Below, piece after piece: positions 1 to 64,000 of a stretch of 64,000 nucleotides of DNA. Position 1 is the first letter of the stretch; each line of letters starts with the position of its first letter. This stretch comes from Flavobacterium tructae (GTDB lineage Bacteria > Bacteroidota > Bacteroidia > Flavobacteriales > Flavobacteriaceae): assembly GCF_002217475.1 (NCBI RefSeq), contig NZ_MUHH01000003.1:107519-171518 (forward strand), given 5' to 3'. A program made the translations under genes and the position numbers. Under the pieces are notes generated by a model. That model was not told the origin of the DNA, did not search any database, and was given only the letters and a program-made list of their open reading frames with translations.

Positions 1-1041
1 TTCGTTTTGTTGTGCCGGCATCGAAGCAAAGTTCGAGAATGCCGATGCCACCGCTGTCATGGTATCGATTTGCTGAATTAAGGTTTCTGAATAATCATTT
101 AGTTTTTGCTTAACATCCGGTGCAGTTGGATCAAACTTGCGTTGAAAACTCTGCACAGTCAAACGCATCGGTGTAAGCGGATTTTTGATTTCGTGGGCTA
201 CTTGTTTCGCCATTTCGCGCCATGCCTCTTCACGTTCACTTTGAGCTAATTTTATAGCACTGGTTTCCAGTTTATCGACCATTCCGTTATAAGCCTTGAT
301 TAAGAAATTGACTTCCTTACTGTTAGCTTCTAAAACGATCTTCTCGTTCTTCTGGTCTAAATTAGTTTCTTCCAGTTTATCCGAAATTGTTTTAAGTGAT
401 TTTGTAATATAAGTCGATAAAAAATAAGCCAATCCAAAAGCCACAATAAGCATGAAGGAATATACCTGACTTAAACGAATCAAAAAGGTATTCAGCTCAT
501 TGTCGTAGTACCCATCGTCTTCTAAATAGGGAAGGTTTAGAATTCCTAACGGTTTGAACTTTTCGTCTTTAATCAAACTGTAAGACGATCTGTTTTTAAC
601 ACCATCAATGGTTTTAATATCTACAAAACGTTTTTCGATAGAAGAACGCACTAATTTCAGGATGTATTCGGGAATTGGAGGAGCAACTTTATCAACGGCG
701 AAAGACTCCTTTGAGGACTTCAATAATTTTCCGTCAAGACTGTAAATATTGATTTCGATTTTATGAATCTGAGCCAGTTCGTGTATTTTATCTTTAAAAA
801 TTAAATCCAGATTGGCGGTTTTTAAAGGATATGTTGTTGTGGAAAGCACATAATTAATGTGTTCCTTCACCGCATTCTCTTTGCGTTCCAAACGTTCCTG
901 ATGGTATTCTTTTGCTTCGTTTTTAAACTGAATAATAGAAATAGAAGCTAATAAAAACGATGCCACAACAATCAATACAATCATCGACAGGAAAATCCTG
1001 ACACGCAGCGAAAGCATCGACATTTTGAAGTTGTTAAACAT
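1..1041 (-). CDS. sensor histidine kinase, C-terminus outside window
   Basis: The open frame runs from an ATG at 1041 to the window edge, giving 347 residues of an unfinished protein. There is an N-terminal membrane helix at about residues 13-35, a presumed periplasmic sensor segment of about 150 residues, a second helix near residues 185-205 and a HAMP-like linker. The dimerisation/phosphoacceptor helix contains VAHEIKNPLTPMR, with His283 as the expected phosphorylation site. The ATPase domain lies beyond base 1. This layout, and the NPLTP form of the H box, resemble NtrY-type kinases. The gene lies 85 bp downstream of hemJ on the same strand, separated by an inverted repeat. No response regulator is visible, and its signal cannot be read from the sequence. 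Confidence 0.85.
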   Translation of the reverse strand, partial: MFNNFKMSMLSLRVRIFLSMIVLIVVASFLLASISIIQFKNEAKEYHQERLERKENAVKEHINYVLSTTTYPLKTANLDLIFKDKIHELAQIHKIEINIYSLDGKLLKSSKESFAVDKVAPPIPEYILKLVRSSIEKRFVDIKTIDGVKNRSSYSLIKDEKFKPLGILNLPYLEDDGYYDNELNTFLIRLSQVYSFMLIVAFGLAYFLSTYITKSLKTISDKLEETNLDQKNEKIVLEANSKEVNFLIKAYNGMVDKLETSAIKLAQSEREEAWREMAKQVAHEIKNPLTPMRLTVQSFQRKFDPTAPDVKQKLNDYSETLIQQIDTMTAVASAFSNFASMPAQQNE

Positions 1042-1057
1042 AGTTTTTGTTTTGTTT

Positions 1058-1119
1058 GTTTCAGGTTTCAAGTTTCAGGTTTCTTGACGATTGGCAACTT
1101 GAAACTTGAAACCTGAAAC
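1058..1119. repeat. intergenic inverted repeat of reiterated TTTCAGG/TTTCAAG words
   Basis: A 17-base arm at 1058-1074 is perfectly complementary to 1103-1119, with a 28-base loop. The arms are built from short reiterated words (GTTTCAG, GTTTCAA). It fills most of the gap between hemJ and the kinase. There is no U-run on the minus strand after the stem, so it is not a classical terminator. Similar word-built palindromes occur between other genes in this window. Confidence 0.75.
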
Positions 1120-1126
1120 TAAAAAA

Positions 1127-1678
1127 CTATTTCCTCTCTCTTATTCTTTTATAAAATCTAAATCCTAACATGATCAGAACTGAGAATAAAATAATTCCGA
1201 TCACACCAAAAATCCAGTTGATGGCACTTTTTAAAACTACTAAAAAAACTACTGCAAATAGTATGATGGTAGCACCTTCATTCCATAAACGCATGAAGTT
1301 ATTGGAATATTTCACCTCATCCTTTTGTAATTGTTTAAAAATCTGATGGCATTTTAGATGATAGAGATAAAGTAAAAAAACAAAACACAATTTTACATGC
1401 ATCCATGGCATTTTAAGCCAGGCGTTACCCAAATCTGTAAAAAGCAGCATCCAAAAAGCAAAAATACTGGCCAATATTGCTGACGGCCATGTAATAATGT
1501 ACCACAAACGATAGGCCATTATTTTGTACTGTGCCTGTAAAATCTCTTTTTCGGGAGACGGTTTTTCACTGGCTTCTATTTGATATACAAATAAACGCAC
1601 GATGTAAAACAATCCTGCAAACCAAGTGATTACAAATATAAGATGTAGTGATTTTAAGTAATTGTAGTACTCCATCAT
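1127..1678 (-). CDS. hemJ: HemJ-type protoporphyrinogen IX oxidase (CopD-like membrane protein)
   Basis: This is a 183-residue integral membrane protein with about four hydrophobic helices. It opens with the HemJ/UPF0093 signature: His12 in SLHLIFVITWFAGLFY, then RLFVY, and further on WMHVKL and a Lys-rich cytoplasmic end. HemJ oxidises protoporphyrinogen IX to protoporphyrin IX in the inner membrane, the step before ferrochelatase. It lies 40 bp downstream of hemH on the same strand, and no HemG or HemY gene is seen in the cluster. Both facts support this role. Databases often call these proteins only CopD family, so the functional call rests on motif plus context. Confidence 0.82.
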   Translation of the reverse strand: MMEYYNYLKSLHLIFVITWFAGLFYIVRLFVYQIEASEKPSPEKEILQAQYKIMAYRLWYIITWPSAILASIFAFWMLLFTDLGNAWLKMPWMHVKLCFVFLLYLYHLKCHQIFKQLQKDEVKYSNNFMRLWNEGATIILFAVVFLVVLKSAINWIFGVIGIILFSVLIMLGFRFYKRIRERK

Positions 1679-1718
1679 AAAGTCTTTTTTCTTTACTCTT
1701 TATTCTATTTTCTATTTT

Positions 1719-2732
1719 CTATTTCGCCCAATCGTTAATCCAATTTCCAACTGTCTGGCACCACTCGTCGTCGTCATTCAAACAAGGTATTGCCAAAAAC
1801 TCTTCACCTCCGTTTGCTTCAAAATCTTCTTTGGCACGCATTGCGATTTCCTCTAAAGTTTCTAAACAATCCGAAACGAAAGCTGGTGTTACAACCGCCA
1901 AATTTTTGATTCCTTTTGCTGGCATCTTATCAATTTCAACATCAGTATAAGGTTCCAGCCATTTGTCTCCCGCTAAACGTGACTGAAATGTTAAGCTATA
2001 CTTATCTTCAGGAAGTCCTAATAACTTCACGACTTGCCTGGTTGTTTCATAACATTGATGACGGTAGCAAAAATCATGCGCAGGTGAAGGTGTATTGCAA
2101 CAAGATCCGTCAATTTTACAGTGTGATTTCGTCACATCGGTTTTACGAATATGACGTTCCGGGATTCCATGGTACGAGAACAATAAATGATTGTAATCAA
2201 AACCAACCAAATGTTTCTGAATAGAATCAGCCAGATTCTTGATATAATCCGGTTTATTGTAAAACGCAGGAACATCAGTAAAAGTCATTTGTGGAAATTT
2301 CTTCTTACGAATTTCTTCTGCCTTAACTAAAATAGTCAAAGTCGAAGCCATTGCGTATTGCGGGTATAAAGGGAAAAGCAATACCTCTGTAACACCTTTT
2401 TCATGCAATTCCTGAAGTCCTTTTTCGATGGTCATACTTCCGTAACGCATTGCTAAAGCCACCGGTACATTTACCAAAGGCTGAACCTTTTTTTGCATTC
2501 TTTCAGAAAGCACGACCAAAGGAGAACCTTCATCCCACCATATTTTCGCATAAGCATGTGCTGATTCTTCCGGTCTTTTTCTTAAAATAATACCACGAAC
2601 CAACAAAGCTCTTAATAAATACGGAACATCGATCACGTATTTATCCATTAAAAATTCGTCTAAGTATGGTTTTACATCTTTTGGTTCCGGGCTTTCCGGA
2701 GATCCTAAGTTTACTAATAATACGCCTTTCAT
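1719..2732 (-). CDS. hemH: ferrochelatase
   Basis: HemH inserts ferrous iron into protoporphyrin IX, the last step of heme b synthesis. The 337-residue protein starts with the family N-terminus MKGVLLVNLGSPESP. It has the SYHGIPERH motif with catalytic His188, FQSRLAGDKWLEPYTD, and the acidic VTPAFVSDCLETLEEI helix that lines the metal-binding cleft. Length is normal for the family. It heads a minus-strand group hemH-hemJ-kinase. A TAnnTTTG box about 70 bp upstream is a candidate promoter. It lies back to back with the hemA group, with the AraC-type regulator between them. Confidence 0.97.
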   Translation of the reverse strand: MKGVLLVNLGSPESPEPKDVKPYLDEFLMDKYVIDVPYLLRALLVRGIILRKRPEESAHAYAKIWWDEGSPLVVLSERMQKKVQPLVNVPVALAMRYGSMTIEKGLQELHEKGVTEVLLFPLYPQYAMASTLTILVKAEEIRKKKFPQMTFTDVPAFYNKPDYIKNLADSIQKHLVGFDYNHLLFSYHGIPERHIRKTDVTKSHCKIDGSCCNTPSPAHDFCYRHQCYETTRQVVKLLGLPEDKYSLTFQSRLAGDKWLEPYTDVEIDKMPAKGIKNLAVVTPAFVSDCLETLEEIAMRAKEDFEANGGEEFLAIPCLNDDDEWCQTVGNWINDWAK

Positions 2733-2744
2733 TATGTTTTTTTT

Positions 2745-2778
2745 GCTTTAGGCTTTAAGCTCTAAGCTTTAAGCTTTT
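2745..2778. repeat. reiterated GCTTTAGG/GCTTTAAG words in the hemH leader
   Basis: The region just upstream of the hemH start is made of GCTTTAGGCTTTAAGC-type words that are partly self-complementary. The same words recur at 7550-7624 before hemE. This points to a genome-specific intergenic repeat family rather than a hemH-specific site. Confidence 0.6.
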
Positions 2779-2804
2779 AATATGTTTGTTTTAAAAAATT
2801 TCGT

Positions 2805-2812
2805 CAAAAGTA
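2805..2812 (-). promoter_or_regulatory. candidate -7 box for hemH-hemJ
   Basis: On the minus strand the sequence TACTTTTG matches the Bacteroidota -7 consensus TAnnTTTG, leaving a leader of about 70 bases before hemH. No TTG is seen at the ideal -33 distance, so this is a half-match. Confidence 0.45.
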
Positions 2813-2973
2813 GCGCTTGCAGCTTTTTAGAAATATGATAAATGTTACTTTTTGTTTATTGTCGAATATCAAAAATTGATTCGTTAGAAATTTTCACGCA
2901 GATTTTGCATATTCTTTCAAGTTCATTTCTGAAATTGCCCTGGCACTTTATTATCGTTCCGGTTGTTTAAAAC

Positions 2974-3846
2974 TTAAACATTTGCATTAATCGACATCAA
3001 ATACTTTTTCGGAGTTGTAGCAAACTTCTTTTTAAATGCCGCAATAAAATGACTCCCTGTGCTATAACCGATTTTCAGTCCAACTTCGTTTACGTTATAC
3101 GAACCGCTATCGAGCAGTTTTCGAGCGAAATCCATTTTGTAATCAAACAGGAATCCGTACACTGTATCGCCATAAATTTGTTTGAAACCCATTTTTAGTT
3201 TCTTCAGGTTTAGACCAATCTCATCTGCCAGTTCCTGCAAACCCGGTGGTTCAGCCATATTTGCAATGATAATTTCTTTGGCTCGTCTTATTTTCAAAAC
3301 ATTATCTTCATCAATCAAAAACGGACATTGTTCTGCATTTGGATCTTCGGTTCGGTTAAAATACAAACTCAGTAATTCATATCCTTTTCCCTTATAATAA
3401 AGGTTTTTTATGGACGGATGCAGGTTGTAATGAAACAGCTGACTCAGCACAATAGCCATAGAGGGACTAATATTTCCTTCGTTATAATATTTTTTGTCCT
3501 TATTATCAGGACTTAAAAAAGTAATATAATCTGCTTCAGCAGAAAACAACGCGTGAAATTTTTTGATCGATACGATTACCGAAATCACCCAGGAATTTGG
3601 AGAAAGTTCTAAATTCAATGGTAATTCTTTTTGTGGATTGTACAAAAGGAGCGATTTTTCTTCTTTCAATTCCAGAGCATAAGTCCCCTGATTGAACAAA
3701 AATTTAGCGTTGCCTTTTATCCCGAAATGAAACTGTATCAGACCACTACCTACTTCGTGCTGCCCCAAAAAGAGCTCTGAACTGTCGTTTTGGAAACGGA
3801 TCAGCGTAAAGTCATCTTCGATTTTAATAATTTCCTGAGAACTCAT
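2974..3846 (-). CDS. AraC-family transcriptional regulator
   Basis: The protein has 290 residues when started at the ATG at 3846; the frame stays open to a TTG at 3867, but the ATG is preferred. The N-terminal ~170 residues look like a ligand-sensing beta-rich domain. The last ~100 residues hold the double helix-turn-helix of AraC proteins (LQELADEIGLNLKKLKMGFK, then a second helix pair with VGLKIGYSTGSHFIAAFKKK and the closing TPKKY). It lies between hemH (same strand) and hemA (divergent), and its intergenic region with hemA carries several TTTAGA half-sites. Control of heme synthesis or iron supply is an inference from position only; the effector is unknown. Confidence 0.88.
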   Translation of the reverse strand: MSSQEIIKIEDDFTLIRFQNDSSELFLGQHEVGSGLIQFHFGIKGNAKFLFNQGTYALELKEEKSLLLYNPQKELPLNLELSPNSWVISVIVSIKKFHALFSAEADYITFLSPDNKDKKYYNEGNISPSMAIVLSQLFHYNLHPSIKNLYYKGKGYELLSLYFNRTEDPNAEQCPFLIDEDNVLKIRRAKEIIIANMAEPPGLQELADEIGLNLKKLKMGFKQIYGDTVYGFLFDYKMDFARKLLDSGSYNVNEVGLKIGYSTGSHFIAAFKKKFATTPKKYLMSINANV

Positions 3847-3892
3847 AGCGATATTTTTTTGAAACAAAAATTAGCATAAACAGAGAATGTTA

Positions 3893-4030
3893 TTTAGAAT
3901 CACTCTAAACAAACCTTTTCTAACAACTTGATTTTGCTACAAAAATACTTCTTTTTGCATAAAAACAGCTGTTTAGAAACAAAAAAACATGTAGCGATAC
4001 AAAAAGTACTTTTAGCGTTATTTTTCTAAA
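3893..4030. promoter_or_regulatory. TTTAGA/TCTAAA sites between the AraC regulator and hemA
   Basis: A perfect palindrome, TTTAGA-N5-TCTAAA, lies at 3893-3909. Further half-sites lie at 3972-3977 (TTTAGA) and 4025-4030 (TCTAAA, just upstream of the hemA -7 box). A loose direct repeat of TACAAAAA-TACTT words lies between them. The placement suits an operator region shared by two divergent genes. No binding data support it. Confidence 0.35.
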
Positions 4031-4041
4031 CACTATAATGA

Positions 4042-4049
4042 TAATTTTG
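4042..4049 (+). promoter_or_regulatory. -7 box of hemA; decides the hemA start
   Basis: TAATTTTG is a perfect TAnnTTTG match 25 bases before the ATG at 4074. Transcription would begin near 4055, downstream of the in-frame ATG at 4038, so that upstream ATG cannot be the start if this promoter is used. Confidence 0.55.
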
Positions 4050-4073
4050 TTGCACTTTTATGAAAGTGAATTT

Positions 4074-5324
4074 ATGGAAAACAATAACGTACCGAAACAC
4101 CTTTATTTTTATTCAGTTGGTCTGAGTTATAAAAAAGCTGATGCTGAGGTCAGAGGTCAATTTAGTCTGGATGCAGTTGCCAAAACACATTTGTTGGAAC
4201 AGGCTAAAAAAGAGGGAATAGAAAGTTTAATTGTCACTTCGACTTGCAACAGAACCGAGATCTACGGTTTTGCAGAACATCCTTTTCAATTAATAAAGTT
4301 AATTTGCGATAATAGTAACGGATCTGTTGATGCTTTTCAAAAAGTAGGATTCGTTTATAAAAATCAGGAAGCGATCAATCATATGTTTCGCGTAGGAACC
4401 GGCTTAGACAGTCAAATCTTAGGTGATTTTGAAATTATCTCTCAAATCAAAACCAGTTTTACCCATTCGAAATCAATGGGTTTAGCCAATGCTTTTTTGG
4501 AAAGACTGGTAAACGCCGTGATTCAGGCGAGTAAAAAAATCAAGAACGAGACAGAAATCAGTTCAGGAGCCACTTCGGTTTCTTTTGCCTCGGTACAATA
4601 CATTCTTAAAAATGTAGAAGATATCGGAAACAAAAACATTCTGCTTTTCGGAACTGGAAAAATAGGGAGAAATACCTGCGAGAATTTAGTAAAACATACT
4701 AAAAACGAACACATCACCTTAATCAACCGTACGAAAGACAAAGCAGAGAAATTAGCCGGAAAACTGAATCTTATTGTTAAAGATTACTCCGAACTACATC
4801 TTGAGCTTCAAAAAGCTGATGTGGTCGTGGTAGCAACCGGGGCTCAAAACCCAACGGTTGACAAAGCGATCCTAAATCTTAAAAAACCTTTATTGATTCT
4901 GGATTTATCTATTCCGAAAAACGTTAATGAAAATGTTGAGGAGTTAGAAGGAGTAACCTTGATTCACATGGATTATTTATCACAGTTGACAGATGAAACG
5001 CTGGAAAACAGAAAACTGCATATTCCTGCTGCCGAAGCCATTATAGAAGAAGTTAAAGAAGAGTTTATAACCTGGACTAAAGGCCGTAAATTTGCTCCTA
5101 CCATTAATGCTTTGAAAGAAAAACTAAACGCGATTAAAAACTCGGAATTAGATTTTCAAAGCAGAAAAATTGCTGATTTTAATGAGGAACAGGCTGAGAT
5201 TATCAGTAACCGAATCATTCAGAAAATCACTACTCATTTTGCCAATCACTTAAAAGATGACGATACCATGGTTGATGAAAGCATCGAATGGATCGAAAAA
5301 GTCTTCAAAATAAAAGCATCTTAA
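4074..5324 (+). CDS. hemA: glutamyl-tRNA reductase
   Basis: HemA reduces glutamyl-tRNA(Glu) to glutamate-1-semialdehyde with NADPH, the committed step of C5-pathway tetrapyrrole synthesis. The chosen ATG at 4074 gives 416 residues; an upstream ATG at 4038 falls before the likely promoter. The catalytic Cys58 lies in STCNRTEIYG. It is followed by the LRVGTGLDSQILGD-like region (here FRVGTGLDSQILGDFEI), a Rossmann NADPH domain with LLFGTGKIGRNTCENL, and a C-terminal dimerisation helix. It heads the plus-strand heme cluster. Its position opposite an AraC-type regulator suggests it is the regulated entry point, but this is inference. Confidence 0.96.
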   Translation: MENNNVPKHLYFYSVGLSYKKADAEVRGQFSLDAVAKTHLLEQAKKEGIESLIVTSTCNRTEIYGFAEHPFQLIKLICDNSNGSVDAFQKVGFVYKNQEAINHMFRVGTGLDSQILGDFEIISQIKTSFTHSKSMGLANAFLERLVNAVIQASKKIKNETEISSGATSVSFASVQYILKNVEDIGNKNILLFGTGKIGRNTCENLVKHTKNEHITLINRTKDKAEKLAGKLNLIVKDYSELHLELQKADVVVVATGAQNPTVDKAILNLKKPLLILDLSIPKNVNENVEELEGVTLIHMDYLSQLTDETLENRKLHIPAAEAIIEEVKEEFITWTKGRKFAPTINALKEKLNAIKNSELDFQSRKIADFNEEQAEIISNRIIQKITTHFANHLKDDDTMVDESIEWIEKVFKIKAS

Positions 5325-5326
5325 GG

Positions 5327-5937
5327 TTTTCACCATTAAGATATTAGATTCATTAAGCCAAGCTTTGTCAAGGAAATTAAGCAAAACTGATTTGAAACTT
5401 AACTTTCTTAAATTAATCACAACGCTTAATGAACCTTAATATCTTAATCGTTGAAATACAAAAAGTTCTATGACAAAAAGGAGGTAACTCAATTGGCTTA
5501 CGAAATTACCGGTTTTGCTATAAAAGTGCATAAAGCCTTAGGCCCGGGACTTTTAGAAAGCATTTATGAAAAGTGCCTCAAATATGAATTAGAACAAAAT
5601 GGATACGATGTTAAACAGCAGCTGAGTGTTAAAATAGAATATTATAATCTTGAGTTGGAATCTGATTTAAGAATTGATCTTCTTGTTAATGATTGTGTCG
5701 TTGTTGAACTGAAAGCAATAGAAAATCTATTACCAATTCATGAAGCACAACTTTTAACTTATATGAAATTATTGCAAAGACCTCAAGGACTATTAATTAA
5801 TTTCAATACTCTAAATATAACAAAATCAATGAAACCACTTGTAAATGATTATTTTGCAAGACTAATAGATTAACAGCTTCATTAGCTTAAAAAATCAACA
5901 CAAAGCTAAATGAACCTTAATATCTTAATGGTTAAAA
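5327..5937. repeat. inverted repeat pair enclosing the GxxExxY gene
   Basis: The left arm (5327-5368) reads TTTTCACCATTAAGATATTA and onward. The reverse complement of the right arm (5900-5937) is TTTTAACCATTAAGATATTA and onward, and both end in AGCTTTGT. A third related word at about 5418-5460 has the orientation of the right arm and could pair with the left arm. The GxxExxY gene lies between the outer arms. This could be a small mobile cassette, or coincidence with the word-built intergenic palindromes found elsewhere here. No target-site duplication is evident. Confidence 0.6.
5451..5873 (+). CDS. GxxExxY protein (PD-(D/E)XK-like fold)
   Basis: This 140-residue protein carries the family motif as GLLESIY within LGPGLLESIYEKCLKYEL. 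A nuclease-like core follows: RIDLLVND, then VVVELKA, in which the E-x-K resembles a PD-(D/E)XK active site. A conserved Gln/Leu-rich helix (EAQLLTYMKLL) comes next. The function of the family is unsettled. The apparent start is a TTG at 5451, since no ATG lies nearby in frame. It splits hemA from hemC and has no evident link to heme synthesis. Flanking inverted repeats suggest it was inserted as a unit. Small stand-alone genes of this family are often scattered in several copies per genome. Confidence 0.88.
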   Translation: MKYKKFYDKKEVTQLAYEITGFAIKVHKALGPGLLESIYEKCLKYELEQNGYDVKQQLSVKIEYYNLELESDLRIDLLVNDCVVVELKAIENLLPIHEAQLLTYMKLLQRPQGLLINFNTLNITKSMKPLVNDYFARLID

Positions 5938-5944
5938 TATAAAA

Positions 5945-6868
5945 ATGGCAGAAAAAACAATCAGAATTGGAACCCGCGATAGCGAACTGGCACTTTGGCA
6001 AGCACACACTGTCGAGAAAAAACTAAACGATCTGGGTTATAAAACCGAAATTATTGCAGTAAAATCTACAGGTGATATTATCCTTGACAAACCACTTTAT
6101 GAACTTGGCATCACCGGAATTTTCACCAAAACGTTAGATATTGCTATGATAAATGGTGACGTAGATATTGCCGTTCACTCGATGAAGGATGTACCTACAG
6201 CTTTACCAAAAGGTATTGTTCAGGCAGCAGTTTTAGAAAGAGCCAATGTTCTTGATATTCTGGTTCATAAAGGAAATCCTGACTTTGCCAATCCAAGTAC
6301 AATCGCAACCGGAAGTTTACGTCGTCAGGCGCAATGGTTCAACAAATACCCCAATCATACTGTTGTTGATTTACGCGGAAATGTAAATACCCGTATGCAA
6401 AAATTACAGGACAACAACTGGGACGGGGCTGTTTTTGCAGCAGCAGGTTTGGAGCGTATCAACTTAAAACCGGAAAATTATATCGATCTGGACTGGATGA
6501 TTCCCGCACCGGCACAAGGGGCCATGGTGGTTGTGGCCATGGAAAACGACAACTATGCCCTTGAAGCTCTTTCACAATTAAACGATATTGAAACTGAGAT
6601 TTGCACCTATATCGAACGTCAGTTTTTAAGAACTCTTGAAGGAGGCTGTACGGCTCCTATTGGGGCTTTGGTTCGTTATAATGAAGAGGAGGACACGCTT
6701 CACTTTCAGGGTGTTTTACTTTCGGTTGATGGAAAACAAAAACTCGAAATCAACAAGACTGTTGAAATTGGAGAGTGGAAAAAACTGGGATTCTTTGCTG
6801 CCCAGGAAATTCTGAACAACGGCGGAACAGAATTGATGCAAGCCATTAAAGAATCTTTGAAAAAATAA
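5945..6868 (+). CDS. hemC: hydroxymethylbilane synthase (porphobilinogen deaminase)
   Basis: HemC polymerises four porphobilinogens into hydroxymethylbilane in the cytoplasm. The 307-residue protein begins IRIGTRDSELALWQA. It shows VDIAVHSMKDVPTALP (substrate/catalytic loop), GSLRRQAQW and RGNVNTRM for cofactor binding, and Cys235 in GGCTAPIGA, which anchors the dipyrromethane cofactor. Length is typical. Its stop overlaps the hemD start by one base (TAATG), indicating translational coupling. Confidence 0.97.
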   Translation: MAEKTIRIGTRDSELALWQAHTVEKKLNDLGYKTEIIAVKSTGDIILDKPLYELGITGIFTKTLDIAMINGDVDIAVHSMKDVPTALPKGIVQAAVLERANVLDILVHKGNPDFANPSTIATGSLRRQAQWFNKYPNHTVVDLRGNVNTRMQKLQDNNWDGAVFAAAGLERINLKPENYIDLDWMIPAPAQGAMVVVAMENDNYALEALSQLNDIETEICTYIERQFLRTLEGGCTAPIGALVRYNEEEDTLHFQGVLLSVDGKQKLEINKTVEIGEWKKLGFFAAQEILNNGGTELMQAIKESLKK

Positions 6869-7533
6869 TGAGTAAATCAATTCAAATAGTATCTACAAAA
6901 AAGCTTTCAACAGAGCAAAGACAAGCCTTAACAACCGCTCATCTTGAAGTTATTGAAGCCGATTTTATTCAAACCGAAAATAAACCTTTCGAAATAAAAG
7001 ACCTCAACGATAATTTGATTTTCACAAGTCAGAATGCCGTTCATAGTGTTCTTTCCCATCCCAAATCGGAAGAACTGAAAAGTAAAAATGTATTTTGCGT
7101 TGGCTTAAAAACCAAGATCCTCTTATCAGAAAACGGATTCAATGTTGTCGCTTACACTGGTTATGCTGCCGATTTAGCCGAAATTATCACTTTAATATAC
7201 CGCAGTGAAAGTTATACTTTTTTCAGTGGAAATCTTCGCAGAGAAACTTTACCCAAAGCCTTAAAAGAAGCAGAGCTAAAATTCAATGAAATTCAGGTTT
7301 ATAATACTTCTTTGACCCCTCAGAAAATAAAGACTCCTGTTGATGCTATTCTGTTTTTCAGTCCATCAGGTGTACAAAGTTATCTGAAAGAAAATTCGAT
7401 TAAAAAAGAAACCTGCTTTTGCATTGGTGAAACTACTGCAGAGGCTTTAGAAAAAATTACCAAAAATATCGTTATTGCAGATCAGCCAACGGTTGAAGAT
7501 GTCATTGAGGATGTTTTACAAGAATATAAATAA
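6868..7533 (+). CDS. hemD: uroporphyrinogen-III synthase
   Basis: HemD cyclises hydroxymethylbilane to uroporphyrinogen III with inversion of ring D. The family is poorly conserved. Here the 221-residue length, the two-lobed alternating alpha/beta pattern, NDNLIFTSQNAVHSVL in lobe one and ILFFSPSGVQSYL in lobe two fit it well. It directly follows hemC with a one-base overlap. This context makes the assignment firm although the sequence alone would be moderate evidence. A 98-bp gap with a palindrome separates it from hemE. Confidence 0.92.
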   Translation: MSKSIQIVSTKKLSTEQRQALTTAHLEVIEADFIQTENKPFEIKDLNDNLIFTSQNAVHSVLSHPKSEELKSKNVFCVGLKTKILLSENGFNVVAYTGYAADLAEIITLIYRSESYTFFSGNLRRETLPKALKEAELKFNEIQVYNTSLTPQKIKTPVDAILFFSPSGVQSYLKENSIKKETCFCIGETTAEALEKITKNIVIADQPTVEDVIEDVLQEYK

Positions 7534-7549
7534 TCGCTGTATGCTGTAA

Positions 7550-7624
7550 GCTTTAGGCTGTAAGCAAACACAAAAAATAAAAAACAAACATCGCTTAAAG
7601 CCTAAAGCTTAAAGCCTAAAGCAA
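7550..7624. repeat. intergenic inverted repeat between hemD and hemE
   Basis: GCTTTAGGCTGTAAGC (7550-7565) pairs with GCTTAAAGCCTAAAGC (7593-7608) at all but one position. The right word is then repeated almost to the hemE start. The words match those at 2745-2778. Confidence 0.65.
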
Positions 7625-7631
7625 AGAAACA

Positions 7632-8657
7632 ATGTTAAAAAACGACCTATTTTTAAAAGCACTAAAAGGAGAAACCGTTCAGCGTCCACCAGTTTGGATG
7701 ATGCGTCAAGCCGGAAGATATTTACCGGAATTTAGAGCTTTGCGTGATAAATATGATTTTTTCACCAGATGTGAAACTCCGGAACTGGCTGCCGAAATTA
7801 CCGTTCAGCCAATCCGTAGAATTGCTCCGGATGCTGCCATTTTATTCTCTGATATTTTAGTAGTTCCACGTGCAATGGGTATTCATGTAGAATTGAAGGA
7901 CAATTTAGGTCCAATTATTCCGGATCCTATTCGTACAATGGAGCAGGTGAATCAGGTTTTTGTTCCGGATGTAAATGAAACTTTAGGATATGTTTTTGAT
8001 GCCATTAAATTGACTAAAGAAATGCTGAACGACGAAGTGCCATTAATTGGTTTCGCTGGTTCACCCTGGACAATCTTTTGTTATGCTGTTGAAGGAAAAG
8101 GCTCTAAAAGTTTTGATACTGCTAAAGGATTTTGCTTTTCAAACCCGATTGCAGCACACACTTTATTACAAAAAATTACAGATACGACGATTTTATACTT
8201 AAAAGAAAAAGTAAAAGCGGGTGTTAATGCCGTTCAGATTTTTGATTCTTGGGGAGGAATGCTTTCTCCGGTTGACTATCAGGAATTCTCCTGGAAATAC
8301 ATCAACCAAATTATTGATGCATTGGCAGAAGTTACTCCTGTTATTGTGTTCGGAAAAGGATGCTGGTTTGCCTTAGGCGAAATGGGTAAAAGTAAAGCTT
8401 CAGCACTTGGTGTAGACTGGACTTGCACTCCTAGAAATGCTCGTTATTTATCAGGTGGAAATATTACTTTACAAGGTAATTTTGATCCTTCAAGATTGCT
8501 TTCTCCAATTCCAACCATCAAAAAAATGGTTCACGAAATGATCGACGAATTCGGAAAAGACAAATATATCGTAAATTTAGGTCACGGAATTTTACCAAAT
8601 ATCCCTGTAGATCACGCTAAAGCGTTTATTGACGCGGTTAAAGAATACGGAAACTAA
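7632..8657 (+). CDS. hemE: uroporphyrinogen decarboxylase
   Basis: HemE removes the four acetate carboxyls of uroporphyrinogen III to give coproporphyrinogen III. The 341-residue protein has the N-terminal signature [20 protein letters not shown], with substrate-binding Arg residues. It also has the [12 protein letters not shown] region, [16 protein letters not shown], and the C-terminal [18 protein letters not shown] that closes the TIM barrel. Length is normal. Next comes an 89-bp gap with a palindrome and then a small unknown gene. Confidence 0.97.
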
Positions 8658-8670
8658 TTTTCAGTACGCA

Positions 8671-8713
8671 GTCTCAGTTTTCTGCTTTCTGCCGGCAAAC
8701 CGAAAACTGAGAC
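8671..8713. repeat. intergenic inverted repeat after hemE
   Basis: GTCTCAGTTTTC (8671-8682) pairs perfectly with GAAAACTGAGAC (8702-8713). A further variant, GAAAACTGGGAC, follows immediately. The same words recur at about 29040-29065 and 29170. Confidence 0.65.
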
Positions 8714-8746
8714 CGAAAACTGGGACTGATACCAAAAACTAAAAAA

Positions 8747-9127
8747 ATGCTGAACAAAGGTTTAAGAGACGAAGAAAAAATAAGAATTGATAACGTCCTC
8801 AAGACGTTACGATCACTTGTTTTTGTTCCTTATCCTTTGAATAATAAGGAAAAAGAAAATATTGAAAATCAGCTGAAAGAAATCGGGCTAGATTTTGAAA
8901 CTTTATCCTGTCAAAAAAATGAAGATTTGATCACATTATTAATACAGCTTCATTTTGATTGGGAACATTTAGAGCAATTCGGAGATATTTTAATCGAATT
9001 CTCTAAGGATGAAAATCATAATTTTACCCATAAAGCTTTGGCTGTTTATGAATATATCCAACAAGAAAGTAAAGTTTTCTCTTTCGGGATAAATACTAAA
9101 ATTGCTTCGGCCAAAAACAGATCCTAA
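8747..9127 (+). CDS. hypothetical protein in the heme cluster
   Basis: This 126-residue soluble protein is rich in charged residues and predicted helices (MLNKGLRDEEKIRID at the start; a central EIGLDFETL; a C-terminal Phe-His-rich helix HNFTHKALAVYEYIQ). It has no signal peptide, Cys pair or motif I recognise. Its stop overlaps the start of the acetyltransferase gene by one base (TAATG), and that gene in turn overlaps hemF. The three genes are therefore probably co-translated. A link to coproporphyrinogen handling or heme-enzyme maturation is possible from context only. Confidence 0.75.
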   Translation: MLNKGLRDEEKIRIDNVLKTLRSLVFVPYPLNNKEKENIENQLKEIGLDFETLSCQKNEDLITLLIQLHFDWEHLEQFGDILIEFSKDENHNFTHKALAVYEYIQQESKVFSFGINTKIASAKNRS

Positions 9128-9678
9128 TGGTTTTTACAGATTGGAAAACAAATACGATTGCCAATATTCTTCCTGAGGAATTTTACAACCTCATCGAAAA
9201 GAATAGAAACCACATTCAAAAAACATTTCCGGTCACACTTTCTTTCTGTACGGATCTCGAAAAAACAAAACAGTTTCTTGCTTTCAACCAAGACAAAGAA
9301 AATCACAAAGAAGGATACTTTTTCTATCCAAGAGATAACAAAACCAATGCAATAATTGGCTATTTGTGCATCAAAAGCATTGACAATCGCATTTCAAAAT
9401 GTGAACTGGGTTATTTTGTTGATGAAGATTATCAGGGAAAAGGAATTACTTCAAAAATGGTTTCCGAAACCTTAGATTTTTGCTTCAATACTTTAAACAT
9501 GAATAAAGTATTCATCTGTACTTCAAAAATCAACAAGGCAAGTCAGCAGATTGCTTTAAAACATCATTTTAAACAAGAAGGAATATTAAGAGAGGAATTT
9601 AAAAACAGTGACGGAACATTAGAAGATGTTGTTTACTTTGGATTACTCAAATCAGAATACAATATCCATGAAAGATAA
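9127..9678 (+). CDS. GNAT-family N-acetyltransferase (RimJ/RimL-like)
   Basis: The protein has 183 residues and the GNAT order: an N-terminal helical part, IIGYLCIKSIDN (strand 4), CELGYFVDEDYQGKGITSKM carrying the acetyl-CoA loop QGKGIT, and VFICTSKINKASQQIALKHH with the conserved Asn/Ala-x-x-Ala helix. Then come F and EGILREEFKN. The C-terminal order resembles RimJ/RimL enzymes that modify protein N-termini, but the substrate is not readable. It begins inside the previous stop codon and ends 11 bases inside hemF, so it is part of the heme transcript. Confidence 0.88.
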   Translation: MVFTDWKTNTIANILPEEFYNLIEKNRNHIQKTFPVTLSFCTDLEKTKQFLAFNQDKENHKEGYFFYPRDNKTNAIIGYLCIKSIDNRISKCELGYFVDEDYQGKGITSKMVSETLDFCFNTLNMNKVFICTSKINKASQQIALKHHFKQEGILREEFKNSDGTLEDVVYFGLLKSEYNIHER

Positions 9679-10600
9679 ATTTTACGCTTACATACAACAA
9701 TTACAAGATCAGATTTGTGCCGGATTAGAAGCGGTTGACGGAACTGCAAAATTCCGCGAAGATCTTTGGAAACGCCCTGAAGGCGGCGGTGGAAGAACAC
9801 GTGTAATCGAGAACGGAACCGTTTTCGAAAAGGGCGGTGTCAATATTTCGGCCGTTCACGGAAAACTACCGGAAGCCATGCAGAAAATGTTTAATGTAGA
9901 CGAAGCCGATTTCTTTGCCTGCGGATTAAGTCTGGTTCTTCATCCTAAAAACCCAATGGCTCCAACAGTTCATGCGAACTGGCGTTACTTTGAAATGTAC
10001 GATACTTCGTCTTCGCTCAGTACAGGTCCAAGAAAAGTAATTCAGCAGTGGTTTGGCGGCGGACAAGATCTAACTCCTTACTATTTGTTTGAAGAAGACG
10101 CTATTCACTTTCATCAGACCTGTAAAACGGCTTGCGACAAGCATAATCCAGAGTTTTATCCTAAGTATAAAAAGCAATGTGATTCCTATTTCTGGAATGC
10201 ACACCGAAACGAAGCCCGAGGTATTGGTGGTTTGTTCTTTGATTATTGCAAAGCAACCGAAACCATGTCAATGGAAGACTGGTACAATTTTGTAACCAAA
10301 GTGGGCAACAGTTTCCTTGAAGCTTATGTTCCAATTGTAGAAAGAAGAAAAAATCTGGAATACACCGCCGAAAACAGAAACTGGCAGGAAATCCGTCGTG
10401 GCCGTTATGTCGAATTCAATTTAGTTCATGATAAAGGCACGTTGTTCGGTTTGAAAACCAACGGAAGAATTGAAAGTATTTTAATGAGTCTACCTCCGCA
10501 CGTGCAGTGGGTTTACGATCATCATGCGGAAGCCGGAAGTGTTGAGGAAAAATTGATTCAGGTGTTAGAGAATCCAGTTGACTGGATTGAATTGCAATAG
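9668..10600 (+). CDS. hemF: oxygen-dependent coproporphyrinogen III oxidase
   Basis: HemF converts coproporphyrinogen III to protoporphyrinogen IX using O2. The ATG at 9668 (MKDKFYAYIQQLQD) overlaps the acetyltransferase stop by 11 bases and gives 310 residues. The frame is open further upstream, but an earlier start would lie deep in that gene. Family blocks are clear: GGGGRTRVIENG, SLVLHPKNPMAPTVHANWR, WFGGGQDLTPYY, NEARGIGGLFFDY and the C-terminal GLKTNGRIESILMSLPPHVQW. Use of HemF points to aerobic heme synthesis. The HemN alternative is not seen in the window. Confidence 0.97.
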   Translation: MKDKFYAYIQQLQDQICAGLEAVDGTAKFREDLWKRPEGGGGRTRVIENGTVFEKGGVNISAVHGKLPEAMQKMFNVDEADFFACGLSLVLHPKNPMAPTVHANWRYFEMYDTSSSLSTGPRKVIQQWFGGGQDLTPYYLFEEDAIHFHQTCKTACDKHNPEFYPKYKKQCDSYFWNAHRNEARGIGGLFFDYCKATETMSMEDWYNFVTKVGNSFLEAYVPIVERRKNLEYTAENRNWQEIRRGRYVEFNLVHDKGTLFGLKTNGRIESILMSLPPHVQWVYDHHAEAGSVEEKLIQVLENPVDWIELQ

Positions 10601-10654
10601 AGTCTATTTATTTTATTGTAGAAAATTTCTTTCAAAAAATAACATCCCATCAAT

Positions 10655-10705
10655 AGATTTTAGTAGATTTAGTCTTTAAACCCATAAGGATGATATCTAT
10701 AAAAA
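10655..10705. repeat. REP-like element upstream of the RAYT gene
   Basis: The segment with GTAGATTTAGTCTTTAAACC and a weak palindrome around CCCATAAGG closely matches 11481-11520 on the other side of the transposase (GTAGATTTAG-TTTTAAACCCCGAAGGGG). The transposase gene is therefore bracketed by direct copies of one element. Confidence 0.6.
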
Positions 10706-10714
10706 TCTGTTAGT

Positions 10715-11179
10715 ATGGCAAGCACCTATTCTCAATTATACATTCATATCGTTTTCACCGTTAAAGGCCGGCAAAATCTGATCTCCAAAAATTGGAAAGA
10801 CGAACTCTATAAATACATGACCGGCATTATTAGCAATAAAGGTCAAAAACTAATTGCTATTAACGGAATGCCGGATCATATTCATATCCTGATCGGGTTA
10901 AAACCGGATAAGTCAATATCGGATTTAGTAAGAGATATTAAGGCAAATTCTTCAAAATTCATAAATGACAGGAAGTGGGTAAATGGAAAATTTGAATGGC
11001 AAACCGGGTTTGGGGCCTTTTCATATAGCCATTCCCATTTGACAAATGTTATACGATATATTGAAAATCAAGAAGAGCATCACAAAACAAAAACATTCAA
11101 AAAGGAATATATCGGTTTTTTAAAATTGTTTAACGTTGATTTTAAAAACGAATATTTATTTGATGATGTAAACGAATAA
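10715..11179 (+). CDS. RAYT-like (REP-associated) tyrosine transposase, IS200/IS605 superfamily
   Basis: This 154-residue Y1 HUH transposase has SQLYIHIVFTVKGRQ at the start, the HUH metal-binding motif as PDHIHILIGL, and the catalytic Tyr in VIRYIENQEEHH. FKKEYIGFLK follows near the C-terminus. It is full length for the single-domain TnpA/RAYT type. It stands alone without a TnpB and is flanked on both sides by REP-like palindromes rather than IS200 ends. This is the usual setting of domesticated RAYTs that act on REP DNA. I prefer RAYT over a free IS200 element on this context, but family separation needs a tree. Confidence 0.85.
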   Translation: MASTYSQLYIHIVFTVKGRQNLISKNWKDELYKYMTGIISNKGQKLIAINGMPDHIHILIGLKPDKSISDLVRDIKANSSKFINDRKWVNGKFEWQTGFGAFSYSHSHLTNVIRYIENQEEHHKTKTFKKEYIGFLKLFNVDFKNEYLFDDVNE

Positions 11180-11583
11180 TATATCATTACAAACATATCG
11201 CAATAAATATATCGCTCCTTTGGAGCTTAAAAATCTAATACTCATATGTTATAGATATGCTGCTCCTTCGGAGCTCTGTAAAAAATAATAGAATTCTAAA
11301 ACGAATACAATACCTCAAAAAAATTCTAAACCAATACATAGCAGAGTCCCAACGGGACGACATCTTTATAGTTTTTTTTAAATGATCCATATCAGAGTCC
11401 CAACGGGACGACATATTTATAGCTATTTCAAGACAATACATAACCAAGTCCCAACAGGACGACATATTTGTATATTTTTTTGTAGATTTAGTTTTTAAAC
11501 CCCGAAGGGGTGACCTATTAAAAAATAATAATTCCTCTTTGTTAAATTCTGAACCAATATCAGATAATTGCAATTTTTAACCA
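11180..11583. repeat. REP-like palindrome array downstream of the RAYT gene
   Basis: This 404-bp stretch holds no credible gene. It contains CGCTCCTTTGGAGCT (near 11210) and GCTCCTTCGGAGC (near 11263). Three copies of CAGAGTCCCAACGGGACGAC-type units follow at 11342-11371, 11393-11422 and 11444-11473, with a 51-base period; copy 3 is degenerate. A CCCCGAAGGGG hairpin with a GTAGATTTAG flank lies at 11481-11520. GTCCCAACGGGAC can fold as a small hairpin followed by GACAT, the usual REP shape. A minus-strand open frame across the array is an artefact of the repeats. Confidence 0.85.
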
Positions 11584-12525
11584 ATGAACTTAAAACTGAT
11601 TTATATCGTATTTCTCGGGAGTTTTTTAGGGTGTTTTGCTCAAAACGATTCACTGCAGAATCCTTATTTTAAATCCTATAACGATAAAATTACCGGCAGC
11701 GTTTATTATATAGACACTTCAAATAGTTTTCAGATTGCTTCAGGCCCACAGGATTCACAAACATTTCTTAATCTTACTCCGAATAGAAGAGAACAGATTG
11801 GTTTTAATCTGAATTATAAAATCATTGATGTTTCTGTTGGTTTCGCTCCAAAATTTCTGAGCCAAAATAAAGGCGATTCCCATTCCAAGCATTTTAATTT
11901 CAATACCCGTTTTTACTATAAAAAATGGATGCAGTCCTTTACTTTTATCAATCAGAAAGGATTTTATATCAGTGATGATAATATAATGGCACAATTGCCG
12001 GATATGCGCACCACGAAAATTGGCGGATCTACCGCTTATGTTTTCAATCCTAAGTTTTCTTTTAAAACATTGGTAAGCCAAAACGAATGGCAGACCAAAA
12101 GCTCCGGAAGTTTTATTCCGACTTTTTCTTTTTATTATACCAATCTCAATCTAAATAATACACCGGATTCTTCAAACGCCGATATCTATGTTTTTTCGAT
12201 AGCACCCTCCTATTTTTATAATTTTGTAATTAGTCAACGCGTTTTAATTGGTGCCGGAATTGCTTTAGGGGTTGGAATTAATGATATTGACGGCGATTCA
12301 TCTGCGCTGTATCAAGCCGATTTTAATTTAAAACTGGCCTACAATAATGACCGTTTCTTTGCTTTTGCAAGCATTAATACAGTAAGTTTTGCTCAGGACG
12401 ATAAAGTCAATCCGCGATTGAATGATAATGTTGCCACTTTAAAACTTTCTGCCGGTTACCGATTTGATCCACCCAAAAAAATAAAAGAAGTTTACGATAA
12501 AGTAAATCAGAAAATAGGTTTGTAA
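11584..12525 (+). CDS. DUF4421-type outer-membrane protein
   Basis: This 313-residue protein has a signal peptide (MNLKLIYIVFLGSFLGCFAQ). Its body consists of amphipathic beta-strands with alternating aromatic residues, such as HFNFNTRFYYKKWMQSF and FIPTFSFYYTNLNLN. It closes with KLSAGYRFDPPKK. This pattern suggests a small outer-membrane beta-barrel, and I recognise the DUF4421 family. Its substrate or role is unknown. It follows the REP array and lies 44 bp ahead of the aldolase gene on the same strand, with no functional link evident. Confidence 0.75.
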   Translation: MNLKLIYIVFLGSFLGCFAQNDSLQNPYFKSYNDKITGSVYYIDTSNSFQIASGPQDSQTFLNLTPNRREQIGFNLNYKIIDVSVGFAPKFLSQNKGDSHSKHFNFNTRFYYKKWMQSFTFINQKGFYISDDNIMAQLPDMRTTKIGGSTAYVFNPKFSFKTLVSQNEWQTKSSGSFIPTFSFYYTNLNLNNTPDSSNADIYVFSIAPSYFYNFVISQRVLIGAGIALGVGINDIDGDSSALYQADFNLKLAYNNDRFFAFASINTVSFAQDDKVNPRLNDNVATLKLSAGYRFDPPKKIKEVYDKVNQKIGL

Positions 12526-12569
12526 TTTTTTAATCCAAAATCTTCATTCTAAAATCTAAAAAAAATAGT

Positions 12570-13466
12570 ATGGCAAATGTGAATAAAGAACAATTGAACC
12601 GCATGCAGACCGGAAAAGGATTTATTGCTGCATTAGATCAAAGTGGCGGAAGTACACCAAAAGCATTAGCGCAATACGGTGTACAGGAAAGCAGTTATAC
12701 AACCGAAGAAGAAATGTACACCCTCGTACATGAAATGAGAACCCGAATTATTAAAAGTCCCGCCTTTAGCAGCGAATATATTCTGGGGGCTATTTTGTTC
12801 GAAAATACGATGGACCGCAAAATCGATGGACAATGGACTGCTGATTACTTGTGGGAGCATAAAAATATCGTTCCCTTTCTAAAAGTAGACAAAGGTCTTG
12901 CTGAGCTCGAAAATGGGGTACAACTCATGAAACCTATTTCTAATCTGAACGAATTGTTAACTCGCGCTGTAGAACGCAATATTTTCGGAACCAAGATGCG
13001 ATCTGTAATCAAAGAAGCCAATGTTACTGGAATTCGCGAAGTCGTTGAACAGCAATTTGCAATAGGACTTCAAATATTTAATAAAGGCCTTATACCAATT
13101 ATTGAACCTGAGGTCGATATTTATAGCCCCGACAAAGAAAAATCAGAAGAAATTCTAAAAGCAGAAATCATCAGGCAGCTTAATTTACTGGACAAAGAAG
13201 TAAAAGTGATGCTGAAACTTTCGATTCCAACCGTAAATGATTTTTACGAAGAATTAATGTCCGATCCTCATGTGGTACGTGTAGTAGCATTGTCCGGAGG
13301 TTATGCGCAGGAAGAGGCCAACCAAAAACTGGCCCTAAATCACGGATTGATTGCCAGCTTCTCGCGAGCACTTTCGGAAGGGCTAACGTTTGGTCAGTCT
13401 GATGATGAATTTAATTCAAAACTTGGAAAATCCATTAACGGAATTTATGAGGCATCAATCCTCTAA
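12570..13466 (+). CDS. fda: class I fructose-bisphosphate aldolase
   Basis: This enzyme splits fructose-1,6-bisphosphate into dihydroxyacetone phosphate and glyceraldehyde-3-phosphate through a Schiff base. The 298-residue protein resembles the short bacterial class I type. It has [17 protein letters not shown] near the N-terminus, PFLKVDKGL, the [11 protein letters not shown] block, Lys216 in VMLKLSIPT as the likely Schiff-base lysine, and [14 protein letters not shown] for phosphate binding. It ends at a bidirectional terminator facing the next gene pair. The leader contains TCTAAAATCTAAAA words directly before the start. Confidence 0.93.
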
Positions 13467-13482
13467 AATCAGAATAAAAAAA

Positions 13483-13514
13483 TCCCCGAAAAAGATCAGA
13501 TCTCTTTCGGGAAT
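13483..13514. terminator. bidirectional terminator between fda and the secreted protein
   Basis: CCCCGAAAAAGA and TCTCTTTCGGG form a stem around a short loop, with an A-run on the left and TTTTAG on the right. It lies between two convergent genes. Confidence 0.8.
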
Positions 13515-13538
13515 TTTAGTTTTATAGTGAGCTTTAGA

Positions 13539-15353
13539 TTATTTACTCAATTCTTCTGCTAAATCCAACGTTTGCAAGATGATATTTTTATCTGATTTTG
13601 AAGCGTTTAATCTCAACTCAAATTTCAATTTGTTATCGATCAGTTTTTTAGGAGACTGTACGGCAATATCACTAAACTGCTCTGACAATCGTTTCAATTT
13701 TTCTGAATCTTTCCCTTTTGCTTTGCCTGAATTCTCATAAGAAAATGATGCTCTTGCAAAATTTAATTTTCCGGAGATGTAATTTTTCTTTAACTCCTTT
13801 TTTGCTTCCTTAACAAAAAGTCCTTTTCCATCATTAAAATAATCTAAAGTATTGGCTATCAAAACCACATCTTTGTCTTTTTTGATAAAAATAGTCCCAT
13901 AGTCTTCCGTTCCAAAAATTTCATAAAAATCTCCTTTTTGCTCCAGGATTTTTTTGCGAAGTCCCAATTGGATTAACTTATCACCAAAAGTAGGATGCGT
14001 CGAGGTAAATACCATAGAGAATAACGGAATGTTCTTCTTCACTTTTTCCTCTGTTATCTTCTCTTCGTAATTTTCATCATATCCATATACTTTCTTAGTC
14101 ACCTCAACTTCATTTACGTGATACAAAAACATACTTAAATCACCATCAAAAAGCGTTGCAGTAGCTTCTTCATCTACGATTGTCGAAATTAAATCCGTAA
14201 TAACCGTCAAATCTTCCTTTACTAAATACTGACTTTGAAATAAATCTGCCACTAACGTTGGAAATTTTTCCAGTGCCGCCTTAGTATTGATATGATAAGA
14301 CATATATCCTAATGGGTTTTCATCAGGAAAATAGTTGAAAATATTTTTGTTGATCTTTCTGTCCGTCATTTTCCCAACAATCTGCGCCATTGGTTCAGCA
14401 TATTCAATCACTTCTTCAATACGGGCATTATCATTCTCAAAATAAAAATCCAGATTAATTCCTTTTACCATATTTGCCGCATTATTCTGCATGGGTAAAA
14501 ACTTATTGTAACTGGTGAATTTTGATAAAAGACCATAAGCTGAATTTAAACTGGTCATCGCCGAACTGTAATTCAGCCAGGACGAAATATCGGCAGCCTT
14601 ATTTATTTTTTCAGAAACAGGTGTGGTGAATCCATTTTCGAATAGTGACTTGATAAAAAGGCTTTGTTGTTCGGCTTGCAAAAGATTAAAATCAAGCTCT
14701 GCTTTCTCGTATGCTGCATTAGACACCGCTACAGCTTCTTCTGTTTCTTTTGCAGCACTAGCCGCAGCCTCTTCAGCCGATTGCGCAGTTTCTGCTGTTG
14801 TTTCCGTTGAAGTTTCCTGATAAGGTTCATCTATCGCAATAGAATCCTGCGTTCTGTCTTCCCAGTCGTATGATTTTGGCTTGTATTTTTTAGTCAATTC
14901 AACCAACACCAGATAATTATCGTTCCAGACAAATGAAGTCTTTTGATTTTTTGGTGTAAAAACAGCGTATTTGCCATAATCCTGAATTACGGGAACCTCA
15001 ACTGAATCTGTATTTTTATTCTTTGTATGCTCTTCAATTAAGAACTCCTTCACCGCTTCTTTGCTTTTAATTGGAAGCGTCACCTGATAATACGGAATAC
15101 TGTCCGTGAAGTTACCATGAACGGTTATCTTTTGATCCAATTTAAAAAGAGCTGCATACTTCTTAAGATCGAGACTGGCTTTGCCTTCTTTGTATTTACT
15201 AATTAGCGGATGATTTACTATTTGATCAACGCTTACTTTTTTCGAAAGCTGATCTCCGTTAAACTGTACAAAATAATCGTAGGATTTTGAATTGAGCTGT
15301 CCAAAAGTCAAATGCGTGGCTAAAACTAAAAATAAAATATAAAATTGCTTCAT
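13539..15353 (-). CDS. secreted protein of unknown function
   Basis: This 604-residue protein starts with a signal peptide (MKQFYILFLVLATHLTFGQ). It has no motif I can assign. Visible parts are an N-terminal ~150-residue domain with YYQVTLPIKSKEAVKEFL, and an Ala/Glu-rich low-complexity linker at about residues 180-215 (AEEAAASAAKETEEAVAV). A large C-terminal region follows, with LDFYFENDNARIEEVIEYAE and repeated beta-alpha units. It lies 3 bp downstream of a lipoprotein gene, and the two probably act together at the envelope. Both N-terminal and C-terminal halves contain stretches reminiscent of bacterial DUF-type envelope proteins, but I cannot name the family. Confidence 0.8.
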   Translation of the reverse strand: MKQFYILFLVLATHLTFGQLNSKSYDYFVQFNGDQLSKKVSVDQIVNHPLISKYKEGKASLDLKKYAALFKLDQKITVHGNFTDSIPYYQVTLPIKSKEAVKEFLIEEHTKNKNTDSVEVPVIQDYGKYAVFTPKNQKTSFVWNDNYLVLVELTKKYKPKSYDWEDRTQDSIAIDEPYQETSTETTAETAQSAEEAAASAAKETEEAVAVSNAAYEKAELDFNLLQAEQQSLFIKSLFENGFTTPVSEKINKAADISSWLNYSSAMTSLNSAYGLLSKFTSYNKFLPMQNNAANMVKGINLDFYFENDNARIEEVIEYAEPMAQIVGKMTDRKINKNIFNYFPDENPLGYMSYHINTKAALEKFPTLVADLFQSQYLVKEDLTVITDLISTIVDEEATATLFDGDLSMFLYHVNEVEVTKKVYGYDENYEEKITEEKVKKNIPLFSMVFTSTHPTFGDKLIQLGLRKKILEQKGDFYEIFGTEDYGTIFIKKDKDVVLIANTLDYFNDGKGLFVKEAKKELKKNYISGKLNFARASFSYENSGKAKGKDSEKLKRLSEQFSDIAVQSPKKLIDNKLKFELRLNASKSDKNIILQTLDLAEELSK

Positions 15354-15356
15354 AAA

Positions 15357-15989
15357 TCAAGGGGTTAATTGGATTGTATTGTTCATTAAGGCCGATTTTT
15401 TAAGTACGCTGTACATACTTTGTTTTAAGAAAACGGTCTTTTTGTTTGGTGAAATTCTGCTGTTCGGATTCTCTACGGCCTTAACATCTTTATCAAAAGT
15501 ATAAATCGCTGTAATACTTGCCGCTTCCAGATCTTCCTTTTTCTTTGGATCTTTTACTACTTTTTCAGGAACCGGATAAGAGGCGATCCTTTCAAAACTT
15601 TTGGCATTGCTGCTAAAATGAACTTGATTGCTCTGATTGTTTATCGTATTAACAACAGCATTGAGCGCTTTCAGATTGGCATAATTGAGTTTGATAATAA
15701 AAACATACTGATCAAAATCAGTTTTAGTGGTTACGTTGGTAATACCGTCAATTTTTAAGGCTTTGACTTTAAAATCTTCCAGTTTTTTGGTGATTTCCTG
15801 TTCGTTTGGGATTTTTACACCATCAACCTCTTCCATCCACATGGCCGATTTTGTCTTAAACCATGATTTCGAAAAGTCAACCATCAGCGTGTACTCTCCA
15901 CTTTGGTCGTCATGGTGTTTGATTCTTTCTGTTATTTCGAAACAGCTGGTTAGCAGTAAACAACAACATAATGCGAGAAATTTCTTCAT
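15357..15989 (-). CDS. lipoprotein of unknown function
   Basis: The 210-residue product has a lipoprotein signal peptide, MKKFLALCCCLLLTSC, with the lipidated Cys at residue 16. The mature part is charged, with beta/alpha alternation (GEYTLMVDFSKSWFKT; VFIIKLNYANLKAL). It carries no catalytic motif that I recognise. It is the first gene of a two-gene unit with the secreted protein that follows after 3 bp. The stop/start proximity suggests coupled translation and a shared role at the envelope. A CAAATTTA element lies only a few bases upstream of the start, too close to serve as a normal promoter. Confidence 0.82.
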   Translation of the reverse strand: MKKFLALCCCLLLTSCFEITERIKHHDDQSGEYTLMVDFSKSWFKTKSAMWMEEVDGVKIPNEQEITKKLEDFKVKALKIDGITNVTTKTDFDQYVFIIKLNYANLKALNAVVNTINNQSNQVHFSSNAKSFERIASYPVPEKVVKDPKKKEDLEAASITAIYTFDKDVKAVENPNSRISPNKKTVFLKQSMYSVLKKSALMNNTIQLTP

Positions 15990-16009
15990 TAGACAAATTT
16001 ATAGGTAAA

Positions 16010-16310
16010 TATTCAAAAAAACCAGAGCCTGAAAGTTAATTCTAAATTTACATCCCCAATTGCTTTTTGAAACTTTACGAACGAAGACATAACTGCCATA
16101 TTCTGCAAATTTTTAGATAATATTAACGGATTCTACCGGGGGCTAAACGCCTTATTCTGTTCCTTTTTCTTTAACTTTGTGGCACTTATTAAAAAGTAAC
16201 ACAATCTTCAAAAAAACAAAAAACAATACACTTTAGAAAGTAGGATTCTCCATCATATTTCGAAGAAATCGGTTGCAATCTAAAATCTAAAATCTAAAAT
16301 CTAAATTTTT
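16010..16310. other. intergenic region before hemB
   Basis: About 300 bp separate the divergent lipoprotein and hemB genes. Apart from one promoter-like box and four TCTAAAA words just before the hemB ATG (about 16279-16306), I see no gene, RNA or palindrome in it. Confidence 0.6.
16172..16179 (+). promoter_or_regulatory. candidate -7 box for hemB
   Basis: TAACTTTG matches TAnnTTTG and would give a leader of about 125 bases. No clear TTG lies at the -33 distance. Confidence 0.4.
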
Positions 16311-17303
16311 ATGTTCCCATTACAAAGAAACCGCCGTTTAAGAACCAATGAATCCATTCGTTCTTTAGTTCGTGAAACTAGTTTAAGTCCACAGGATTTT
16401 ATGCTTCCGATGTTTGTTACTGAAGGAAAAGATGTAAAAGTAGCCATACCGTCTATGCCGGGAATTTACCGTCATTCTCTGGACAATACGATTAAAGAAG
16501 TAAAAGAAGCCTGGGATTTAGGAATTAAAGCGGTGAACATCTACGTAAAAATCAGCGATCATTTAAAAGACAATAAAGGTGTCGAAGCCTGGAACAAAGA
16601 CGGTTTGATGCAGCAAACCATCCGTGCAATAAAAGATGCTGTTCCTGAAATGATTGTAATGCCGGATGTGGCTCTCGATCCTTATTCAATTTATGGTCAT
16701 GACGGGATTATCGAAAATGGACAGCTTTTGAATGATCCTACGGTTGATGCTTTAACCCGAATGAGTTTAAGTCACGCAGAGGCGGGAGCCGATTTTGTTG
16801 CGCCAAGTGATATGATGGACGGAAGGGTTTTAGCCATTAGAAAAGCATTGGAAGAAAACGGACATCACAATGTGGGAATCATGAGTTACAGTGCCAAATA
16901 TGCTTCGGCATTTTACGGGCCATTTCGTGACGCTTTAGATTCTGCTCCTGTAGATTCTCAAAATATCCCAAAAGATAAGAAAACGTACCAAATGGATTAT
17001 GCCAACAGAATTGAAGGAATTCGTGAAGCTTTATTAGATGTTGAAGAGGGTGCAGATATCGTTATGGTAAAACCGGGAATCGCTTATTTAGACATTGTTC
17101 GTGAGGTGAAAAATGCCGTTCATGTACCGGTTGCCGTTTACCAGGTATCTGGTGAGTACGCTATGGTAAAGGCCGCAGCAGAGAGAGGGTGGCTTGATCA
17201 CGACAAAATTATGTTAGAGCAACTATATTGCATTAAGCGCGCAGGCGCCAGTATTATCTCGACTTACTTTGCCAAAGAAGCAGCAGTCTTACTAAACAAA
17301 TAA
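16311..17303 (+). CDS. hemB: porphobilinogen synthase (delta-aminolevulinate dehydratase)
   Basis: HemB condenses two 5-aminolevulinates to porphobilinogen. The 330-residue protein starts with the family N-terminus (RRLRTNESIRSLVRET). It carries both active-site lysines, in SYSAKYASAFYGPF and at Lys254 in DIVMVKPG. The metal-site region reads DVALDPYSIYGHDG rather than the Cys-rich zinc form, so it is of the non-zinc, magnesium-responsive type. It is separated from the main hem cluster by 5.7 kb of unrelated genes and a RAYT/REP locus. The cytochrome c gene follows after one base. Confidence 0.97.
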   Translation: MFPLQRNRRLRTNESIRSLVRETSLSPQDFMLPMFVTEGKDVKVAIPSMPGIYRHSLDNTIKEVKEAWDLGIKAVNIYVKISDHLKDNKGVEAWNKDGLMQQTIRAIKDAVPEMIVMPDVALDPYSIYGHDGIIENGQLLNDPTVDALTRMSLSHAEAGADFVAPSDMMDGRVLAIRKALEENGHHNVGIMSYSAKYASAFYGPFRDALDSAPVDSQNIPKDKKTYQMDYANRIEGIREALLDVEEGADIVMVKPGIAYLDIVREVKNAVHVPVAVYQVSGEYAMVKAAAERGWLDHDKIMLEQLYCIKRAGASIISTYFAKEAAVLLNK

Positions 17304-17304
17304 C

Positions 17305-17706
17305 ATGAAAAAAATACTATTCTTATCAGCCATTTTAGCGTTTGCATCCTGTAAAAAAGAAACTGCAGAAACGCCAGTTGAAACTACAACGGAAGCTTAT
17401 TCAGAAGGAGAAACAGCAAAAGCCAAAACTCCGGAAGAATTTGGAAAACAAATTTTTGAAGGACAGGGAAACTGTTTCTCCTGTCATCAGCCGGACAAAA
17501 AAGTAATTGGCCCAAGTATTCAGGAAATAGCCAAAATATACAAAGACAAAAACGGAGACATTGTTACTTTCCTGAAAGGAAAAGCTGACCCTATTGTTGA
17601 TCCGAGTCAGTTTGCCGTTATGAAGACTAATTTTCCGGTAACACAGGCGATGTCGGATGAAGAACTAAAAGCGATTGAAACCTATATTTACAGCCATTTA
17701 AAGTAA
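17305..17706 (+). CDS. c-type cytochrome lipoprotein
   Basis: The 133-residue protein has a lipoprotein signal (MKKILFLSAILAFASC, lipidated Cys16), then a Thr/Glu-rich linker. A single class I cytochrome c domain follows, with the heme-attachment motif CFSCH at residues 57-61. A Met in FAVMKTNFPV or TQAMSDEEL is the probable axial ligand. The C-terminal helix AIETYIYSHLK packs on the heme in this family. It is likely a periplasmic, membrane-anchored electron carrier. It starts one base after the hemB stop, so a heme consumer is co-transcribed with a heme-synthesis gene. Confidence 0.92.
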   Translation: MKKILFLSAILAFASCKKETAETPVETTTEAYSEGETAKAKTPEEFGKQIFEGQGNCFSCHQPDKKVIGPSIQEIAKIYKDKNGDIVTFLKGKADPIVDPSQFAVMKTNFPVTQAMSDEELKAIETYIYSHLK

Positions 17707-17780
17707 GATTATCGTTTCCTGCTGACATACTGTTGTCATTGCGTCATTTTACCTTTACAGCTTAATAAAAAACATGTAAG

Positions 17781-18227
17781 ATGGAACAAAAATTCAATGT
17801 TATTGGTATTTCAATAAGAACGACTAACGAAAATGGCCAATCGGGAACAGATATTCCGGCACTTTGGAATCGATTTATGTCAGAAGGAATTCTTCAAAAA
17901 ATTCCCAATAAAACTAGTAATGCGATCTATTGTATCTATACGGACTATGAAAAGGATTATACACGTCCTTATACCACAATATTGGGCTGTGTAGTAGAAA
18001 ATCTAACTGTTATTCCGGAAGGAATGGTTGCCAAAACGATCTCCGGAGTTCATTACCAAAAATTTACTGCCAAAGGCAATCTGGCCGACGGCATTGTGAT
18101 TAACGAATGGATAAAAATTTGGAACTCGGATTTAGACAGGCTTTATACCGAAGATTTTGAAATTTACGGAGAACAGGCTCAAAATCCTGAAGATGCAGAA
18201 GTTGATATCTATATTGCGATCTCATAA
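17781..18227 (+). CDS. GyrI-like / effector-binding domain protein
   Basis: This 148-residue stand-alone protein has the pattern of the GyrI-like (AraC effector-binding, SHS2-type) small-molecule domain: VIGISIRTTNE, IPALWNRFMSEGI, YCIYTDYEKDY, TTILGCVVENL and a C-terminal DVDIYIAI-like strand (here EVDIYIAIS). No DNA-binding domain is attached. Such proteins bind small hydrophobic or cationic ligands, and some protect gyrase or modulate stress. The ligand here is unknown. It ends at a strong terminator facing the M13 peptidase gene. Confidence 0.82.
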   Translation: MEQKFNVIGISIRTTNENGQSGTDIPALWNRFMSEGILQKIPNKTSNAIYCIYTDYEKDYTRPYTTILGCVVENLTVIPEGMVAKTISGVHYQKFTAKGNLADGIVINEWIKIWNSDLDRLYTEDFEIYGEQAQNPEDAEVDIYIAIS

Positions 18228-18240
18228 ATACAAAAACAAA

Positions 18241-18264
18241 AACGGCGCTAAAATTAGCGCCGTT
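18241..18264. terminator. bidirectional rho-independent terminator
   Basis: AACGGCGCTAA and TTAGCGCCGTT form an 11-bp perfect stem with a 2-base loop (AA), followed by TTTT on the plus strand and preceded by an A-rich run for the minus strand. It lies between convergent genes. Confidence 0.9.
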
Positions 18265-18280
18265 TTTTATAGGTTTTCTG

Positions 18281-20341
18281 TTACCAGATTTTAACTCTTT
18301 TATCAGGATCAATGTACATTTTGTCTCCTTTTTTAATATCGAAAGCCTTGTAAAAAGCATCAACATTTTGAATTGGCACTACAGCTCTGTACATTCCAGG
18401 TGAATGCGGATCTGTTTTAACCTGGCTTTTTATAGCCTCATCTCTTGATTTCGTTCTCCATACCGTAGCCCATGAAATAAAGAAACGCTGCTCTGGCGTA
18501 AATCCGTCAATTAATCCCGGATTTCCATTGGCTTTCAAATACAATTGCAATCCATCGTAAGCTGCATTTATTCCACCTAAATCACCAATATTTTCACCTA
18601 AAGTAAATTTACCGTCAACGTGAATTCCTGGTAAAGGCTCTAAAGCGCTGTATTGTGCTGCAAGAGCTCCTCCAAGAGCTGTAAATTGTTTTAAATCTTC
18701 CGGTGTCCACCAGTCTACAAGATTACCATCAGCATTGTAACGTGCTCCTGAATCATCAAACCCGTGAGAAATCTCGTGTCCGATTACTGCTCCTATTCCA
18801 CCGTAATTCACGGCTTCGTCTGCCTGATAATTGTAAAAAGGCGGTTGAAGGATCGCTGCCGGAAAAACAATCTCGTTGTAAGATGGGTTGAAGTAAGCAT
18901 TTACCGTTTGCGGAGACATTCCCCACTCTGTTTTATCAACCGGTTTTCCTAATTTAGCCAGGTTCTCAGCATAAGCCCATTTTGAGATACTTCTCATATT
19001 GTCAAAATACGTTCCGCCTTCCCCTACATTTTTAAGCTCTAAAGCTGAATAGTCTTTCCATTTATCAGGATATCCGATTTTAATGGTTAGTTTTTTCAAT
19101 TTCTCAATGGCTTTTACTTTGGTCTGTTGTGACATCCAAGGCAATGCATTAATTCTGTTTTCGTAAGCTAACATTACATTAGCAATCATTTTCTTTGCTT
19201 TGTCTTTTGCTTCAGCAGGGAATAATTTCTCTACATACAATTTTCCTAAGGCTTCACCGGTAGCAGTATTAATTACCTGTAACGCCATTTCTTCACGAGG
19301 ACGTTGTTTTAAAGCACCTGTCAACGTTTTTCCGTAGAAATCAAAATTAGCATTTTCGATATCTGTAGTCAAAGTCGAAGCAGTTCTGTTTAATAAAGAC
19401 CATTTTAAGTATTCTTTCCATGCCTCTACTTTCTTTTCAGAAAATGTCTTTTCCAAAGCAATCATATAACGTGGTTGCGCCACATTTACACTATCCAATT
19501 TTGCCATTCCAATTCCGGTAAAATATTTTTCCCATTGAATAGAAGGCGTGTTCTTTTTTAAATCAGCAATTGCTGTTGGATTGTATTGTTTTCTACGGTC
19601 TCTGCGCTCTACACGGTCTAATCTTGGAGCAGACAATTCGATTTCTAAAGCCAGAATTTGCTTGGCGCTTTCTTTTGCTTTTGCAGGAGATTCGCCAATA
19701 AATTGTAACATTCTGGCAACGTGTACTTCATACTTCTCACGTTTTTCTTTTGAATCTTTATCATCAGCGTTGTAATAATCTTTGTCTGATAATCCTAAAC
19801 CACCCGGACCTAAGTTAACTGTATTTTTGTTACTGTTTTTTGCATCTGGTCCCACAAAAACACCAAAGAAACCAATACCGCCTTGTGGCTGCATTTCGAT
19901 AAAGAAGTTTTGAAGATCTGTTACATTTTTAATGGCGTCGATCTTTTTTAAGAAAGGCTGAAGCGGTGTAACTCCTCTTTTATTACGTCCAACAGTATCT
20001 AAAATTGTATTGAATAAAGCAATCGCTTTACCCTGATCTGTATTGGATTTGTACTTAGGATCTTTTGATGCTTCTTTTAAGATAGCAAGTGCATCATTAT
20101 CCGTTTTCTGACGTAGTTCATTGAAACTTCCCCAGGAATTTCTATCACCAGGAATTTCAGTTTTGTCTAACCAGGTCCCGTTCACATATTTAAAGAAGTC
20201 TTCTTTCGGACTTACCTTGGTATCCATATTAGACAGATTGATACCGGGCTCTTTTGGTTTTGCACTTTGTGCGTTTACTGCGGTAATGCTAACCATTGCA
20301 GAAACAACACAAAACATTGGTTTTCGTAATTGTTTGATCAT
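18281..20341 (-). CDS. M13-family metallopeptidase (PepO/neprilysin-like), copy 1
   Basis: This 686-residue zinc peptidase has a signal peptide ending near VNAQS, the N-terminal DFFKYVNGTWLDKTEIP block of the M13 family and a long helical domain. The catalytic domain has NAYFNPSYNEIVFPAAIL, GHEISHGFDDSG (His522, Glu523, His526), the third ligand region GENIGDLGG, and a C-terminus ending VKIW. It is expected in the periplasm or outside the cell, cleaving small peptides. It is a tandem paralogue of the gene upstream, with the same length and conserved promoter region. The last ~215 residues are almost identical, while the N-terminal half has diverged. Confidence 0.95.
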   Translation of the reverse strand: MIKQLRKPMFCVVSAMVSITAVNAQSAKPKEPGINLSNMDTKVSPKEDFFKYVNGTWLDKTEIPGDRNSWGSFNELRQKTDNDALAILKEASKDPKYKSNTDQGKAIALFNTILDTVGRNKRGVTPLQPFLKKIDAIKNVTDLQNFFIEMQPQGGIGFFGVFVGPDAKNSNKNTVNLGPGGLGLSDKDYYNADDKDSKEKREKYEVHVARMLQFIGESPAKAKESAKQILALEIELSAPRLDRVERRDRRKQYNPTAIADLKKNTPSIQWEKYFTGIGMAKLDSVNVAQPRYMIALEKTFSEKKVEAWKEYLKWSLLNRTASTLTTDIENANFDFYGKTLTGALKQRPREEMALQVINTATGEALGKLYVEKLFPAEAKDKAKKMIANVMLAYENRINALPWMSQQTKVKAIEKLKKLTIKIGYPDKWKDYSALELKNVGEGGTYFDNMRSISKWAYAENLAKLGKPVDKTEWGMSPQTVNAYFNPSYNEIVFPAAILQPPFYNYQADEAVNYGGIGAVIGHEISHGFDDSGARYNADGNLVDWWTPEDLKQFTALGGALAAQYSALEPLPGIHVDGKFTLGENIGDLGGINAAYDGLQLYLKANGNPGLIDGFTPEQRFFISWATVWRTKSRDEAIKSQVKTDPHSPGMYRAVVPIQNVDAFYKAFDIKKGDKMYIDPDKRVKIW

Positions 20342-20368
20342 TTTTCTTTGTAGTTTTTAGTATATACA

Positions 20369-20376
20369 CAAACATA
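20369..20376 (-). promoter_or_regulatory. -7 box of M13 peptidase copy 1
   Basis: On the minus strand, TATGTTTG matches TAnnTTTG 28 bases from the start codon. The surrounding sequence, including AACGT and ATGTTAAATTTTT upstream, is shared with copy 2 (22700-22707). Confidence 0.6.
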
Positions 20377-20574
20377 TTCTAATTATTCCAAACGTCATGT
20401 TAAATTTTTCACATAAAATTGACTCAGGGAACGCCTTCAGACCACGGCCTGCTTCTATACCGATGATTAGTTAGATGGTTTACACTCCTTTATTTTTGTA
20501 GTACACTCTTAAAATTAAAGATCTCCTAAATCTGTGTGAGAAAAAAATAGAGGAAGAACTTTACAGAAATCAAA

Positions 20575-20597
20575 AACGACGCTGGTTTAGCGTCGTT
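20575..20597 (-). terminator. terminator after M13 peptidase copy 2
   Basis: On the minus strand AACGACGCT and AGCGTCGTT pair around a 5-base loop and are followed by a T-run. It lies 17 bp after the copy 2 stop codon and isolates the two paralogues as separate transcripts. Confidence 0.85.
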
Positions 20598-20613
20598 TTC
20601 TATGATTTTTCTG

Positions 20614-22674
20614 TTACCAGATTTTTACTCTTTTATCAGGATTGACATACATTTTGTCTCCCTTTTTAATTCCGAAAGCATCGTAAAAAGCATCTACATT
20701 CTGAACCGGAACAACAGCTCTGTACATTCCAGGTGAATGCGGATCTGTTTTTACCTGATTCTTAAGGGCTTCGTCTCTCGTTTTGGTTCTCCACACAGTT
20801 GCCCATGAGATAAAGAAACGCTGCTCCGGAGTGAATCCGTCAATCAATCCCGGATTACCATGTGCTTTTAAATACAACTGCAAACCATCGTAAGCAGCAT
20901 TAATACCTCCTAAATCACCAATATTTTCGCCTAACGTAAATTTACCATCAACGTGAATGCCCGGTAAAGGCTCTAAAGCGCTGTATTGATCAGCCAAAGC
21001 AGTACCAAGTGCCGTAAATTGTTTTAAATCTTCCGGTGTCCACCAGTCTACCAGGTTTCCTTCGGCATTGTAACGTGCCCCTGAATCATCAAAACCATGA
21101 GAGATTTCGTGACCAATAACCGCTCCGATACCACCGTAATTCACTGCTTCGTCTGCCTGATAATTGTAGAAAGGAGGCTGCAAGATTGCTGCCGGGAATA
21201 CAATCTCGTTGTACGACGGATTGAAATAAGCATTTACAGTCTGTGGCGACATTCCCCACTCGGTTTTATCAACCGGTTTGTATAATTTGTCGATTCCTTT
21301 TTTGAAATTCCACTTAGACAGATTTACCATATTTTCGAAATAACTTCCTCCCTCTGCTACACCTTTAATTTCAAGGGCCGAATAGTCTTTCCATTTATCC
21401 GGATACCCCACTTTTACAGTAAGCTTGTCCAGTTTTTCAATCGCTTTTATCTTTGTAGCCGCAGACATCCAACTCAAATTATTGATACGGGTTTTGTATG
21501 CCTGAATTACGTTATGAATCATGTCTACCGCTTTTGCTTTTGCTTCAGCAGGGAACACTTTCTCTACATATAACTTACCTAATGCTTCACCAACACTTGA
21601 GTTTACCACCTGCAATGCTTTTTCTTCACGTGGCAATTGTTTGATTGCACCTCTTAAAGTCTTGCTGTAAAAATCGAAATTAGCCGTCTCCAAATCTGTT
21701 GACAGTTCACTTGCATAAGAGTTCAGCAAATCCCATTTCAGGTATTCTTTCCACAGTGCTACTTTATTCTCTGTAAAAACAGTTTGTAAAGCTTTCATGT
21801 ATTTAGGTTCTGTCACTACTATACTCTGCAATTTTGCCAAACCAAGACTTGAGAGATAAGCATCCCAGTTAATGGCAGGCGTTAATTTTTGAAGTTCAGC
21901 AACGGTCATTGGATTGTATTGCAAACGACTGTCTCTGCTTTCTACACGATTCAATCTCGGTTTTGACAATTGTGTTTCTAAGGCTAAAATTCCGGCAGCA
22001 CTTTGCTTTGCTTTTTCCGGAGATTCACCAGCAAACTGCATCATTCTGGCCAAATGAAGTACATATTTTGAACGCTTTTCTTTAGAATCTTTATCCTCAG
22101 AGATATAATAATCCTGATCCGGCAATCCTAATCTGTTTGGATAAAGCATTACGGAGTTTTTAGAGCTGTTTTTCTCATCGGCGCCAATATAAATTCCGAA
22201 AAACACACTATTACCTTCCTGTCCAATTTCAGTCAGGTATTTTTGAAGATCAGCGATGTTTTTAATCGCATCAATTTTTTTAAAGTAAGGCTGCAGCGGT
22301 TTTATACCCGCTTTGTTTCTCCCAACTGTATCTAAAATCGTTGAAAACAAGTTTACTGCTTTACCCTGATCAGTATCTGATTTGTACTTTGGATTTTTAG
22401 AAGCTTCTTTCAGAATAGACATTGCGTCTTTATCTGTTTTTTTGATCAATTCATTAAAACTTCCCCACGTGGTACGATCACTTGGAATTTCAGTTTTACT
22501 CAGCCAGGTTCCGTTTACATATTGAAAAAAGTCCTGACCGGCACTGATTTTAGGATTCATGTACGAAACATTAATACCTGGTTCTTTGGAAGTTGCATTC
22601 TGAGCATTGACTGCTGTAAATGAAACTGCTGAAAAAAGGGCGCAGAACAAAGGTCTGCTAAATTGTCTTTTCAT
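20614..22674 (-). CDS. M13-family metallopeptidase (PepO/neprilysin-like), copy 2
   Basis: This 686-residue paralogue of the next gene downstream has the same architecture: a signal peptide (cleavage near VNAQN), DFFQYVNGTWLSKTEIPS, a long helical lid and the catalytic GHEISHGFDDSG with His522 and Glu523. GENIGDLGG and a terminal VKIW follow. By eye about a dozen substitutions separate the last ~215 residues of the two proteins. Synonymous sites differ freely, so constraint rather than very recent gene conversion keeps the catalytic half alike. Substrate choice probably differs through the N-terminal half. Confidence 0.95.
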   Translation of the reverse strand: MKRQFSRPLFCALFSAVSFTAVNAQNATSKEPGINVSYMNPKISAGQDFFQYVNGTWLSKTEIPSDRTTWGSFNELIKKTDKDAMSILKEASKNPKYKSDTDQGKAVNLFSTILDTVGRNKAGIKPLQPYFKKIDAIKNIADLQKYLTEIGQEGNSVFFGIYIGADEKNSSKNSVMLYPNRLGLPDQDYYISEDKDSKEKRSKYVLHLARMMQFAGESPEKAKQSAAGILALETQLSKPRLNRVESRDSRLQYNPMTVAELQKLTPAINWDAYLSSLGLAKLQSIVVTEPKYMKALQTVFTENKVALWKEYLKWDLLNSYASELSTDLETANFDFYSKTLRGAIKQLPREEKALQVVNSSVGEALGKLYVEKVFPAEAKAKAVDMIHNVIQAYKTRINNLSWMSAATKIKAIEKLDKLTVKVGYPDKWKDYSALEIKGVAEGGSYFENMVNLSKWNFKKGIDKLYKPVDKTEWGMSPQTVNAYFNPSYNEIVFPAAILQPPFYNYQADEAVNYGGIGAVIGHEISHGFDDSGARYNAEGNLVDWWTPEDLKQFTALGTALADQYSALEPLPGIHVDGKFTLGENIGDLGGINAAYDGLQLYLKAHGNPGLIDGFTPEQRFFISWATVWRTKTRDEALKNQVKTDPHSPGMYRAVVPVQNVDAFYDAFGIKKGDKMYVNPDKRVKIW

Positions 22675-22699
22675 TTATATTTAAATTTTGGTGGTTGTA

Positions 22700-22707
22700 C
22701 AAACGTA
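22700..22707 (-). promoter_or_regulatory. -7 box of M13 peptidase copy 2
   Basis: On the minus strand, TACGTTTG matches TAnnTTTG 26 bases from the start. The flanks match those of copy 1, so the duplication included the promoter. Confidence 0.6.
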
Positions 22708-22875
22708 TTCCTAATATCCGGAACGTAATGTTAAATTTTTTAAAATAATTGCAAAAACTCCATTATTATAACATCAAAACAGATCTTTTGAAATATTTTC
22801 ATGTTTTTATCATCGGTTTTTAACTCTATATTAGAATACTTTTTCGAATATTTGTTACACCGAATTTAAATAAAT

Positions 22876-23799
22876 GTGAAAGCAAAAATTCAGAATGCCG
22901 TTTCAGGAAAAATTGAAGCTATCGGATTACCGATTTTGGCTTTATGCTGGGTAAGTTTTTTTTGGGGAACCACCTGGCTGGCCTCTAAAGAAGGGGTAAA
23001 ACACATGCCTGCTTTACAGCTGGCCACCATTCGTCAGTTTTTAGGCGGAATTTTATATGTCGGATATTTTCTTCTGAAAAAACAGCCCTGGCCAAAAGGC
23101 AAACAGTGGCGTACGATCCTAATTCTCGCCTTTTTGAATTTTGTATGCAGCAACGGTTTAAGTACCTGGGGTGTAAAATACATGAGCAGTGGACTTGGAG
23201 CGATCATTAGTGCTTTATTTCCGATCTGGATTATTATCATCAACTTCTTTAACGGTCAGAAAATTGCCAAAATGGCTTTGATAGGCATCCTGATCAGTTT
23301 TGGAGGGGTTTGTGTTATTTTTATGGACTATATCTCTGATTTTCTCCGACCTGATTTTCAATTCGGAATTATACTAATGACGGCTTCTACCATAACCTGG
23401 GCTTTCGGAATACTTGAAACAAAGAAGAAAGCATCGAGTTTTAACCCCTATTTCAGTTTAGGATTGCAAATGCTGATTTCCAGTGTTTTTCTTTTTGGAA
23501 TTACGGAAGCTGCGGGAGTTAATATTCCCCTAAGCGAAATTCCACTGCCTTCTTTGTGGTCTATTCTCTATCTGGTTCTTATTGGGTCGGTTTTAACTTT
23601 CATCGCATTTATCTATTCGCTGCAGCATCTTCCAACAGAAATCAGCAGTATTTATGTGTACATCAATCCAATTGTTGCGATGATTTTAGGCTCGTTCATC
23701 TTTGGAGAAACCCTCACGCAGGCGATCGCGATTGGTACCATCGTAACGTTAACGGGACTGTATTTGGTAAACAAGACTATTCGGAAAACCAAAAAATAA
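22876..23799 (+). CDS. DMT-superfamily (EamA) transporter
   Basis: The 307-residue protein has ten hydrophobic helices arranged as two EamA repeats. The first repeat starts with LCWVSFFWGTTWLASKEG. The second has MTASTITWAFGILETKK and ends with the typical PIVAMILGSFIFGETLT. This is the drug/metabolite exporter fold of the inner membrane; the substrate cannot be read. The apparent start is a GTG at 22876. An overlapping ATG at 22874 is followed at once by a stop in its own frame. A REP-like element follows the gene. Confidence 0.88.
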   Translation: MKAKIQNAVSGKIEAIGLPILALCWVSFFWGTTWLASKEGVKHMPALQLATIRQFLGGILYVGYFLLKKQPWPKGKQWRTILILAFLNFVCSNGLSTWGVKYMSSGLGAIISALFPIWIIIINFFNGQKIAKMALIGILISFGGVCVIFMDYISDFLRPDFQFGIILMTASTITWAFGILETKKKASSFNPYFSLGLQMLISSVFLFGITEAAGVNIPLSEIPLPSLWSILYLVLIGSVLTFIAFIYSLQHLPTEISSIYVYINPIVAMILGSFIFGETLTQAIAIGTIVTLTGLYLVNKTIRKTKK

Positions 23800-23825
23800 A
23801 AAATTTGTTTCTTGGTGTCAATCTG

Positions 23826-23940
23826 CTTTAGCCCTTACAGGGCTTTGGGTATAATTATCATCATTATCATTCATAGCGCGTTGCGTCATGCTCATGCTTT
23901 TGGGCTTTCAGCCCTATTTCACTCCCTATAACCTGTTAAA
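23826..23940. repeat. composite REP-like element
   Basis: Three palindromic parts follow each other: AGCCCTTACAGGGCT (23830-23844), CATAGCGCGTTGCGTCATGC (about 23872-23891) and GGGCTTTCAGCCC (23902-23914). The same order of parts occurs at 38917-39002. There is no gene in the 200-bp gap. Confidence 0.75.
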
Positions 23941-24001
23941 AACTAAGCGCTCTTAGGATTTTGAAAAGTGCTTTTCGTATTTTTGCCTCCAAATTGCTTT
24001 T

Positions 24002-24667
24002 ATGAAATCTTTTCTATACAAATACCGTAAATTCTTTATTGTTCTTATTGTATTTTCAACCGTTACAATATCTTTATTTTACTCGGCTTTAAAACCGCAA
24101 AAAACTTTACCTATTTACAATCCTGCCGATGTAAATCCGGAACTGGTAGACAGCACGGTTCAATATAAAAGCAAATACCATACAATTGCCGATTTTTCGT
24201 TTGTGAATCAAAACGGAGATACTATTACTCAGAAGAATTACGAAGGAAAAATATATGTGGCCGACTTTTTCTTCACCACCTGCGGTTCAATCTGCCCAAA
24301 AATGACGACCAATCTCGAGGATGTTCAAAAAGCAGTTTTAAACAATCCGAAAGTAATGTTGCTTTCTCATACCGTATTTCCTGAGGTTGACAGTATCCCT
24401 GTTCTAAAAGCCTATGCCATAAAACATGGTGTGGTCGACAGCAAATGGAATCTGGTTACGGGCGATAAAAAAGAAATTTATACAATGGCACGAAAATCAT
24501 ACCTGGCTGTAAAACTCGGACGTCCTGATCAGCTTTACGATATGGTGCATACTGAGAATTTTGTTTTGGTGGATCAAAAAAGACGTGTTCGTGGTTTTTA
24601 TGACGGAACAAATAAGGAAGAAATTAAACGTCTTTTAGAAGACATTAATTTTCTGTGCCAGGAGTAA
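24002..24667 (+). CDS. SCO1/SenC family protein
   Basis: The 221-residue protein has an N-terminal membrane anchor (FFIVLIVFSTVTISLFY) and a periplasmic thioredoxin-like domain. The copper-binding CGSIC pair is at Cys94 and Cys98 in FFFTTCGSICPKM, and the third ligand His is in MVHTENFVLVDQ. SCO proteins deliver copper or reduce the Cu-A site of cytochrome c oxidase, and some act as thiol reductases. The neighbouring iron-uptake operon and the cytochrome c gene elsewhere in the window suit a respiratory role, but no oxidase subunit is nearby. Confidence 0.93.
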   Translation: MKSFLYKYRKFFIVLIVFSTVTISLFYSALKPQKTLPIYNPADVNPELVDSTVQYKSKYHTIADFSFVNQNGDTITQKNYEGKIYVADFFFTTCGSICPKMTTNLEDVQKAVLNNPKVMLLSHTVFPEVDSIPVLKAYAIKHGVVDSKWNLVTGDKKEIYTMARKSYLAVKLGRPDQLYDMVHTENFVLVDQKRRVRGFYDGTNKEEIKRLLEDINFLCQE

Positions 24668-24759
24668 TCCCTCGAAAGAACAATCGCGAAATTCATTAAA
24701 ATCGGTCTAAAATCCCTTATTTTTAGAAAGATTTAGCATTTCAGCAAGTGTTAAATACC

Positions 24760-24788
24760 TTGAAATAAAGAATAATTGCCTATTTTTG
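24760..24788 (+). promoter_or_regulatory. promoter of the feoAB operon
   Basis: TTG (24760-24762), an 18-base spacer and TATTTTTG (24781-24788) make a near-ideal Bacteroidota promoter 25 bases before the feoA start. I see no clear Fur-box palindrome around it. Confidence 0.75.
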
Positions 24789-24813
24789 CAATCTAAATTC
24801 AATCTAAATAAGC

Positions 24814-25053
24814 TTGCAAAATACTATCCACACTCTGAAAAAAGGCGAAAAAGCCATTATCAAAGATTTTGATATCGATCTTATTCCTCTAAAACTACTA
24901 GAAATGGGTTGTTTGCCGGGCAACTTAGTTGAATTACTGCAAATTGCGCCTTTTGGCGACCCTTTGTATTTAGACATTAATGGCTCACATGTAGCCATTC
25001 GCGTTGAAACTGCTCGTGAAATTGAAGTTGAACTTATCAAAACCAATTTGTAA
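24814..25053 (+). CDS. feoA: ferrous iron transport protein A
   Basis: This 79-residue SH3-like protein reads KKGEKAIIKDF, LKLLEMGCLPGNLVELLQIAP and VAIRVETAREIEVEL, the usual FeoA pattern. It is a cytoplasmic accessory to FeoB. The start appears to be TTG at 24814, correctly placed after a strong promoter, and no in-frame ATG precedes the conserved core. The stop overlaps the feoB start by one base (TAATG), so the two are translationally coupled. Confidence 0.93.
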   Translation: MQNTIHTLKKGEKAIIKDFDIDLIPLKLLEMGCLPGNLVELLQIAPFGDPLYLDINGSHVAIRVETAREIEVELIKTNL

Positions 25054-27152
25054 TGAGCATTCAAAATATCAACGTCGCCCTTATCGGGAATCCGAATACC
25101 GGAAAAACTTCTGTTTTCAATCAGCTTACAGGATTAAATCAACAAGTTGGGAACTATCCCGGAATTACAGTTGAGAAAAAAATCGGTTTCTGTAAGTTAC
25201 CACACAATATCAAAGCCAACATTCTGGATTTGCCGGGAACCTATAGTCTGAATGCCAGTTCTATGGACGAAAGTGTGGTTATTGAATTGTTACTCAACAA
25301 AAACGACAAATTATATCCGGATGTAGCGGTAGTGGTTACAGATGTCGAAAATCTGAAACGTAATTTACTGATTTACACTCAAATTAAAGATCTTGAAATT
25401 CCAACGATTCTGGTCATCAACATGTCAGACCGTATGGAAAGCAAAGGTATTACTTTGGATATTCCTTATCTGGAGGAAAAACTAAAAACGAAAATTGCTT
25501 TGGTAAGTTCCCGAAAAGGTTTGGGAATTGAAGAACTGAAAGAACTAATTGTTTCGTATAAAAATATTCCGCATGAGCCTTGCCTGAACGCATCAGTTAT
25601 TGATCAGGCTTATTTTGAAAAACTACAGGAAGCTTTTCCGAATCAGTTGTTGTACAAACTTTGGCTGGTAATTACACAGGATGTGAATTTTTCGAACCTG
25701 GATCGAAATGAAATCAGAAGCACTTTTACCAAATCACATTCGGAACTAAAACGCTTACAGCAAAAGGAAACGATCAAACGATATCAGTTTATCAACGATG
25801 TTTTAAAAGAAGGTTTAAAAGTAGATGCCTCAATGGCAAAGGATATCAGAGCGAAACTGGATCGTGTTTTAACCCATAAAGTTTGGGGTTATGTCATTTT
25901 CCTGGCTATTTTATTTTTGATCTTCCAGTCTATTTTCAGTTGGTCAACTATTCCTATGGATTTCATAGACAGCTCTTTTGCTTCCTTAAGCAGCTGGGTT
26001 GCCGCAGAACTGCCAAGCGGAATTCTCACCGACTTACTTTCTCAGGGAATTGTACCGGGAATTGGCGGTGTGATTATTTTTATCCCACAAATTGCCTTTT
26101 TGTTTCTGTTCATTTCGATTTTAGAAGAAAGTGGTTATATGAGCCGTGTGGTCTTTTTGATGGATAAAATCATGCGAAAATTTGGTTTGTCCGGAAAGAG
26201 TGTCGTGCCTTTAATTTCAGGAACGGCCTGTGCTATTCCGGCCATTATGGCTACCCGAAATATCGAAAACTGGAAAGAACGACTGATTACAATTCTGGTC
26301 ACTCCTTTTACTACCTGCTCTGCCAGACTGCCTGTTTATACAATCATTATTTCATTGGTAATTCCGGACGAACGCCTTTTTGGAATCTTAAATATGCAGG
26401 GATTAGCGTTGATGTTATTGTATTTACTAGGTTTTGCAACCGCAATTCTTGCTTCTTACATTCTGGACAAAATATTAAAAATTAGTTCAAAGACTTATTT
26501 TGTGGTAGAAATGCCAAGCTATAAATTGCCGTTGTTCAAAAACGTTGCAATTAATGTTGTAGAGAAAACAAAAGCTTTCGTAGTGGGTGCGGGTAAAATT
26601 ATCTTAGCTATATCTGTGATCTTGTGGTTTTTAGCTTCATATGGTCCCGGAAAAGATTTTAATGAGGCCGAGACTATTGTAAAAGAGAGATTTGCAGATA
26701 CCACTTTAGATGAAACTCAGTTTGAAAATGAAGTCGCTTCGCAAAAACTGGAAAACTCTTATATCGGTTTGATGGGAAGAGCCATAGAACCTGTTATTTC
26801 GCCTTTAGGTTACGACTGGAAAATCGGAATTGCACTAATTAGTTCCTTTGCCGCACGTGAAGTGTTCGTGGGAACTCTTGCAACCATATACAGTGTTGGA
26901 GATACGGACAACGAATCTACCATAAGAAGTAAAATGCAGGAAGAGATCAATCCGGAAACGGGTCATAAGATTTTTAATTTTGCCTCGGGTATATCCTTAT
27001 TGCTTTTTTATGCTTTTGCCATGCAATGCGCCAGTACGCTTGCCATCACCAAGAAAGAAACCAATTCCTGGAAATGGCCTGCCATGCAGCTTGTCCTGAT
27101 GAGTGGTCTTGCTTATTTTGTCGCACTTATAACGTATCAACTTTTAAAATAA
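25053..27152 (+). CDS. feoB: ferrous iron transporter FeoB
   Basis: The 699-residue inner-membrane Fe(II) transporter has an N-terminal G domain with G1 GNPNTGKTS (residues 12-20), NYPGITVEKK (switch I), DLPGTYSL (G3, residues 59-66) and NMSD (G4). A helical spacer follows, then two Gate domains of about eight or more membrane helices. They contain GISGKS-like VVPLISGTACAIPAIMATR and the second gate with SSFAAREVFVGTLATIY. Length is at the short end of the family but complete. It lies between feoA and the small Cys-rich FeoB partner gene. Confidence 0.97.
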   Translation: MSIQNINVALIGNPNTGKTSVFNQLTGLNQQVGNYPGITVEKKIGFCKLPHNIKANILDLPGTYSLNASSMDESVVIELLLNKNDKLYPDVAVVVTDVENLKRNLLIYTQIKDLEIPTILVINMSDRMESKGITLDIPYLEEKLKTKIALVSSRKGLGIEELKELIVSYKNIPHEPCLNASVIDQAYFEKLQEAFPNQLLYKLWLVITQDVNFSNLDRNEIRSTFTKSHSELKRLQQKETIKRYQFINDVLKEGLKVDASMAKDIRAKLDRVLTHKVWGYVIFLAILFLIFQSIFSWSTIPMDFIDSSFASLSSWVAAELPSGILTDLLSQGIVPGIGGVIIFIPQIAFLFLFISILEESGYMSRVVFLMDKIMRKFGLSGKSVVPLISGTACAIPAIMATRNIENWKERLITILVTPFTTCSARLPVYTIIISLVIPDERLFGILNMQGLALMLLYLLGFATAILASYILDKILKISSKTYFVVEMPSYKLPLFKNVAINVVEKTKAFVVGAGKIILAISVILWFLASYGPGKDFNEAETIVKERFADTTLDETQFENEVASQKLENSYIGLMGRAIEPVISPLGYDWKIGIALISSFAAREVFVGTLATIYSVGDTDNESTIRSKMQEEINPETGHKIFNFASGISLLLFYAFAMQCASTLAITKKETNSWKWPAMQLVLMSGLAYFVALITYQLLK

Positions 27153-27158
27153 ACGATC

Positions 27159-27281
27159 ATGGTACAAGAAATTATTGCCTTTATCATATTATTCATTGCC
27201 GTTGGGTACCTCATCAAGAAGTTCTTCTGGAAATCTAAAAAGAAGAAAGATTGTGGCGATCACAATTGTGGATGTTCTTAG
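27159..27281 (+). CDS. FeoB-associated Cys-rich membrane protein
   Basis: A 40-residue open frame starts 7 bp after feoB. It encodes one membrane helix (EIIAFIILFIAVGYLIKKFF), a basic stretch (KSKKKK) and a Cys-rich tail with Cys at residues 32, 37 and 39 (DCGDHNCGC). This is the form of the small FeoB-associated Cys-rich proteins that follow feoB in many Bacteroidota. They may bind iron or assist FeoB, but their role is not established. The gene is too short for usual ORF cut-offs and easily missed. Confidence 0.88.
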   Translation: MVQEIIAFIILFIAVGYLIKKFFWKSKKKKDCGDHNCGCS

Positions 27282-27370
27282 AAGGAGATTCATAGGAACA
27301 AAGATTTAAAACCATACAACTTTGCTCAGCCTTACAGCTGGCAGATATTCTAAAAAAGCAAATTTAAAAG

Positions 27371-27754
27371 ATGACTAATTTAATTTATTATCTATTCTTC
27401 ATAACCTTAAATCTGTCCATATTTTTAATTCTTTCTAAAAAAGTCCTTTTAAACCGATACATCAATTTAGGCATTGCTGCTTTTTTTATAATTGTTTATT
27501 TAGCGCACCAATACAATCTCATTGACAATAAAATAAATTCATCCGATTTTAGAACGATATCCTTTTTTAGTATTCATTTAATATTCTGGTTCTACTTCAA
27601 TGACCTTTTATTAAAGCTAATGGAACCCAAAAAGAACACTTTTAATTATTTCAATAAAGGTATATATGTCTTTGTACAAAAGGATTTTCTAATTTATCTG
27701 CTTTTTATAATGACCACAATCTTACAGATAGATTGGGTTTACCGCATAAACTAA
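27371..27754 (+). CDS. hypothetical four-helix membrane protein
   Basis: This 127-residue protein has four predicted membrane helices (LIYYLFFITLNLSIFLIL; INLGIAAFFIIVYLAH; FFSIHLIFWFYFNDLLL; FLIYLLFIMTTILQI) with short, basic or polar loops. I recognise no family. It lies 90 bp after the feo operon on the same strand and could be read through from it, but its own role is unknown. The coding frame is plausible: AT-rich at third positions, no in-frame stop, and a terminator-like palindrome 45 bp after its stop. Confidence 0.65.
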   Translation: MTNLIYYLFFITLNLSIFLILSKKVLLNRYINLGIAAFFIIVYLAHQYNLIDNKINSSDFRTISFFSIHLIFWFYFNDLLLKLMEPKKNTFNYFNKGIYVFVQKDFLIYLLFIMTTILQIDWVYRIN

Positions 27755-27799
27755 AAGTACTTAAACCCTAAATTTAGAAGAATAATTAATTCACCAAAT

Positions 27800-27849
27800 A
27801 AACACAAAGCTTCACAGAGATTTTAAATCCTTTGTGAAGCTTTGTGTTT
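27800..27849. terminator. 17-bp perfect inverted repeat, terminator-like
   Basis: AAACACAAAGCTTCACA (27800-27816) is perfectly complementary to 27833-27849, with a 16-base loop and a T-run after the right arm. It lies after the four-helix protein gene. Confidence 0.75.
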
Positions 27850-28010
27850 TCTTAGTGTGTCTCGGCGGAAAAAAAACCTTTACTCCTCTATATATCAACT
27901 AAATACTAATCAAAAGGATCTCTTTTAATTTTTTAATTTGTGGTTTTAATTATACTTTTAGCAGGTTTTAAAAAACCAAATAAGTTCAACCTCAAACAAC
28001 AAATTCTAAA

Positions 28011-28943
28011 ATGAGTTCGAAAGTTTCTTTCCTTTTTCTTTTGCTCTTGTGTTTTGGATATCATGGACACAGCCAGAAAAGCAATACTCCTGCAAGACTA
28101 AACGATAGTACCGTTGTTACTTCTGATGGAGTTCCTTTGTTTCTAAAAGTTTCCGGTAAAGGTGATCTCTGTATTTTTTTGCACGGTGGTCCCGGCGCAT
28201 GGAGCAAATCGTTTGAAGAAATGGGAGGAAATGTTCTTGAAGATAAACTGACTATTTGCTATTTTGACCAAAGAGGCTGTGGCCGTTCCGCATCCTCCCC
28301 GGATAACAATTACAGTCTCAACAGAATGTTAGAAGATATTGAAGACATTCGTAAAACCCTGAATACCGAAAAAGTATTTATCATGGGGCATTCCTTTGGA
28401 GGAATCTTAGCTTCCGCATACGCTCAAAAATACCCGGAACATGTTAAGGGCTTAATTCTTTTAAATGCAACATTGGATATCAACGATTCGTTGCTGAATC
28501 AGATTGATTTTATGGGCAAAACACTTGGTGAAAACATAACGGTAAAAAATAATGAAACTGCACTCGATACTTTTATAGCTTCAAAGAAACGCATTAAAAA
28601 AGCAGGCAAGGATTACATGATATTATCTGACAGCAAACAGAACGTAGAAAAACTCGATAGTATCGACAGTAGTTTTAAAAGAAATTATTCTTTTGGACAG
28701 CAGGCACTAAGCATGCCCGTTTACTTAAGCAATTTTACCAAACAAACTTCACTGATAAAAGTACCTGTTCTTATAATCACAGGATCGCAGGATCATAGTA
28801 TTGGACCGGATCACTACCGTATGTTTCAATTTCCAAACCGGGAAGTAAAGATTATAAAAGGAGGTCACATTTTATATTACGAGAAGAACAAAGAATTTAA
28901 AAACGCTGTGCAGGCATTTGTTCAGAAAACGGCATCAAAGTAA
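28011..28943 (+). CDS. secreted alpha/beta hydrolase (proline iminopeptidase-like)
   Basis: The 310-residue protein has a signal peptide (SFLFLLLLCFGYHGHSQ) and the S33-type hydrolase order. The oxyanion-hole HGGPGAW lies near residue 59, FDQRGCGRS follows, then the nucleophile elbow GHSFGG, a cap region, ITGSQDHSIGP with the acidic residue, and the catalytic His in KGGHILYYE. This resembles proline iminopeptidases, but Bacteroidota have many related esterases, so the substrate is open. It is expected in the periplasm. REP-like elements follow the gene. Confidence 0.88.
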   Translation: MSSKVSFLFLLLLCFGYHGHSQKSNTPARLNDSTVVTSDGVPLFLKVSGKGDLCIFLHGGPGAWSKSFEEMGGNVLEDKLTICYFDQRGCGRSASSPDNNYSLNRMLEDIEDIRKTLNTEKVFIMGHSFGGILASAYAQKYPEHVKGLILLNATLDINDSLLNQIDFMGKTLGENITVKNNETALDTFIASKKRIKKAGKDYMILSDSKQNVEKLDSIDSSFKRNYSFGQQALSMPVYLSNFTKQTSLIKVPVLIITGSQDHSIGPDHYRMFQFPNREVKIIKGGHILYYEKNKEFKNAVQAFVQKTASK

Positions 28944-28994
28944 TCGAGAGCCTAAAAACTGAAACTTAGGTTTAAAAAAAACTTACGGTTCCAT

Positions 28995-29155
28995 AAGCCT
29001 TCGACTTCGCTCAGGGTGACACCATGGCTGTTTAGACTGAAAACTGAGACGGAGACCGGGACTAAAAAAACTACAACTCCGCAAGCCTTCGACTTCGCTC
29101 AGGGGGACATTCCACTAGCATTCTGCTGGTGTCAGGCTGAGCGGAGTCTAAGCCT
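28995..29155. repeat. REPIN-like cluster of CCTTCGACTTCGCTCAGGG elements
   Basis: Two direct copies of AAGCCTTCGACTTCGCTCAG-type elements (28995-29021 and 29083-29109) are followed by an inverted copy (29130-29155, TGTCAGGCTGAGCGGAGTC). The second and third form a head-to-head pair about 20 bases apart. Between copies one and two lie AAACTGAGAC words as at 8702-8713. The 247-bp gap contains no gene. Confidence 0.75.
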
Positions 29156-29190
29156 CTTCTCTATTAAAAACTGAAAACTGAGACTAAATA

Positions 29191-29844
29191 CTACTTCTCC
29201 CCCTCCCATTCCGCATAAAACTGCGCCAGGAATGTTTCCATAAAACGATGTCTCTCTGCGGCAATTTGCTTACCGGTTTCGGTATTCATCTTATCCTTCA
29301 GGAGCAAAAGCTTTTCATAAAAATGATTGATCGTTGGTGCCGTATTCTTTTTGTATTCCTCTTTTGTCATATTGGTTATGGGTGCAATTGCAGGATCATG
29401 GAGCGTTCTATTCTTAAACCCTCCATAATTAAATGCTCTTGCTACTCCAATGGCCCCAATTGCATCTAAACGGTCCGCATCCTGAACGATATCTAATTCT
29501 ACAGAAGAAAACCTCTTTTCAAAATTTCCGCCCTTATAGGAGATGTTTTCGATGATGTTTACTACATGCTGAATTATTTCCTCAGCAACTTCCTCTGATT
29601 CCAGAAATAAACGAGCTGTTTTAGGGCCAATAGTCTCATCTCCATTATGAAATTTACTGTCGGCAATATCATGAAGCAAAGCTCCCAATTGCACTACGGT
29701 AAGATCACAGTCAGTTCCTTTGGCAATTAAAAGTGCATTTTTATAAACACGCTCAATATGAAACCAATCGTGCCCACCTTCGGCATCATTTAATTTCTCT
29801 TTTACGAAAGCAATCGTTTTATTTATAAGTTCGGAGTTATTCAT
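29191..29844 (-). CDS. HD-domain metal-dependent phosphohydrolase
   Basis: This 217-residue soluble protein has the HD order of YedJ-type proteins: GGHDWFHIERVYKNALLIA with the first His pair, then LGALLHDIADSKFHNGDE (the HD dyad), HVVNIIENISYKGG and VQDADRLDAIGAIGVAR with the distal Asp. The substrate is not readable; family members act on nucleotides or phosphate esters with a divalent metal. It stands alone, with REP-like DNA downstream. Confidence 0.9.
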   Translation of the reverse strand: MNNSELINKTIAFVKEKLNDAEGGHDWFHIERVYKNALLIAKGTDCDLTVVQLGALLHDIADSKFHNGDETIGPKTARLFLESEEVAEEIIQHVVNIIENISYKGGNFEKRFSSVELDIVQDADRLDAIGAIGVARAFNYGGFKNRTLHDPAIAPITNMTKEEYKKNTAPTINHFYEKLLLLKDKMNTETGKQIAAERHRFMETFLAQFYAEWEGEK

Positions 29845-29926
29845 AGTATTTATAGTTTGCGGTAAATGTCACACACCTCAAGCTGGTGAAACAGATTTAC
29901 TCTGGTATTTTGTACTTTAAATAAAA

Positions 29927-29968
29927 ATTGTTGATTGTCAAAGTTTTGAAACCTCAACAATCAACAAT
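29927..29968 (-). terminator. terminator-like inverted repeat after the desaturase gene
   Basis: ATTGTTGATTGT (29927-29938) pairs perfectly with ACAATCAACAAT (29957-29968). On the minus strand the stem is followed by TTTTTATTT, which fits termination of the desaturase transcript. Confidence 0.7.
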
Positions 29969-30032
29969 ATGTTTTTCAGCTATTCTGCTTAAAGTTTCAC
30001 AAATCTAAACTCTAAAATCAGAAATCTGTACT

Positions 30033-31025
30033 TTACAATCTGGCAGGCTCAACCCATTTAAAGATATGAGATTCTGCAGGGATTACAAGTCTTTCAGAAA
30101 TTCTTGCCATACGGGCCGGTAATTTCATCAGGTAATCACGCGCTTTCTCTGCTTCGTCTGTCAAATTTGAAATTTTATCAATTTCCCATTTGTTGATTAG
30201 CTTTTGCATAATATCAACATAATCGTTAGCGGTGTACACCCCTATACGTTGTGCTGAATCTGAAAACTGCTCAAAAGCACTGCTTATTTTCTGACCTGAT
30301 TCTCTTAAAAAGTGCGCTGGCATAACGATTTTTTGTTTCATCATGTATTGAAACGCCAACATCATTTCACTTGGATCAACGGCAAAAATACGGGTAACAA
30401 ACTCGCTGTAAGCATGATGGTGACGCATTTCGTCGCCTGCAATCATTTTACACATTTTAGACAATTTGTTATCCCCAAATTTCTTTGCCATTTGTGCCAC
30501 TCTGTTGTGCGACACATAAGTAGCCAATTCCTGGAAGCTGGTGTACACAAAGTTTTTGTACGGATCAGATCCGGTTCCAATATCAAAACCGTCGTTGATT
30601 AAATGCTGAGTAGTCATTTCGATTTCACGCATGTTTACACGACCGGACAAATACAAGTATTTATTTAAAAGGTCTCCGTGGCGGTTTTCTTCTCCGGTCC
30701 ATTGTCTGATCCATTTCGACCAGCCATTTCCACCGTTTTCTACCTGATTGACTCCTTCTACATCCATTAACCATGACTCATATGTTGGCAAAGCTTCTTC
30801 AGTGATGGTATCCCCCACTAAAGTTACCCAGAAATCATAAGGCAGTTCTTTAGCAATTTCACGTAACTCTTTTACCTCCTCAAAGAAATTTTCTCCTTCA
30901 GAATTAGGCAAAAAGTCTGACGGCTGCCAAATTTTTTCCACTGGAATTAAATACTGTTCAACGAAGCTATCCACGTTTTTTTCCAAAAACTGCATTACTT
31001 CTAATCTAATGTTTTTTATAGACAT
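30033..31025 (-). CDS. acyl-ACP desaturase (ferritin-like di-iron type)
   Basis: The 330-residue soluble desaturase carries both di-iron motifs of the stearoyl-ACP type: EENRHGDLLNKYLYLSG and, about 90 residues later, GDEMRHHHAYSEF. It should introduce a cis double bond into acyl chains attached to ACP, using O2 and reduced ferredoxin. Length and order match the bacterial branch of the family. The next gene downstream of its promoter side is plsC, so unsaturated chains and phosphatidic acid synthesis are encoded next to each other on the same strand. Confidence 0.92.
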   Translation of the reverse strand: MSIKNIRLEVMQFLEKNVDSFVEQYLIPVEKIWQPSDFLPNSEGENFFEEVKELREIAKELPYDFWVTLVGDTITEEALPTYESWLMDVEGVNQVENGGNGWSKWIRQWTGEENRHGDLLNKYLYLSGRVNMREIEMTTQHLINDGFDIGTGSDPYKNFVYTSFQELATYVSHNRVAQMAKKFGDNKLSKMCKMIAGDEMRHHHAYSEFVTRIFAVDPSEMMLAFQYMMKQKIVMPAHFLRESGQKISSAFEQFSDSAQRIGVYTANDYVDIMQKLINKWEIDKISNLTDEAEKARDYLMKLPARMARISERLVIPAESHIFKWVEPARL

Positions 31026-31075
31026 TACTTATTTAAGATTGGGATTTAAGTTTTCGTTTGTACTAAAACAAAAAT

Positions 31076-31816
31076 CTATTTATACTCATTTACTCCTTCT
31101 ACCACTGCTTTTTCTGTCAAAGCCATTAAATCGGCAAAATCATAATCTTTTACGGCCATTGCTTTATGTGCTGTAAAGGTTAAATGATTTCCTAATCCAA
31201 CCGGAAACATTCCAAAACGAACCATTTTCCATGAATTATTGATACTTACCGGCACTACATAAGCAGACGGCGCATATTTACATAAGATTTTTAAACCACT
31301 TTGTGCAAACTCTTTAGGTTTTCCTGTTTTACTTCTTGTTCCTTCAGGAAAAATTACAGCGGCTCTGGTATTTTTTTCGATATATTCAGACAAGCCTTTG
31401 ATTACCGGAATCGCTTGTTTAGGGTCTTTTCGGTCGATTAAGACAGATCCTCCATGGCGTAAATTAAAAGACACACTCGGGATTCCGCTTCCTAACTCTT
31501 TCTTACTTACAAATTTACAATGAAATCGTCTAAAGTACCAAATCATTGTCACGATATCGTACATACTTTGGTGATTCGCAACAAAAATGATTGGAACTCC
31601 CTTTGGTATACCCTCTACTCCACTAACGGTGTATCTTGTTCCCACCAGATTGGTACATCTTAACAGGAAGAAATTCAGATAATCTACGCTTTTTTTATGT
31701 GCCTGATACCCAAAAACATTCAGGCAGAACCATTGTATCGGGTGAAATACCGCCAGACAAAAACCAAAACACAAGTAATAAATTAAGGAAATGGGGTACG
31801 AAATTATCTTTTGCAT
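31076..31816 (-). CDS. plsC: 1-acyl-sn-glycerol-3-phosphate acyltransferase (PlsC-type)
   Basis: The enzyme adds an acyl chain to lysophosphatidic acid. The chosen ATG at 31816 gives 246 residues. The open frame extends to 31879, but that lies upstream of a perfect -7 box. An N-terminal hydrophobic segment (ISLIYYLCFGFCLAVF) anchors it. The acyltransferase motifs are NHQSMYD (HX4D catalytic) and FPEGTRSKTG (glycerophosphate binding), with VVPVSI later. It precedes the acyl-ACP desaturase on the same strand after 51 bp. Confidence 0.9.
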   Translation of the reverse strand: MQKIISYPISLIYYLCFGFCLAVFHPIQWFCLNVFGYQAHKKSVDYLNFFLLRCTNLVGTRYTVSGVEGIPKGVPIIFVANHQSMYDIVTMIWYFRRFHCKFVSKKELGSGIPSVSFNLRHGGSVLIDRKDPKQAIPVIKGLSEYIEKNTRAAVIFPEGTRSKTGKPKEFAQSGLKILCKYAPSAYVVPVSINNSWKMVRFGMFPVGLGNHLTFTAHKAMAVKDYDFADLMALTEKAVVEGVNEYK

Positions 31817-31834
31817 GCTTAAAAAATTAATGCC

Positions 31835-31842
31835 CAAAAGTA
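31835..31842 (-). promoter_or_regulatory. -7 box of plsC; decides its start
   Basis: On the minus strand TACTTTTG matches TAnnTTTG 19 bases before the ATG at 31816, and thus downstream of the longer open frame's first codon. Confidence 0.5.
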
Positions 31843-31902
31843 ATAAATAAATTTTTAGCGGTATAAAAATTGAAAACAATAACCGTTTTTCTGGTTTAAT
31901 TG

Positions 31903-31910
31903 TACCTTTG
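31903..31910 (+). promoter_or_regulatory. -7 box of rnpA
   Basis: TACCTTTG matches TAnnTTTG 32 bases before the rnpA ATG. It shares a 125-bp divergent region with the plsC promoter. Confidence 0.5.
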
Positions 31911-31941
31911 CCCTAAAATTTGCAAATTTTTTCTGAATTAA

Positions 31942-32346
31942 ATGAACTTCACTTACCCTAAAAATGAACGCTTAAAGAGCAAAACCACAATAACTTTACT
32001 GTTTTCTGAAGGGAAATCGGTTTCAAAATATCCTTTGCGTTTGGTTTATGCTCCGGCAGAAGAAAATTCACCAGAAAAAATCAAAATTGGCGTTTCGGTT
32101 TCTAAAAAATACTTCAAAAAGGCCGTAGACCGAAATTACTTCAAACGGGTTCTAAGAGAAACGTACCGACTGAACAAACACTTACTTTTGGATAACATTT
32201 CACAGCCCTACTCATTGATGTTTTTTTATCAAACGAAAGACAGACTGTCTTATGACGAAATCAACACCAAGACCATTCAGCTTTTTGAGAAATTTCTTCA
32301 ACAGGTAAATAAAACCCCTGATTCTGAAAATAAAACAGAATTGTAA
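31942..32346 (+). CDS. rnpA: ribonuclease P protein component
   Basis: RnpA assists the RNA subunit in cutting tRNA 5' leaders. The 134-residue basic protein has the N-terminal KNERLKSKTTITLLFSEGK (binding the pre-tRNA leader), then KIGVSVSKKYFKKAVDRNYFKRVLRE, which is the RNR-type signature of the family. Length is typical. The usual neighbour rpmH is not here; instead envelope genes follow, an arrangement I recall for Flavobacteria. It has its own promoter box. Confidence 0.95.
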   Translation: MNFTYPKNERLKSKTTITLLFSEGKSVSKYPLRLVYAPAEENSPEKIKIGVSVSKKYFKKAVDRNYFKRVLRETYRLNKHLLLDNISQPYSLMFFYQTKDRLSYDEINTKTIQLFEKFLQQVNKTPDSENKTEL

Positions 32347-32426
32347 TCGTTTTAAGGCAACTTTATTTATCAAATTATACGAAAAATTATAAAAAAATTG
32401 TAGTTTTAAATTTAATTTGAAATATT

Positions 32427-33254
32427 ATGCGCTATATTTTATTTTTATTCTTGCTCTTTTTAGGCTTTTCAAGTTGCAGTAAAAATGAGGAATCATCTGC
32501 TAATATGATGGTTAGCGCCGTCAAGCTTCCTCCAAAAAATGAATCCGCTGCAGCGTCAGATGCACAGTATGACCCCGCTGCCCCGGATGCGCCACAGATA
32601 TCACAAAAAATTATTAAGCAGGCTTCACTTCGATTCGAAACCAATGATTTAGAGGATACTTTCAAACAAATCCAAACTGCGATTGTTGCCAATAAAGCCA
32701 CCATTCAGAATGATTCTGAAGGCAAAGAATATGACAACATTTACAGAACCATAACGATTCGCGTTCCCAGTGCAAACTTTGATTCTTTTATAAATGCGGT
32801 TTCTAAGGGTGTTTCGTACTTTGAACAAAAAGAGATTTCTGCAGAAAATGTTACCGAACAATACATTGACCTAACTTCAAGATTAAACACAAAACGTAAA
32901 CTTGAAGCCCGCTATTTAGAGATTTTACAAAAAGCTACTAAGATTAGTGAAATATTGGAAATTGAAAAACAAATTTCGGCTATTCGTGAAGAAATTGAAG
33001 CCAAAGAAGGTCAGTTAAAATACCTCGAAAGCCGCGTTTCAGAAAGTACTGTAACGATATCATTTTACAAAACCATAGCTCAAAAACAAGGCGTTAAGAT
33101 TTCTTATGGTTCTAAAATATGGACTGCTATTCAATCCGGATTTTTCAACCTGTCCGATTTTTTAATTTCGATCATTAGTATATGGCCGTTTATAATCGTA
33201 TTTTGCGTACTTGTCTACTTTATTAGAAAAAGATTTAAAAGAAAAAAAATATAA
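32427..33254 (+). CDS. DUF4349 lipoprotein with C-terminal membrane helix
   Basis: This 275-residue protein has a lipobox (FLGFSSC; lipidated Cys near residue 18), a variable Ala/Pro-rich linker and the DUF4349 core starting KIIKQASLRFETNDLEDTF. VTEQYIDLTSRLNTKRKLEA and a coiled-coil helical hairpin (ILEIEKQISAIREEIEAKEG) follow. It ends in a membrane helix (IISIWPFIIVFCVLVYFI) and a basic tail. A protein with both lipid anchor and membrane helix can span the periplasmic face. Its role is unknown. The S41 peptidase gene follows after 2 bp. Confidence 0.88.
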   Translation: MRYILFLFLLFLGFSSCSKNEESSANMMVSAVKLPPKNESAAASDAQYDPAAPDAPQISQKIIKQASLRFETNDLEDTFKQIQTAIVANKATIQNDSEGKEYDNIYRTITIRVPSANFDSFINAVSKGVSYFEQKEISAENVTEQYIDLTSRLNTKRKLEARYLEILQKATKISEILEIEKQISAIREEIEAKEGQLKYLESRVSESTVTISFYKTIAQKQGVKISYGSKIWTAIQSGFFNLSDFLISIISIWPFIIVFCVLVYFIRKRFKRKKI

Positions 33255-33256
33255 TC

Positions 33257-34894
33257 ATGTATCCTTATTTCAAGAAGAAATTCATCATACCTGCTGTTGC
33301 TGCAGGGTTTTTATTTATCGGAACCAGTTTCAAAGATGACTTTTTTGAAATTGCCAAACAAATCGAAATTTTCACTACGCTGTTTAAAGCCGTAAACACG
33401 AATTATGTTGACGAGACCAACCCGGGTGACTTGATGGACAAAGCCATTAAAAGCATGCTGAGCAGTCTGGATCCTTATACGGTTTATTTTAACGAACAGG
33501 ATGTGGTGAATTTTAAAATCAACAATACCGGAGAATATACCGGGATTGGCGCTTTGATCTCAAGAAAAAAAGACCGTTTAATTGTTCGTGAACCTTATAA
33601 AAACTATCCTGCCGACAAGGCCGGACTGAAAGCGGGAGACGAAATCATTCAGATTGGTGATGTTTTGATCGCCGATTTTAAAGATGATGCTTCGCAATTA
33701 ATGAAGGGAACTAAAAACACGAAAATCAACATCAAATATCTCCGACAAGGGCAAACCTTCACCACTCAACTCGTTTTGGATGAAGTGGATATTAAATCGG
33801 TACCGTTTTTTGGAAAGATCGATGCTAAAACCGGATACATTGTTCTGGCGCACTTTAGCAGAAAGGCATCCAACGAGGTGAAAGACGCACTGGAAAAACT
33901 TAAAGCGGACGGTGCTACACAAATCGTTCTGGATTTAAGAGGGAATCCGGGTGGTTTGCTCAATGAAGCTATTGATATCTGTAATTTATTTGTTCCGAAG
34001 AATGAGGTTATTGTAACAACAAAATCAAGAATCGAAAAACACAACAACATTTATAAAACAACTAAAGAACCTGTCGATACTGAGATTCCTTTGGCCATTT
34101 TAGTCAATGGCAGAAGTGCTTCAGCCTCAGAAATTGTTTCCGGAGCTTTACAGGATTTAGACCGTGCCGTAATTCTGGGAAGCCGCAGTTTCGGAAAAGG
34201 TTTGGTGCAGCGCTCTGTTGACTTAACTTACGGAACTCAGTTGAAAGTGACAATCTCACGATATTACACGCCTTCCGGACGTTGTATTCAGGCTTTGGAT
34301 TATGCCCATAAAGACAAAAATGGTGTGGCTCAAAAAACGGATGCTAAAAATTTCAATGCTTTTAAAACCCGAAAAGGAAGAACGGTTTATGATGGAGGCG
34401 GTGTTTTACCGGATATCGAACTGGACGAAACCAAAATGAGTCCGATTACAACGGCCTTGCTAAAAAATGATGGGATCTTTGATTATGCTACCACGTACTA
34501 TTATAAGAATCCAAACTTAGGAGACAAAACACCAACGATAACAGATGCTGATTACAGCAGTTTTAAGCAGTTCCTGAAAACCAACAAAATTAGTTTTGAC
34601 ACGGAATCGGAAGTGGCGTTGAAAAATATGATGGCTGCAGCCAAAAATGAAAAAATAGACGAAACTATTGCTACGGAATACCAACAGTTACAAGCTGCTC
34701 TTGAAAAAAGCGAAAGCACTCTGCTGGATAAAAATCAAAAAGAGATCAGAAACCTGATACAGGAAGAACTGATTAAAAGATATCAGTATCAGGAAGGTTT
34801 GTATCAATATTACATTAAAAACAATTCAGAAATTAAAAAAGCAGTAAACGTATTAAATAACCAGACCGAGTATAAAACGATTTTAAAAATGTAA
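33257..34894 (+). CDS. C-terminal processing peptidase, S41 family
   Basis: The 545-residue periplasmic peptidase has an N-terminal hydrophobic anchor (IIPAVAAGFLFIGTSF), a helical region with SMLSSLDPYTVYF, and a PDZ domain (YTGIGALI to LKAGDEIIQIGDV). The S41 catalytic core has DLRGNPGGLLNEA, the Ser in SASASEIVSGALQD and the Lys in SFGKGLVQRSV. Both members of the Ser/Lys dyad are present. A ~150-residue helical C-terminal extension follows. It lies between the DUF4349 lipoprotein and an OmpA-like gene with gaps of 2-4 bp, so these form one envelope operon after rnpA. Confidence 0.95.
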   Translation: MYPYFKKKFIIPAVAAGFLFIGTSFKDDFFEIAKQIEIFTTLFKAVNTNYVDETNPGDLMDKAIKSMLSSLDPYTVYFNEQDVVNFKINNTGEYTGIGALISRKKDRLIVREPYKNYPADKAGLKAGDEIIQIGDVLIADFKDDASQLMKGTKNTKINIKYLRQGQTFTTQLVLDEVDIKSVPFFGKIDAKTGYIVLAHFSRKASNEVKDALEKLKADGATQIVLDLRGNPGGLLNEAIDICNLFVPKNEVIVTTKSRIEKHNNIYKTTKEPVDTEIPLAILVNGRSASASEIVSGALQDLDRAVILGSRSFGKGLVQRSVDLTYGTQLKVTISRYYTPSGRCIQALDYAHKDKNGVAQKTDAKNFNAFKTRKGRTVYDGGGVLPDIELDETKMSPITTALLKNDGIFDYATTYYYKNPNLGDKTPTITDADYSSFKQFLKTNKISFDTESEVALKNMMAAAKNEKIDETIATEYQQLQAALEKSESTLLDKNQKEIRNLIQEELIKRYQYQEGLYQYYIKNNSEIKKAVNVLNNQTEYKTILKM

Positions 34895-34898
34895 AAAA

Positions 34899-35702
34899 AT
34901 GAAGCTTTACAGAGTTCTATTTCTGTTTCTTATTTACAATTTATCGGCACAGCAAAAACCTATTGAAACCATTTATTTCGAATTTGACAAGTTCGACCTT
35001 ACACCGAAACAAACCGAAGTTGTAAACCGTTTTATTAAAAGTATCGACACCTCTAAAGTTGAGTCGGTACAAATATATGGCTATTGTGATGATCGCGGAA
35101 ACGACGAATACAACTTTCGTTTGTCTAACAATCGCGCAGCCACCATCCAAAACTTATTGGTTCGCGCAGGCTTCAACCAGGGCAAAATTGTTATTCTGGA
35201 AGGAAAAGGCCGTGTGGTTGTACGGCCTGACACTATTGAAAACTTACATGAAACCCGTACCCGAAACCGGCGGGTTGACTTAATTGCTGTAAAGAAAAAC
35301 AGCTTTGGTAAAGGAATTTACAACTCATTTCCTAATAAACTTAAAATTGGTGACAAGATCTTTTTAGACAATATTTTATTTGATATCGGAAGTTCAAAAC
35401 TTACTTCAAACTCTAAAAAGGAATTAGATAAGGTTGCCGCAATCTTAGAAAAACAAAATGGTTTAAAATTCGAAATCAGAGGTCATGTTTGCTGCACCCC
35501 TGATATCTACTCCGACGGAATTGACAGAGCCACCAATGAAAGAAGGCTTTCCTGGAACCGTGCCAAAACTGTTTTTTACTACCTCAGCTCCAAAAAAATC
35601 TCCAAAAACCGAATGACTTATCAGGGTTGCGGGAATAAATACCCGTTGGGAAAAGGAGATAATCTGGATCGTCGTGTTGAATTTTTGATTACTAAGATTT
35701 AA
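34899..35702 (+). CDS. secreted protein with two OmpA-like domains
   Basis: This 267-residue protein has a signal peptide (MKLYRVLFLFLIYNLSAQ). An OmpA-C-like domain follows at about residues 22-130 (IYFEFDKFDLTPKQ, then RLSNNRAATIQNLLVRAG and RTRNRRVDLIAV). A second lies at about 150-267 (ILFDIGSSKLTSNSKKEL, then RRLSWNRAKTVFYYLSS and NLDRRVEFLITK). Both keep the Arg/Asp positions that bind peptidoglycan diaminopimelate in the family. There is no beta-barrel. It is likely a periplasmic peptidoglycan-binding protein, and the tandem arrangement could cross-link two strands. It overlaps none of its neighbours and converges with an S41-like gene 13 bp away. Confidence 0.88.
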   Translation: MKLYRVLFLFLIYNLSAQQKPIETIYFEFDKFDLTPKQTEVVNRFIKSIDTSKVESVQIYGYCDDRGNDEYNFRLSNNRAATIQNLLVRAGFNQGKIVILEGKGRVVVRPDTIENLHETRTRNRRVDLIAVKKNSFGKGIYNSFPNKLKIGDKIFLDNILFDIGSSKLTSNSKKELDKVAAILEKQNGLKFEIRGHVCCTPDIYSDGIDRATNERRLSWNRAKTVFYYLSSKKISKNRMTYQGCGNKYPLGKGDNLDRRVEFLITKI

Positions 35703-35715
35703 AAACAATAATCCT

Positions 35716-37383
35716 CTAGCTCTTTTCTGTTACTAAATATTCTTTTGCTTTCTCCAAAACCTCATCTTTCCCTTCCTGAATTCCTTTAACTGTTGGGTGA
35801 ACCTCTATATCGATCTTGACCCCTTTTCTTTGTGTCTCGGTTCCATCGGGGTAAAAAACACCTAGTCCACTTATAGCCGTTTCAAAGCCGGAAAATTCAA
35901 GTCGGGACACATCACCGTCCGCTGCCGCAGTCTGGCTGCCAATAGTCGTAACATTATCACCCGTTTGTAAAAGCATAGTCACAAACTCCGCTCTGCTTTG
36001 GGTCTCTTCATTAACCAACAAAACTACTTTTCCTTTATAATATGATTTTTTTAATGGCTCTATCACGAGAGATTTTTTCCAAATAAACCTTCCCGGATAT
36101 TTTAAATCAGGGGCAATACACTTGACATACTCTTTATTTTCAAAACTTAGTCTTCTGGCAATTCTATAAGGCATCAGTGGAGGGTAGTTTCTAATATCTA
36201 TAATTAAAGCTTTTGTCGAATTCAGCTTTTCCATAATCTCGTCCTGATCATTTACTTCTATATTAGCCAAATTAATATATCCTATATTGTTTGCATCCAA
36301 ATTAAATTTTTCTTTGGTGCGACTCAAGTTTGATTTTAAATCTGATCCTTTGTAACGTTTTACCATTTTTACCAGAACAACATCATCTCTTCTTATTTTT
36401 ACTTTTACTGAATCCGTTGAACCATTAAACAGATAATGGTTATAATTCTTAGCTTTGGTGCTATTATTTGAACCGTTTACGTATTTTTTTCGATCAGCCA
36501 TTATTTTCAAAGCATTTTCACCCTCAATTTCTTCAATAATATCCCCCTTTCTGATATCATTTATTTTCGCGAGTGAATCGCTGTAAATTCCAACGATAAC
36601 AACTTTATTTTCAATTACATTACTGAAAGCCGGAATATATTTTTTCCCAAAAAACTCAAAGTTCTTATCCGTATACAAACTTGCATGTGTATCGTCAAGT
36701 TTAATAACGGTTACAAGCAATGCCAATTGATATTCAGTCGCATTGTTGGCTTTTTCAAACTGAGGAATCATTTCCTCCAGAACTGTACTCCATTTTTGAT
36801 CCGTTAAATATTTATAGGGGAAGAAATATTCAATTGTATTCCAATATTTGAACAAACTTAGTAACCGATAATTTTTATCCGGATATTCAAAATCTTTATA
36901 TTTTGATTCATTTCTGACTTCAACATTATCTCTTGAACTTTTGGTGACATAGTAGCTATTACTTTGTGCTCTATTTTCTTCAATGTATCTAAGTTTACGA
37001 GAAAGCTCCGGTGTAAAAACAGCTAAATTATCCGCCCAGGAAAGATCAAAGTTTTTATCAAAATAATTTTTTGAGGACACATCTTTACATGATTTACATT
37101 CTTCTACAACGCCTAAGGTTGCAATCCAGTCCAAATAAACTTTTGATAAATCCTCTCTGTTCTTTGCGCTTTCAACTTTAGGAATCATTGTAACCAATTG
37201 CTCATCCCAATTGAAATTACCTTTAGCGACATTGGGATGATAATATTTTAAAAATCCCCAAATTTTTGCAAGGCTCGCCAAATTTTCGATGCGTTGATTT
37301 TCATCACTACTTACCTCCCTACTATTACCAAAACATAAGACATTAAAAACTAAAAACACAAAAACCAGTATTCTTCTTTTCAT
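35716..37383 (-). CDS. S41-like peptidase, divergent active site
   Basis: The 555-residue secreted protein has a signal peptide (RILVFVFLVFNVLCFGNS). A helical N-terminal region typical of Bacteroidota S41 proteins follows (LAKIWGFLKYYHPNVAKG), with a second copy-like block LFKYWNTIEYFFPYKYL. A PDZ-like part (VGIYSDSLAKINDIRKGDII) and an S41 core come next. The catalytic Ser lies in TQSRAEFVTMLL. The Lys normally found in FGKG is replaced: the segment reads GSQTAAADGDVSRLEF. A different general base or a non-proteolytic role is possible. It converges with the OmpA-like gene. Confidence 0.85.
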   Translation of the reverse strand: MKRRILVFVFLVFNVLCFGNSREVSSDENQRIENLASLAKIWGFLKYYHPNVAKGNFNWDEQLVTMIPKVESAKNREDLSKVYLDWIATLGVVEECKSCKDVSSKNYFDKNFDLSWADNLAVFTPELSRKLRYIEENRAQSNSYYVTKSSRDNVEVRNESKYKDFEYPDKNYRLLSLFKYWNTIEYFFPYKYLTDQKWSTVLEEMIPQFEKANNATEYQLALLVTVIKLDDTHASLYTDKNFEFFGKKYIPAFSNVIENKVVIVGIYSDSLAKINDIRKGDIIEEIEGENALKIMADRKKYVNGSNNSTKAKNYNHYLFNGSTDSVKVKIRRDDVVLVKMVKRYKGSDLKSNLSRTKEKFNLDANNIGYINLANIEVNDQDEIMEKLNSTKALIIDIRNYPPLMPYRIARRLSFENKEYVKCIAPDLKYPGRFIWKKSLVIEPLKKSYYKGKVVLLVNEETQSRAEFVTMLLQTGDNVTTIGSQTAAADGDVSRLEFSGFETAISGLGVFYPDGTETQRKGVKIDIEVHPTVKGIQEGKDEVLEKAKEYLVTEKS

Positions 37384-37470
37384 ATACTATTTATTTTATT
37401 AGACATTAATCGCAACCTAAATTAGAGAAATCCAGTCTTCAAAAATGTTATCCAAATCATAAAAAAAGGA

Positions 37471-37504
37471 AAGTCTTATCTACTTAACAAAGTAAATAAG
37501 ACTT
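37471..37504 (-). terminator. terminator after elaA-like gene
   Basis: AAGTCTTATCTACTT (37471-37485) pairs with AGTAAATAAGACTT (37491-37504) with one mismatch. On the minus strand a T-run follows within four bases. Confidence 0.65.
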
Positions 37505-37571
37505 CTATATGATTCTGACAAAATTTAAAATCTAAAGAAATAATTCTCTAACTAATCGTCTTCACTATCAA

Positions 37572-38018
37572 TCAGCTTCTGACCATCTCTATGTGCTCAA
37601 TATCATCTTCCAGATACATTTCGCTGGTTTGCACGAATCCGTGGCTTTCGTAGAATTTTTTTAAATACAATTGAGCTCCAATCGTAATCGCATCTTTATC
37701 AAAATTTGATTTTATGGCTGCAATTGCTTCACGCATCAGATCATGTCCCCATTTTCGGTCGCGGTAATTGGCATCTACCACCACACGTCCGATCGAAGCA
37801 TTATCAAAACTAATCCCCGCATCGAATAAACGTACATACGCTACTGTTTTGCCGTCGTATTCCCCAATCAGATGTAATGCTTTCTTGTCTTTACCGTCAA
37901 GGTCTAAATAAACGCAGTTTTGCTCGACTACAAAGATCTCACTTCTTAATTTGAGTAAATCGTATAGCTCGTTTACATTTAACGCCTCAAAAGGCTTTAT
38001 TTTCCATTTTAGCTCCAT
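37572..38018 (-). CDS. ElaA-type GNAT N-acetyltransferase
   Basis: The 148-residue GNAT protein matches ElaA. It has LYDLLKLRSEIFVVEQNCVY near the N-terminus, a strand pair AYVRLFDAG, and SIGRVVVDANYRDRKWGHDL, where the acetyl-CoA loop R-x-R-K-W-G replaces the common Q-x-x-G-x-G. QLYLKKFYESHGFVQTSE and a Glu/Asp-rich end (DDIEHIEM) follow. The substrate is unknown. A TAATTTTG -7 box lies 58 bp upstream. Confidence 0.9.
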   Translation of the reverse strand: MELKWKIKPFEALNVNELYDLLKLRSEIFVVEQNCVYLDLDGKDKKALHLIGEYDGKTVAYVRLFDAGISFDNASIGRVVVDANYRDRKWGHDLMREAIAAIKSNFDKDAITIGAQLYLKKFYESHGFVQTSEMYLEDDIEHIEMVRS

Positions 38019-38075
38019 TTGCTCTTTGTTTATTGTTTTTGTCTTATTGTTTACGGTTTTAACTTACGCTAAAAA

Positions 38076-38083
38076 CAAAATTA
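38076..38083 (-). promoter_or_regulatory. candidate -7 box for the ElaA-like gene
   Basis: On the minus strand, TAATTTTG matches TAnnTTTG with a leader of about 50 bases. There is no clear -33 TTG. Confidence 0.4.
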
Positions 38084-38158
38084 TACCAAATATTCTTAAC
38101 TATAAATCCCGATTACAAACTGCAACCAGGATTTATACTTTATGATGAAATGCCAATC

Positions 38159-38797
38159 TTATTTTTTCTTCATAATGATTTCCATGCTCTTGAACTCTTC
38201 CCCATTTTTTACATCAAACATTTCCATTTTACGTGTTTTAGCATCTACAATGGTATAAATTTCTCTGTAGGGTGTCTTTTTACCGTTTATGGGATTAACC
38301 ATGTCTCCTTTTAGCTCCATACTTTTGGTACTTTCATCGTACTTTCCCATTGCCACCAGCATACCGGTTCCCATATTATCAATAAATGTGGTGGTGTATT
38401 CTTTACTGGCATTGTTATAAGCTAATGTACTTTTACCCTCAAAAGCTTGCCCCATCATGGTTCCCTGATAATTCGATTCCTGATAACGCCCTCCAAGAAT
38501 CATTTTAACATTTGCTGTTGAAGTGGCTTTTTCAGGTTTCCCGTTTGGTTCTGACCAGAAAGTCATGTCACAATTCCAGGTTCCAACCTCATCCGCCATT
38601 AATTTATGAGGAGCCCCAGGGGTTGCATACTCCTGCCAGGCTTTCATTTGTGCTGCCGAATCAACCGGTTGTTCTGCTATTGGTTCTTCCTTTTTAATAC
38701 TATCCGAAGAGCCTACTGTTTCAGTTGCTGTCTTTGCCTCTTTTTTACAGGAAGCAAAACACATGATTAGTAATAATGCTGCAATTAAATTTTTCAT
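38159..38797 (-). CDS. DUF1579 lipoprotein
   Basis: The 212-residue protein has a lipobox (LLIMCFASC; lipidated Cys near residue 17) and a Lys/Glu-rich linker. The DUF1579 beta-rich domain has VGTWNCDMTFWSEPNGK, KMILGGRYQESNYQGTMMGQ, the STLAYNNASKEYTTTFIDNMGTG-like region and MFDVKNGEEFKSMEI at the end. The fold resembles lipocalin-like small-molecule carriers; the ligand is unknown. A good -7 box lies 30 bp upstream. REP-like DNA lies between it and the DUF4837 gene, upstream of it on this strand. Confidence 0.85.
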   Translation of the reverse strand: MKNLIAALLLIMCFASCKKEAKTATETVGSSDSIKKEEPIAEQPVDSAAQMKAWQEYATPGAPHKLMADEVGTWNCDMTFWSEPNGKPEKATSTANVKMILGGRYQESNYQGTMMGQAFEGKSTLAYNNASKEYTTTFIDNMGTGMLVAMGKYDESTKSMELKGDMVNPINGKKTPYREIYTIVDAKTRKMEMFDVKNGEEFKSMEIIMKKK

Positions 38798-38826
38798 AAT
38801 GATCTGTTTTAATGTTAGTTGTAAAA

Positions 38827-38834
38827 CAAAATTA
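38827..38834 (-). promoter_or_regulatory. candidate -7 box for the DUF1579 lipoprotein
   Basis: On the minus strand TAATTTTG matches TAnnTTTG with a leader of about 25 bases. Confidence 0.45.
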
Positions 38835-38916
38835 AGAAAAATTAGTTTGTCACCTCATTACTAAAAACTTAACAGGATTTCTATAAAAAGCTGCAAATTG
38901 ATAATTTTGGTATTGG

Positions 38917-39002
38917 GCTTTTGCCCTTTCAGGGCGCAAACAAACTTTTACATGCTTCATAGTGCGTTGCACTATGCTTTAGCTGAAGCTCTTTCAGAGC
39001 GA
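38917..39002. repeat. composite REP-like element (same family as 23.8 kb)
   Basis: The parts are GCCCTTTCAGGGC (38923-38935), CATAGTGCGTTGCACTATG (38958-38976, with 8-bp palindromic arms) and GCTCTTTCAGAGC (38988-39000). This is the order seen at 23826-23940. The element touches the 3' end of the DUF4837 gene. Confidence 0.75.
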
Positions 39003-39007
39003 CGGAT

Positions 39008-39976
39008 TTACCTCTTATCAATTTTAACCGATTTTATAATTGCTTCCAGGTCTAACATTAAATCACGTTCTTCGTTGGAGGGTGAATAACAAAATCCTTC
39101 GATTACCAGAATTCGGTTATACATTTCGTCAACAATGGCATAGTTGATAAAAGGTCCGGCCATAAAATCATTCTTAAGCTCCCAGGTGCCTTTAGTTTCA
39201 AAAGCTTTTTTTCCATCTAATAAAATCGTCGAGAAATAGGGAGCATAAGCCTCTCCTGTAATCATACGTGTTTTGGGTTCCTTGCCTTTGATGTAATAAC
39301 CAACCGAATCCCGCATGCGAATAATGTTGTCTACTACATTTGAGCTTTTTTCAAAACTGCGAATCGGAATTTGATAGATGAGCAGACTGGTATTTCCGCT
39401 AATGATGTCTTTTTTAAGCCAGATAAAGTTCTTTTTGTGCAACATGTATTCATATCCAACGGGTATCTGAAGATCGACATGAAATTTGTTTTTTATAATG
39501 GCCGGATTCAACAGGGATTTGCTGTTGTCCTCCTGAATCTTTTTGATTTCGGTATCACGAATTACCTTAATAATTTGTGCTGAATTGAGTTCGATACTGC
39601 AAATGATATCATCTACCGATTTTCCGTAAATTCTAAAAGTATTATGAGGCAGCGAGGCGCTGTGTGTGACTTCAAACTTATCAGCAGCAGCTTTTTTTAC
39701 CACTATAATGCTACGACTGTCGGTAACAAAACCTTCCAGCAAACGAGCTGGATACTGATTGATGGTAAATATTGGTTCTTCCTGTGTAAGTCCTAAAACC
39801 GGTGAGGCAAATTTATTTCGGATGCTGTCGCCCACTTCTCCATACCACAATTGATCGTCTATAATGACGGAAATAGTATTGGTTTTTCCAGACACAGATT
39901 CAGTCTGCTTGTCATTTTTAAAGCATGAAATGAACAGCAGCGGAAGTAGTATTAATAAAAAATGGGTTTTATTCAT
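39008..39976 (-). CDS. DUF4837 lipoprotein
   Basis: The 322-residue protein has a lipobox (LLPLLFISC; lipidated Cys near residue 18). The mature part matches my memory of DUF4837: TISVIIDDQLWYGEVGDSIR, then LTQEEPIFTINQYPA, a central DLQIPVGYEYMLHKKNFIWL and a C-terminal RILVIEGFCYSPSNEERDLM. The role is unknown. It lies directly after the LysM lytic transglycosylase gene and has its own -7 box in the 46-bp gap. A cell-wall-linked function is possible from context only. Confidence 0.82.
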   Translation of the reverse strand: MNKTHFLLILLPLLFISCFKNDKQTESVSGKTNTISVIIDDQLWYGEVGDSIRNKFASPVLGLTQEEPIFTINQYPARLLEGFVTDSRSIIVVKKAAADKFEVTHSASLPHNTFRIYGKSVDDIICSIELNSAQIIKVIRDTEIKKIQEDNSKSLLNPAIIKNKFHVDLQIPVGYEYMLHKKNFIWLKKDIISGNTSLLIYQIPIRSFEKSSNVVDNIIRMRDSVGYYIKGKEPKTRMITGEAYAPYFSTILLDGKKAFETKGTWELKNDFMAGPFINYAIVDEMYNRILVIEGFCYSPSNEERDLMLDLEAIIKSVKIDKR

Positions 39977-40000
39977 TCTCTTAAGTTATGAAATAAAACC

Positions 40001-40008
40001 CAAATTTA
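40001..40008 (-). promoter_or_regulatory. candidate -7 box for the DUF4837 gene
   Basis: On the minus strand TAAATTTG matches TAnnTTTG, 25 bases before the start and just after the preceding gene's stop. Confidence 0.4.
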
Positions 40009-40022
40009 TATAAGATTTTGAA

Positions 40023-41870
40023 TTATCCGTTTATTTTAAGTTTCATTCCGGGTTTAATGTCTCCGTCTTTAATATTATTCCATTTTTTAATATCGGAAAT
40101 GGTTACTCCCGGATATTTTTTAGAAATACTATACAACGAATCTCCTTTTTTAACATAATAGTCTTCACCCAAAGCTTTTGATGTTGCTTTTTTCTTAAAC
40201 GAATCAATTGAATTGTTTGACGCAATAGCGGTTGTTACAGCATTCTCATCTACAATTTCAGGAACTGCTTTAGAAATCACTAATGTTTTCCCCAAACCAA
40301 TATTATTTGAAGTTAGACTATTAAGTTCTTTCAACTCCGCAATAGTCGTACCGAATTTCTTTGCAATACTGCCTAAATTGTCTCCGGCAGCTACTACATA
40401 TTCCTGCGGTTGTGCATTATTTTTATCTTTATCATCTGCTGAAGCAATAGCCTCTTCTGATTTTTTATCTATTGCAAGTGTTGCTTTAGCTTCTTTAGGA
40501 TTTTTAACAACTGCCTCTATTTCAGATTTAATTTTTAAATTTCTTCCAAAGGCCACTGAGTTTGATTTCAGGTTGTTCCACTTCTTCAGATCTACAATGC
40601 TTACGTTATACTTTTCGGCAATTGCTCCCAGATTATCCCCTTTACGAACTTTGTAAAACTGAATTTCTTTAGGAGATTCTTCTTTTTCTTTGGCTTTCGC
40701 AATGTATTTGGCTCTTGGGGCTGTCCTCATCGCCAATTGAACCGGAATGGTTTTGTTCTGCGCTTGGTAAGCTACATAGGCATAAATTTTGTCTTCGTTT
40801 GAAACAAAGGTGGCAATTTTCTCTTTCGGTAAACGCAGATAATGCTCCTCACCCTGATAAAAGGGAACTACGTTTAATTTATACGATGGATTTAAAAGCT
40901 GAATTTGAGATTGCGGCATGTCTAACAAATCAGCAATTTGTTTGAATGACATTTGGCTTTTGATCTGAACAGTATCCGTTTCAAAATTTTTAACAACGGC
41001 TCTTTGTGGATTAATTCCGTGTTCTTTATGGTATTCAAAAAGGTACATGGTGGCTAAAAAAGCGGGGACATAACCTTGAGTTTCTTTTGGAAGATGGCTT
41101 CGAATGTCCCAATATTTTGTTTTTCCACCGGAACGACGAATGGCCTTGGTCACATTTCCTGGTCCTGAGTTGTAAGAGGCCAGAACCAATTCCCAATCAC
41201 CAAAGATGCTGAACATTTTAGTCATATATTCTGATGCCGCGGCAGTTGCTCTAAGCGGGTCACTGCGTTCATCGATATAAGAATCTATTTTAAGTGCGTA
41301 TTGTTTTCCGGTTCCGTACATGAATTGCCAAAGTCCGGTGGCGCCCATTTTAGAAACTGCTTTAGGATTTAAAGCAGATTCTACAACGGCTAAATATTTA
41401 ATTTCTAAAGGCACATTTTGTTTGGCAAAAGCGTCTTCAAAAATTGGAAAGTAATATTCTGATAAAGACATCAATCGTGAAAACGATTTTTTACGATTCT
41501 TAAGAAATGACTTTATGATGTTTTCTAATCCCTGATTGTATTCAATATTAAAAGGTGATTTCCCATTCATTGCCTGCAATCGCTGTTTTAGCAAATCTGT
41601 AGGCAGTTCTTCATCAACTGTTACATCTGTGTTAATGGTTTGAATGTCTTTTGTTAAATCGTCGTAAATATCGAGACTTACTAATTCGTTCATCCAAAGA
41701 CTGTCAACACGTGTTGCCAGTTCATTTTTTTTGAAGGTACTTTTAACAGAATCTAAATACGATATTTTTACAACCGGTTTAATTTCAGCATCTGCTTTTG
41801 CAACATTCTGTGCGACCACAGAAATAGAAAAAAAAGCGGAAACCACTATTGCTATTTTTTTTACAATCAT
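40023..41870 (-). CDS. MltD-like lytic transglycosylase with three LysM domains
   Basis: The ATG at 41870 (MIVKKIAIVVSAFFS) gives 615 residues; the open frame to 41900 starts with TTG and has no better start. A signal peptide is followed by a linker and a helical region. The SLT domain has catalytic Glu in VVESALNPKAVSKMGATGLW and ASYNSGPGNV. Three LysM peptidoglycan-binding domains follow, starting YKVRKGDNLG, YVVAAGDNLG and YYVKKGDSLY. It cuts glycan strands with formation of anhydro-MurNAc. It lies in line between pgk and the DUF4837 lipoprotein. Confidence 0.93.
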   Translation of the reverse strand: MIVKKIAIVVSAFFSISVVAQNVAKADAEIKPVVKISYLDSVKSTFKKNELATRVDSLWMNELVSLDIYDDLTKDIQTINTDVTVDEELPTDLLKQRLQAMNGKSPFNIEYNQGLENIIKSFLKNRKKSFSRLMSLSEYYFPIFEDAFAKQNVPLEIKYLAVVESALNPKAVSKMGATGLWQFMYGTGKQYALKIDSYIDERSDPLRATAAASEYMTKMFSIFGDWELVLASYNSGPGNVTKAIRRSGGKTKYWDIRSHLPKETQGYVPAFLATMYLFEYHKEHGINPQRAVVKNFETDTVQIKSQMSFKQIADLLDMPQSQIQLLNPSYKLNVVPFYQGEEHYLRLPKEKIATFVSNEDKIYAYVAYQAQNKTIPVQLAMRTAPRAKYIAKAKEKEESPKEIQFYKVRKGDNLGAIAEKYNVSIVDLKKWNNLKSNSVAFGRNLKIKSEIEAVVKNPKEAKATLAIDKKSEEAIASADDKDKNNAQPQEYVVAAGDNLGSIAKKFGTTIAELKELNSLTSNNIGLGKTLVISKAVPEIVDENAVTTAIASNNSIDSFKKKATSKALGEDYYVKKGDSLYSISKKYPGVTISDIKKWNNIKDGDIKPGMKLKING

Positions 41871-41924
41871 ATAACATTTTTTTAAAATTCTATAATTCAA
41901 TAAATTACAGAAACCTTAGTTTTA

Positions 41925-41932
41925 CAAACTTA
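41925..41932 (-). promoter_or_regulatory. candidate -7 box for the lytic transglycosylase
   Basis: On the minus strand TAAGTTTG matches TAnnTTTG about 55 bases before the ATG at 41870. No clear -33 TTG. Confidence 0.4.
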
Positions 41933-41980
41933 AACAGTTTATTGAAGAAAACTATGTAAAAAAATGTTAATTGTGATTTT

Positions 41981-43168
41981 TTAGTCCAAAATCGCGGCGA
42001 TTCCAGGTAAAATTTTACCTTCTAACATTTCAAGCATAGCTCCACCTCCGGTAGAAACATAACTCATTTTATCTTCAAAACCGAACTGTTTTACTGCTGC
42101 AACAGAATCTCCACCACCTACTAATGAGAAGGCACCATTTTCTGTAGCTTCAGCAATATAATCACCTAAAGCGATCGTTCCTTTAGCAAATGACTCCATT
42201 TCGAAAACTCCTAATGGGCCATTCCATAAAATTGTTTTTGACTCCAGAATTACTTTTTTAAAGTTTTCTAAAGATTTAGGACCTGCATCAAGACCTTGCC
42301 ATCCGTCAGGAATTGCGTTTACATCTACTACCTGAGTATTTGCAGTATTAGAAAAACTATCTGCTGCAATTACGTCAACCGGAATGTGAACCTGAACTCC
42401 TTTTTCTTTGGCTAATCTCAAAATTTCAAGTGCTAAATCCTGTTTGTCATCTTCACAAATAGATTCTCCGATTTTACCACCCAGTGCTTTAACGAATGTA
42501 AATGTCATTCCACCACCGATGATCATATGATCTACTTTGTCTAAGATGTTTTCGATAACGGTAATTTTTGAAGATACTTTTGAACCTCCAAGAACTGCTG
42601 TTACCGGTTTTTCGCTATTTTTAAGTACTTTATTTAAACTTTCTATTTCTTTTGCCAATAAGGTTCCAAAACATTTTTCAGTTGGAAAAAACTGGGCAAT
42701 AATTGTGGTTGAAGCGTGTGCTCTGTGTGCTGTACCAAAAGCATCGTTTACATAGATGTCTCCTAATGATGCTAATTCTTTTGCAAAAGCAACATCTCCG
42801 GCTTCTTCCTCAGCGTGAAAACGTAAATTTTCAAGCAACAAAACTTCTCCCGGCTGTAAATTTGCAGCAGCAGTTTTTGCTACTTCTCCAACACAATTTT
42901 CAGCAAACTTCACCTGAACTCCCAAGATTTCAGAAGCTGTTTTTAAAATGTGCTTTAACGAATATTTATCTTCTGCTCCTTTTGGTCTGCCTAAATGCGA
43001 CATTAAAATTACACTTCCTCCTTGTGCTAAAATTGCATCGATAGTTGGTTTTGCCGCTTCGATACGTGTAGCATCCGTTACATTAAAGTTTTCATCCAAT
43101 GGCACATTAAAGTCCACACGGATAATTGCTTTTTTATTTTTAAAGTCGAAATCGTTTAGAGTTTTCAT
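41981..43168 (-). CDS. pgk: phosphoglycerate kinase
   Basis: Pgk makes ATP from 1,3-bisphosphoglycerate in glycolysis. The ATG at 43168 ([16 protein letters not shown]) gives 395 residues; the frame stays open to 43204, but that lies within the promoter box. Signatures are [41 protein letters not shown], the hinge, [12 protein letters not shown] and the nucleotide loop [13 protein letters not shown] ending [13 protein letters not shown]. Length and order are normal. Confidence 0.97.
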
Positions 43169-43201
43169 TTGATAATTTTTTAATTTTTTCTGATAGAAAA
43201 A

Positions 43202-43230
43202 CAAATATAGAACTTTTAGGGTTGCAACAA
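43202..43230 (-). promoter_or_regulatory. promoter of pgk
   Basis: On the minus strand TTG, an 18-base spacer and TATATTTG give a near-ideal Bacteroidota promoter 34 bases before the chosen ATG. It also rules out the longer open frame. Confidence 0.75.
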
Positions 43231-43254
43231 ATTTGAAAAATATAAAAATAAACC

Positions 43255-43267
43255 CGCTGTAACAGCG
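43255..43267 (-). terminator. possible terminator after the PorP/SprF gene
   Basis: CGCTGT and ACAGCG form a short perfect stem with a very small loop. On the minus strand GGTTTATTTTT follows. The tight loop makes this a weak call. Confidence 0.4.
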
Positions 43268-43326
43268 AAAACGATATAATTTATGAAAAAAAACAAATTA
43301 ACTTTAAAAACGCTAAAAATGTTTGC

Positions 43327-44301
43327 TTAGTCGTGAACCGGACTTTGTGTACAAGGACAGTTACTAATGGCTTGCAAGAAATCGAAACCAATAGTTACCG
43401 AGTGTGTTCCCGTGTTGTAATTCCCTAAATTGTTAAACATTACCTGATACGAATACCCAAAGTAGAACTTAGATTTCATAAAACCTACCATTGGCCCAAC
43501 GGATAATGGTTTTGGGAACTGATCGTTTAAGAAACGGTAAGAAACTCCAATCCAGTAATAATCCTCGTAACGGTTGTAACGTCTGTACTTGAAGTTAAAA
43601 TCGGTTGTAGAACGTTTATCACTTGCAAAGTATTGATAGTAAAGCGATGGTTCGTATTCGATACGGCTGTTTTCTCCGTCTTTAAAAACAAATCCTGTAT
43701 ATACCTGATAATTGGAAAGTAAACTAGGCTCTACTCCTCTGTATTTGTTAGTGTTTTTCTTTAGTACGTTATTCGCATTAAAACTGATATAAAATGCTTT
43801 GTTACGGTACAAAGCACTTACATCGAAGTTGCTGTTTGCGGTATATCGATTGTCCGTTACACTTGGATCTAAAATAGGATGCTCGATGGTGTTATTGAAT
43901 TCGTCAATATCAATACGGAAACTATTAAAGTTGTACGAAAGTCCGAAAGACAAGTATTGTTTCGAATAATAATCCAGAATAATGTGGTGCGCAAAGGAGA
44001 TCTTAGCTCCAGTCTGGCGCGTATATCCATTCTTATCATTGTACACATTGACACCCACTCCTGAACGGTCCAAAACTCTAAAATCGGCATAAAGCGACTG
44101 GTTGTCCGGCGCATCTTTTATCCCTACCCATTGGGTAAGTCCATTGGCTCTAATTCTAAGGTTATCGCCGATACCTGCGAAGGCCGGAGAAATAACAAAA
44201 GGATTATCGGCTAAATACTGTGTAAAAACCGGTAGGTTTAACTCTTGGCTGTAACTTGTTGTTACAGCCATGAGTACTAAAGATAAAATAAACTTTTTCA
44301 T
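43327..44301 (-). CDS. sprF: PorP/SprF-family type IX secretion partner
   Basis: The chosen ATG at 44301 begins a clean signal peptide (MKKFILSLVLMAVTTSYSQ) and gives 324 residues; in-frame ATGs at 44325 and 44328 are possible. The PorP/SprF signature follows (LPVFTQYLADNPFVISPAFAG), then GLTQWVGIKDAPDNQSLYAD and a series of outer-membrane beta-strands. It ends GYSYQVMFNNLGNYNTGTHSV and a short Cys-containing tail. SprF-type proteins are needed for secretion or anchoring of the partner adhesin encoded next to them. It starts 44 bp after the sprB-like stop, matching the known sprB-sprF order in Flavobacterium johnsoniae. Confidence 0.92.
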   Translation of the reverse strand: MKKFILSLVLMAVTTSYSQELNLPVFTQYLADNPFVISPAFAGIGDNLRIRANGLTQWVGIKDAPDNQSLYADFRVLDRSGVGVNVYNDKNGYTRQTGAKISFAHHIILDYYSKQYLSFGLSYNFNSFRIDIDEFNNTIEHPILDPSVTDNRYTANSNFDVSALYRNKAFYISFNANNVLKKNTNKYRGVEPSLLSNYQVYTGFVFKDGENSRIEYEPSLYYQYFASDKRSTTDFNFKYRRYNRYEDYYWIGVSYRFLNDQFPKPLSVGPMVGFMKSKFYFGYSYQVMFNNLGNYNTGTHSVTIGFDFLQAISNCPCTQSPVHD

Positions 44302-44345
44302 TGTAATAATTTTTTTAGATAACATCATTAGGGGCTCTTATTTTG

Positions 44346-47300
44346 TTATCTGTATAAAGTGAAATGTCCTACAAACTCACGTGCATCTTTCTCGTCATTT
44401 AATTTAAGAACATACCAGTAATCTCCTGATGGTAATTCGGCACCATTGTATCTACCGTCCCATTTTTGTCCGTAACGGTACTTGGCAATTACACGACCGT
44501 ATCTGTCGAAGATTGAGAATTCAAGGTTGTTGTAAATGTTTGTACAACCAGGACCCCAAGTGTCATAAACACCATCTCCGTTTGGAGTGAAGTAGTTGTC
44601 AAGACACACATCTACATAAACTGCATGAACTGTTATTGTTGCTGTACATCCGTTTTGATCTCTTACTACTACTACATAATCTCCTGTTTTGTAGATTTTG
44701 TATTTGTTAGAAGAAGTAAACGGCTCTCCGTTGAAACTGTACTCGTAAGCAGGTGCTCCACCGGCTGCAGTAACCGAAATGATGTTCATTTCAGGTTTTC
44801 CTGTTGACTCAGCAAGTGTTAACTTCTCATAAGCTCTTATTTCAAAACTTGCCGTTGGTACTTTACATCCATTCGTATGTCTTGCTACAATGTAGTGCGT
44901 TCCAGGAGCAATATTGGTAAAGATATTTGCTGCCTGCCAAGGACCTACATCACTATCAAGTGAATAATCTATTTGTGTAAGATCTGTATTGCTCTCATCT
45001 ACTGAAACGGTTACCATATTTGTTTGAGCGTTGTTCACACAATCATAATTGGTTACGGTAGTTGGATCAAGAACAACCGGTAAAGGCATGTTTTCTACAA
45101 ATTCATTCACACATCCCTGAGCATCCTTAACGTAAACGGTATGAACTCCTCCTGAAAGATTAGTAAAATCAAATATAGTTTGAGTTGCCGTACCTTGTGT
45201 ATACGTTCCGTTTTTATTGTCAAGACTTACACTATATGGTGCAGTACCTCCTTTAACTTCGATACTGAATGCTCCATCTTTATCTCCTTTACAAACTTCC
45301 GGAATCATAGAGTTTGGAAGTTCTGTAACGATTAAAGGTTTTGGCTGAGTGATTTCGATCTCATCGATAACATAACAACCATTTTCATCCTGAGCTATAA
45401 CTGTATATTTACCTGGTGCAAGTTTATCAAATGTGTTTTTAACATCAAACTGATCTAAATCCGGTGATATTGCATATTTAATAACTCCTGTACCACCTGT
45501 TGCAGCAACTACGATCTGACCGTTACTTTCTCCAAAACAAGAAACATTGGTTGGTGTAAATGTAGCCTGAATAGCTGTAGCAGGTTGTTTAATTTCGATA
45601 GCGCCTGATGTCGCAGGACAATCACCACTAGCTACTTTTACAACATACGTTCCTATTGGAAGATCTTCGAATCTGCCAGTAGGTTGTGCCGGTCTAACCA
45701 CACCACCTGCAGTATTTTCTAAAGTATAGATATAGTTTCCTAAACCACCTTTTGCATTTGCTACAATAACTCCTGTAGCTTCGCCCATACATTTTACTAC
45801 TGCATTGGTCACATCTAATTCTATTACTAATGGCTCTAATGGATCGATTTTAACTTCGTTAGAAATTTTCGCCACACAACCTTTAGCATCTTTTACATAA
45901 TATTGGTATTTACCCACTGGTACCGCGAAGGTAACAGAAGTTGCAAATGAACCAGTTGTTGTTGTAAAAGTCTGATCGGTACTGTATGTATATGGACCAG
46001 AACCTCCTGTTGCACTTAACGTAAGTGTTGATTGTGTATTACAAGTTTGTGTCGTTGCCAGCACTAAACTTGGAACTACTTCTGTTGGTTCTGTAATTAC
46101 AACATTTGCTGATGTTGCAGAACATGTAAATCCGTCAGTAACTGTGATACTGTAAGTTCCTGCCGGTAAGCCTGTGAAAACAGGGTTACTTTGTGGACCT
46201 GATGAAACAACCGGATTTTCTGACAACATATTCAAGGTGTACATATAGTTACTTCCCTGACCACCTGTTGGAGGGTTTACCGTAATTATTCCAGATCTGT
46301 CTCCGAAACATGGTAATACTGAAGCTGTTGCTGTTGCACTAACCACAATTGGATCAGGAATCTTCAATGATTGTGTTGCTGATGCCTGACATCCTTTACC
46401 ATCTTTAACATTAACTGTGTAATTACCTGCAGATAATCCGGTAAAATTACCGTCTGTATTATTTGCAATAACTGCTCCGTTTAATACTAACTCATATTGG
46501 TAATTCGTATCCCATCCACCTGTTGCGGTAGCTGAAATTTCGCCATCATTATTACCTGCCACACAAGTGATTTCAGATTTTGTTGTTGTTACAACTAAAG
46601 CAGCGGTAGGCTGTCCTATTGAGAAAATAGTTGAAACTGAACAATATGGTTTGCCTACTAAAGTAGCGTTTACCGTATACTGACCTGCACGAAGACCTGT
46701 AATAGAAACCGGACCAGCATTTGCTGAACGAGTTAATGGAACATTTACAGGACCTGTAATTGTGTAATCAAATATACCTGCATCATCACTTGGAAGTTTT
46801 TGATTATCAACAAAAGTTAAGTTCACACTTCCATCAGCAGTTCCAAAACAAATTTCAGCTACTACCGGAGTAGCTTTAATCTCGAATGTATTTGGATTAG
46901 TTACGTAATGGGCTTTCTCAATTTTACATCCAGTTAACGAATTCTCAACTGTAATTAAATAGTTACCAATTGGTAATGCTGTAAACACTCCTGTCGTGTT
47001 AGTATCAGTAAAAGTACTTCCGCCTATTCCTTTAATAGTGTAAACTATTTGAGTCGGTGTCGGTGTACCACCCGTTACAACAGCTTTAACAGTAATGTCT
47101 TCATTATTTACACAAGTAATGTCTTTATCCACTGTTACTGTAACATCGTCCAGGCTAATAAAAGGCTTAATATCGATTACCGATGTCGATGATCCAACAC
47201 AACCTTTATCGTCGAAAACATTTACAGTATAAATTCCTCCTGCAAGATCAAATACAGTATAAGTATTTGAAGTACTATTTTGAACTTCAACCCCATTTTT

Positions 47301-50300
47301 CATGAATTGATATAAAACATACTTACCAGATCCTCCAGTTACAGTATTTACTGTAATTGTCGCATTTGTATTTGTGTTTGTTCCTGCTGTACAACCAAAC
47401 TGAGTAAATACAACATTAGAAACAACAATTGGAGCTGGTTCAAAAATTTCAACATCTTCTAAATCTTTACATCCTCTTCCAGATGTAACTGTTACTGTAT
47501 ATTGACCTTTTGGTAATCCTGTGAACACATTTGAAGTTTGATTAGGTCTAAGAACTGGTCCCGCTGTAATACTGTAATAGTAAATTGGGTTGTCATTTCC
47601 ACCTGTTTCATCAATAGTTGCAGTGATCGTTCCATTAGTAAATGTATTACAAGTAACATCTGTGTGTGCTAAAGTAAATCCTTTAATTGGAGTCGCAGGT
47701 ATAATTTCAAATTTAACGGTTCTGGTACAACCTGTAGTCACATCTGTTACAGTAATTGTGTGGTTTCCAGGACCGATATTGGTAAATATTCCTGATGTCT
47801 GACCAAAGTTTCCATTTAGGCTATAGCTATAATTTGCTGGGGTTGAACCACCAGAAGCTGTAGCTGTAATAGCTCCATTGTTAGTGTTACAGTCTGGTAA
47901 AGCTGTGATCTTAACATCTAAAGCCAAAGCTGGGAAAATATTAACTACTGCCGTCGTTTTTACTTCACAACCATTTCCATCTTTTACGGTTACATCATAA
48001 GTACCAGATGTACTTACTGTAAATGTTGGGCTGGATTGGAATCCACCACCAATACTATATTCAATTGGTGCTACACCTGTAACTCCTGTAATTGTAAAGG
48101 TATACGTTCCGTTTAATGGATCCGGGCATTGGCTAAATGGTGCCACTGACGGAGTTGTTGGTAATGCATCTTCCACAATAGTTTGAGTTTTCATTACCGG
48201 ACATCCGTTAAGGTCTTGTACATAAATATCCCAATTTCTATTTGCACCATTGTTAGTATCAACAGTAATAACATTATTTGTTCCAAAAACCGTAGGAGCC
48301 GCTGACAATGAAACAACTGCAGCATAACGATAAGCAGGAGTACCTCCGGTTGCTGTAATCGTTATTTGAGCCGTTTTATTGTTACAATTTGTATTTGTAG
48401 CAGTAGATGTAAAATCTAAAATTGAAGGCTCTTTAATCTCAAAGTCAACAACCTGATCCTGACATCCTGAAATTCTGTCTACTACTGTAAATGTATACTT
48501 ACCTGCAGCTAAACCAGTGTAGCTTATAACATCACCTGTTTTAGTCGCTGTTCCGGCAACTGGTGCCAATGAATAGATATAATCAGCAGGCGTAATATAA
48601 CCGCTTACAACAAATGATGCCGTACCGGTGCTTCCTCCATTACATAACACATCCGTTAATAACTGAGTAGTAGCTTTAATTTTATCAGATTCTTTAATCA
48701 CGATAGCTTTTGTTGTACTACAACCATTAGCATCCGTAACTTTAATTTGATAAGTATTTGGTAATAATCCAGGGAAAATACCAGTTGTATTATTAGTAAC
48801 AGCCGCTGCCGGTGAAACTATTTCGTATTTGTAAGGCCCTACACCACCTGTTACCGTATTTACGGTAGCAGTAGAAACTCCTCCCATAGTATTACAATAA
48901 ATTGGTGTTGCTGTAATGTTCATATCAGTAGGAGGCGTGTAAGGATTTACCGTTACGTTTCCTGAAACTCTACATCCATTCGCATCAATTACAACATAGA
49001 ACACTGTTCTAGGAGCTGTTATAGTGCTTACATTTAATGTTGAAGCATCTCCAAAAGTAACACCATTATCAAAACTGTATTTATATCCTGGTGTACCATT
49101 AGTAGCCGTTAAAGTTACTACAGCATCCTGTGGTGTATTAGTTACAGTACATCCAAATGGAGTAACTGCAGCAGTAGCATTCAAAATAGTTGGCTCTGAA
49201 ATAGAAACTGTTTTACTCACTACACATTTCTTAGCATCTCTTACGTATACTGTATAAGAACCTTGACCTAATGTTCCGAAAATATTCGATGCCTGATATG
49301 TTGTACCATCAATACTATATTCATAAGGAGCAAGTCCGCTACCGGCAGTAATTGTAATGCTTCCGTCGTTTCCTCCGTTACAACTTACGTTGAATTCCGA
49401 AGTAGCTATAGTAGGCATCACGATAGGATTCACCACTACAGGTTTTGAAACTGACTGACAGTTTTTACTATCTGTAACTCTAAAAGTATAGGTTCCTGCA
49501 ATATTAGTTGTGTATGGAGATGTTGTTGGTGTAAAACCACCTCCATTAAATGAAACTTCATAGTTAGTATACACAGTAGATCCTTGCGTAGCTGTTAATG
49601 TAACAGTTGCCATATTAGGAGCCGCACAAGTTAAATCCTGAAGTACAGCGTCTAATAATAATTTCTGATCCAATTGGTAAACATATGGAGTTGTTGCATC
49701 ACAACCGTTAGCATCTCTCACGTAGAAAGTGTATGAACCCGGTGCGTTAAGCACAAAGTCTGGGCTTGTTTTAAATCCATTACCAATACTGTATGTTAAT
49801 GGACCAACTCCATGACCTACCAAAGTAACATTTACTGGAGAACCATCGTAACAAACACCCGTAATTGGGTCAATTGATGGTAGAGGATCTGTCGCGATAG
49901 TCAATGGTAACTGAGCAATACATCCGTTCGCATCTTTTACATAAGCAATCCAAACTTTAGATGGATCTAAAACTGCGCTTGGACTAGTATTGTAAGCTCC
50001 TGCTGCCGGTGCCGTTGGGCTCACAGCATAAGCGTAAGTATAACCAGGCGTTCCACCTGAACCTACAACGCTTACTTTTGCACCAAAATTACAATTCGCA
50101 TTAACATTAGAAACTAGTGTTAATAGTAATGGTGTTGCCGGTTCGCTAACATCCACATTTGCTGTTGCAACACAACCAGTAGCTACGTCAACAACATCTA
50201 TTTTATAATTACCTACTGCTAAATTAGTAAGTGTAACTTTAGGATTAGTATGTGTACCCGCAACCGCAACTCCGTTAATAGAATACGTATAAGTTCCTGC

Positions 50301-53300
50301 AAAGTTGCCTACAGTAAACTCAACAGAACCATTAGGTGTTGCTGCTACTTCGTTACAACTTACATCTTTAATTAATTGACCAGAAACTGTAATATTAGTT
50401 ACCGGTTTTATTGTTAATGATTTCTGGAATGAACATCCATTAGCATCTGTTACTTTGAAAACATAAGTACCAGGCAATAAACCATTGAAAACATTTACAG
50501 TACCATTATTTACTGCACTTGCAGTTGGCGAAACGATTTCATATTTCGTAATCGCATATCCACCCGCTACAGTAACTGTAATACTTGTTGCAGGAGCATT
50601 ACAAGTAATTGCAGCACCCGTAAAAGTTAAATCTGTAATTTTTTGGTATGGATTAACTGTTACTGTATTATCAAATAAACATCCGTTAGCATCTTTTACA
50701 TAATAGTGAATAGTCTGTACTGCACCATTGTCTAATACTGTTAACGTATTAGCGTCAAAATAGTTAGCAGAACCATCAAAATTGTATTTGTAAGGTGCTG
50801 TTCCTGTACCTGCTGTAACATTTACTGTTACCACAGCTGGCTGTGCAACATTACTTGCATTACAAGCGTAGTCTGTAACCGCTGCAGTGGCATCTAATAT
50901 AAGTGGCTGACCTACTGTAAACGGTTTAGATGCTGAACATCCTCTGCCTGAAAACACCGTAATTGTATAAGTGTCCGCAGGAAGATTTGAGAATACATTA
51001 TTTGTTTGTACCATTCCTAGCGGAACAGGCAAAATAGAATAGGTATAAACCGGGTTATCGCTTCCGGCAGCTAAGTTTACGGTAATAGTTCCGTTACGTG
51101 AGCCATTACAAGTAGCATTCGTTACTACAGCATCAAAATCTACCGGTGTTGGTGCAGAAAGCTCAACCGGAGCTGTTGCAGTACATAGCGTATTTGTATC
51201 TGTAATCGTTATGGTGTAAGTTCCGGCAGGAACTCCCGAAATAACATTCCCAACAACAGTTCCAACAGGAGGCGCAATACTATAAGTAAACGGTCCTGCA
51301 CCACCAATTGGTGTTAATGTTATAACTCCGTCATTGTTCGCACAAGTCGGCAATGCTGTTATCACTGGTGTTACACCTAGTGGTTTATCAATCGTAATTG
51401 ATTTAGTATCAACACATCCGTTTGCGTCTTTAATTTTAATTGTATTTAATCCTGAATTAAGACCCGTTACGTCATATGGTACAGCTGTTGTAATAGTAAC
51501 AGGTGCATATACGCCACCGTTTACACTAATTTCGTAAGGCGAAATTCCTGCTGTAGTAAGAGAAACTCTAACCACATAGGCTCCTTCAGCCACACATTTA
51601 TTTACAACTGATAATGCAATAACCGGACTAGGATCCAAGCCTATTGTTGTATTAACTCTGTCTATACATCCTTTTGCATCTCGTACAACAATATCCCAAT
51701 TTTGTCTTGTAGTATAATCTAAAACCAAAACATTACTAGTTCCAAAAGTTGTTGGTGTAAATCCAGGAGCACCCGCTGCGTACTCATAAGGTCCCGTACC
51801 ACCAATAGTGGTTAGTGTAACTTGTGCACCAACATTACAAGTAGCATTTACATTTTTTGTAATTGTTGTTTTAAGCGGTTGAACCGGTTGTGATACTGTA
51901 AAACTAAATGTAGTAGAACAAAGTGTTCCTCCTGCCTCAGTAACTCTTAGAACATAATTTCCTGCTTTCAATGTTGAAATAGTTCCAGAAACCGGACCGC
52001 CTAATGGACCAGTTAATGTGCTATTAATTGCCGGTGAAACCGGTAACAAGGTTAAAGCATTTAATACTTCATAATTTACTGTAGTAATTGATGGATCAAA
52101 ATCCCTTACAGTAAACGTCAATATTCCTGTTGAAGTTCCATTACAAGTAACATCTGTCACAGTTGTTCCCGTAACTTTTATACTTGATGGTGGTGGAGGC
52201 GTTGTAAATTCTAAAATAGAAATACAATCATTAATATCTTTTACTTGTAAAAAGTAAGTCGTTCCATGTTTTAAACCTAAAAAGGTATAAGTTGGACTCG
52301 TTTGTGCAGGGCTTTCTGTTAAAGGTTGTCCAAAAATAGAGTATTTATAATCCGGCGTACCACCTGAAGTAGTTACGGTAACATTCACACCTGTAGCACA
52401 ATTATTTGAATCTGCAACAGCGCTCATCTTTAAGTAAGGAGGAGTTTCAATTCTCAATTTACCACTTCTGTATTCACAACCATTTGCATCAACAACAGTA
52501 ATATAATAATCTCCAAAATTCAATCCTGCAAATTTGTAAACAGGTGTTGGATTTACTGTAGATGTTTCTGTGTAGGTTGCAATTTGTGTAAAAGCATTAT
52601 CATATAATGTATATACATACGGAGCTGTTCCTCCTGATGTTACATTAACATCAAAACTACCAGGCGTATTTAAATTACATAAAATAGCATTACGTACGAT
52701 ATTAACAACAATTGGAGCTGGATTAACCAAAGTAATTGTTGCAGGTACCGAAGTACATCCTTTAGCATCTTTTACTACATAAGTATACGTTCCGGAAGCT
52801 AATCCTCCAAAAACTTTTGTAGTTACAAAAGTAGTACCTCCATCAATACTGTACGTAAATGGAGAAACTCCGGCTGTAGCTGTCAATGTTACAGAACCAT
52901 CTGTATAACCGTTACAGGTAGGATCAACTTTTGCAGCAGTTCCTGTTACTGTTTGTGGTGATGTCACTACAACTTTGTTGGTTATTTTTGTACATCCACT
53001 AGCATCTGTTACCTGGAAATAATAATCTCCGGCAGTATTTGTTGTAAATGTATTTCCAATCAAATCAGGAGATGTTCCAAAAGTCACACCATCCGTAGAA
53101 ACTAAATAAGTGTAAGGCGCTAAACCTCCTCCGGCGTTAACTGTAATTGTTGCATTAACAGGAGCCGCACAAGTAATATCTTTCACTAAAACTGCACTGG
53201 CTGTTAAAACAGAATTTACTGTCACTGTAACCGTATCTGTACAGTTATTTGCATCTTTTACCGTAATCACATAAGTACCCGGTGACGTTACTGTAAAAGT

Positions 53301-56300
53301 ATCTGCAGGAGATGGTGCAACACCACTGCTAATAGAGTAAGTTAAAGGAGCAATACCTCCTGTTCCCACAGCTTTGATACTAAATGAAGTTCCTGTAGAG
53401 GTACATTGGTTAGTAACCGAAGCCGTAACATCCGGAACTGCATCTTTAATAATTGCTGCGTCTAATTTAATCACACAACCATTTGCATCTTTTACCCAAA
53501 CATCCCAATCTGAGATAGCAGGATCAAGATTAGCTGTGTTACTTGATTTATAATCTGTCGATACAGGAGCCACATTATTGTGTACAAATGCATAAGAATA
53601 TGTTGGCGTTCCACCAGTAGCATTAACTGTTACCTGTGCATTTGGAACATTACAATTAGCATTTACAATTGTAAGCGTTCCTCCTAATGGATTTACTGGC
53701 TCTGTAATCGTTATTGATTTGTTTGCCTTACAATTTGTTGTATTATCTGTTACTTCAAGGTTGTAAGTACCCGCAACTAATCCGTTTAAGGTAATCACAT
53801 CTCCTGTTGTTACATTTGTATATGGCAATCCTGCAGGAGTAGATGTTATTACTACTGCATAATTTCCTGTAGCACTAAATCCGGAAATACTGAATTTTGC
53901 AGAACCGGTATTTCCTCCTTTACATAAAACATCGCTTAATTTTGATTCAGCAACTGCAATTGGAGTTAATGGAAGTACTGTATAAGATTGAATAGCAAAA
54001 CATCCGTTTGCATCTGTTACTTTAAAAGTATAAGTGTCTGCCACTAATCCTGTAAATACTCCGGTCGTAGCACCTGTTACGTTTGAAGTTGCAGAAGCTG
54101 GTGCTGTGATAACATAAGCTAAAGCTCCTACTCCATTTGTTGTTGTAACAGTTACAGTACTGGTAGTACTTGCAGCTGGTGAGCATAGAATTGCACTACC
54201 TGATATTGAAACAATAACAGGAGGGTCTAGTTTTTTAATTGTAATTTGTTGAACTGCAGTGGTACATCCTTTAGCATCTTTAACAGAATAACTAATGATT
54301 TGATCTGCTCCGTTATCGTTTACTGTTAACGTATTTGCAGCAGTATATCCACTTCCGTTAAAACTATAGGTATAAGGAGCTGTACCGTCTGTTGCTGTAA
54401 TGGTAACAGTCGCAGATTGTTTCGTATTGGTAACACTACAAGTAAAGTTAGTAGCAGTAGCACTTGCTGTTAATTTTACAGGTTCACCTATTGTAACATT
54501 AACACTTCCTGTACATCCTTTACTGTCTTTTACATAGAAAGTGTAGTTACCTGCTAACAGATTTTCAAATAATGAAGCCGCTGCAAAAGTAACATTGTCT
54601 TTACTGTAGGTATATCCACCTGAACCATTAGCACCTGTTAATTGAACCGTACCTGTTGCAGAACCGTTACATGAAGCATCCACTTTTACAGCAGTTACTG
54701 TAGGAGGTGCAATAGGAGCTACGGTAGCAGATGTTGCAGTAGTACATCCGTTTGCATCTGTAATTGCAAATGTATATTTATCAGCATTAGCAGAAGCAAC
54801 AGAAATTGTAAACGATGTTCCGGTAACATTAATAACTCCGCCAGGAGTTCCTGAACCTTTCGCTACAGTATACGTATATGGAGTTTTTCCTCCGCTAATA
54901 TCAACTTTAATCGTTGCATTTGGAGTTGCACTACAATCTAATTCTTTAGTAACCTCTGCTAAGGCACCAACTTTAGGATAAACTACTACAGGAACTGCAG
55001 CAGCTGTTGTACAACCATTTTTATCTTTTACCGTTACGGTATAAGATCCTGCGCTTACTGTAAAAGTATTGCTAGTCTGGAAATTAGTTCCATCAATACT
55101 ATATGTTAAAGGCACTAATCCTGTAGCAGTAGCTGTAATTGTAAAACTTGAAACGGATCCTGTCTGACATTGATTGTCAACCACCACACTGGTAATAACC
55201 GGTTTAGCGTCAACATCAATTTTTACAGGAACGTTATCCAAACAACCATTTGCATCTTTGATATAAACTACCCAGTTTAATACTGTTCCGTTAACCGTAT
55301 CAACTGTTAGAACATTATTTGAAGCATAAACCGCAGGAACCGGAGCACTTTGTCTTGCTACAGCATAAGTATAATTTGGTGTCCCTCCTGCTCCGGTTGC
55401 TGTAATCTCAGCTGTAAATTTGTTACAATTTACTGTAGTGGCTACAGCAGTCACATCAACAGCTGCAGCTGACTGCGTTAAAGTTACTGTATAAGAAGAC
55501 TGACATTTCGTTAATCTGTCTGTTGCAGTAATCGTATATGCACCTACAGGCTGAGCAGTAGGAACTGCAACAGTAGTTGTAGCTGCACTTACACCAGTTG
55601 CTTGCTGAATGATTGTATTGGCAGCGTTTTTAATAACATAATCATATCCGTTTGCCTTAACACCATTTACGGTAAATTCAATAGTTCCTGTAGAACCAAA
55701 ACATTGAATACTTGTAAGTACTGAACCACCTGTAATAATATCTGACGTTGCTTTAATAGTATGTCCTTTTGTGAATGAACAATTAGTAGCCGTATCGGTT
55801 GCCTGGAAGATATAATCTCCCGGAGTCAGTGATGTAAAGTTTCCGGTTGTATTTGTCGCAGGGTTAAATCCGGCAGGACCAGAAATAATCTGATAGATAA
55901 CATTTGCTGTACTTCCAGTTTTTACCGCTGTCAAAGTTACACGTCCACCAGCCGGAACTGTAGAACAATCATATCCACTATCAACAATAGTGATATCTGT
56001 AATTGGTTCTAAAGCGCCAATTGTAATTGACAATGGTCCAAACTGACAGTTATTTGCATCTCTAACATATGCCGTAACTGTTCCGGCAGCTGTTGTTGAG
56101 TAAGTATTCGTTGTTGTAAAGTTTGCAGTTCCGTTGAAACTGTAAGTATAAGCACCCGTTCCTCCAGAACCAGTAACAGTAACTACCGCTGGTACAGTAC
56201 TTGGTGTACCACATTTAATAATAGTAGCTCCAATAGTTCCAGACACAGCAGTTGGCTGCGTTAATGTAATATTTCCAACAGCAGAAGTACATCCTTTACT

Positions 56301-59300
56301 GTCTCTTACTTGATAAGAATAGCTAATATTTGGATCTAAACCGGAATATAATGAAGTTGTTGACCAACCTAAATTATTAAAATTGTACTCATATCCGCCT
56401 GAACCTCCTGCTCCAACTAACTGTACACTACCATTTTTAAGACCATTACAAGTAATTTGTGTTAGATTAGCAGTAACTGTTGGATTTGTAATAGGACTTA
56501 TTGTAGCATCTATATAAGCTTTACATCCTTTAGAATCTGTAATTTCAAAAGTATAAAGTCCGGCTGTTGGTGCAGGATAATTAAACGTATTACCTGTAAC
56601 ATTTACACTGGCACCGTAAGCACCTGCATCTTTTTTAACTTTATAAGTATAGGCTGCAACTCCATCTGTAATGTCAACTTTAATCGTTGCATTTGGAGTT
56701 GTACAATCCAATGTTTTTGTAATAGAAGCTGCTGCTTTTAACTCAGGAGCAATTACAATTCCGTTTATGGTAACCGGACAATTATTACTGTCAGTAACTG
56801 TAATAGTATGTGTTCCTGCTCCAACATTTGTAAATGTATTGCTGGTTTGTGCAGGTGCACCATTTAAACTATACGTTAGAGCTCCTGTACCTGTAGCCGT
56901 AACAACAAGAGTTGCTCCTTTAGTCCCGGTAACGCAATAATCACTAGTAGCAGCTAAAGATGCTGTTGGCATTGTTGGTGCAACAACATTAACCTGTGCA
57001 GATGCGCTTGAAGAACATGTATATGCATCACGTGTTACAACTGTATAGGTACCGGTAGGAACATTTGCAAATACGCCAGAATTCTGGAATGCAGTTATTA
57101 CCGTAATACCATTTGCTGCTCTTAATTCATATTGATATGCTGGTGTTCCACCTCCTGCAACTGCTGTAATAGTTGCTCCTGTAGTACAAGTAGCAGTTTT
57201 TGTAACACTTGCCGTAATTGTTAATGCAGCAGGAGTACCTACTGGCTGATCGAATGGAAAACTACAAGTTCCGGCTTTATTATCATAACGAATTAAAATA
57301 TTATACGTTTTACTCGTCAAGTTTTTAACTGTAACCGGTGAAGTTTTAGAATTTACCCATGTTGCACCATTATCTAAAGAGTAATCAAAACCATAAGTGG
57401 CATCAAAATTTTGTGCAGATAAGGTAATTTCTCCATTATTAGCACCATTACAGGTTACATCTTTATGACCTACGATTGAAGCTTTAAATGCTTTATCTGT
57501 TCCAATAACAATTGGGAAATCTTTCTCAGCTCCACAAACCTCCGGAATCTGACGTACCCAAATATCATCAACCGCTAAATCATTACCAGAAATAACCTGG
57601 CTGTATGATAAGATAACAAAGTCAAGAGAAGTATTATTTCCAGGATTTAATGTTAATACCTGGCCGCTTCCAAGATCAGTTGTATTATGCCATTTCTCAT
57701 CTCTAGGAATACTTTGTGTATCCTTTGATGCTCCTGGTATAAGAACTCCGTTTTTCTGAAGTTGTATGGTTAATCTTGGAGAAGGTAAATTATTATTTTT
57801 ACTTAATAAATTAAGCATATAAAGTGATACCTGTATGTCCTGATTTGGAATAACGTCATTGATGGTTTTTTTATACAAAACACCACCTATTGGTACCACA
57901 CCTCCAACATTAACGGCTAAAAATCTTCCGTCTTTTATTTGTGGTGTATTATTAATAACTGCCGTATTATCTTTAGGCAGATTCCAGTTAAAACCTGCTA
58001 CGTGCTGTGGCAACAGAGCCTGAGTCACAACATATTCCCCATCATTAAGCAAAATTGGCATATAACCTCCAATACCGCAATCTTCTACAGCATCTTGCTT
58101 TTCCCAACAATAATTAGGGTGAATACCCGGAGTTGTTGTATCTGGTCCTCTGCCAAAATCCTCTGTTAACAAGTTACTGTAAGTAGGTACCGTAGTAACT
58201 TTGTATTTAACTTTTATAGTATGTGTTCCTGAAGGAACATTTGTAAAGACATTATTTGTAATTGGCGTGTTAGGCGTTCCGTTAATATAATACTCGTACG
58301 TATAATTATTTGACGGATTTGTAACCGTAACCGTAGTTGATGCCATACCATTACACCCAAAAACAGGATCAGCCACTGTGATCGTTGGATCGGCAGGTTT
58401 AGGATCTAAAGTAACCTGATAAGGAATTTCGAATATACATCCTAAAGCGTCTTTAACCTGTAAAATAAAATTACCCGGCAACACGTCTTTTTCATTTGAT
58501 GCCTGCCATGTAAGACCACCATCAAAACTAAATTGATAAGCAGGAGTTCCACCCTGAACGTTATTGATACGCAGTTTTCCTCCCTGGTTTGCACCGCTAC
58601 CGTCAGGTAGTGTACATCCGGCCAAAGCCGCAACTCCGGCAGAAGCCGAAATAGCAGAAGTTGGTCCTGTAATTGTTATCTTTTGTATAGGATCTGTACA
58701 ATACTTGATTGGCGTTCCTATACCGTATCTTACAACTACGTCATAAGTTCCCGGCTGTAAATTAGAAAAAACAGGATTAGATTGAAAAGTTACACCACCA
58801 TTAATACTATACCCCATTGTGTACCCGTTTGCTCCGGCAGTAAGTTTTACTTCTATCTTAGAGCTTCCATCATAACAATTACTATTGGTATGATCAATAG
58901 TATAAGCAGGTTTTGCATTATCAGGAACTGTAATTGTTCTTACTATGGTACAGTTGTTTTTATCTACAATTTTAATGGTATAAAGTCCCGGAGCTGTTAC
59001 CACAAACTCATTACTGGTTTGAAAAACAGTATCGCTGTTTATAAAATAGTTGTAAGGTGAATTACCTCCTTCTGTTGTGATTCTGATTTTTCCATCACTA
59101 CATGCAGTAAGAGGTTCTACTAAAGCAACTGTCGCTTTATACTCATTCCAAACCTTACCAACATATATGTACTTAGTATCTTTACAACCATCATCTGTTG
59201 TAACTTCTACGACATAATTCTGGTCTGTATTTAAATTATCAAAAGTATATTCAGAATCCGGCACCGGTCCAACATTCGATAATAAAGTTCCATTATTATA

Positions 59301-61835
59301 AAGTTTATAATAATATTGTGCATTAGCATCGTTTACAGCTACTTTAATTTTACCTTTTTCACCATAACACAATGGCTGTGTTACCTCTTGTACTACGTTA
59401 AAATTCCTTTGTCTGATTTGAATATTCGGAACTGTAAAAATACACGTGTTACCTGTTACACCTGCCAGTCTTATATATACTGTATAGAAGCCCGCAGTCG
59501 TAACATTAAATACATTACTAGCCTGATAAGTTGTTCCATTAATACTGTACTCATATCCGGCAGGAACACCTCCTACTGTAATCGTACCTGGTTTACCGCA
59601 AATAATGTCCGTATGTTTCTCTGTAGGACTTAATGAATTGGTGAAAACATTAAAATAAAAACGGTTAAAACAACCACCGGCATAGTTTAATGTTAATCGA
59701 TATTGTCCGGCAATTTTAGCCAAATAATTTGGTCCCGTTGCAACCTGAGTCCACGAACAAGAAGTTCCTTCGTTAGCACAATTTGGACTACTTGGCGCTG
59801 TACAGCTTGCTTCATCTAGTTTTTCCCAAACAAGGGTAGAACCATCTGAGATATGCGTTTCAATTAGTCTCGAATCATTTGCACCACATAAGAAAAGATT
59901 AGGTAACTCTTTTCCATTATTTGGACAAATTAAGACCTCTCCTTTATACGGAGCTTTTGCATAAGGAATTACAGGGTTGGTATTTGTAGCACCAAATCTG
60001 GTTACTGTAATAGCCTGATAAATTGATCTACAAGGTGCCGCAGCCAAATTGTATACATAATAAGTTCCCGGATCTTTAACAGTAAGTGTCTGTCCTGTTC
60101 CGATTTGTTTTGTACGGGCTTCGTCACTATACCAGGTATAACTTGTATATCCGTTTGCTGCAACTAAATCTACAGTGTCTTTACATAAAGTAACGTTTGC
60201 TGTATACTTACAACCATCAACACCTACTAAAAAGTTAGTCGCTTTTGGAGTTAATATACATCCTGTATTAGTATTGACACTCGGATCATCTGAAATTTGG
60301 AAATCAGGATTTAAAGTTCCTTTGTAAGTGGCATATGCAGAGTTATCGATACTATTAGAACATGCTTCACTCAAGGAATTACAATCCGGAACAACTTTAA
60401 CTTTAAAGCTGATCACTTTTTCTGTTAGAGTATTGGCTTTAACAATAGATTCGTCTACTTTAAAAACAATGCTTCTGGTTGCAGGATCATAACTTTGCAC
60501 CGTTACTCCCGTTGGCAGCGGGTTTAAATCTGCAGGGTAATTAAATATAATATTAATTGGCAGCTGATCTCTAATGGTTAAAGATTTAGCATCATCATTA
60601 CCTGAGTTTCTAATACCAATTTCATAATTTAATTGTTGCCCTAATACTACATTCTGGCCTCCAATATCCGTTCCTGCCGAATTTTTAACAATTTTCGTCA
60701 GTACAATATGAGGCTCAATAATATCTACTGCAAATGCATTAAAATAATAAAAGTAAACGTCCTGAGTACTTCCTAATCTAATATTTGCCGAAGTCTCATT
60801 ATTATCAATAACAATACCTCCCGGTTTCAAAAGGGTACCGGGGTTATTAATATTTAAAATACCCGCATCATACCCTAAGGTGTTAGTACTGGCAGGGTTT
60901 CGATTTAAGAAATCTTCTGTTTTATCCGTAGCCGGATCAACGTAAGTTACACTACTATTAAAGAAGTTATTTGAAGCTCTGATAGCTGTATTTGCTGCAT
61001 TTGTAGCACTAATTGGAATTCCGTTAATTTGCAGATAATCCCCTGCAATCGGCTGATCCCCCTCTAAAGCAGCAAAAGCGAATTTTACACGAACCGGACC
61101 TTTAGGAATGGTCTTGAACCCTGAAACAGGAATATCTAAAGTAGTTGCCCCTCCAATTCCGCTAAAACCGTCAAATGATGTAATGTATTTAGCTGGCAAA
61201 GTTGGGTCTTCATAAACGATAAAAATAGACCAACCTGCTGATAAACCTGTTCCTCCATTAGAACCTTCACTAGACTTAACATTTGCAACGGTATACAAAC
61301 CTTGTGCATTAGCCTGTCCGGTCACTAAAGAAGTAATATCTGCATAACATGCATATGCTTTGTTATTGTCACCACCAATTGGGGCTGCATTAGCATCATA
61401 CACGATCTGACCTGTAATATCATTATAACCACCTGTTGGTAGTTTAAGCTTTACTTTTTCAATGCCTGTACGATCATTTTGCTGTAGGATCGCTCCCCAA
61501 TACAAACCTGCATAAACAATTTTATAACAAGCCGGTTTTGGTACAGTTAAAGTCGCACTACTCGAACTGAAAGTACTGTTGTCATTATCGATATCAATAT
61601 ATTCCATACTGAAATCAGAATTGTATCCGGAACCATTATAGGCATCTTCCGGATCCCTGTTATTGGTATTTCTATTTAGAATATTATTACCAATAAGCAA
61701 CATGTCTCCTTTTAGCCTCTTGTCAAATCTCGGAGTAAATGACTTAAGATTCTGAGAAATTACAACGTAACTTTGAAAAAAAATCAAAGCTAATAAAATC
61801 AATCTTAGGTTAGTAGGTTTTTTCATAATCTTCAT
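44346..61835 (-). CDS. sprB: giant SprB-like gliding adhesin, T9SS type B sorting domain
   Basis: This 5829-residue protein has a signal peptide (LILLALIFFQSYVVISQ). An N-terminal adhesin-like region follows to about residue 370, then a DUF11-like domain (about 375-500; IRNSGNDDAKSLTIRDQLP). Dozens of SprB repeats of about 75-85 residues run to about residue 5700, with recurring CNG at the start, GGxxPYxYS in the middle and DANGC near the end. A ~220-residue non-repeat insert lies at about 1215-1435. Residues 5742-5829 form the gliding-motility C-terminal domain (NYFTPNGDGVYDTWGPGC to FVGHFTLYR), the type B sorting signal for T9SS. SprB moves along the cell surface in gliding. The start could also be the ATG three codons on. 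No frameshift is seen in 17.5 kb. Confidence 0.95.
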   Translation of the reverse strand: MKIMKKPTNLRLILLALIFFQSYVVISQNLKSFTPRFDKRLKGDMLLIGNNILNRNTNNRDPEDAYNGSGYNSDFSMEYIDIDNDNSTFSSSSATLTVPKPACYKIVYAGLYWGAILQQNDRTGIEKVKLKLPTGGYNDITGQIVYDANAAPIGGDNNKAYACYADITSLVTGQANAQGLYTVANVKSSEGSNGGTGLSAGWSIFIVYEDPTLPAKYITSFDGFSGIGGATTLDIPVSGFKTIPKGPVRVKFAFAALEGDQPIAGDYLQINGIPISATNAANTAIRASNNFFNSSVTYVDPATDKTEDFLNRNPASTNTLGYDAGILNINNPGTLLKPGGIVIDNNETSANIRLGSTQDVYFYYFNAFAVDIIEPHIVLTKIVKNSAGTDIGGQNVVLGQQLNYEIGIRNSGNDDAKSLTIRDQLPINIIFNYPADLNPLPTGVTVQSYDPATRSIVFKVDESIVKANTLTEKVISFKVKVVPDCNSLSEACSNSIDNSAYATYKGTLNPDFQISDDPSVNTNTGCILTPKATNFLVGVDGCKYTANVTLCKDTVDLVAANGYTSYTWYSDEARTKQIGTGQTLTVKDPGTYYVYNLAAAPCRSIYQAITVTRFGATNTNPVIPYAKAPYKGEVLICPNNGKELPNLFLCGANDSRLIETHISDGSTLVWEKLDEASCTAPSSPNCANEGTSCSWTQVATGPNYLAKIAGQYRLTLNYAGGCFNRFYFNVFTNSLSPTEKHTDIICGKPGTITVGGVPAGYEYSINGTTYQASNVFNVTTAGFYTVYIRLAGVTGNTCIFTVPNIQIRQRNFNVVQEVTQPLCYGEKGKIKVAVNDANAQYYYKLYNNGTLLSNVGPVPDSEYTFDNLNTDQNYVVEVTTDDGCKDTKYIYVGKVWNEYKATVALVEPLTACSDGKIRITTEGGNSPYNYFINSDTVFQTSNEFVVTAPGLYTIKIVDKNNCTIVRTITVPDNAKPAYTIDHTNSNCYDGSSKIEVKLTAGANGYTMGYSINGGVTFQSNPVFSNLQPGTYDVVVRYGIGTPIKYCTDPIQKITITGPTSAISASAGVAALAGCTLPDGSGANQGGKLRINNVQGGTPAYQFSFDGGLTWQASNEKDVLPGNFILQVKDALGCIFEIPYQVTLDPKPADPTITVADPVFGCNGMASTTVTVTNPSNNYTYEYYINGTPNTPITNNVFTNVPSGTHTIKVKYKVTTVPTYSNLLTEDFGRGPDTTTPGIHPNYCWEKQDAVEDCGIGGYMPILLNDGEYVVTQALLPQHVAGFNWNLPKDNTAVINNTPQIKDGRFLAVNVGGVVPIGGVLYKKTINDVIPNQDIQVSLYMLNLLSKNNNLPSPRLTIQLQKNGVLIPGASKDTQSIPRDEKWHNTTDLGSGQVLTLNPGNNTSLDFVILSYSQVISGNDLAVDDIWVRQIPEVCGAEKDFPIVIGTDKAFKASIVGHKDVTCNGANNGEITLSAQNFDATYGFDYSLDNGATWVNSKTSPVTVKNLTSKTYNILIRYDNKAGTCSFPFDQPVGTPAALTITASVTKTATCTTGATITAVAGGGTPAYQYELRAANGITVITAFQNSGVFANVPTGTYTVVTRDAYTCSSSASAQVNVVAPTMPTASLAATSDYCVTGTKGATLVVTATGTGALTYSLNGAPAQTSNTFTNVGAGTHTITVTDSNNCPVTINGIVIAPELKAAASITKTLDCTTPNATIKVDITDGVAAYTYKVKKDAGAYGASVNVTGNTFNYPAPTAGLYTFEITDSKGCKAYIDATISPITNPTVTANLTQITCNGLKNGSVQLVGAGGSGGYEYNFNNLGWSTTSLYSGLDPNISYSYQVRDSKGCTSAVGNITLTQPTAVSGTIGATIIKCGTPSTVPAVVTVTGSGGTGAYTYSFNGTANFTTTNTYSTTAAGTVTAYVRDANNCQFGPLSITIGALEPITDITIVDSGYDCSTVPAGGRVTLTAVKTGSTANVIYQIISGPAGFNPATNTTGNFTSLTPGDYIFQATDTATNCSFTKGHTIKATSDIITGGSVLTSIQCFGSTGTIEFTVNGVKANGYDYVIKNAANTIIQQATGVSAATTTVAVPTAQPVGAYTITATDRLTKCQSSYTVTLTQSAAAVDVTAVATTVNCNKFTAEITATGAGGTPNYTYAVARQSAPVPAVYASNNVLTVDTVNGTVLNWVVYIKDANGCLDNVPVKIDVDAKPVITSVVVDNQCQTGSVSSFTITATATGLVPLTYSIDGTNFQTSNTFTVSAGSYTVTVKDKNGCTTAAAVPVVVYPKVGALAEVTKELDCSATPNATIKVDISGGKTPYTYTVAKGSGTPGGVINVTGTSFTISVASANADKYTFAITDANGCTTATSATVAPIAPPTVTAVKVDASCNGSATGTVQLTGANGSGGYTYSKDNVTFAAASLFENLLAGNYTFYVKDSKGCTGSVNVTIGEPVKLTASATATNFTCSVTNTKQSATVTITATDGTAPYTYSFNGSGYTAANTLTVNDNGADQIISYSVKDAKGCTTAVQQITIKKLDPPVIVSISGSAILCSPAASTTSTVTVTTTNGVGALAYVITAPASATSNVTGATTGVFTGLVADTYTFKVTDANGCFAIQSYTVLPLTPIAVAESKLSDVLCKGGNTGSAKFSISGFSATGNYAVVITSTPAGLPYTNVTTGDVITLNGLVAGTYNLEVTDNTTNCKANKSITITEPVNPLGGTLTIVNANCNVPNAQVTVNATGGTPTYSYAFVHNNVAPVSTDYKSSNTANLDPAISDWDVWVKDANGCVIKLDAAIIKDAVPDVTASVTNQCTSTGTSFSIKAVGTGGIAPLTYSISSGVAPSPADTFTVTSPGTYVITVKDANNCTDTVTVTVNSVLTASAVLVKDITCAAPVNATITVNAGGGLAPYTYLVSTDGVTFGTSPDLIGNTFTTNTAGDYYFQVTDASGCTKITNKVVVTSPQTVTGTAAKVDPTCNGYTDGSVTLTATAGVSPFTYSIDGGTTFVTTKVFGGLASGTYTYVVKDAKGCTSVPATITLVNPAPIVVNIVRNAILCNLNTPGSFDVNVTSGGTAPYVYTLYDNAFTQIATYTETSTVNPTPVYKFAGLNFGDYYITVVDANGCEYRSGKLRIETPPYLKMSAVADSNNCATGVNVTVTTSGGTPDYKYSIFGQPLTESPAQTSPTYTFLGLKHGTTYFLQVKDINDCISILEFTTPPPPSSIKVTGTTVTDVTCNGTSTGILTFTVRDFDPSITTVNYEVLNALTLLPVSPAINSTLTGPLGGPVSGTISTLKAGNYVLRVTEAGGTLCSTTFSFTVSQPVQPLKTTITKNVNATCNVGAQVTLTTIGGTGPYEYAAGAPGFTPTTFGTSNVLVLDYTTRQNWDIVVRDAKGCIDRVNTTIGLDPSPVIALSVVNKCVAEGAYVVRVSLTTAGISPYEISVNGGVYAPVTITTAVPYDVTGLNSGLNTIKIKDANGCVDTKSITIDKPLGVTPVITALPTCANNDGVITLTPIGGAGPFTYSIAPPVGTVVGNVISGVPAGTYTITITDTNTLCTATAPVELSAPTPVDFDAVVTNATCNGSRNGTITVNLAAGSDNPVYTYSILPVPLGMVQTNNVFSNLPADTYTITVFSGRGCSASKPFTVGQPLILDATAAVTDYACNASNVAQPAVVTVNVTAGTGTAPYKYNFDGSANYFDANTLTVLDNGAVQTIHYYVKDANGCLFDNTVTVNPYQKITDLTFTGAAITCNAPATSITVTVAGGYAITKYEIVSPTASAVNNGTVNVFNGLLPGTYVFKVTDANGCSFQKSLTIKPVTNITVSGQLIKDVSCNEVAATPNGSVEFTVGNFAGTYTYSINGVAVAGTHTNPKVTLTNLAVGNYKIDVVDVATGCVATANVDVSEPATPLLLTLVSNVNANCNFGAKVSVVGSGGTPGYTYAYAVSPTAPAAGAYNTSPSAVLDPSKVWIAYVKDANGCIAQLPLTIATDPLPSIDPITGVCYDGSPVNVTLVGHGVGPLTYSIGNGFKTSPDFVLNAPGSYTFYVRDANGCDATTPYVYQLDQKLLLDAVLQDLTCAAPNMATVTLTATQGSTVYTNYEVSFNGGGFTPTTSPYTTNIAGTYTFRVTDSKNCQSVSKPVVVNPIVMPTIATSEFNVSCNGGNDGSITITAGSGLAPYEYSIDGTTYQASNIFGTLGQGSYTVYVRDAKKCVVSKTVSISEPTILNATAAVTPFGCTVTNTPQDAVVTLTATNGTPGYKYSFDNGVTFGDASTLNVSTITAPRTVFYVVIDANGCRVSGNVTVNPYTPPTDMNITATPIYCNTMGGVSTATVNTVTGGVGPYKYEIVSPAAAVTNNTTGIFPGLLPNTYQIKVTDANGCSTTKAIVIKESDKIKATTQLLTDVLCNGGSTGTASFVVSGYITPADYIYSLAPVAGTATKTGDVISYTGLAAGKYTFTVVDRISGCQDQVVDFEIKEPSILDFTSTATNTNCNNKTAQITITATGGTPAYRYAAVVSLSAAPTVFGTNNVITVDTNNGANRNWDIYVQDLNGCPVMKTQTIVEDALPTTPSVAPFSQCPDPLNGTYTFTITGVTGVAPIEYSIGGGFQSSPTFTVSTSGTYDVTVKDGNGCEVKTTAVVNIFPALALDVKITALPDCNTNNGAITATASGGSTPANYSYSLNGNFGQTSGIFTNIGPGNHTITVTDVTTGCTRTVKFEIIPATPIKGFTLAHTDVTCNTFTNGTITATIDETGGNDNPIYYYSITAGPVLRPNQTSNVFTGLPKGQYTVTVTSGRGCKDLEDVEIFEPAPIVVSNVVFTQFGCTAGTNTNTNATITVNTVTGGSGKYVLYQFMKNGVEVQNSTSNTYTVFDLAGGIYTVNVFDDKGCVGSSTSVIDIKPFISLDDVTVTVDKDITCVNNEDITVKAVVTGGTPTPTQIVYTIKGIGGSTFTDTNTTGVFTALPIGNYLITVENSLTGCKIEKAHYVTNPNTFEIKATPVVAEICFGTADGSVNLTFVDNQKLPSDDAGIFDYTITGPVNVPLTRSANAGPVSITGLRAGQYTVNATLVGKPYCSVSTIFSIGQPTAALVVTTTKSEITCVAGNNDGEISATATGGWDTNYQYELVLNGAVIANNTDGNFTGLSAGNYTVNVKDGKGCQASATQSLKIPDPIVVSATATASVLPCFGDRSGIITVNPPTGGQGSNYMYTLNMLSENPVVSSGPQSNPVFTGLPAGTYSITVTDGFTCSATSANVVITEPTEVVPSLVLATTQTCNTQSTLTLSATGGSGPYTYSTDQTFTTTTGSFATSVTFAVPVGKYQYYVKDAKGCVAKISNEVKIDPLEPLVIELDVTNAVVKCMGEATGVIVANAKGGLGNYIYTLENTAGGVVRPAQPTGRFEDLPIGTYVVKVASGDCPATSGAIEIKQPATAIQATFTPTNVSCFGESNGQIVVAATGGTGVIKYAISPDLDQFDVKNTFDKLAPGKYTVIAQDENGCYVIDEIEITQPKPLIVTELPNSMIPEVCKGDKDGAFSIEVKGGTAPYSVSLDNKNGTYTQGTATQTIFDFTNLSGGVHTVYVKDAQGCVNEFVENMPLPVVLDPTTVTNYDCVNNAQTNMVTVSVDESNTDLTQIDYSLDSDVGPWQAANIFTNIAPGTHYIVARHTNGCKVPTASFEIRAYEKLTLAESTGKPEMNIISVTAAGGAPAYEYSFNGEPFTSSNKYKIYKTGDYVVVVRDQNGCTATITVHAVYVDVCLDNYFTPNGDGVYDTWGPGCTNIYNNLEFSIFDRYGRVIAKYRYGQKWDGRYNGAELPSGDYWYVLKLNDEKDAREFVGHFTLYR
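46500..57250 (-). repeat. six higher-order repeat units of about 1.75 kb inside the sprB-like gene
   Basis: A landmark of the form N-W-D-x-x-V-x-D-x-x-G-C preceded by a CN...GGTP block occurs five times, near 55270, 53510, 51690, 49950 and 48230. The intervals are 1.72-1.82 kb. Matching flanks extend the series to six units. Each unit holds about seven distinct SprB repeats in a fixed order. Units have diverged well beyond recent tandem duplication. Confidence 0.8.
57530..58190 (-). other. non-repeat domain inserted in the SprB array
   Basis: Residues of about 1215-1435 lack the SprB pattern. They read like a secreted beta-sandwich: FGRGPDTTTPGIHPNYCW, then an aromatic-rich stretch, LTIQLQKNGVLIPG, TSLDFVILSYSQVISGNDLA and VDDIWVRQI. 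The closing VDDI element is common in jelly-roll/MAM-like carbohydrate-binding domains. The boundaries cut into a SprB repeat. Confidence 0.6.
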
Positions 61836-61961
61836 TTTGTTTTTGCCTTCTCTTTTATTTTTTAAGGGGCGTTAAAAAATAAATCAAAGCATTCTGAAAC
61901 ATTTATAATAGATGTCCTTCTCAAAAATAAAAAGGACGGGGCTTTATTCTCAATAATTATA

Positions 61962-64000
61962 TTAATTCTCCACTTTCACAATTGCCATTTTTCCATTGTA
62001 TGGCTTAGTCCCTTTTGCTTCCAGCGCTTTTGTAGCTTCTGACAGTCCGTCAAATTTCTCATAATAGATGTAATACTTACTTGTCGTTACATTGTAGAAG
62101 AAATTAACATCTGTACGTCCTGCTGCAACTGCTTTAGCGAGGAACTGATCGCGTTTTTCAACACTGCTGTGAACTGCAATAATTAAATAATATCCACCAT
62201 CAGCATTCTTAATATTCTTGATAATCTGCATATTTGATTGGTCTTCACCGAAATCAAAATCACTTGCTGTTAGAGGCGTACTGCTTAATTTTGTTGTTTC
62301 TCTAATACGCTTAAGAGCGGCAACATCCTGTGCATATCGGCCCTGATCATTCTCATATGCTGCACGTTTGATTCGACGTTTTTTCTCAATTTCAGTCTCA
62401 GCCTTGATACGTTCTAAATTAGAAAGTAACGTTGCACTATCCTGTTCCATTTTCAATTGTGCTGCTTTTAACTCGTTTATCTTTTCCAGATAAGCCTTAT
62501 TCAAAGCATCGTTTTTATTAGGAAACTTTTTAAGCCTTTCATTGTATAAATTAGTCAACTTCGCAATTTCATCTTTCTGTGCTTTATTTACTTCAGCAAG
62601 TTGAGATTTTAAAGCTTCTAGCTGACTGTTCTCAGCCGCCACACTTTTGAAAGGTTTTGGTTCTTTATAAATTCCTTTTTCACTTAAATCATTCTCTTCT
62701 CTTAAGTCGTTCAAGTCTTTTTGTTTACTTGCCACTGTTGTATTAAACTGTGACAATAAATCTTTCTGCATTTTACTTGCGCTCTCGATAGACTGAGATA
62801 AGTTATCTATTGCTTTCGCTGTATCATCTTTTGGAGCTGAAGCAGCTTTTGCAAGTGCATCGGCAGCAAGTTTAGCCTGAAGAGCTTCCGCATCGGCTTT
62901 AGCTTTAGCATCGGCAGCTAATTTTGCCAAACGAGCTTCTTCTGCTAATTGCAACTGTCTTGTTTCTTCCTCAGCTTTTAATCTTTCTGTTGCTTCAGCA
63001 TCGGCCTTCGCTTTTTGATCCGCCAATAACTTCGCTTGTGCAGCTTCCATATCAGCTTTCGCTTTAGCATCGGCAGCTAACTTCGCTTGAAGGGCTTCTG
63101 CATCTGCTTTGGCTTTAGCATCAGCAGCTAACTTAGCCTGAAGTGCTTCCGCATCTGCTTTAGCTTTAGCATCGGCAGCCAACTTCGCTTGAAGAGCTTG
63201 GGCATCTGCTTTCGCTTTAGCATCAGCAGCTAACTTCGCTTGAAGGGCTTCTGCATCTGCTTTAGCTTTAGCATCAGCAGCCAACTTCGCTTGAAGAGCT
63301 TCTGCATCGGCTTTCGCTTTAGCATCAGCAGCTAACTTCGCTTGAAGAGCCTGGGCATCTGCTTTTGCTTTAGCATCAGCAGCTAACTTCGCTTGAAGAG
63401 CTTCTGCATCGGCTTTCGCTTTAGCATCAGCAGCTAACTTCGCTTGAAGGGCTTCTGCATCGGCTTTGGCTTTAGCGTCTGCTGCTAACTTCGCTTGGAG
63501 AGCTTCTGCATCGGCTTTCGCTTTAGCATCTGCTTTCGCTTTGGTATCAGCAGCTAACTTAGCCTGAAGTGCTTCAGCATCTGCTTTTGCTTTTGCATCA
63601 GCAGCTAATTTTGCCAAACGAGCTTCTTCCGCTTCCTGTAATTGTTTTGCTTCTGCATCTGCTTTCGCTTTCGCAGTTGCTTCAGCATCCGCTTTTACCT
63701 TCGCATCCGCAAGTAATTTAGCTTGTAAAGCTTCCATATCAGCTTTGGCTTTAGCATCAGCAGCTAATTTCGCCTGAAGAGCTTCTGCATCGGCTTTCGC
63801 TTTAGCGTCGGCAGCTAATTTCGCCTGAAGGGCTTCTGCATCTGCTTTGGCTTTAGCATCAGCAGCCAACTTAGCTTGAAGTGCTTCTGCATCGGCTTTC
63901 GCTTTCGCATCAGCAGCCAACTTCGCTTGAAGGGCTTCTGCATCGGCTTTCGCTTTAGCGTCGGCAGCTAGTTTTGCCTGAAGAGCTTCTGCATCGGCTT
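61962..64000 (-). CDS. SprD-position protein with 17-residue repeats, N-terminus outside window
   Basis: The frame is open to the window edge, giving at least 679 residues; the true start lies beyond. Most of it consists of tandem 17-residue repeats of the form AADAKAKADAEALQAKL, predicted to be a continuous alpha-helix like TolA. Two longer junction modules occur, near 63620-63720 and 62940-63040 (each with EEARLAKL). After the array comes a coiled coil (DKLYNERLKKF-like, about 62240-62830) and a C-terminal SPOR-like domain (GYYLIIAVHSS to GKMAIVKVEN). Its position upstream of sprB matches sprD in Flavobacterium johnsoniae. I cannot confirm the identity without the N-terminus, which may carry a PorP-like domain. 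Confidence 0.75.
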   Translation of the reverse strand, partial: ADAEALQAKLAADAKAKADAEALQAKLAADAKAKADAEALQAKLAADAKAKADAEALQAKLAADAKAKADAEALQAKLAADAKAKADMEALQAKLLADAKVKADAEATAKAKADAEAKQLQEAEEARLAKLAADAKAKADAEALQAKLAADTKAKADAKAKADAEALQAKLAADAKAKADAEALQAKLAADAKAKADAEALQAKLAADAKAKADAQALQAKLAADAKAKADAEALQAKLAADAKAKADAEALQAKLAADAKAKADAQALQAKLAADAKAKADAEALQAKLAADAKAKADAEALQAKLAADAKAKADMEAAQAKLLADQKAKADAEATERLKAEEETRQLQLAEEARLAKLAADAKAKADAEALQAKLAADALAKAASAPKDDTAKAIDNLSQSIESASKMQKDLLSQFNTTVASKQKDLNDLREENDLSEKGIYKEPKPFKSVAAENSQLEALKSQLAEVNKAQKDEIAKLTNLYNERLKKFPNKNDALNKAYLEKINELKAAQLKMEQDSATLLSNLERIKAETEIEKKRRIKRAAYENDQGRYAQDVAALKRIRETTKLSSTPLTASDFDFGEDQSNMQIIKNIKNADGGYYLIIAVHSSVEKRDQFLAKAVAAGRTDVNFFYNVTTSKYYIYYEKFDGLSEATKALEAKGTKPYNGKMAIVKVEN
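62840..64000 (-). repeat. 51-bp tandem repeats (about 20 units)
   Basis: About 20 units encode a 17-residue helix repeat. Units differ mostly at third codon positions (for example GCATCTGC versus GCATCGGC), and a few carry Q or M replacements or a 6-residue extra piece (KAKADA). The array continues past the window edge. Confidence 0.9.

Follow-up and report, generated by a model that had tools for sequence, protein, structure and literature searches.

We analysed a 64,000-nt stretch of DNA (the window) that encodes a giant SprB-family protein, and found that in relatives sharing its N-L-L-S-R-R-X-C architecture the seven-repeat units of the left arm (L) and of the right arm (R) are usually equal in number. 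We lean, with clear reserve, towards a reading in which the chain of this predicted adhesin is folded back at its centre.

Results

ORF calling in the window yields a single reading frame (44346-61835, minus strand) for a protein of 5,829 residues. A profile search with the protein in two pieces returned PF13573 SprB repeats (1.1e-24 and 8.4e-100), and an iterated HMM resolved 57 SprB-type repeats, each above 20 bits. The protein ends in a type B T9SS sorting domain with the stop codon (aa 5743-5829, 44346..44609, minus strand), recognised by TIGR04131 above its cut-off (5.8e-25) and by CHU_C PF13585 (3.4e-15). Directly downstream lies an sprF-like gene of the PorP/SprF family (43327..44328, minus strand; PF11751 4.4e-70, TIGR03519 2.2e-70). 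Repeats, sorting domain and adjacent gene are those of an SprB-type adhesin, and on this sequence evidence we regard the protein as a predicted gliding adhesin of the SprB family. Its N-terminal region (aa 1-734, 59634..61835, minus strand), which served as the query for finding relatives, contains a start that by eye resembles a signal peptide, a DUF11 region (PF01345 at aa 394-491; TIGR01451 also matched) and Ig-like domains. Upstream of the adhesin are a 493-aa gene and a 1,398-aa gene; the latter (61962..64000, minus strand) runs past the window end and has an N-terminal PorP/SprF domain, and its position would fit sprD. The title of a cited reference describes sprC-sprD-sprB-sprF as a four-gene operon.

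As read from the sequence, the 57 predicted domains are eight seven-domain units plus a cap, in the order N-L-L-S-R-R-X-C, all on the minus strand. HMM segmentation delimits unit 1, the N block (R01-R07, aa 735-1538, 57222..59633), in which alignment gaps reveal, after R06 and ahead of R07, a non-repeat insert of ~230 aa (aa about 1217-1450, 57486..58187) that is missing from the 3,216-3,281 aa class of relatives. The left arm follows with L1 (unit 2, R08-R14, aa 1539-2125, 55461..57221) and L2 (unit 3, R15-R21, aa 2126-2716, 53688..55460), then the spacer S (unit 4, R22-R28, aa 2717-3321, 51873..53687), and the right arm with R1 (unit 5, R29-R35, aa 3322-3903, 50127..51872) and R2 (unit 6, R36-R42, aa 3904-4472, 48420..50126). 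Unit 7 (X, R43-R49, aa 4473-5079, 46599..48419), the HMM-delimited C block (unit 8, R50-R56, aa 5080-5670, 44826..46598) and the cap repeat R57 (aa 5671-5742, 44610..44825), delimited in the same way, complete the series. Across 89 proteins, the last repeat of the spacer unit is the longest kind (mean 104 aa), and the three repeats immediately ahead of the midpoint are all within the five longest kinds.

An earlier note on this DNA had described six units of seven repeats in a fixed order. These correspond to R08-R49, with an exact span of 46599-57221, and the W-x-x-V-x-D-x-x-G-C landmark falls where it had been placed, at 55274 (L2), 53507 (S), 51698 (R1), 49952 (R2) and 48233 (X), marking the first repeat in five of the six units. 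Corresponding repeats are closest across units, as claimed: within R09-R49, 39 of 41 repeats find their best match at a lag divisible by 7. The mean pair score at such lags is 98.3, compared with 57.0 (sd 2.5) for shuffled order, the highest of 20,000 shuffles reaching 68.5, and scores at other lags are flat (37-58 up to lag 36). As for the diagonals predicted at multiples of ~580 residues, an ungapped autocorrelation of aa 1541-5000 peaks most strongly at lags 1178 and 1763; lag 591 comes next among the long lags, barely above 1097, which is to be expected with repeats of varying length. A tree of the 42 repeats requires 12 changes of position class (mean of 2,000 shuffles 29.2, minimum 24), and the unit changes along it number 32 (27.8 on average when shuffled). 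Neighbouring repeats therefore do not group together; their grouping had been named beforehand as the outcome that would contradict the period. Seven clean clades were also expected. Only class g forms one; each of the other six classes includes stray members or splits into a second sub-type, and sub-types have moved from one unit to another.

The data support duplication of whole seven-repeat blocks and a long divergence afterwards: units of the window, six in all, are 32-41% identical in protein and orthologous across relatives. With Flavobacterium tructae the units correspond one to one, at 94-98% identity on the diagonal and no more than 40% elsewhere, and this orthology mostly holds in more distant species. 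Periodicity was not detected in the DNA of the window, where units score no higher than the baseline of the alignments (67-73% when gaps are treated leniently), so no recent duplication is visible there. Simple serial growth is not supported: in relatives a central spacer is flanked by two arrays whose unit numbers match.

Repeat number in relatives is largely quantised (29, 43, 57, 71, 85, 99, 113), because two arrays of seven-repeat units flank one distinct spacer unit in equal copy number. Among 121 proteins including the query (97 once near-copies are removed), 120 have 29, 43, 57, 64 or 71 repeats, the remaining one being a partial record, and 25 further fetched genes all have 57, 71 or 85. 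A held-out set of 40 proteins outside training, two of them already met from another source, gave 43, 57 or 71 repeats in 37 of 39 complete proteins, with false first hits removed in two. Fifty genes picked for diversity were less regular: 28 fit the series as counted, with 23 included as a member, and 36 after adjustments, while 14 lay outside every series or were unreadable. Two of these 14 (L081, L082) were unused, and twelve (L061, L063, L070, L071, L072, L085, L086, L087, L088, L090, L101+L102, L103+L104) were set aside from the tree of number changes.

Counts were adjusted by dropping weak first hits (<10 bits) ahead of the first true repeat, and in P0154 and P0161 pre-repeat hits from residue 601 on were excluded by hand. 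A count of 43 was assigned to L064, L069 and L078, each having one repeat-sized gap without a detected repeat, and L084 and L105+L106 each have one extra weak hit. L091+L092 and L097+L098 were read as 85 (85 and 84 at a relaxed cut-off), as was L099+L100, where the sequence stretch ends at 82 repeats. From one relatives' tree, the near-identical or partial P0002, P0003, P0005, P0022, P0023, P0033 and P0050 were omitted.

A universal count law was rejected. It is broken by one lineage that grows by a three-repeat unit on the C-terminal side only, by a common class of relatives with 23 repeats, and by several single proteins; off-series counts are 30 (L063), 58 (L072), 37 (P0140) and 38 (P0158), and L071 has no clear count. 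Compared with 29, the 23-repeat class has three fewer repeats in each half (5 of 5 alignments).

Unit types trained on 57-repeat proteins only were then read in the longer and shorter relatives. The 71-repeat proteins read NLLLSRRRXC in 21 of 22 cases, with one more in which a single L is called R; a further 71-repeat protein belongs to the three-repeat lineage. All seven 85-repeat proteins read NLLLLSRRRRXC, two additional 85s concur, and those with 99 and 113 repeats have five and six units per side, respectively. Of 34 complete 43-repeat proteins, eight deviate from NLSRXC. In an unsupervised search with 3 to 9 possible positions, the spacer lies at the exact centre in all 31 proteins with 71-113 repeats (25 once near-copies are removed at 95% N-terminal identity).

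On a tree of 175 proteins, 47 of 56 inferred number changes are by 14 or a multiple of it; changes of 7 occur five times, always involving 64-repeat proteins. The identity of the youngest duplicates correlates between the arms (Spearman 0.83 in the 31 proteins, 0.86 in the 25), the relatives not being independent, so that these rank statistics, like the shuffles, overstate significance. Each arm of the 113-repeat gene contains four units that share 99.8-100% of their DNA sequence, and each arm of the 99-repeat gene three units at 98.9-100%. The 64-repeat proteins (six records, two on one contig) have three left and two right units. Three of them share 99.9-100% of the N-terminus with a 71-repeat protein but are short of a single near-identical unit, so that a recent loss or a collapse in assembly looks like their origin.

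Discussion

We propose, more tentatively than the fold itself, that SprB-type adhesins form rods that fold back into a pair of counted arms, in which selection equalises the numbers of seven-domain units and the spacer sits at the apex. The rod would fold back beside the boundary between spacer and right arm and bring the two arms side by side; a fold at the centre would need arms of equal length. Length variants would probably arise when near-identical units recombine unequally; the gain or loss of a unit in one arm would be selected against until the other arm matched, and selection for equal arms would retain only balanced variants. By analogy with the family, the protein would be exported through the type IX system by its type B C-terminal signal. 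The SprF-like product of the adjacent gene would anchor its C-terminus, and it may bind substrate along the rod or at its tip.

Filament dimensions are consistent with this proposal. Ig/Fn domains are given as ~4 nm each (PMC7427331), by which 60-odd extended domains would measure ~250 nm and a folded-back chain about half of that; a filament of ~150 nm is reported for SprB of ~6,500 aa (PMC13104615). An AlphaFold model across the centre is confident in the domains and not in their relative layout (pLDDT 85.7, pTM 0.39). Relatives do not share a hinge sequence at the midpoint: the proline-rich PPPP linker that the spacer of the window contains is not conserved among them. Nor are the two arms complementary in charge (mean -7 per L unit, -23 per R unit). 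The three-repeat lineage, the 3+2 arms of the 64-repeat proteins, the off-series genes and the deviant 43s speak against the fold-back, as does the filament-spanning monomer reported for GhpA of Aureispira, the nearest fold of known structure (PMC13319060).

A rather doubtful alternative is an extended rope of parallel chains, whose fixed stagger would set the seven-domain period and the spacer. The best Foldseek matches of our model are fragments of GhpA (9fly 2.4e-20, 9flp 2.3e-19), which is reported as a heptamer with extended monomers spanning the filament (PMC13319060). Such a rope does not by itself require equal L and R numbers, and an extended chain of ~6,500 aa should exceed ~150 nm; filaments of ~180 nm are reported for a hook-like protein with 49 domains and 6,596 aa (PMC13319060).

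It is improbable that the units serve as a titin-like molecular ruler, with one binding site for a periodic partner per unit and equal zones flanking the spacer. Position classes are readable across genera, and titin's D-zone has six super-repeats of seven domains (PMC7427331), but these data point to no partner with a matching period, and the equality of the zones is left unexplained. Neutral unequal recombination, with units coming and going between aligned copies and the halves unconstrained, is just as improbable and already disfavoured: it accounts for steps of 7, for register-keeping changes, for the near-identical adjacent units that do occur and for 64-repeat proteins resembling 71 minus one unit, yet it predicts odd unit totals about as common as even ones and off-centre spacers, against 47 multiples of 14 to five changes of 7 and a central spacer in 31 of 31. 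Collapsed or miscounted assemblies, which the three 64-repeat proteins recall, are a very improbable source of the quantised lengths, as contigs of 4.4-6.7 Mb carry the genes with 113 and 99 repeats and several of those with 85, and the window units are too diverged for collapse.

The result bears on how one huge protein builds the filament, fixed in length, by which a gliding cell is pulled along. A rule that ties together the copy numbers of two distinct arrays within the same protein constrains evolution in an unusual way and points directly to quaternary or fold-back geometry. From sequence one could predict filament length in species whose adhesins have between about 29 and 113 domains; if the fold-back reading is true, this length would evolve in quanta of 14 domains.

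As described in the literature, F. johnsoniae SprB shares the repeat family, the type B C-terminal signal and the SprF-type partner gene, and is similar in size (6,497 aa). The literature searched describes neither a seven-repeat super-repeat nor matched arms in SprB, and F. johnsoniae SprB does not appear by name among the 80 loci or other names listed, which are a part of all hits, most entries being nameless. Searches by sequence for a relative of solved structure, with three pieces of the protein, gave only weak matches with unrelated names.

To our knowledge GhpA has no seven-repeat order. GhpA of Aureispira likewise belongs to a Bacteroidota species and is a giant protein of surface filaments secreted by the type IX system; it gives the best fold match to our predicted model. 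We know of no coupling between two separate arrays in centromeric or NBPF higher-order repeats, nor of a central spacer with two matched arrays in titin. The former also amplify fixed-order monomers as multi-monomer blocks, in DNA or in other proteins. Titin is an unrelated eukaryotic protein, and we draw an analogy with no claim of homology: its A-band D-zone likewise belongs to a giant filament protein and comprises six super-repeats of seven Ig/Fn domains (PMC7427331). The seven-domain units are a bacterial parallel to these super-repeats, the fixed-order multi-domain trait being present in the adhesin as its seven-repeat period.

The adhesin gene and its repeats

The whole finding lies inside a giant open reading frame on the minus strand of the window (44346-61835), which encodes a protein of 5,829 aa with SprB repeats (PF13573), a DUF11 region near the N-terminus and a C-terminal type B T9SS sorting domain (Pfam, NCBIfam). 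A PorP/SprF gene follows directly (43327-44328); upstream lie a gene of 493 aa, whose Ig-like matches are weak, and a 1,398-aa gene (61962-64000 in the window), in which an N-terminal PorP/SprF domain is joined to a long C-terminal part. This is the setting expected for a SprB-type gliding adhesin, and from it we infer a role in gliding. Two neighbouring minus-strand ORFs elsewhere in the window (18281-20341 and 20614-22674), each of exactly 686 aa, are possibly a tandem duplication.

An iterated HMM detects 57 repeats above 20 bits in the adhesin, each of about 83 aa (R01 to R57, N- to C-terminal). Exactly two cysteines are present in 56 of these and in 9,488 of the 9,795 repeats of all proteins segmented at that stage, three near-copies of the window protein being left out, which suggests one disulfide per repeat domain. 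A non-repeat insert of about 230 aa separates R06 from R07 (57486-58187); it is found in most long members of the family and missing from others, and four relatives (L066, L069, L076, L088) carry a gap of similar size about 600 aa further along.

Period of seven and position classes

An earlier note had proposed that about seven distinct repeats recur in fixed order, and the pair scores of R09-R49 bear this out: the mean at lags divisible by 7 is 98.3, against 57.0 (sd 2.5) in shuffled order and a maximum of 68.5 in 20,000 shuffles. Lags not divisible by 7 score 37-58 up to lag 36, lag 35 drops to 65.5, and the top-scoring partner lies at a multiple of 7 for 39 of the 41 repeats. As to the diagonals predicted at multiples of about 580 residues, the ungapped autocorrelation is highest at 1178 and 1763 residues; 591 ranks next among long lags but hardly exceeds 1097.

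In a tree of 42 repeats, position class changes 12 times (shuffled mean 29.2) and unit 32 times (shuffled mean 27.8). Repeats thus cluster by position and not by unit, as the same note had anticipated, but its seven clades hold up only in part, class g being the sole clean one. A second type is seen for classes c and d (units 5 and 7) and for class e (units 4 and 7), and the class f repeats of units 4 and 7 are likewise set apart. If c-d and e-f are treated as two blocks, every one of the four type combinations is found among the units, suggesting recombination within units. A looser form of the W-x-x-V-x-D-x-x-G-C landmark is specific to class a: among 58 proteins with 57 repeats it marks 197 of the 348 repeats of that class and occurs only two times outside it. 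With position-class models trained on proteins of 57 repeats, most of the relatives displayed follow the order N1-N7, then (abcdefg) repeated, then C1-C8, with labels blurred in the most distant. Judging by the labels of distant relatives, the N and C blocks may themselves be old units in register, a weak step because these blocks in the window protein have 26-33% identity to other units, with no excess.

Repeat number in relatives

A protein search with the N-terminal 730 aa had 644 matches, and we collected the 120 among the matches listed; the repeat model was then refitted to repeats sampled from these proteins, and weak first hits were dropped. Among the resulting 121 proteins, query included, repeat number is 57 (n=50), 29 (n=29), 43 (n=23), 71 (n=12), 64 (n=6) or 28 (n=1, a partial record). 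At 95% N-terminal identity 97 remain, with 38, 27, 19, 7, 5 and 1 proteins of 57, 29, 43, 71, 64 and 28 repeats.

Genome searches (E <= 1e-60) gave a match in 157 of the 398 genomes searched in the genus and in 52 of the 395 searched in the order. Many of the open frames have lengths seen in the protein set; others are clipped by contig ends or differ in length. From these searches 50 genes were picked for varied length and kinship: 28 belong to the count series as counted (the 23-repeat class included) and 36 after count adjustments, the other 14 being off series or unreadable. All of a further 25 genes of long kinds have 57, 71 or 85 repeats. A second protein search with a different query (120 among the matches listed, of 657) added 40 proteins to the list, two of them known already from another source and one partial. 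Once false first hits were removed in two proteins, 37 of the 39 complete proteins came to 43, 57 or 71 repeats; the remaining two have 37 and 38.

Two arms around a spacer

Unit identity matrices of 21 proteins reveal that the longer ones consist of two arrays parted by one distinct unit. Models of the unit types, trained on proteins with 57 repeats (N and C for the end blocks, X for the unit before C, L and R for left- and right-arm units, S for the spacer), read NLLLSRRRXC in 21 of 22 main-group 71-repeat proteins, one L being called R in the remaining protein; the 23rd, L101+L102, belongs to a lineage that grows by three repeats. All seven 85-repeat proteins read NLLLLSRRRRXC, and the single 99- and 113-repeat proteins have five and six units per side.

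An untrained search for the best block-separating spacer places it centrally in all 31 proteins of 71-113 repeats (near-copies included; 27, 25 and 23 are left at 99, 95 and 90% N-terminal identity) and off centre, with 3 and 2 units beside it, in all six proteins with 64. For the 43-repeat class the reading is NLSRXC in 26 of 36 proteins to which the unit models were applied, the other ten comprising two partial proteins and eight that read otherwise, and in 21 of 21 from the second protein search. In the 29-repeat class the middle is flanked by two units per side, counting end blocks. The S|R boundary is the midpoint of the repeats without the cap, and the repeat immediately before it is the longest kind (mean 104 aa, 89 proteins). 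In 89 proteins the units become more acidic C-terminally, with mean net charges of -10 (N), -7 (L), -20 (S), -23 (R), -27 (X) and -36 (C) (44826-59633 in the window).

History of unit gain and loss

One reconstruction on a FastTree tree of the N-terminal region (175 main-group proteins; support patchy in places) has repeat number changing 56 times: 47 changes are multiples of 14 (35 of 14 itself, nine of 28, one of 42 and two of 56), five are of 7, three are of 20 and one is of 6. The changes of 7 all involve 64-repeat proteins, and the four of 20 or 6 all involve the 23-repeat class. Three 64-repeat proteins, those covered by the comparison, each pair with a 71-repeat protein at 99.9-100% N-terminal identity, one whole unit apart (P0025/P0026, P0043/P0044, P0045/P0046). 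The unit that they lack belongs to the right arm, at a place where two copies match almost or quite completely in most of their repeats. A unit lost very recently would fit these pairs, as would collapse of the assembly.

Duplicate ages correlate between the arms (Spearman 0.83 in 31 proteins and 0.86 in the 58 with 57 repeats; 0.86 in both sets, 25 and 49 proteins, without near-copies; all uncorrected for relatedness). DNA identity is 99.8-100% among four units in each arm of the 113-repeat gene and 98.9-100% among three units per arm of the 99-repeat gene, both on contigs of more than 5 Mb. The window protein's own units are old, and they are orthologous with Flavobacterium tructae, each to its counterpart (94-98%). 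In F. hercynium (71 repeats), unit 3 of the window protein best-matches two units (52/52%) and unit 6 likewise (49/48%), hence one extra copy per arm. This species also has two further loci with the N-terminal region besides the full gene (L160, L161, L174), in which at least one open frame ends at a contig end.

A possible fold-back of the rod

If the rod folds back on itself, the arms on either side of its central unit would have to be equal, as is seen here. A review gives a filament of about 150 nm for SprB of about 6,500 aa (PMC13104615), and titin work gives about 4 nm for each Ig or Fn domain (PMC7427331). By this arithmetic 60-odd domains would come closer to 150 nm when folded back than when extended, but coiling of the chain would match that length too. 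The main rival to fold-back is an extended heptamer, after the precedent of GhpA, the Aureispira grappling hook protein; a hook-like protein of 49 domains and 6,596 aa forms filaments of about 180 nm (PMC13319060). The structure predicted for eight repeats spanning the centre (684 aa; pLDDT 85.7, pTM 0.39) is a series of consecutive all-beta domains, and its top Foldseek matches are fragments of GhpA. In a second comparison of the structure GhpA stands level with many Ig and FN3 chains, so that fold class alone is the safe reading of this model.

The open-access literature searched, which includes PMC12635249, PMC10994853, PMC9870892 and PMC13104615, with PMC13319060 and PMC11205867 for hook proteins, describes neither a 7-repeat order nor matched arms for SprB. 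Such silence is no proof of novelty, because most subscription papers lie outside the search.

Exceptions to matched arms

A sister lineage has amplified a different higher-order unit, the triplet C5-C6-C7 at the C-terminal end, growing on one side only (for example L085, L086, L088, L101+L102 and L103+L104, with 35, 38, 58, 71 and 77 repeats). After the fact, this growth would be harmless to fold-back if that end were a stalk below it. The 23-repeat class is common: of the 35 named loci whose reading frame ends within the stretch taken, 31 (in the series L184-L230) have 23 repeats and an intact C-terminus, in genera including Winogradskyella, Algibacter and Hyunsoonleella. The other four are a Confluentibacter locus with 29 repeats and three broken frames (L169, L202, L226). 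All five alignments of 29-repeat proteins with 23-repeat proteins, the latter being members of the class other than these 31, show the shorter protein to be missing repeats 7-9 and 18-20, one triple per half.
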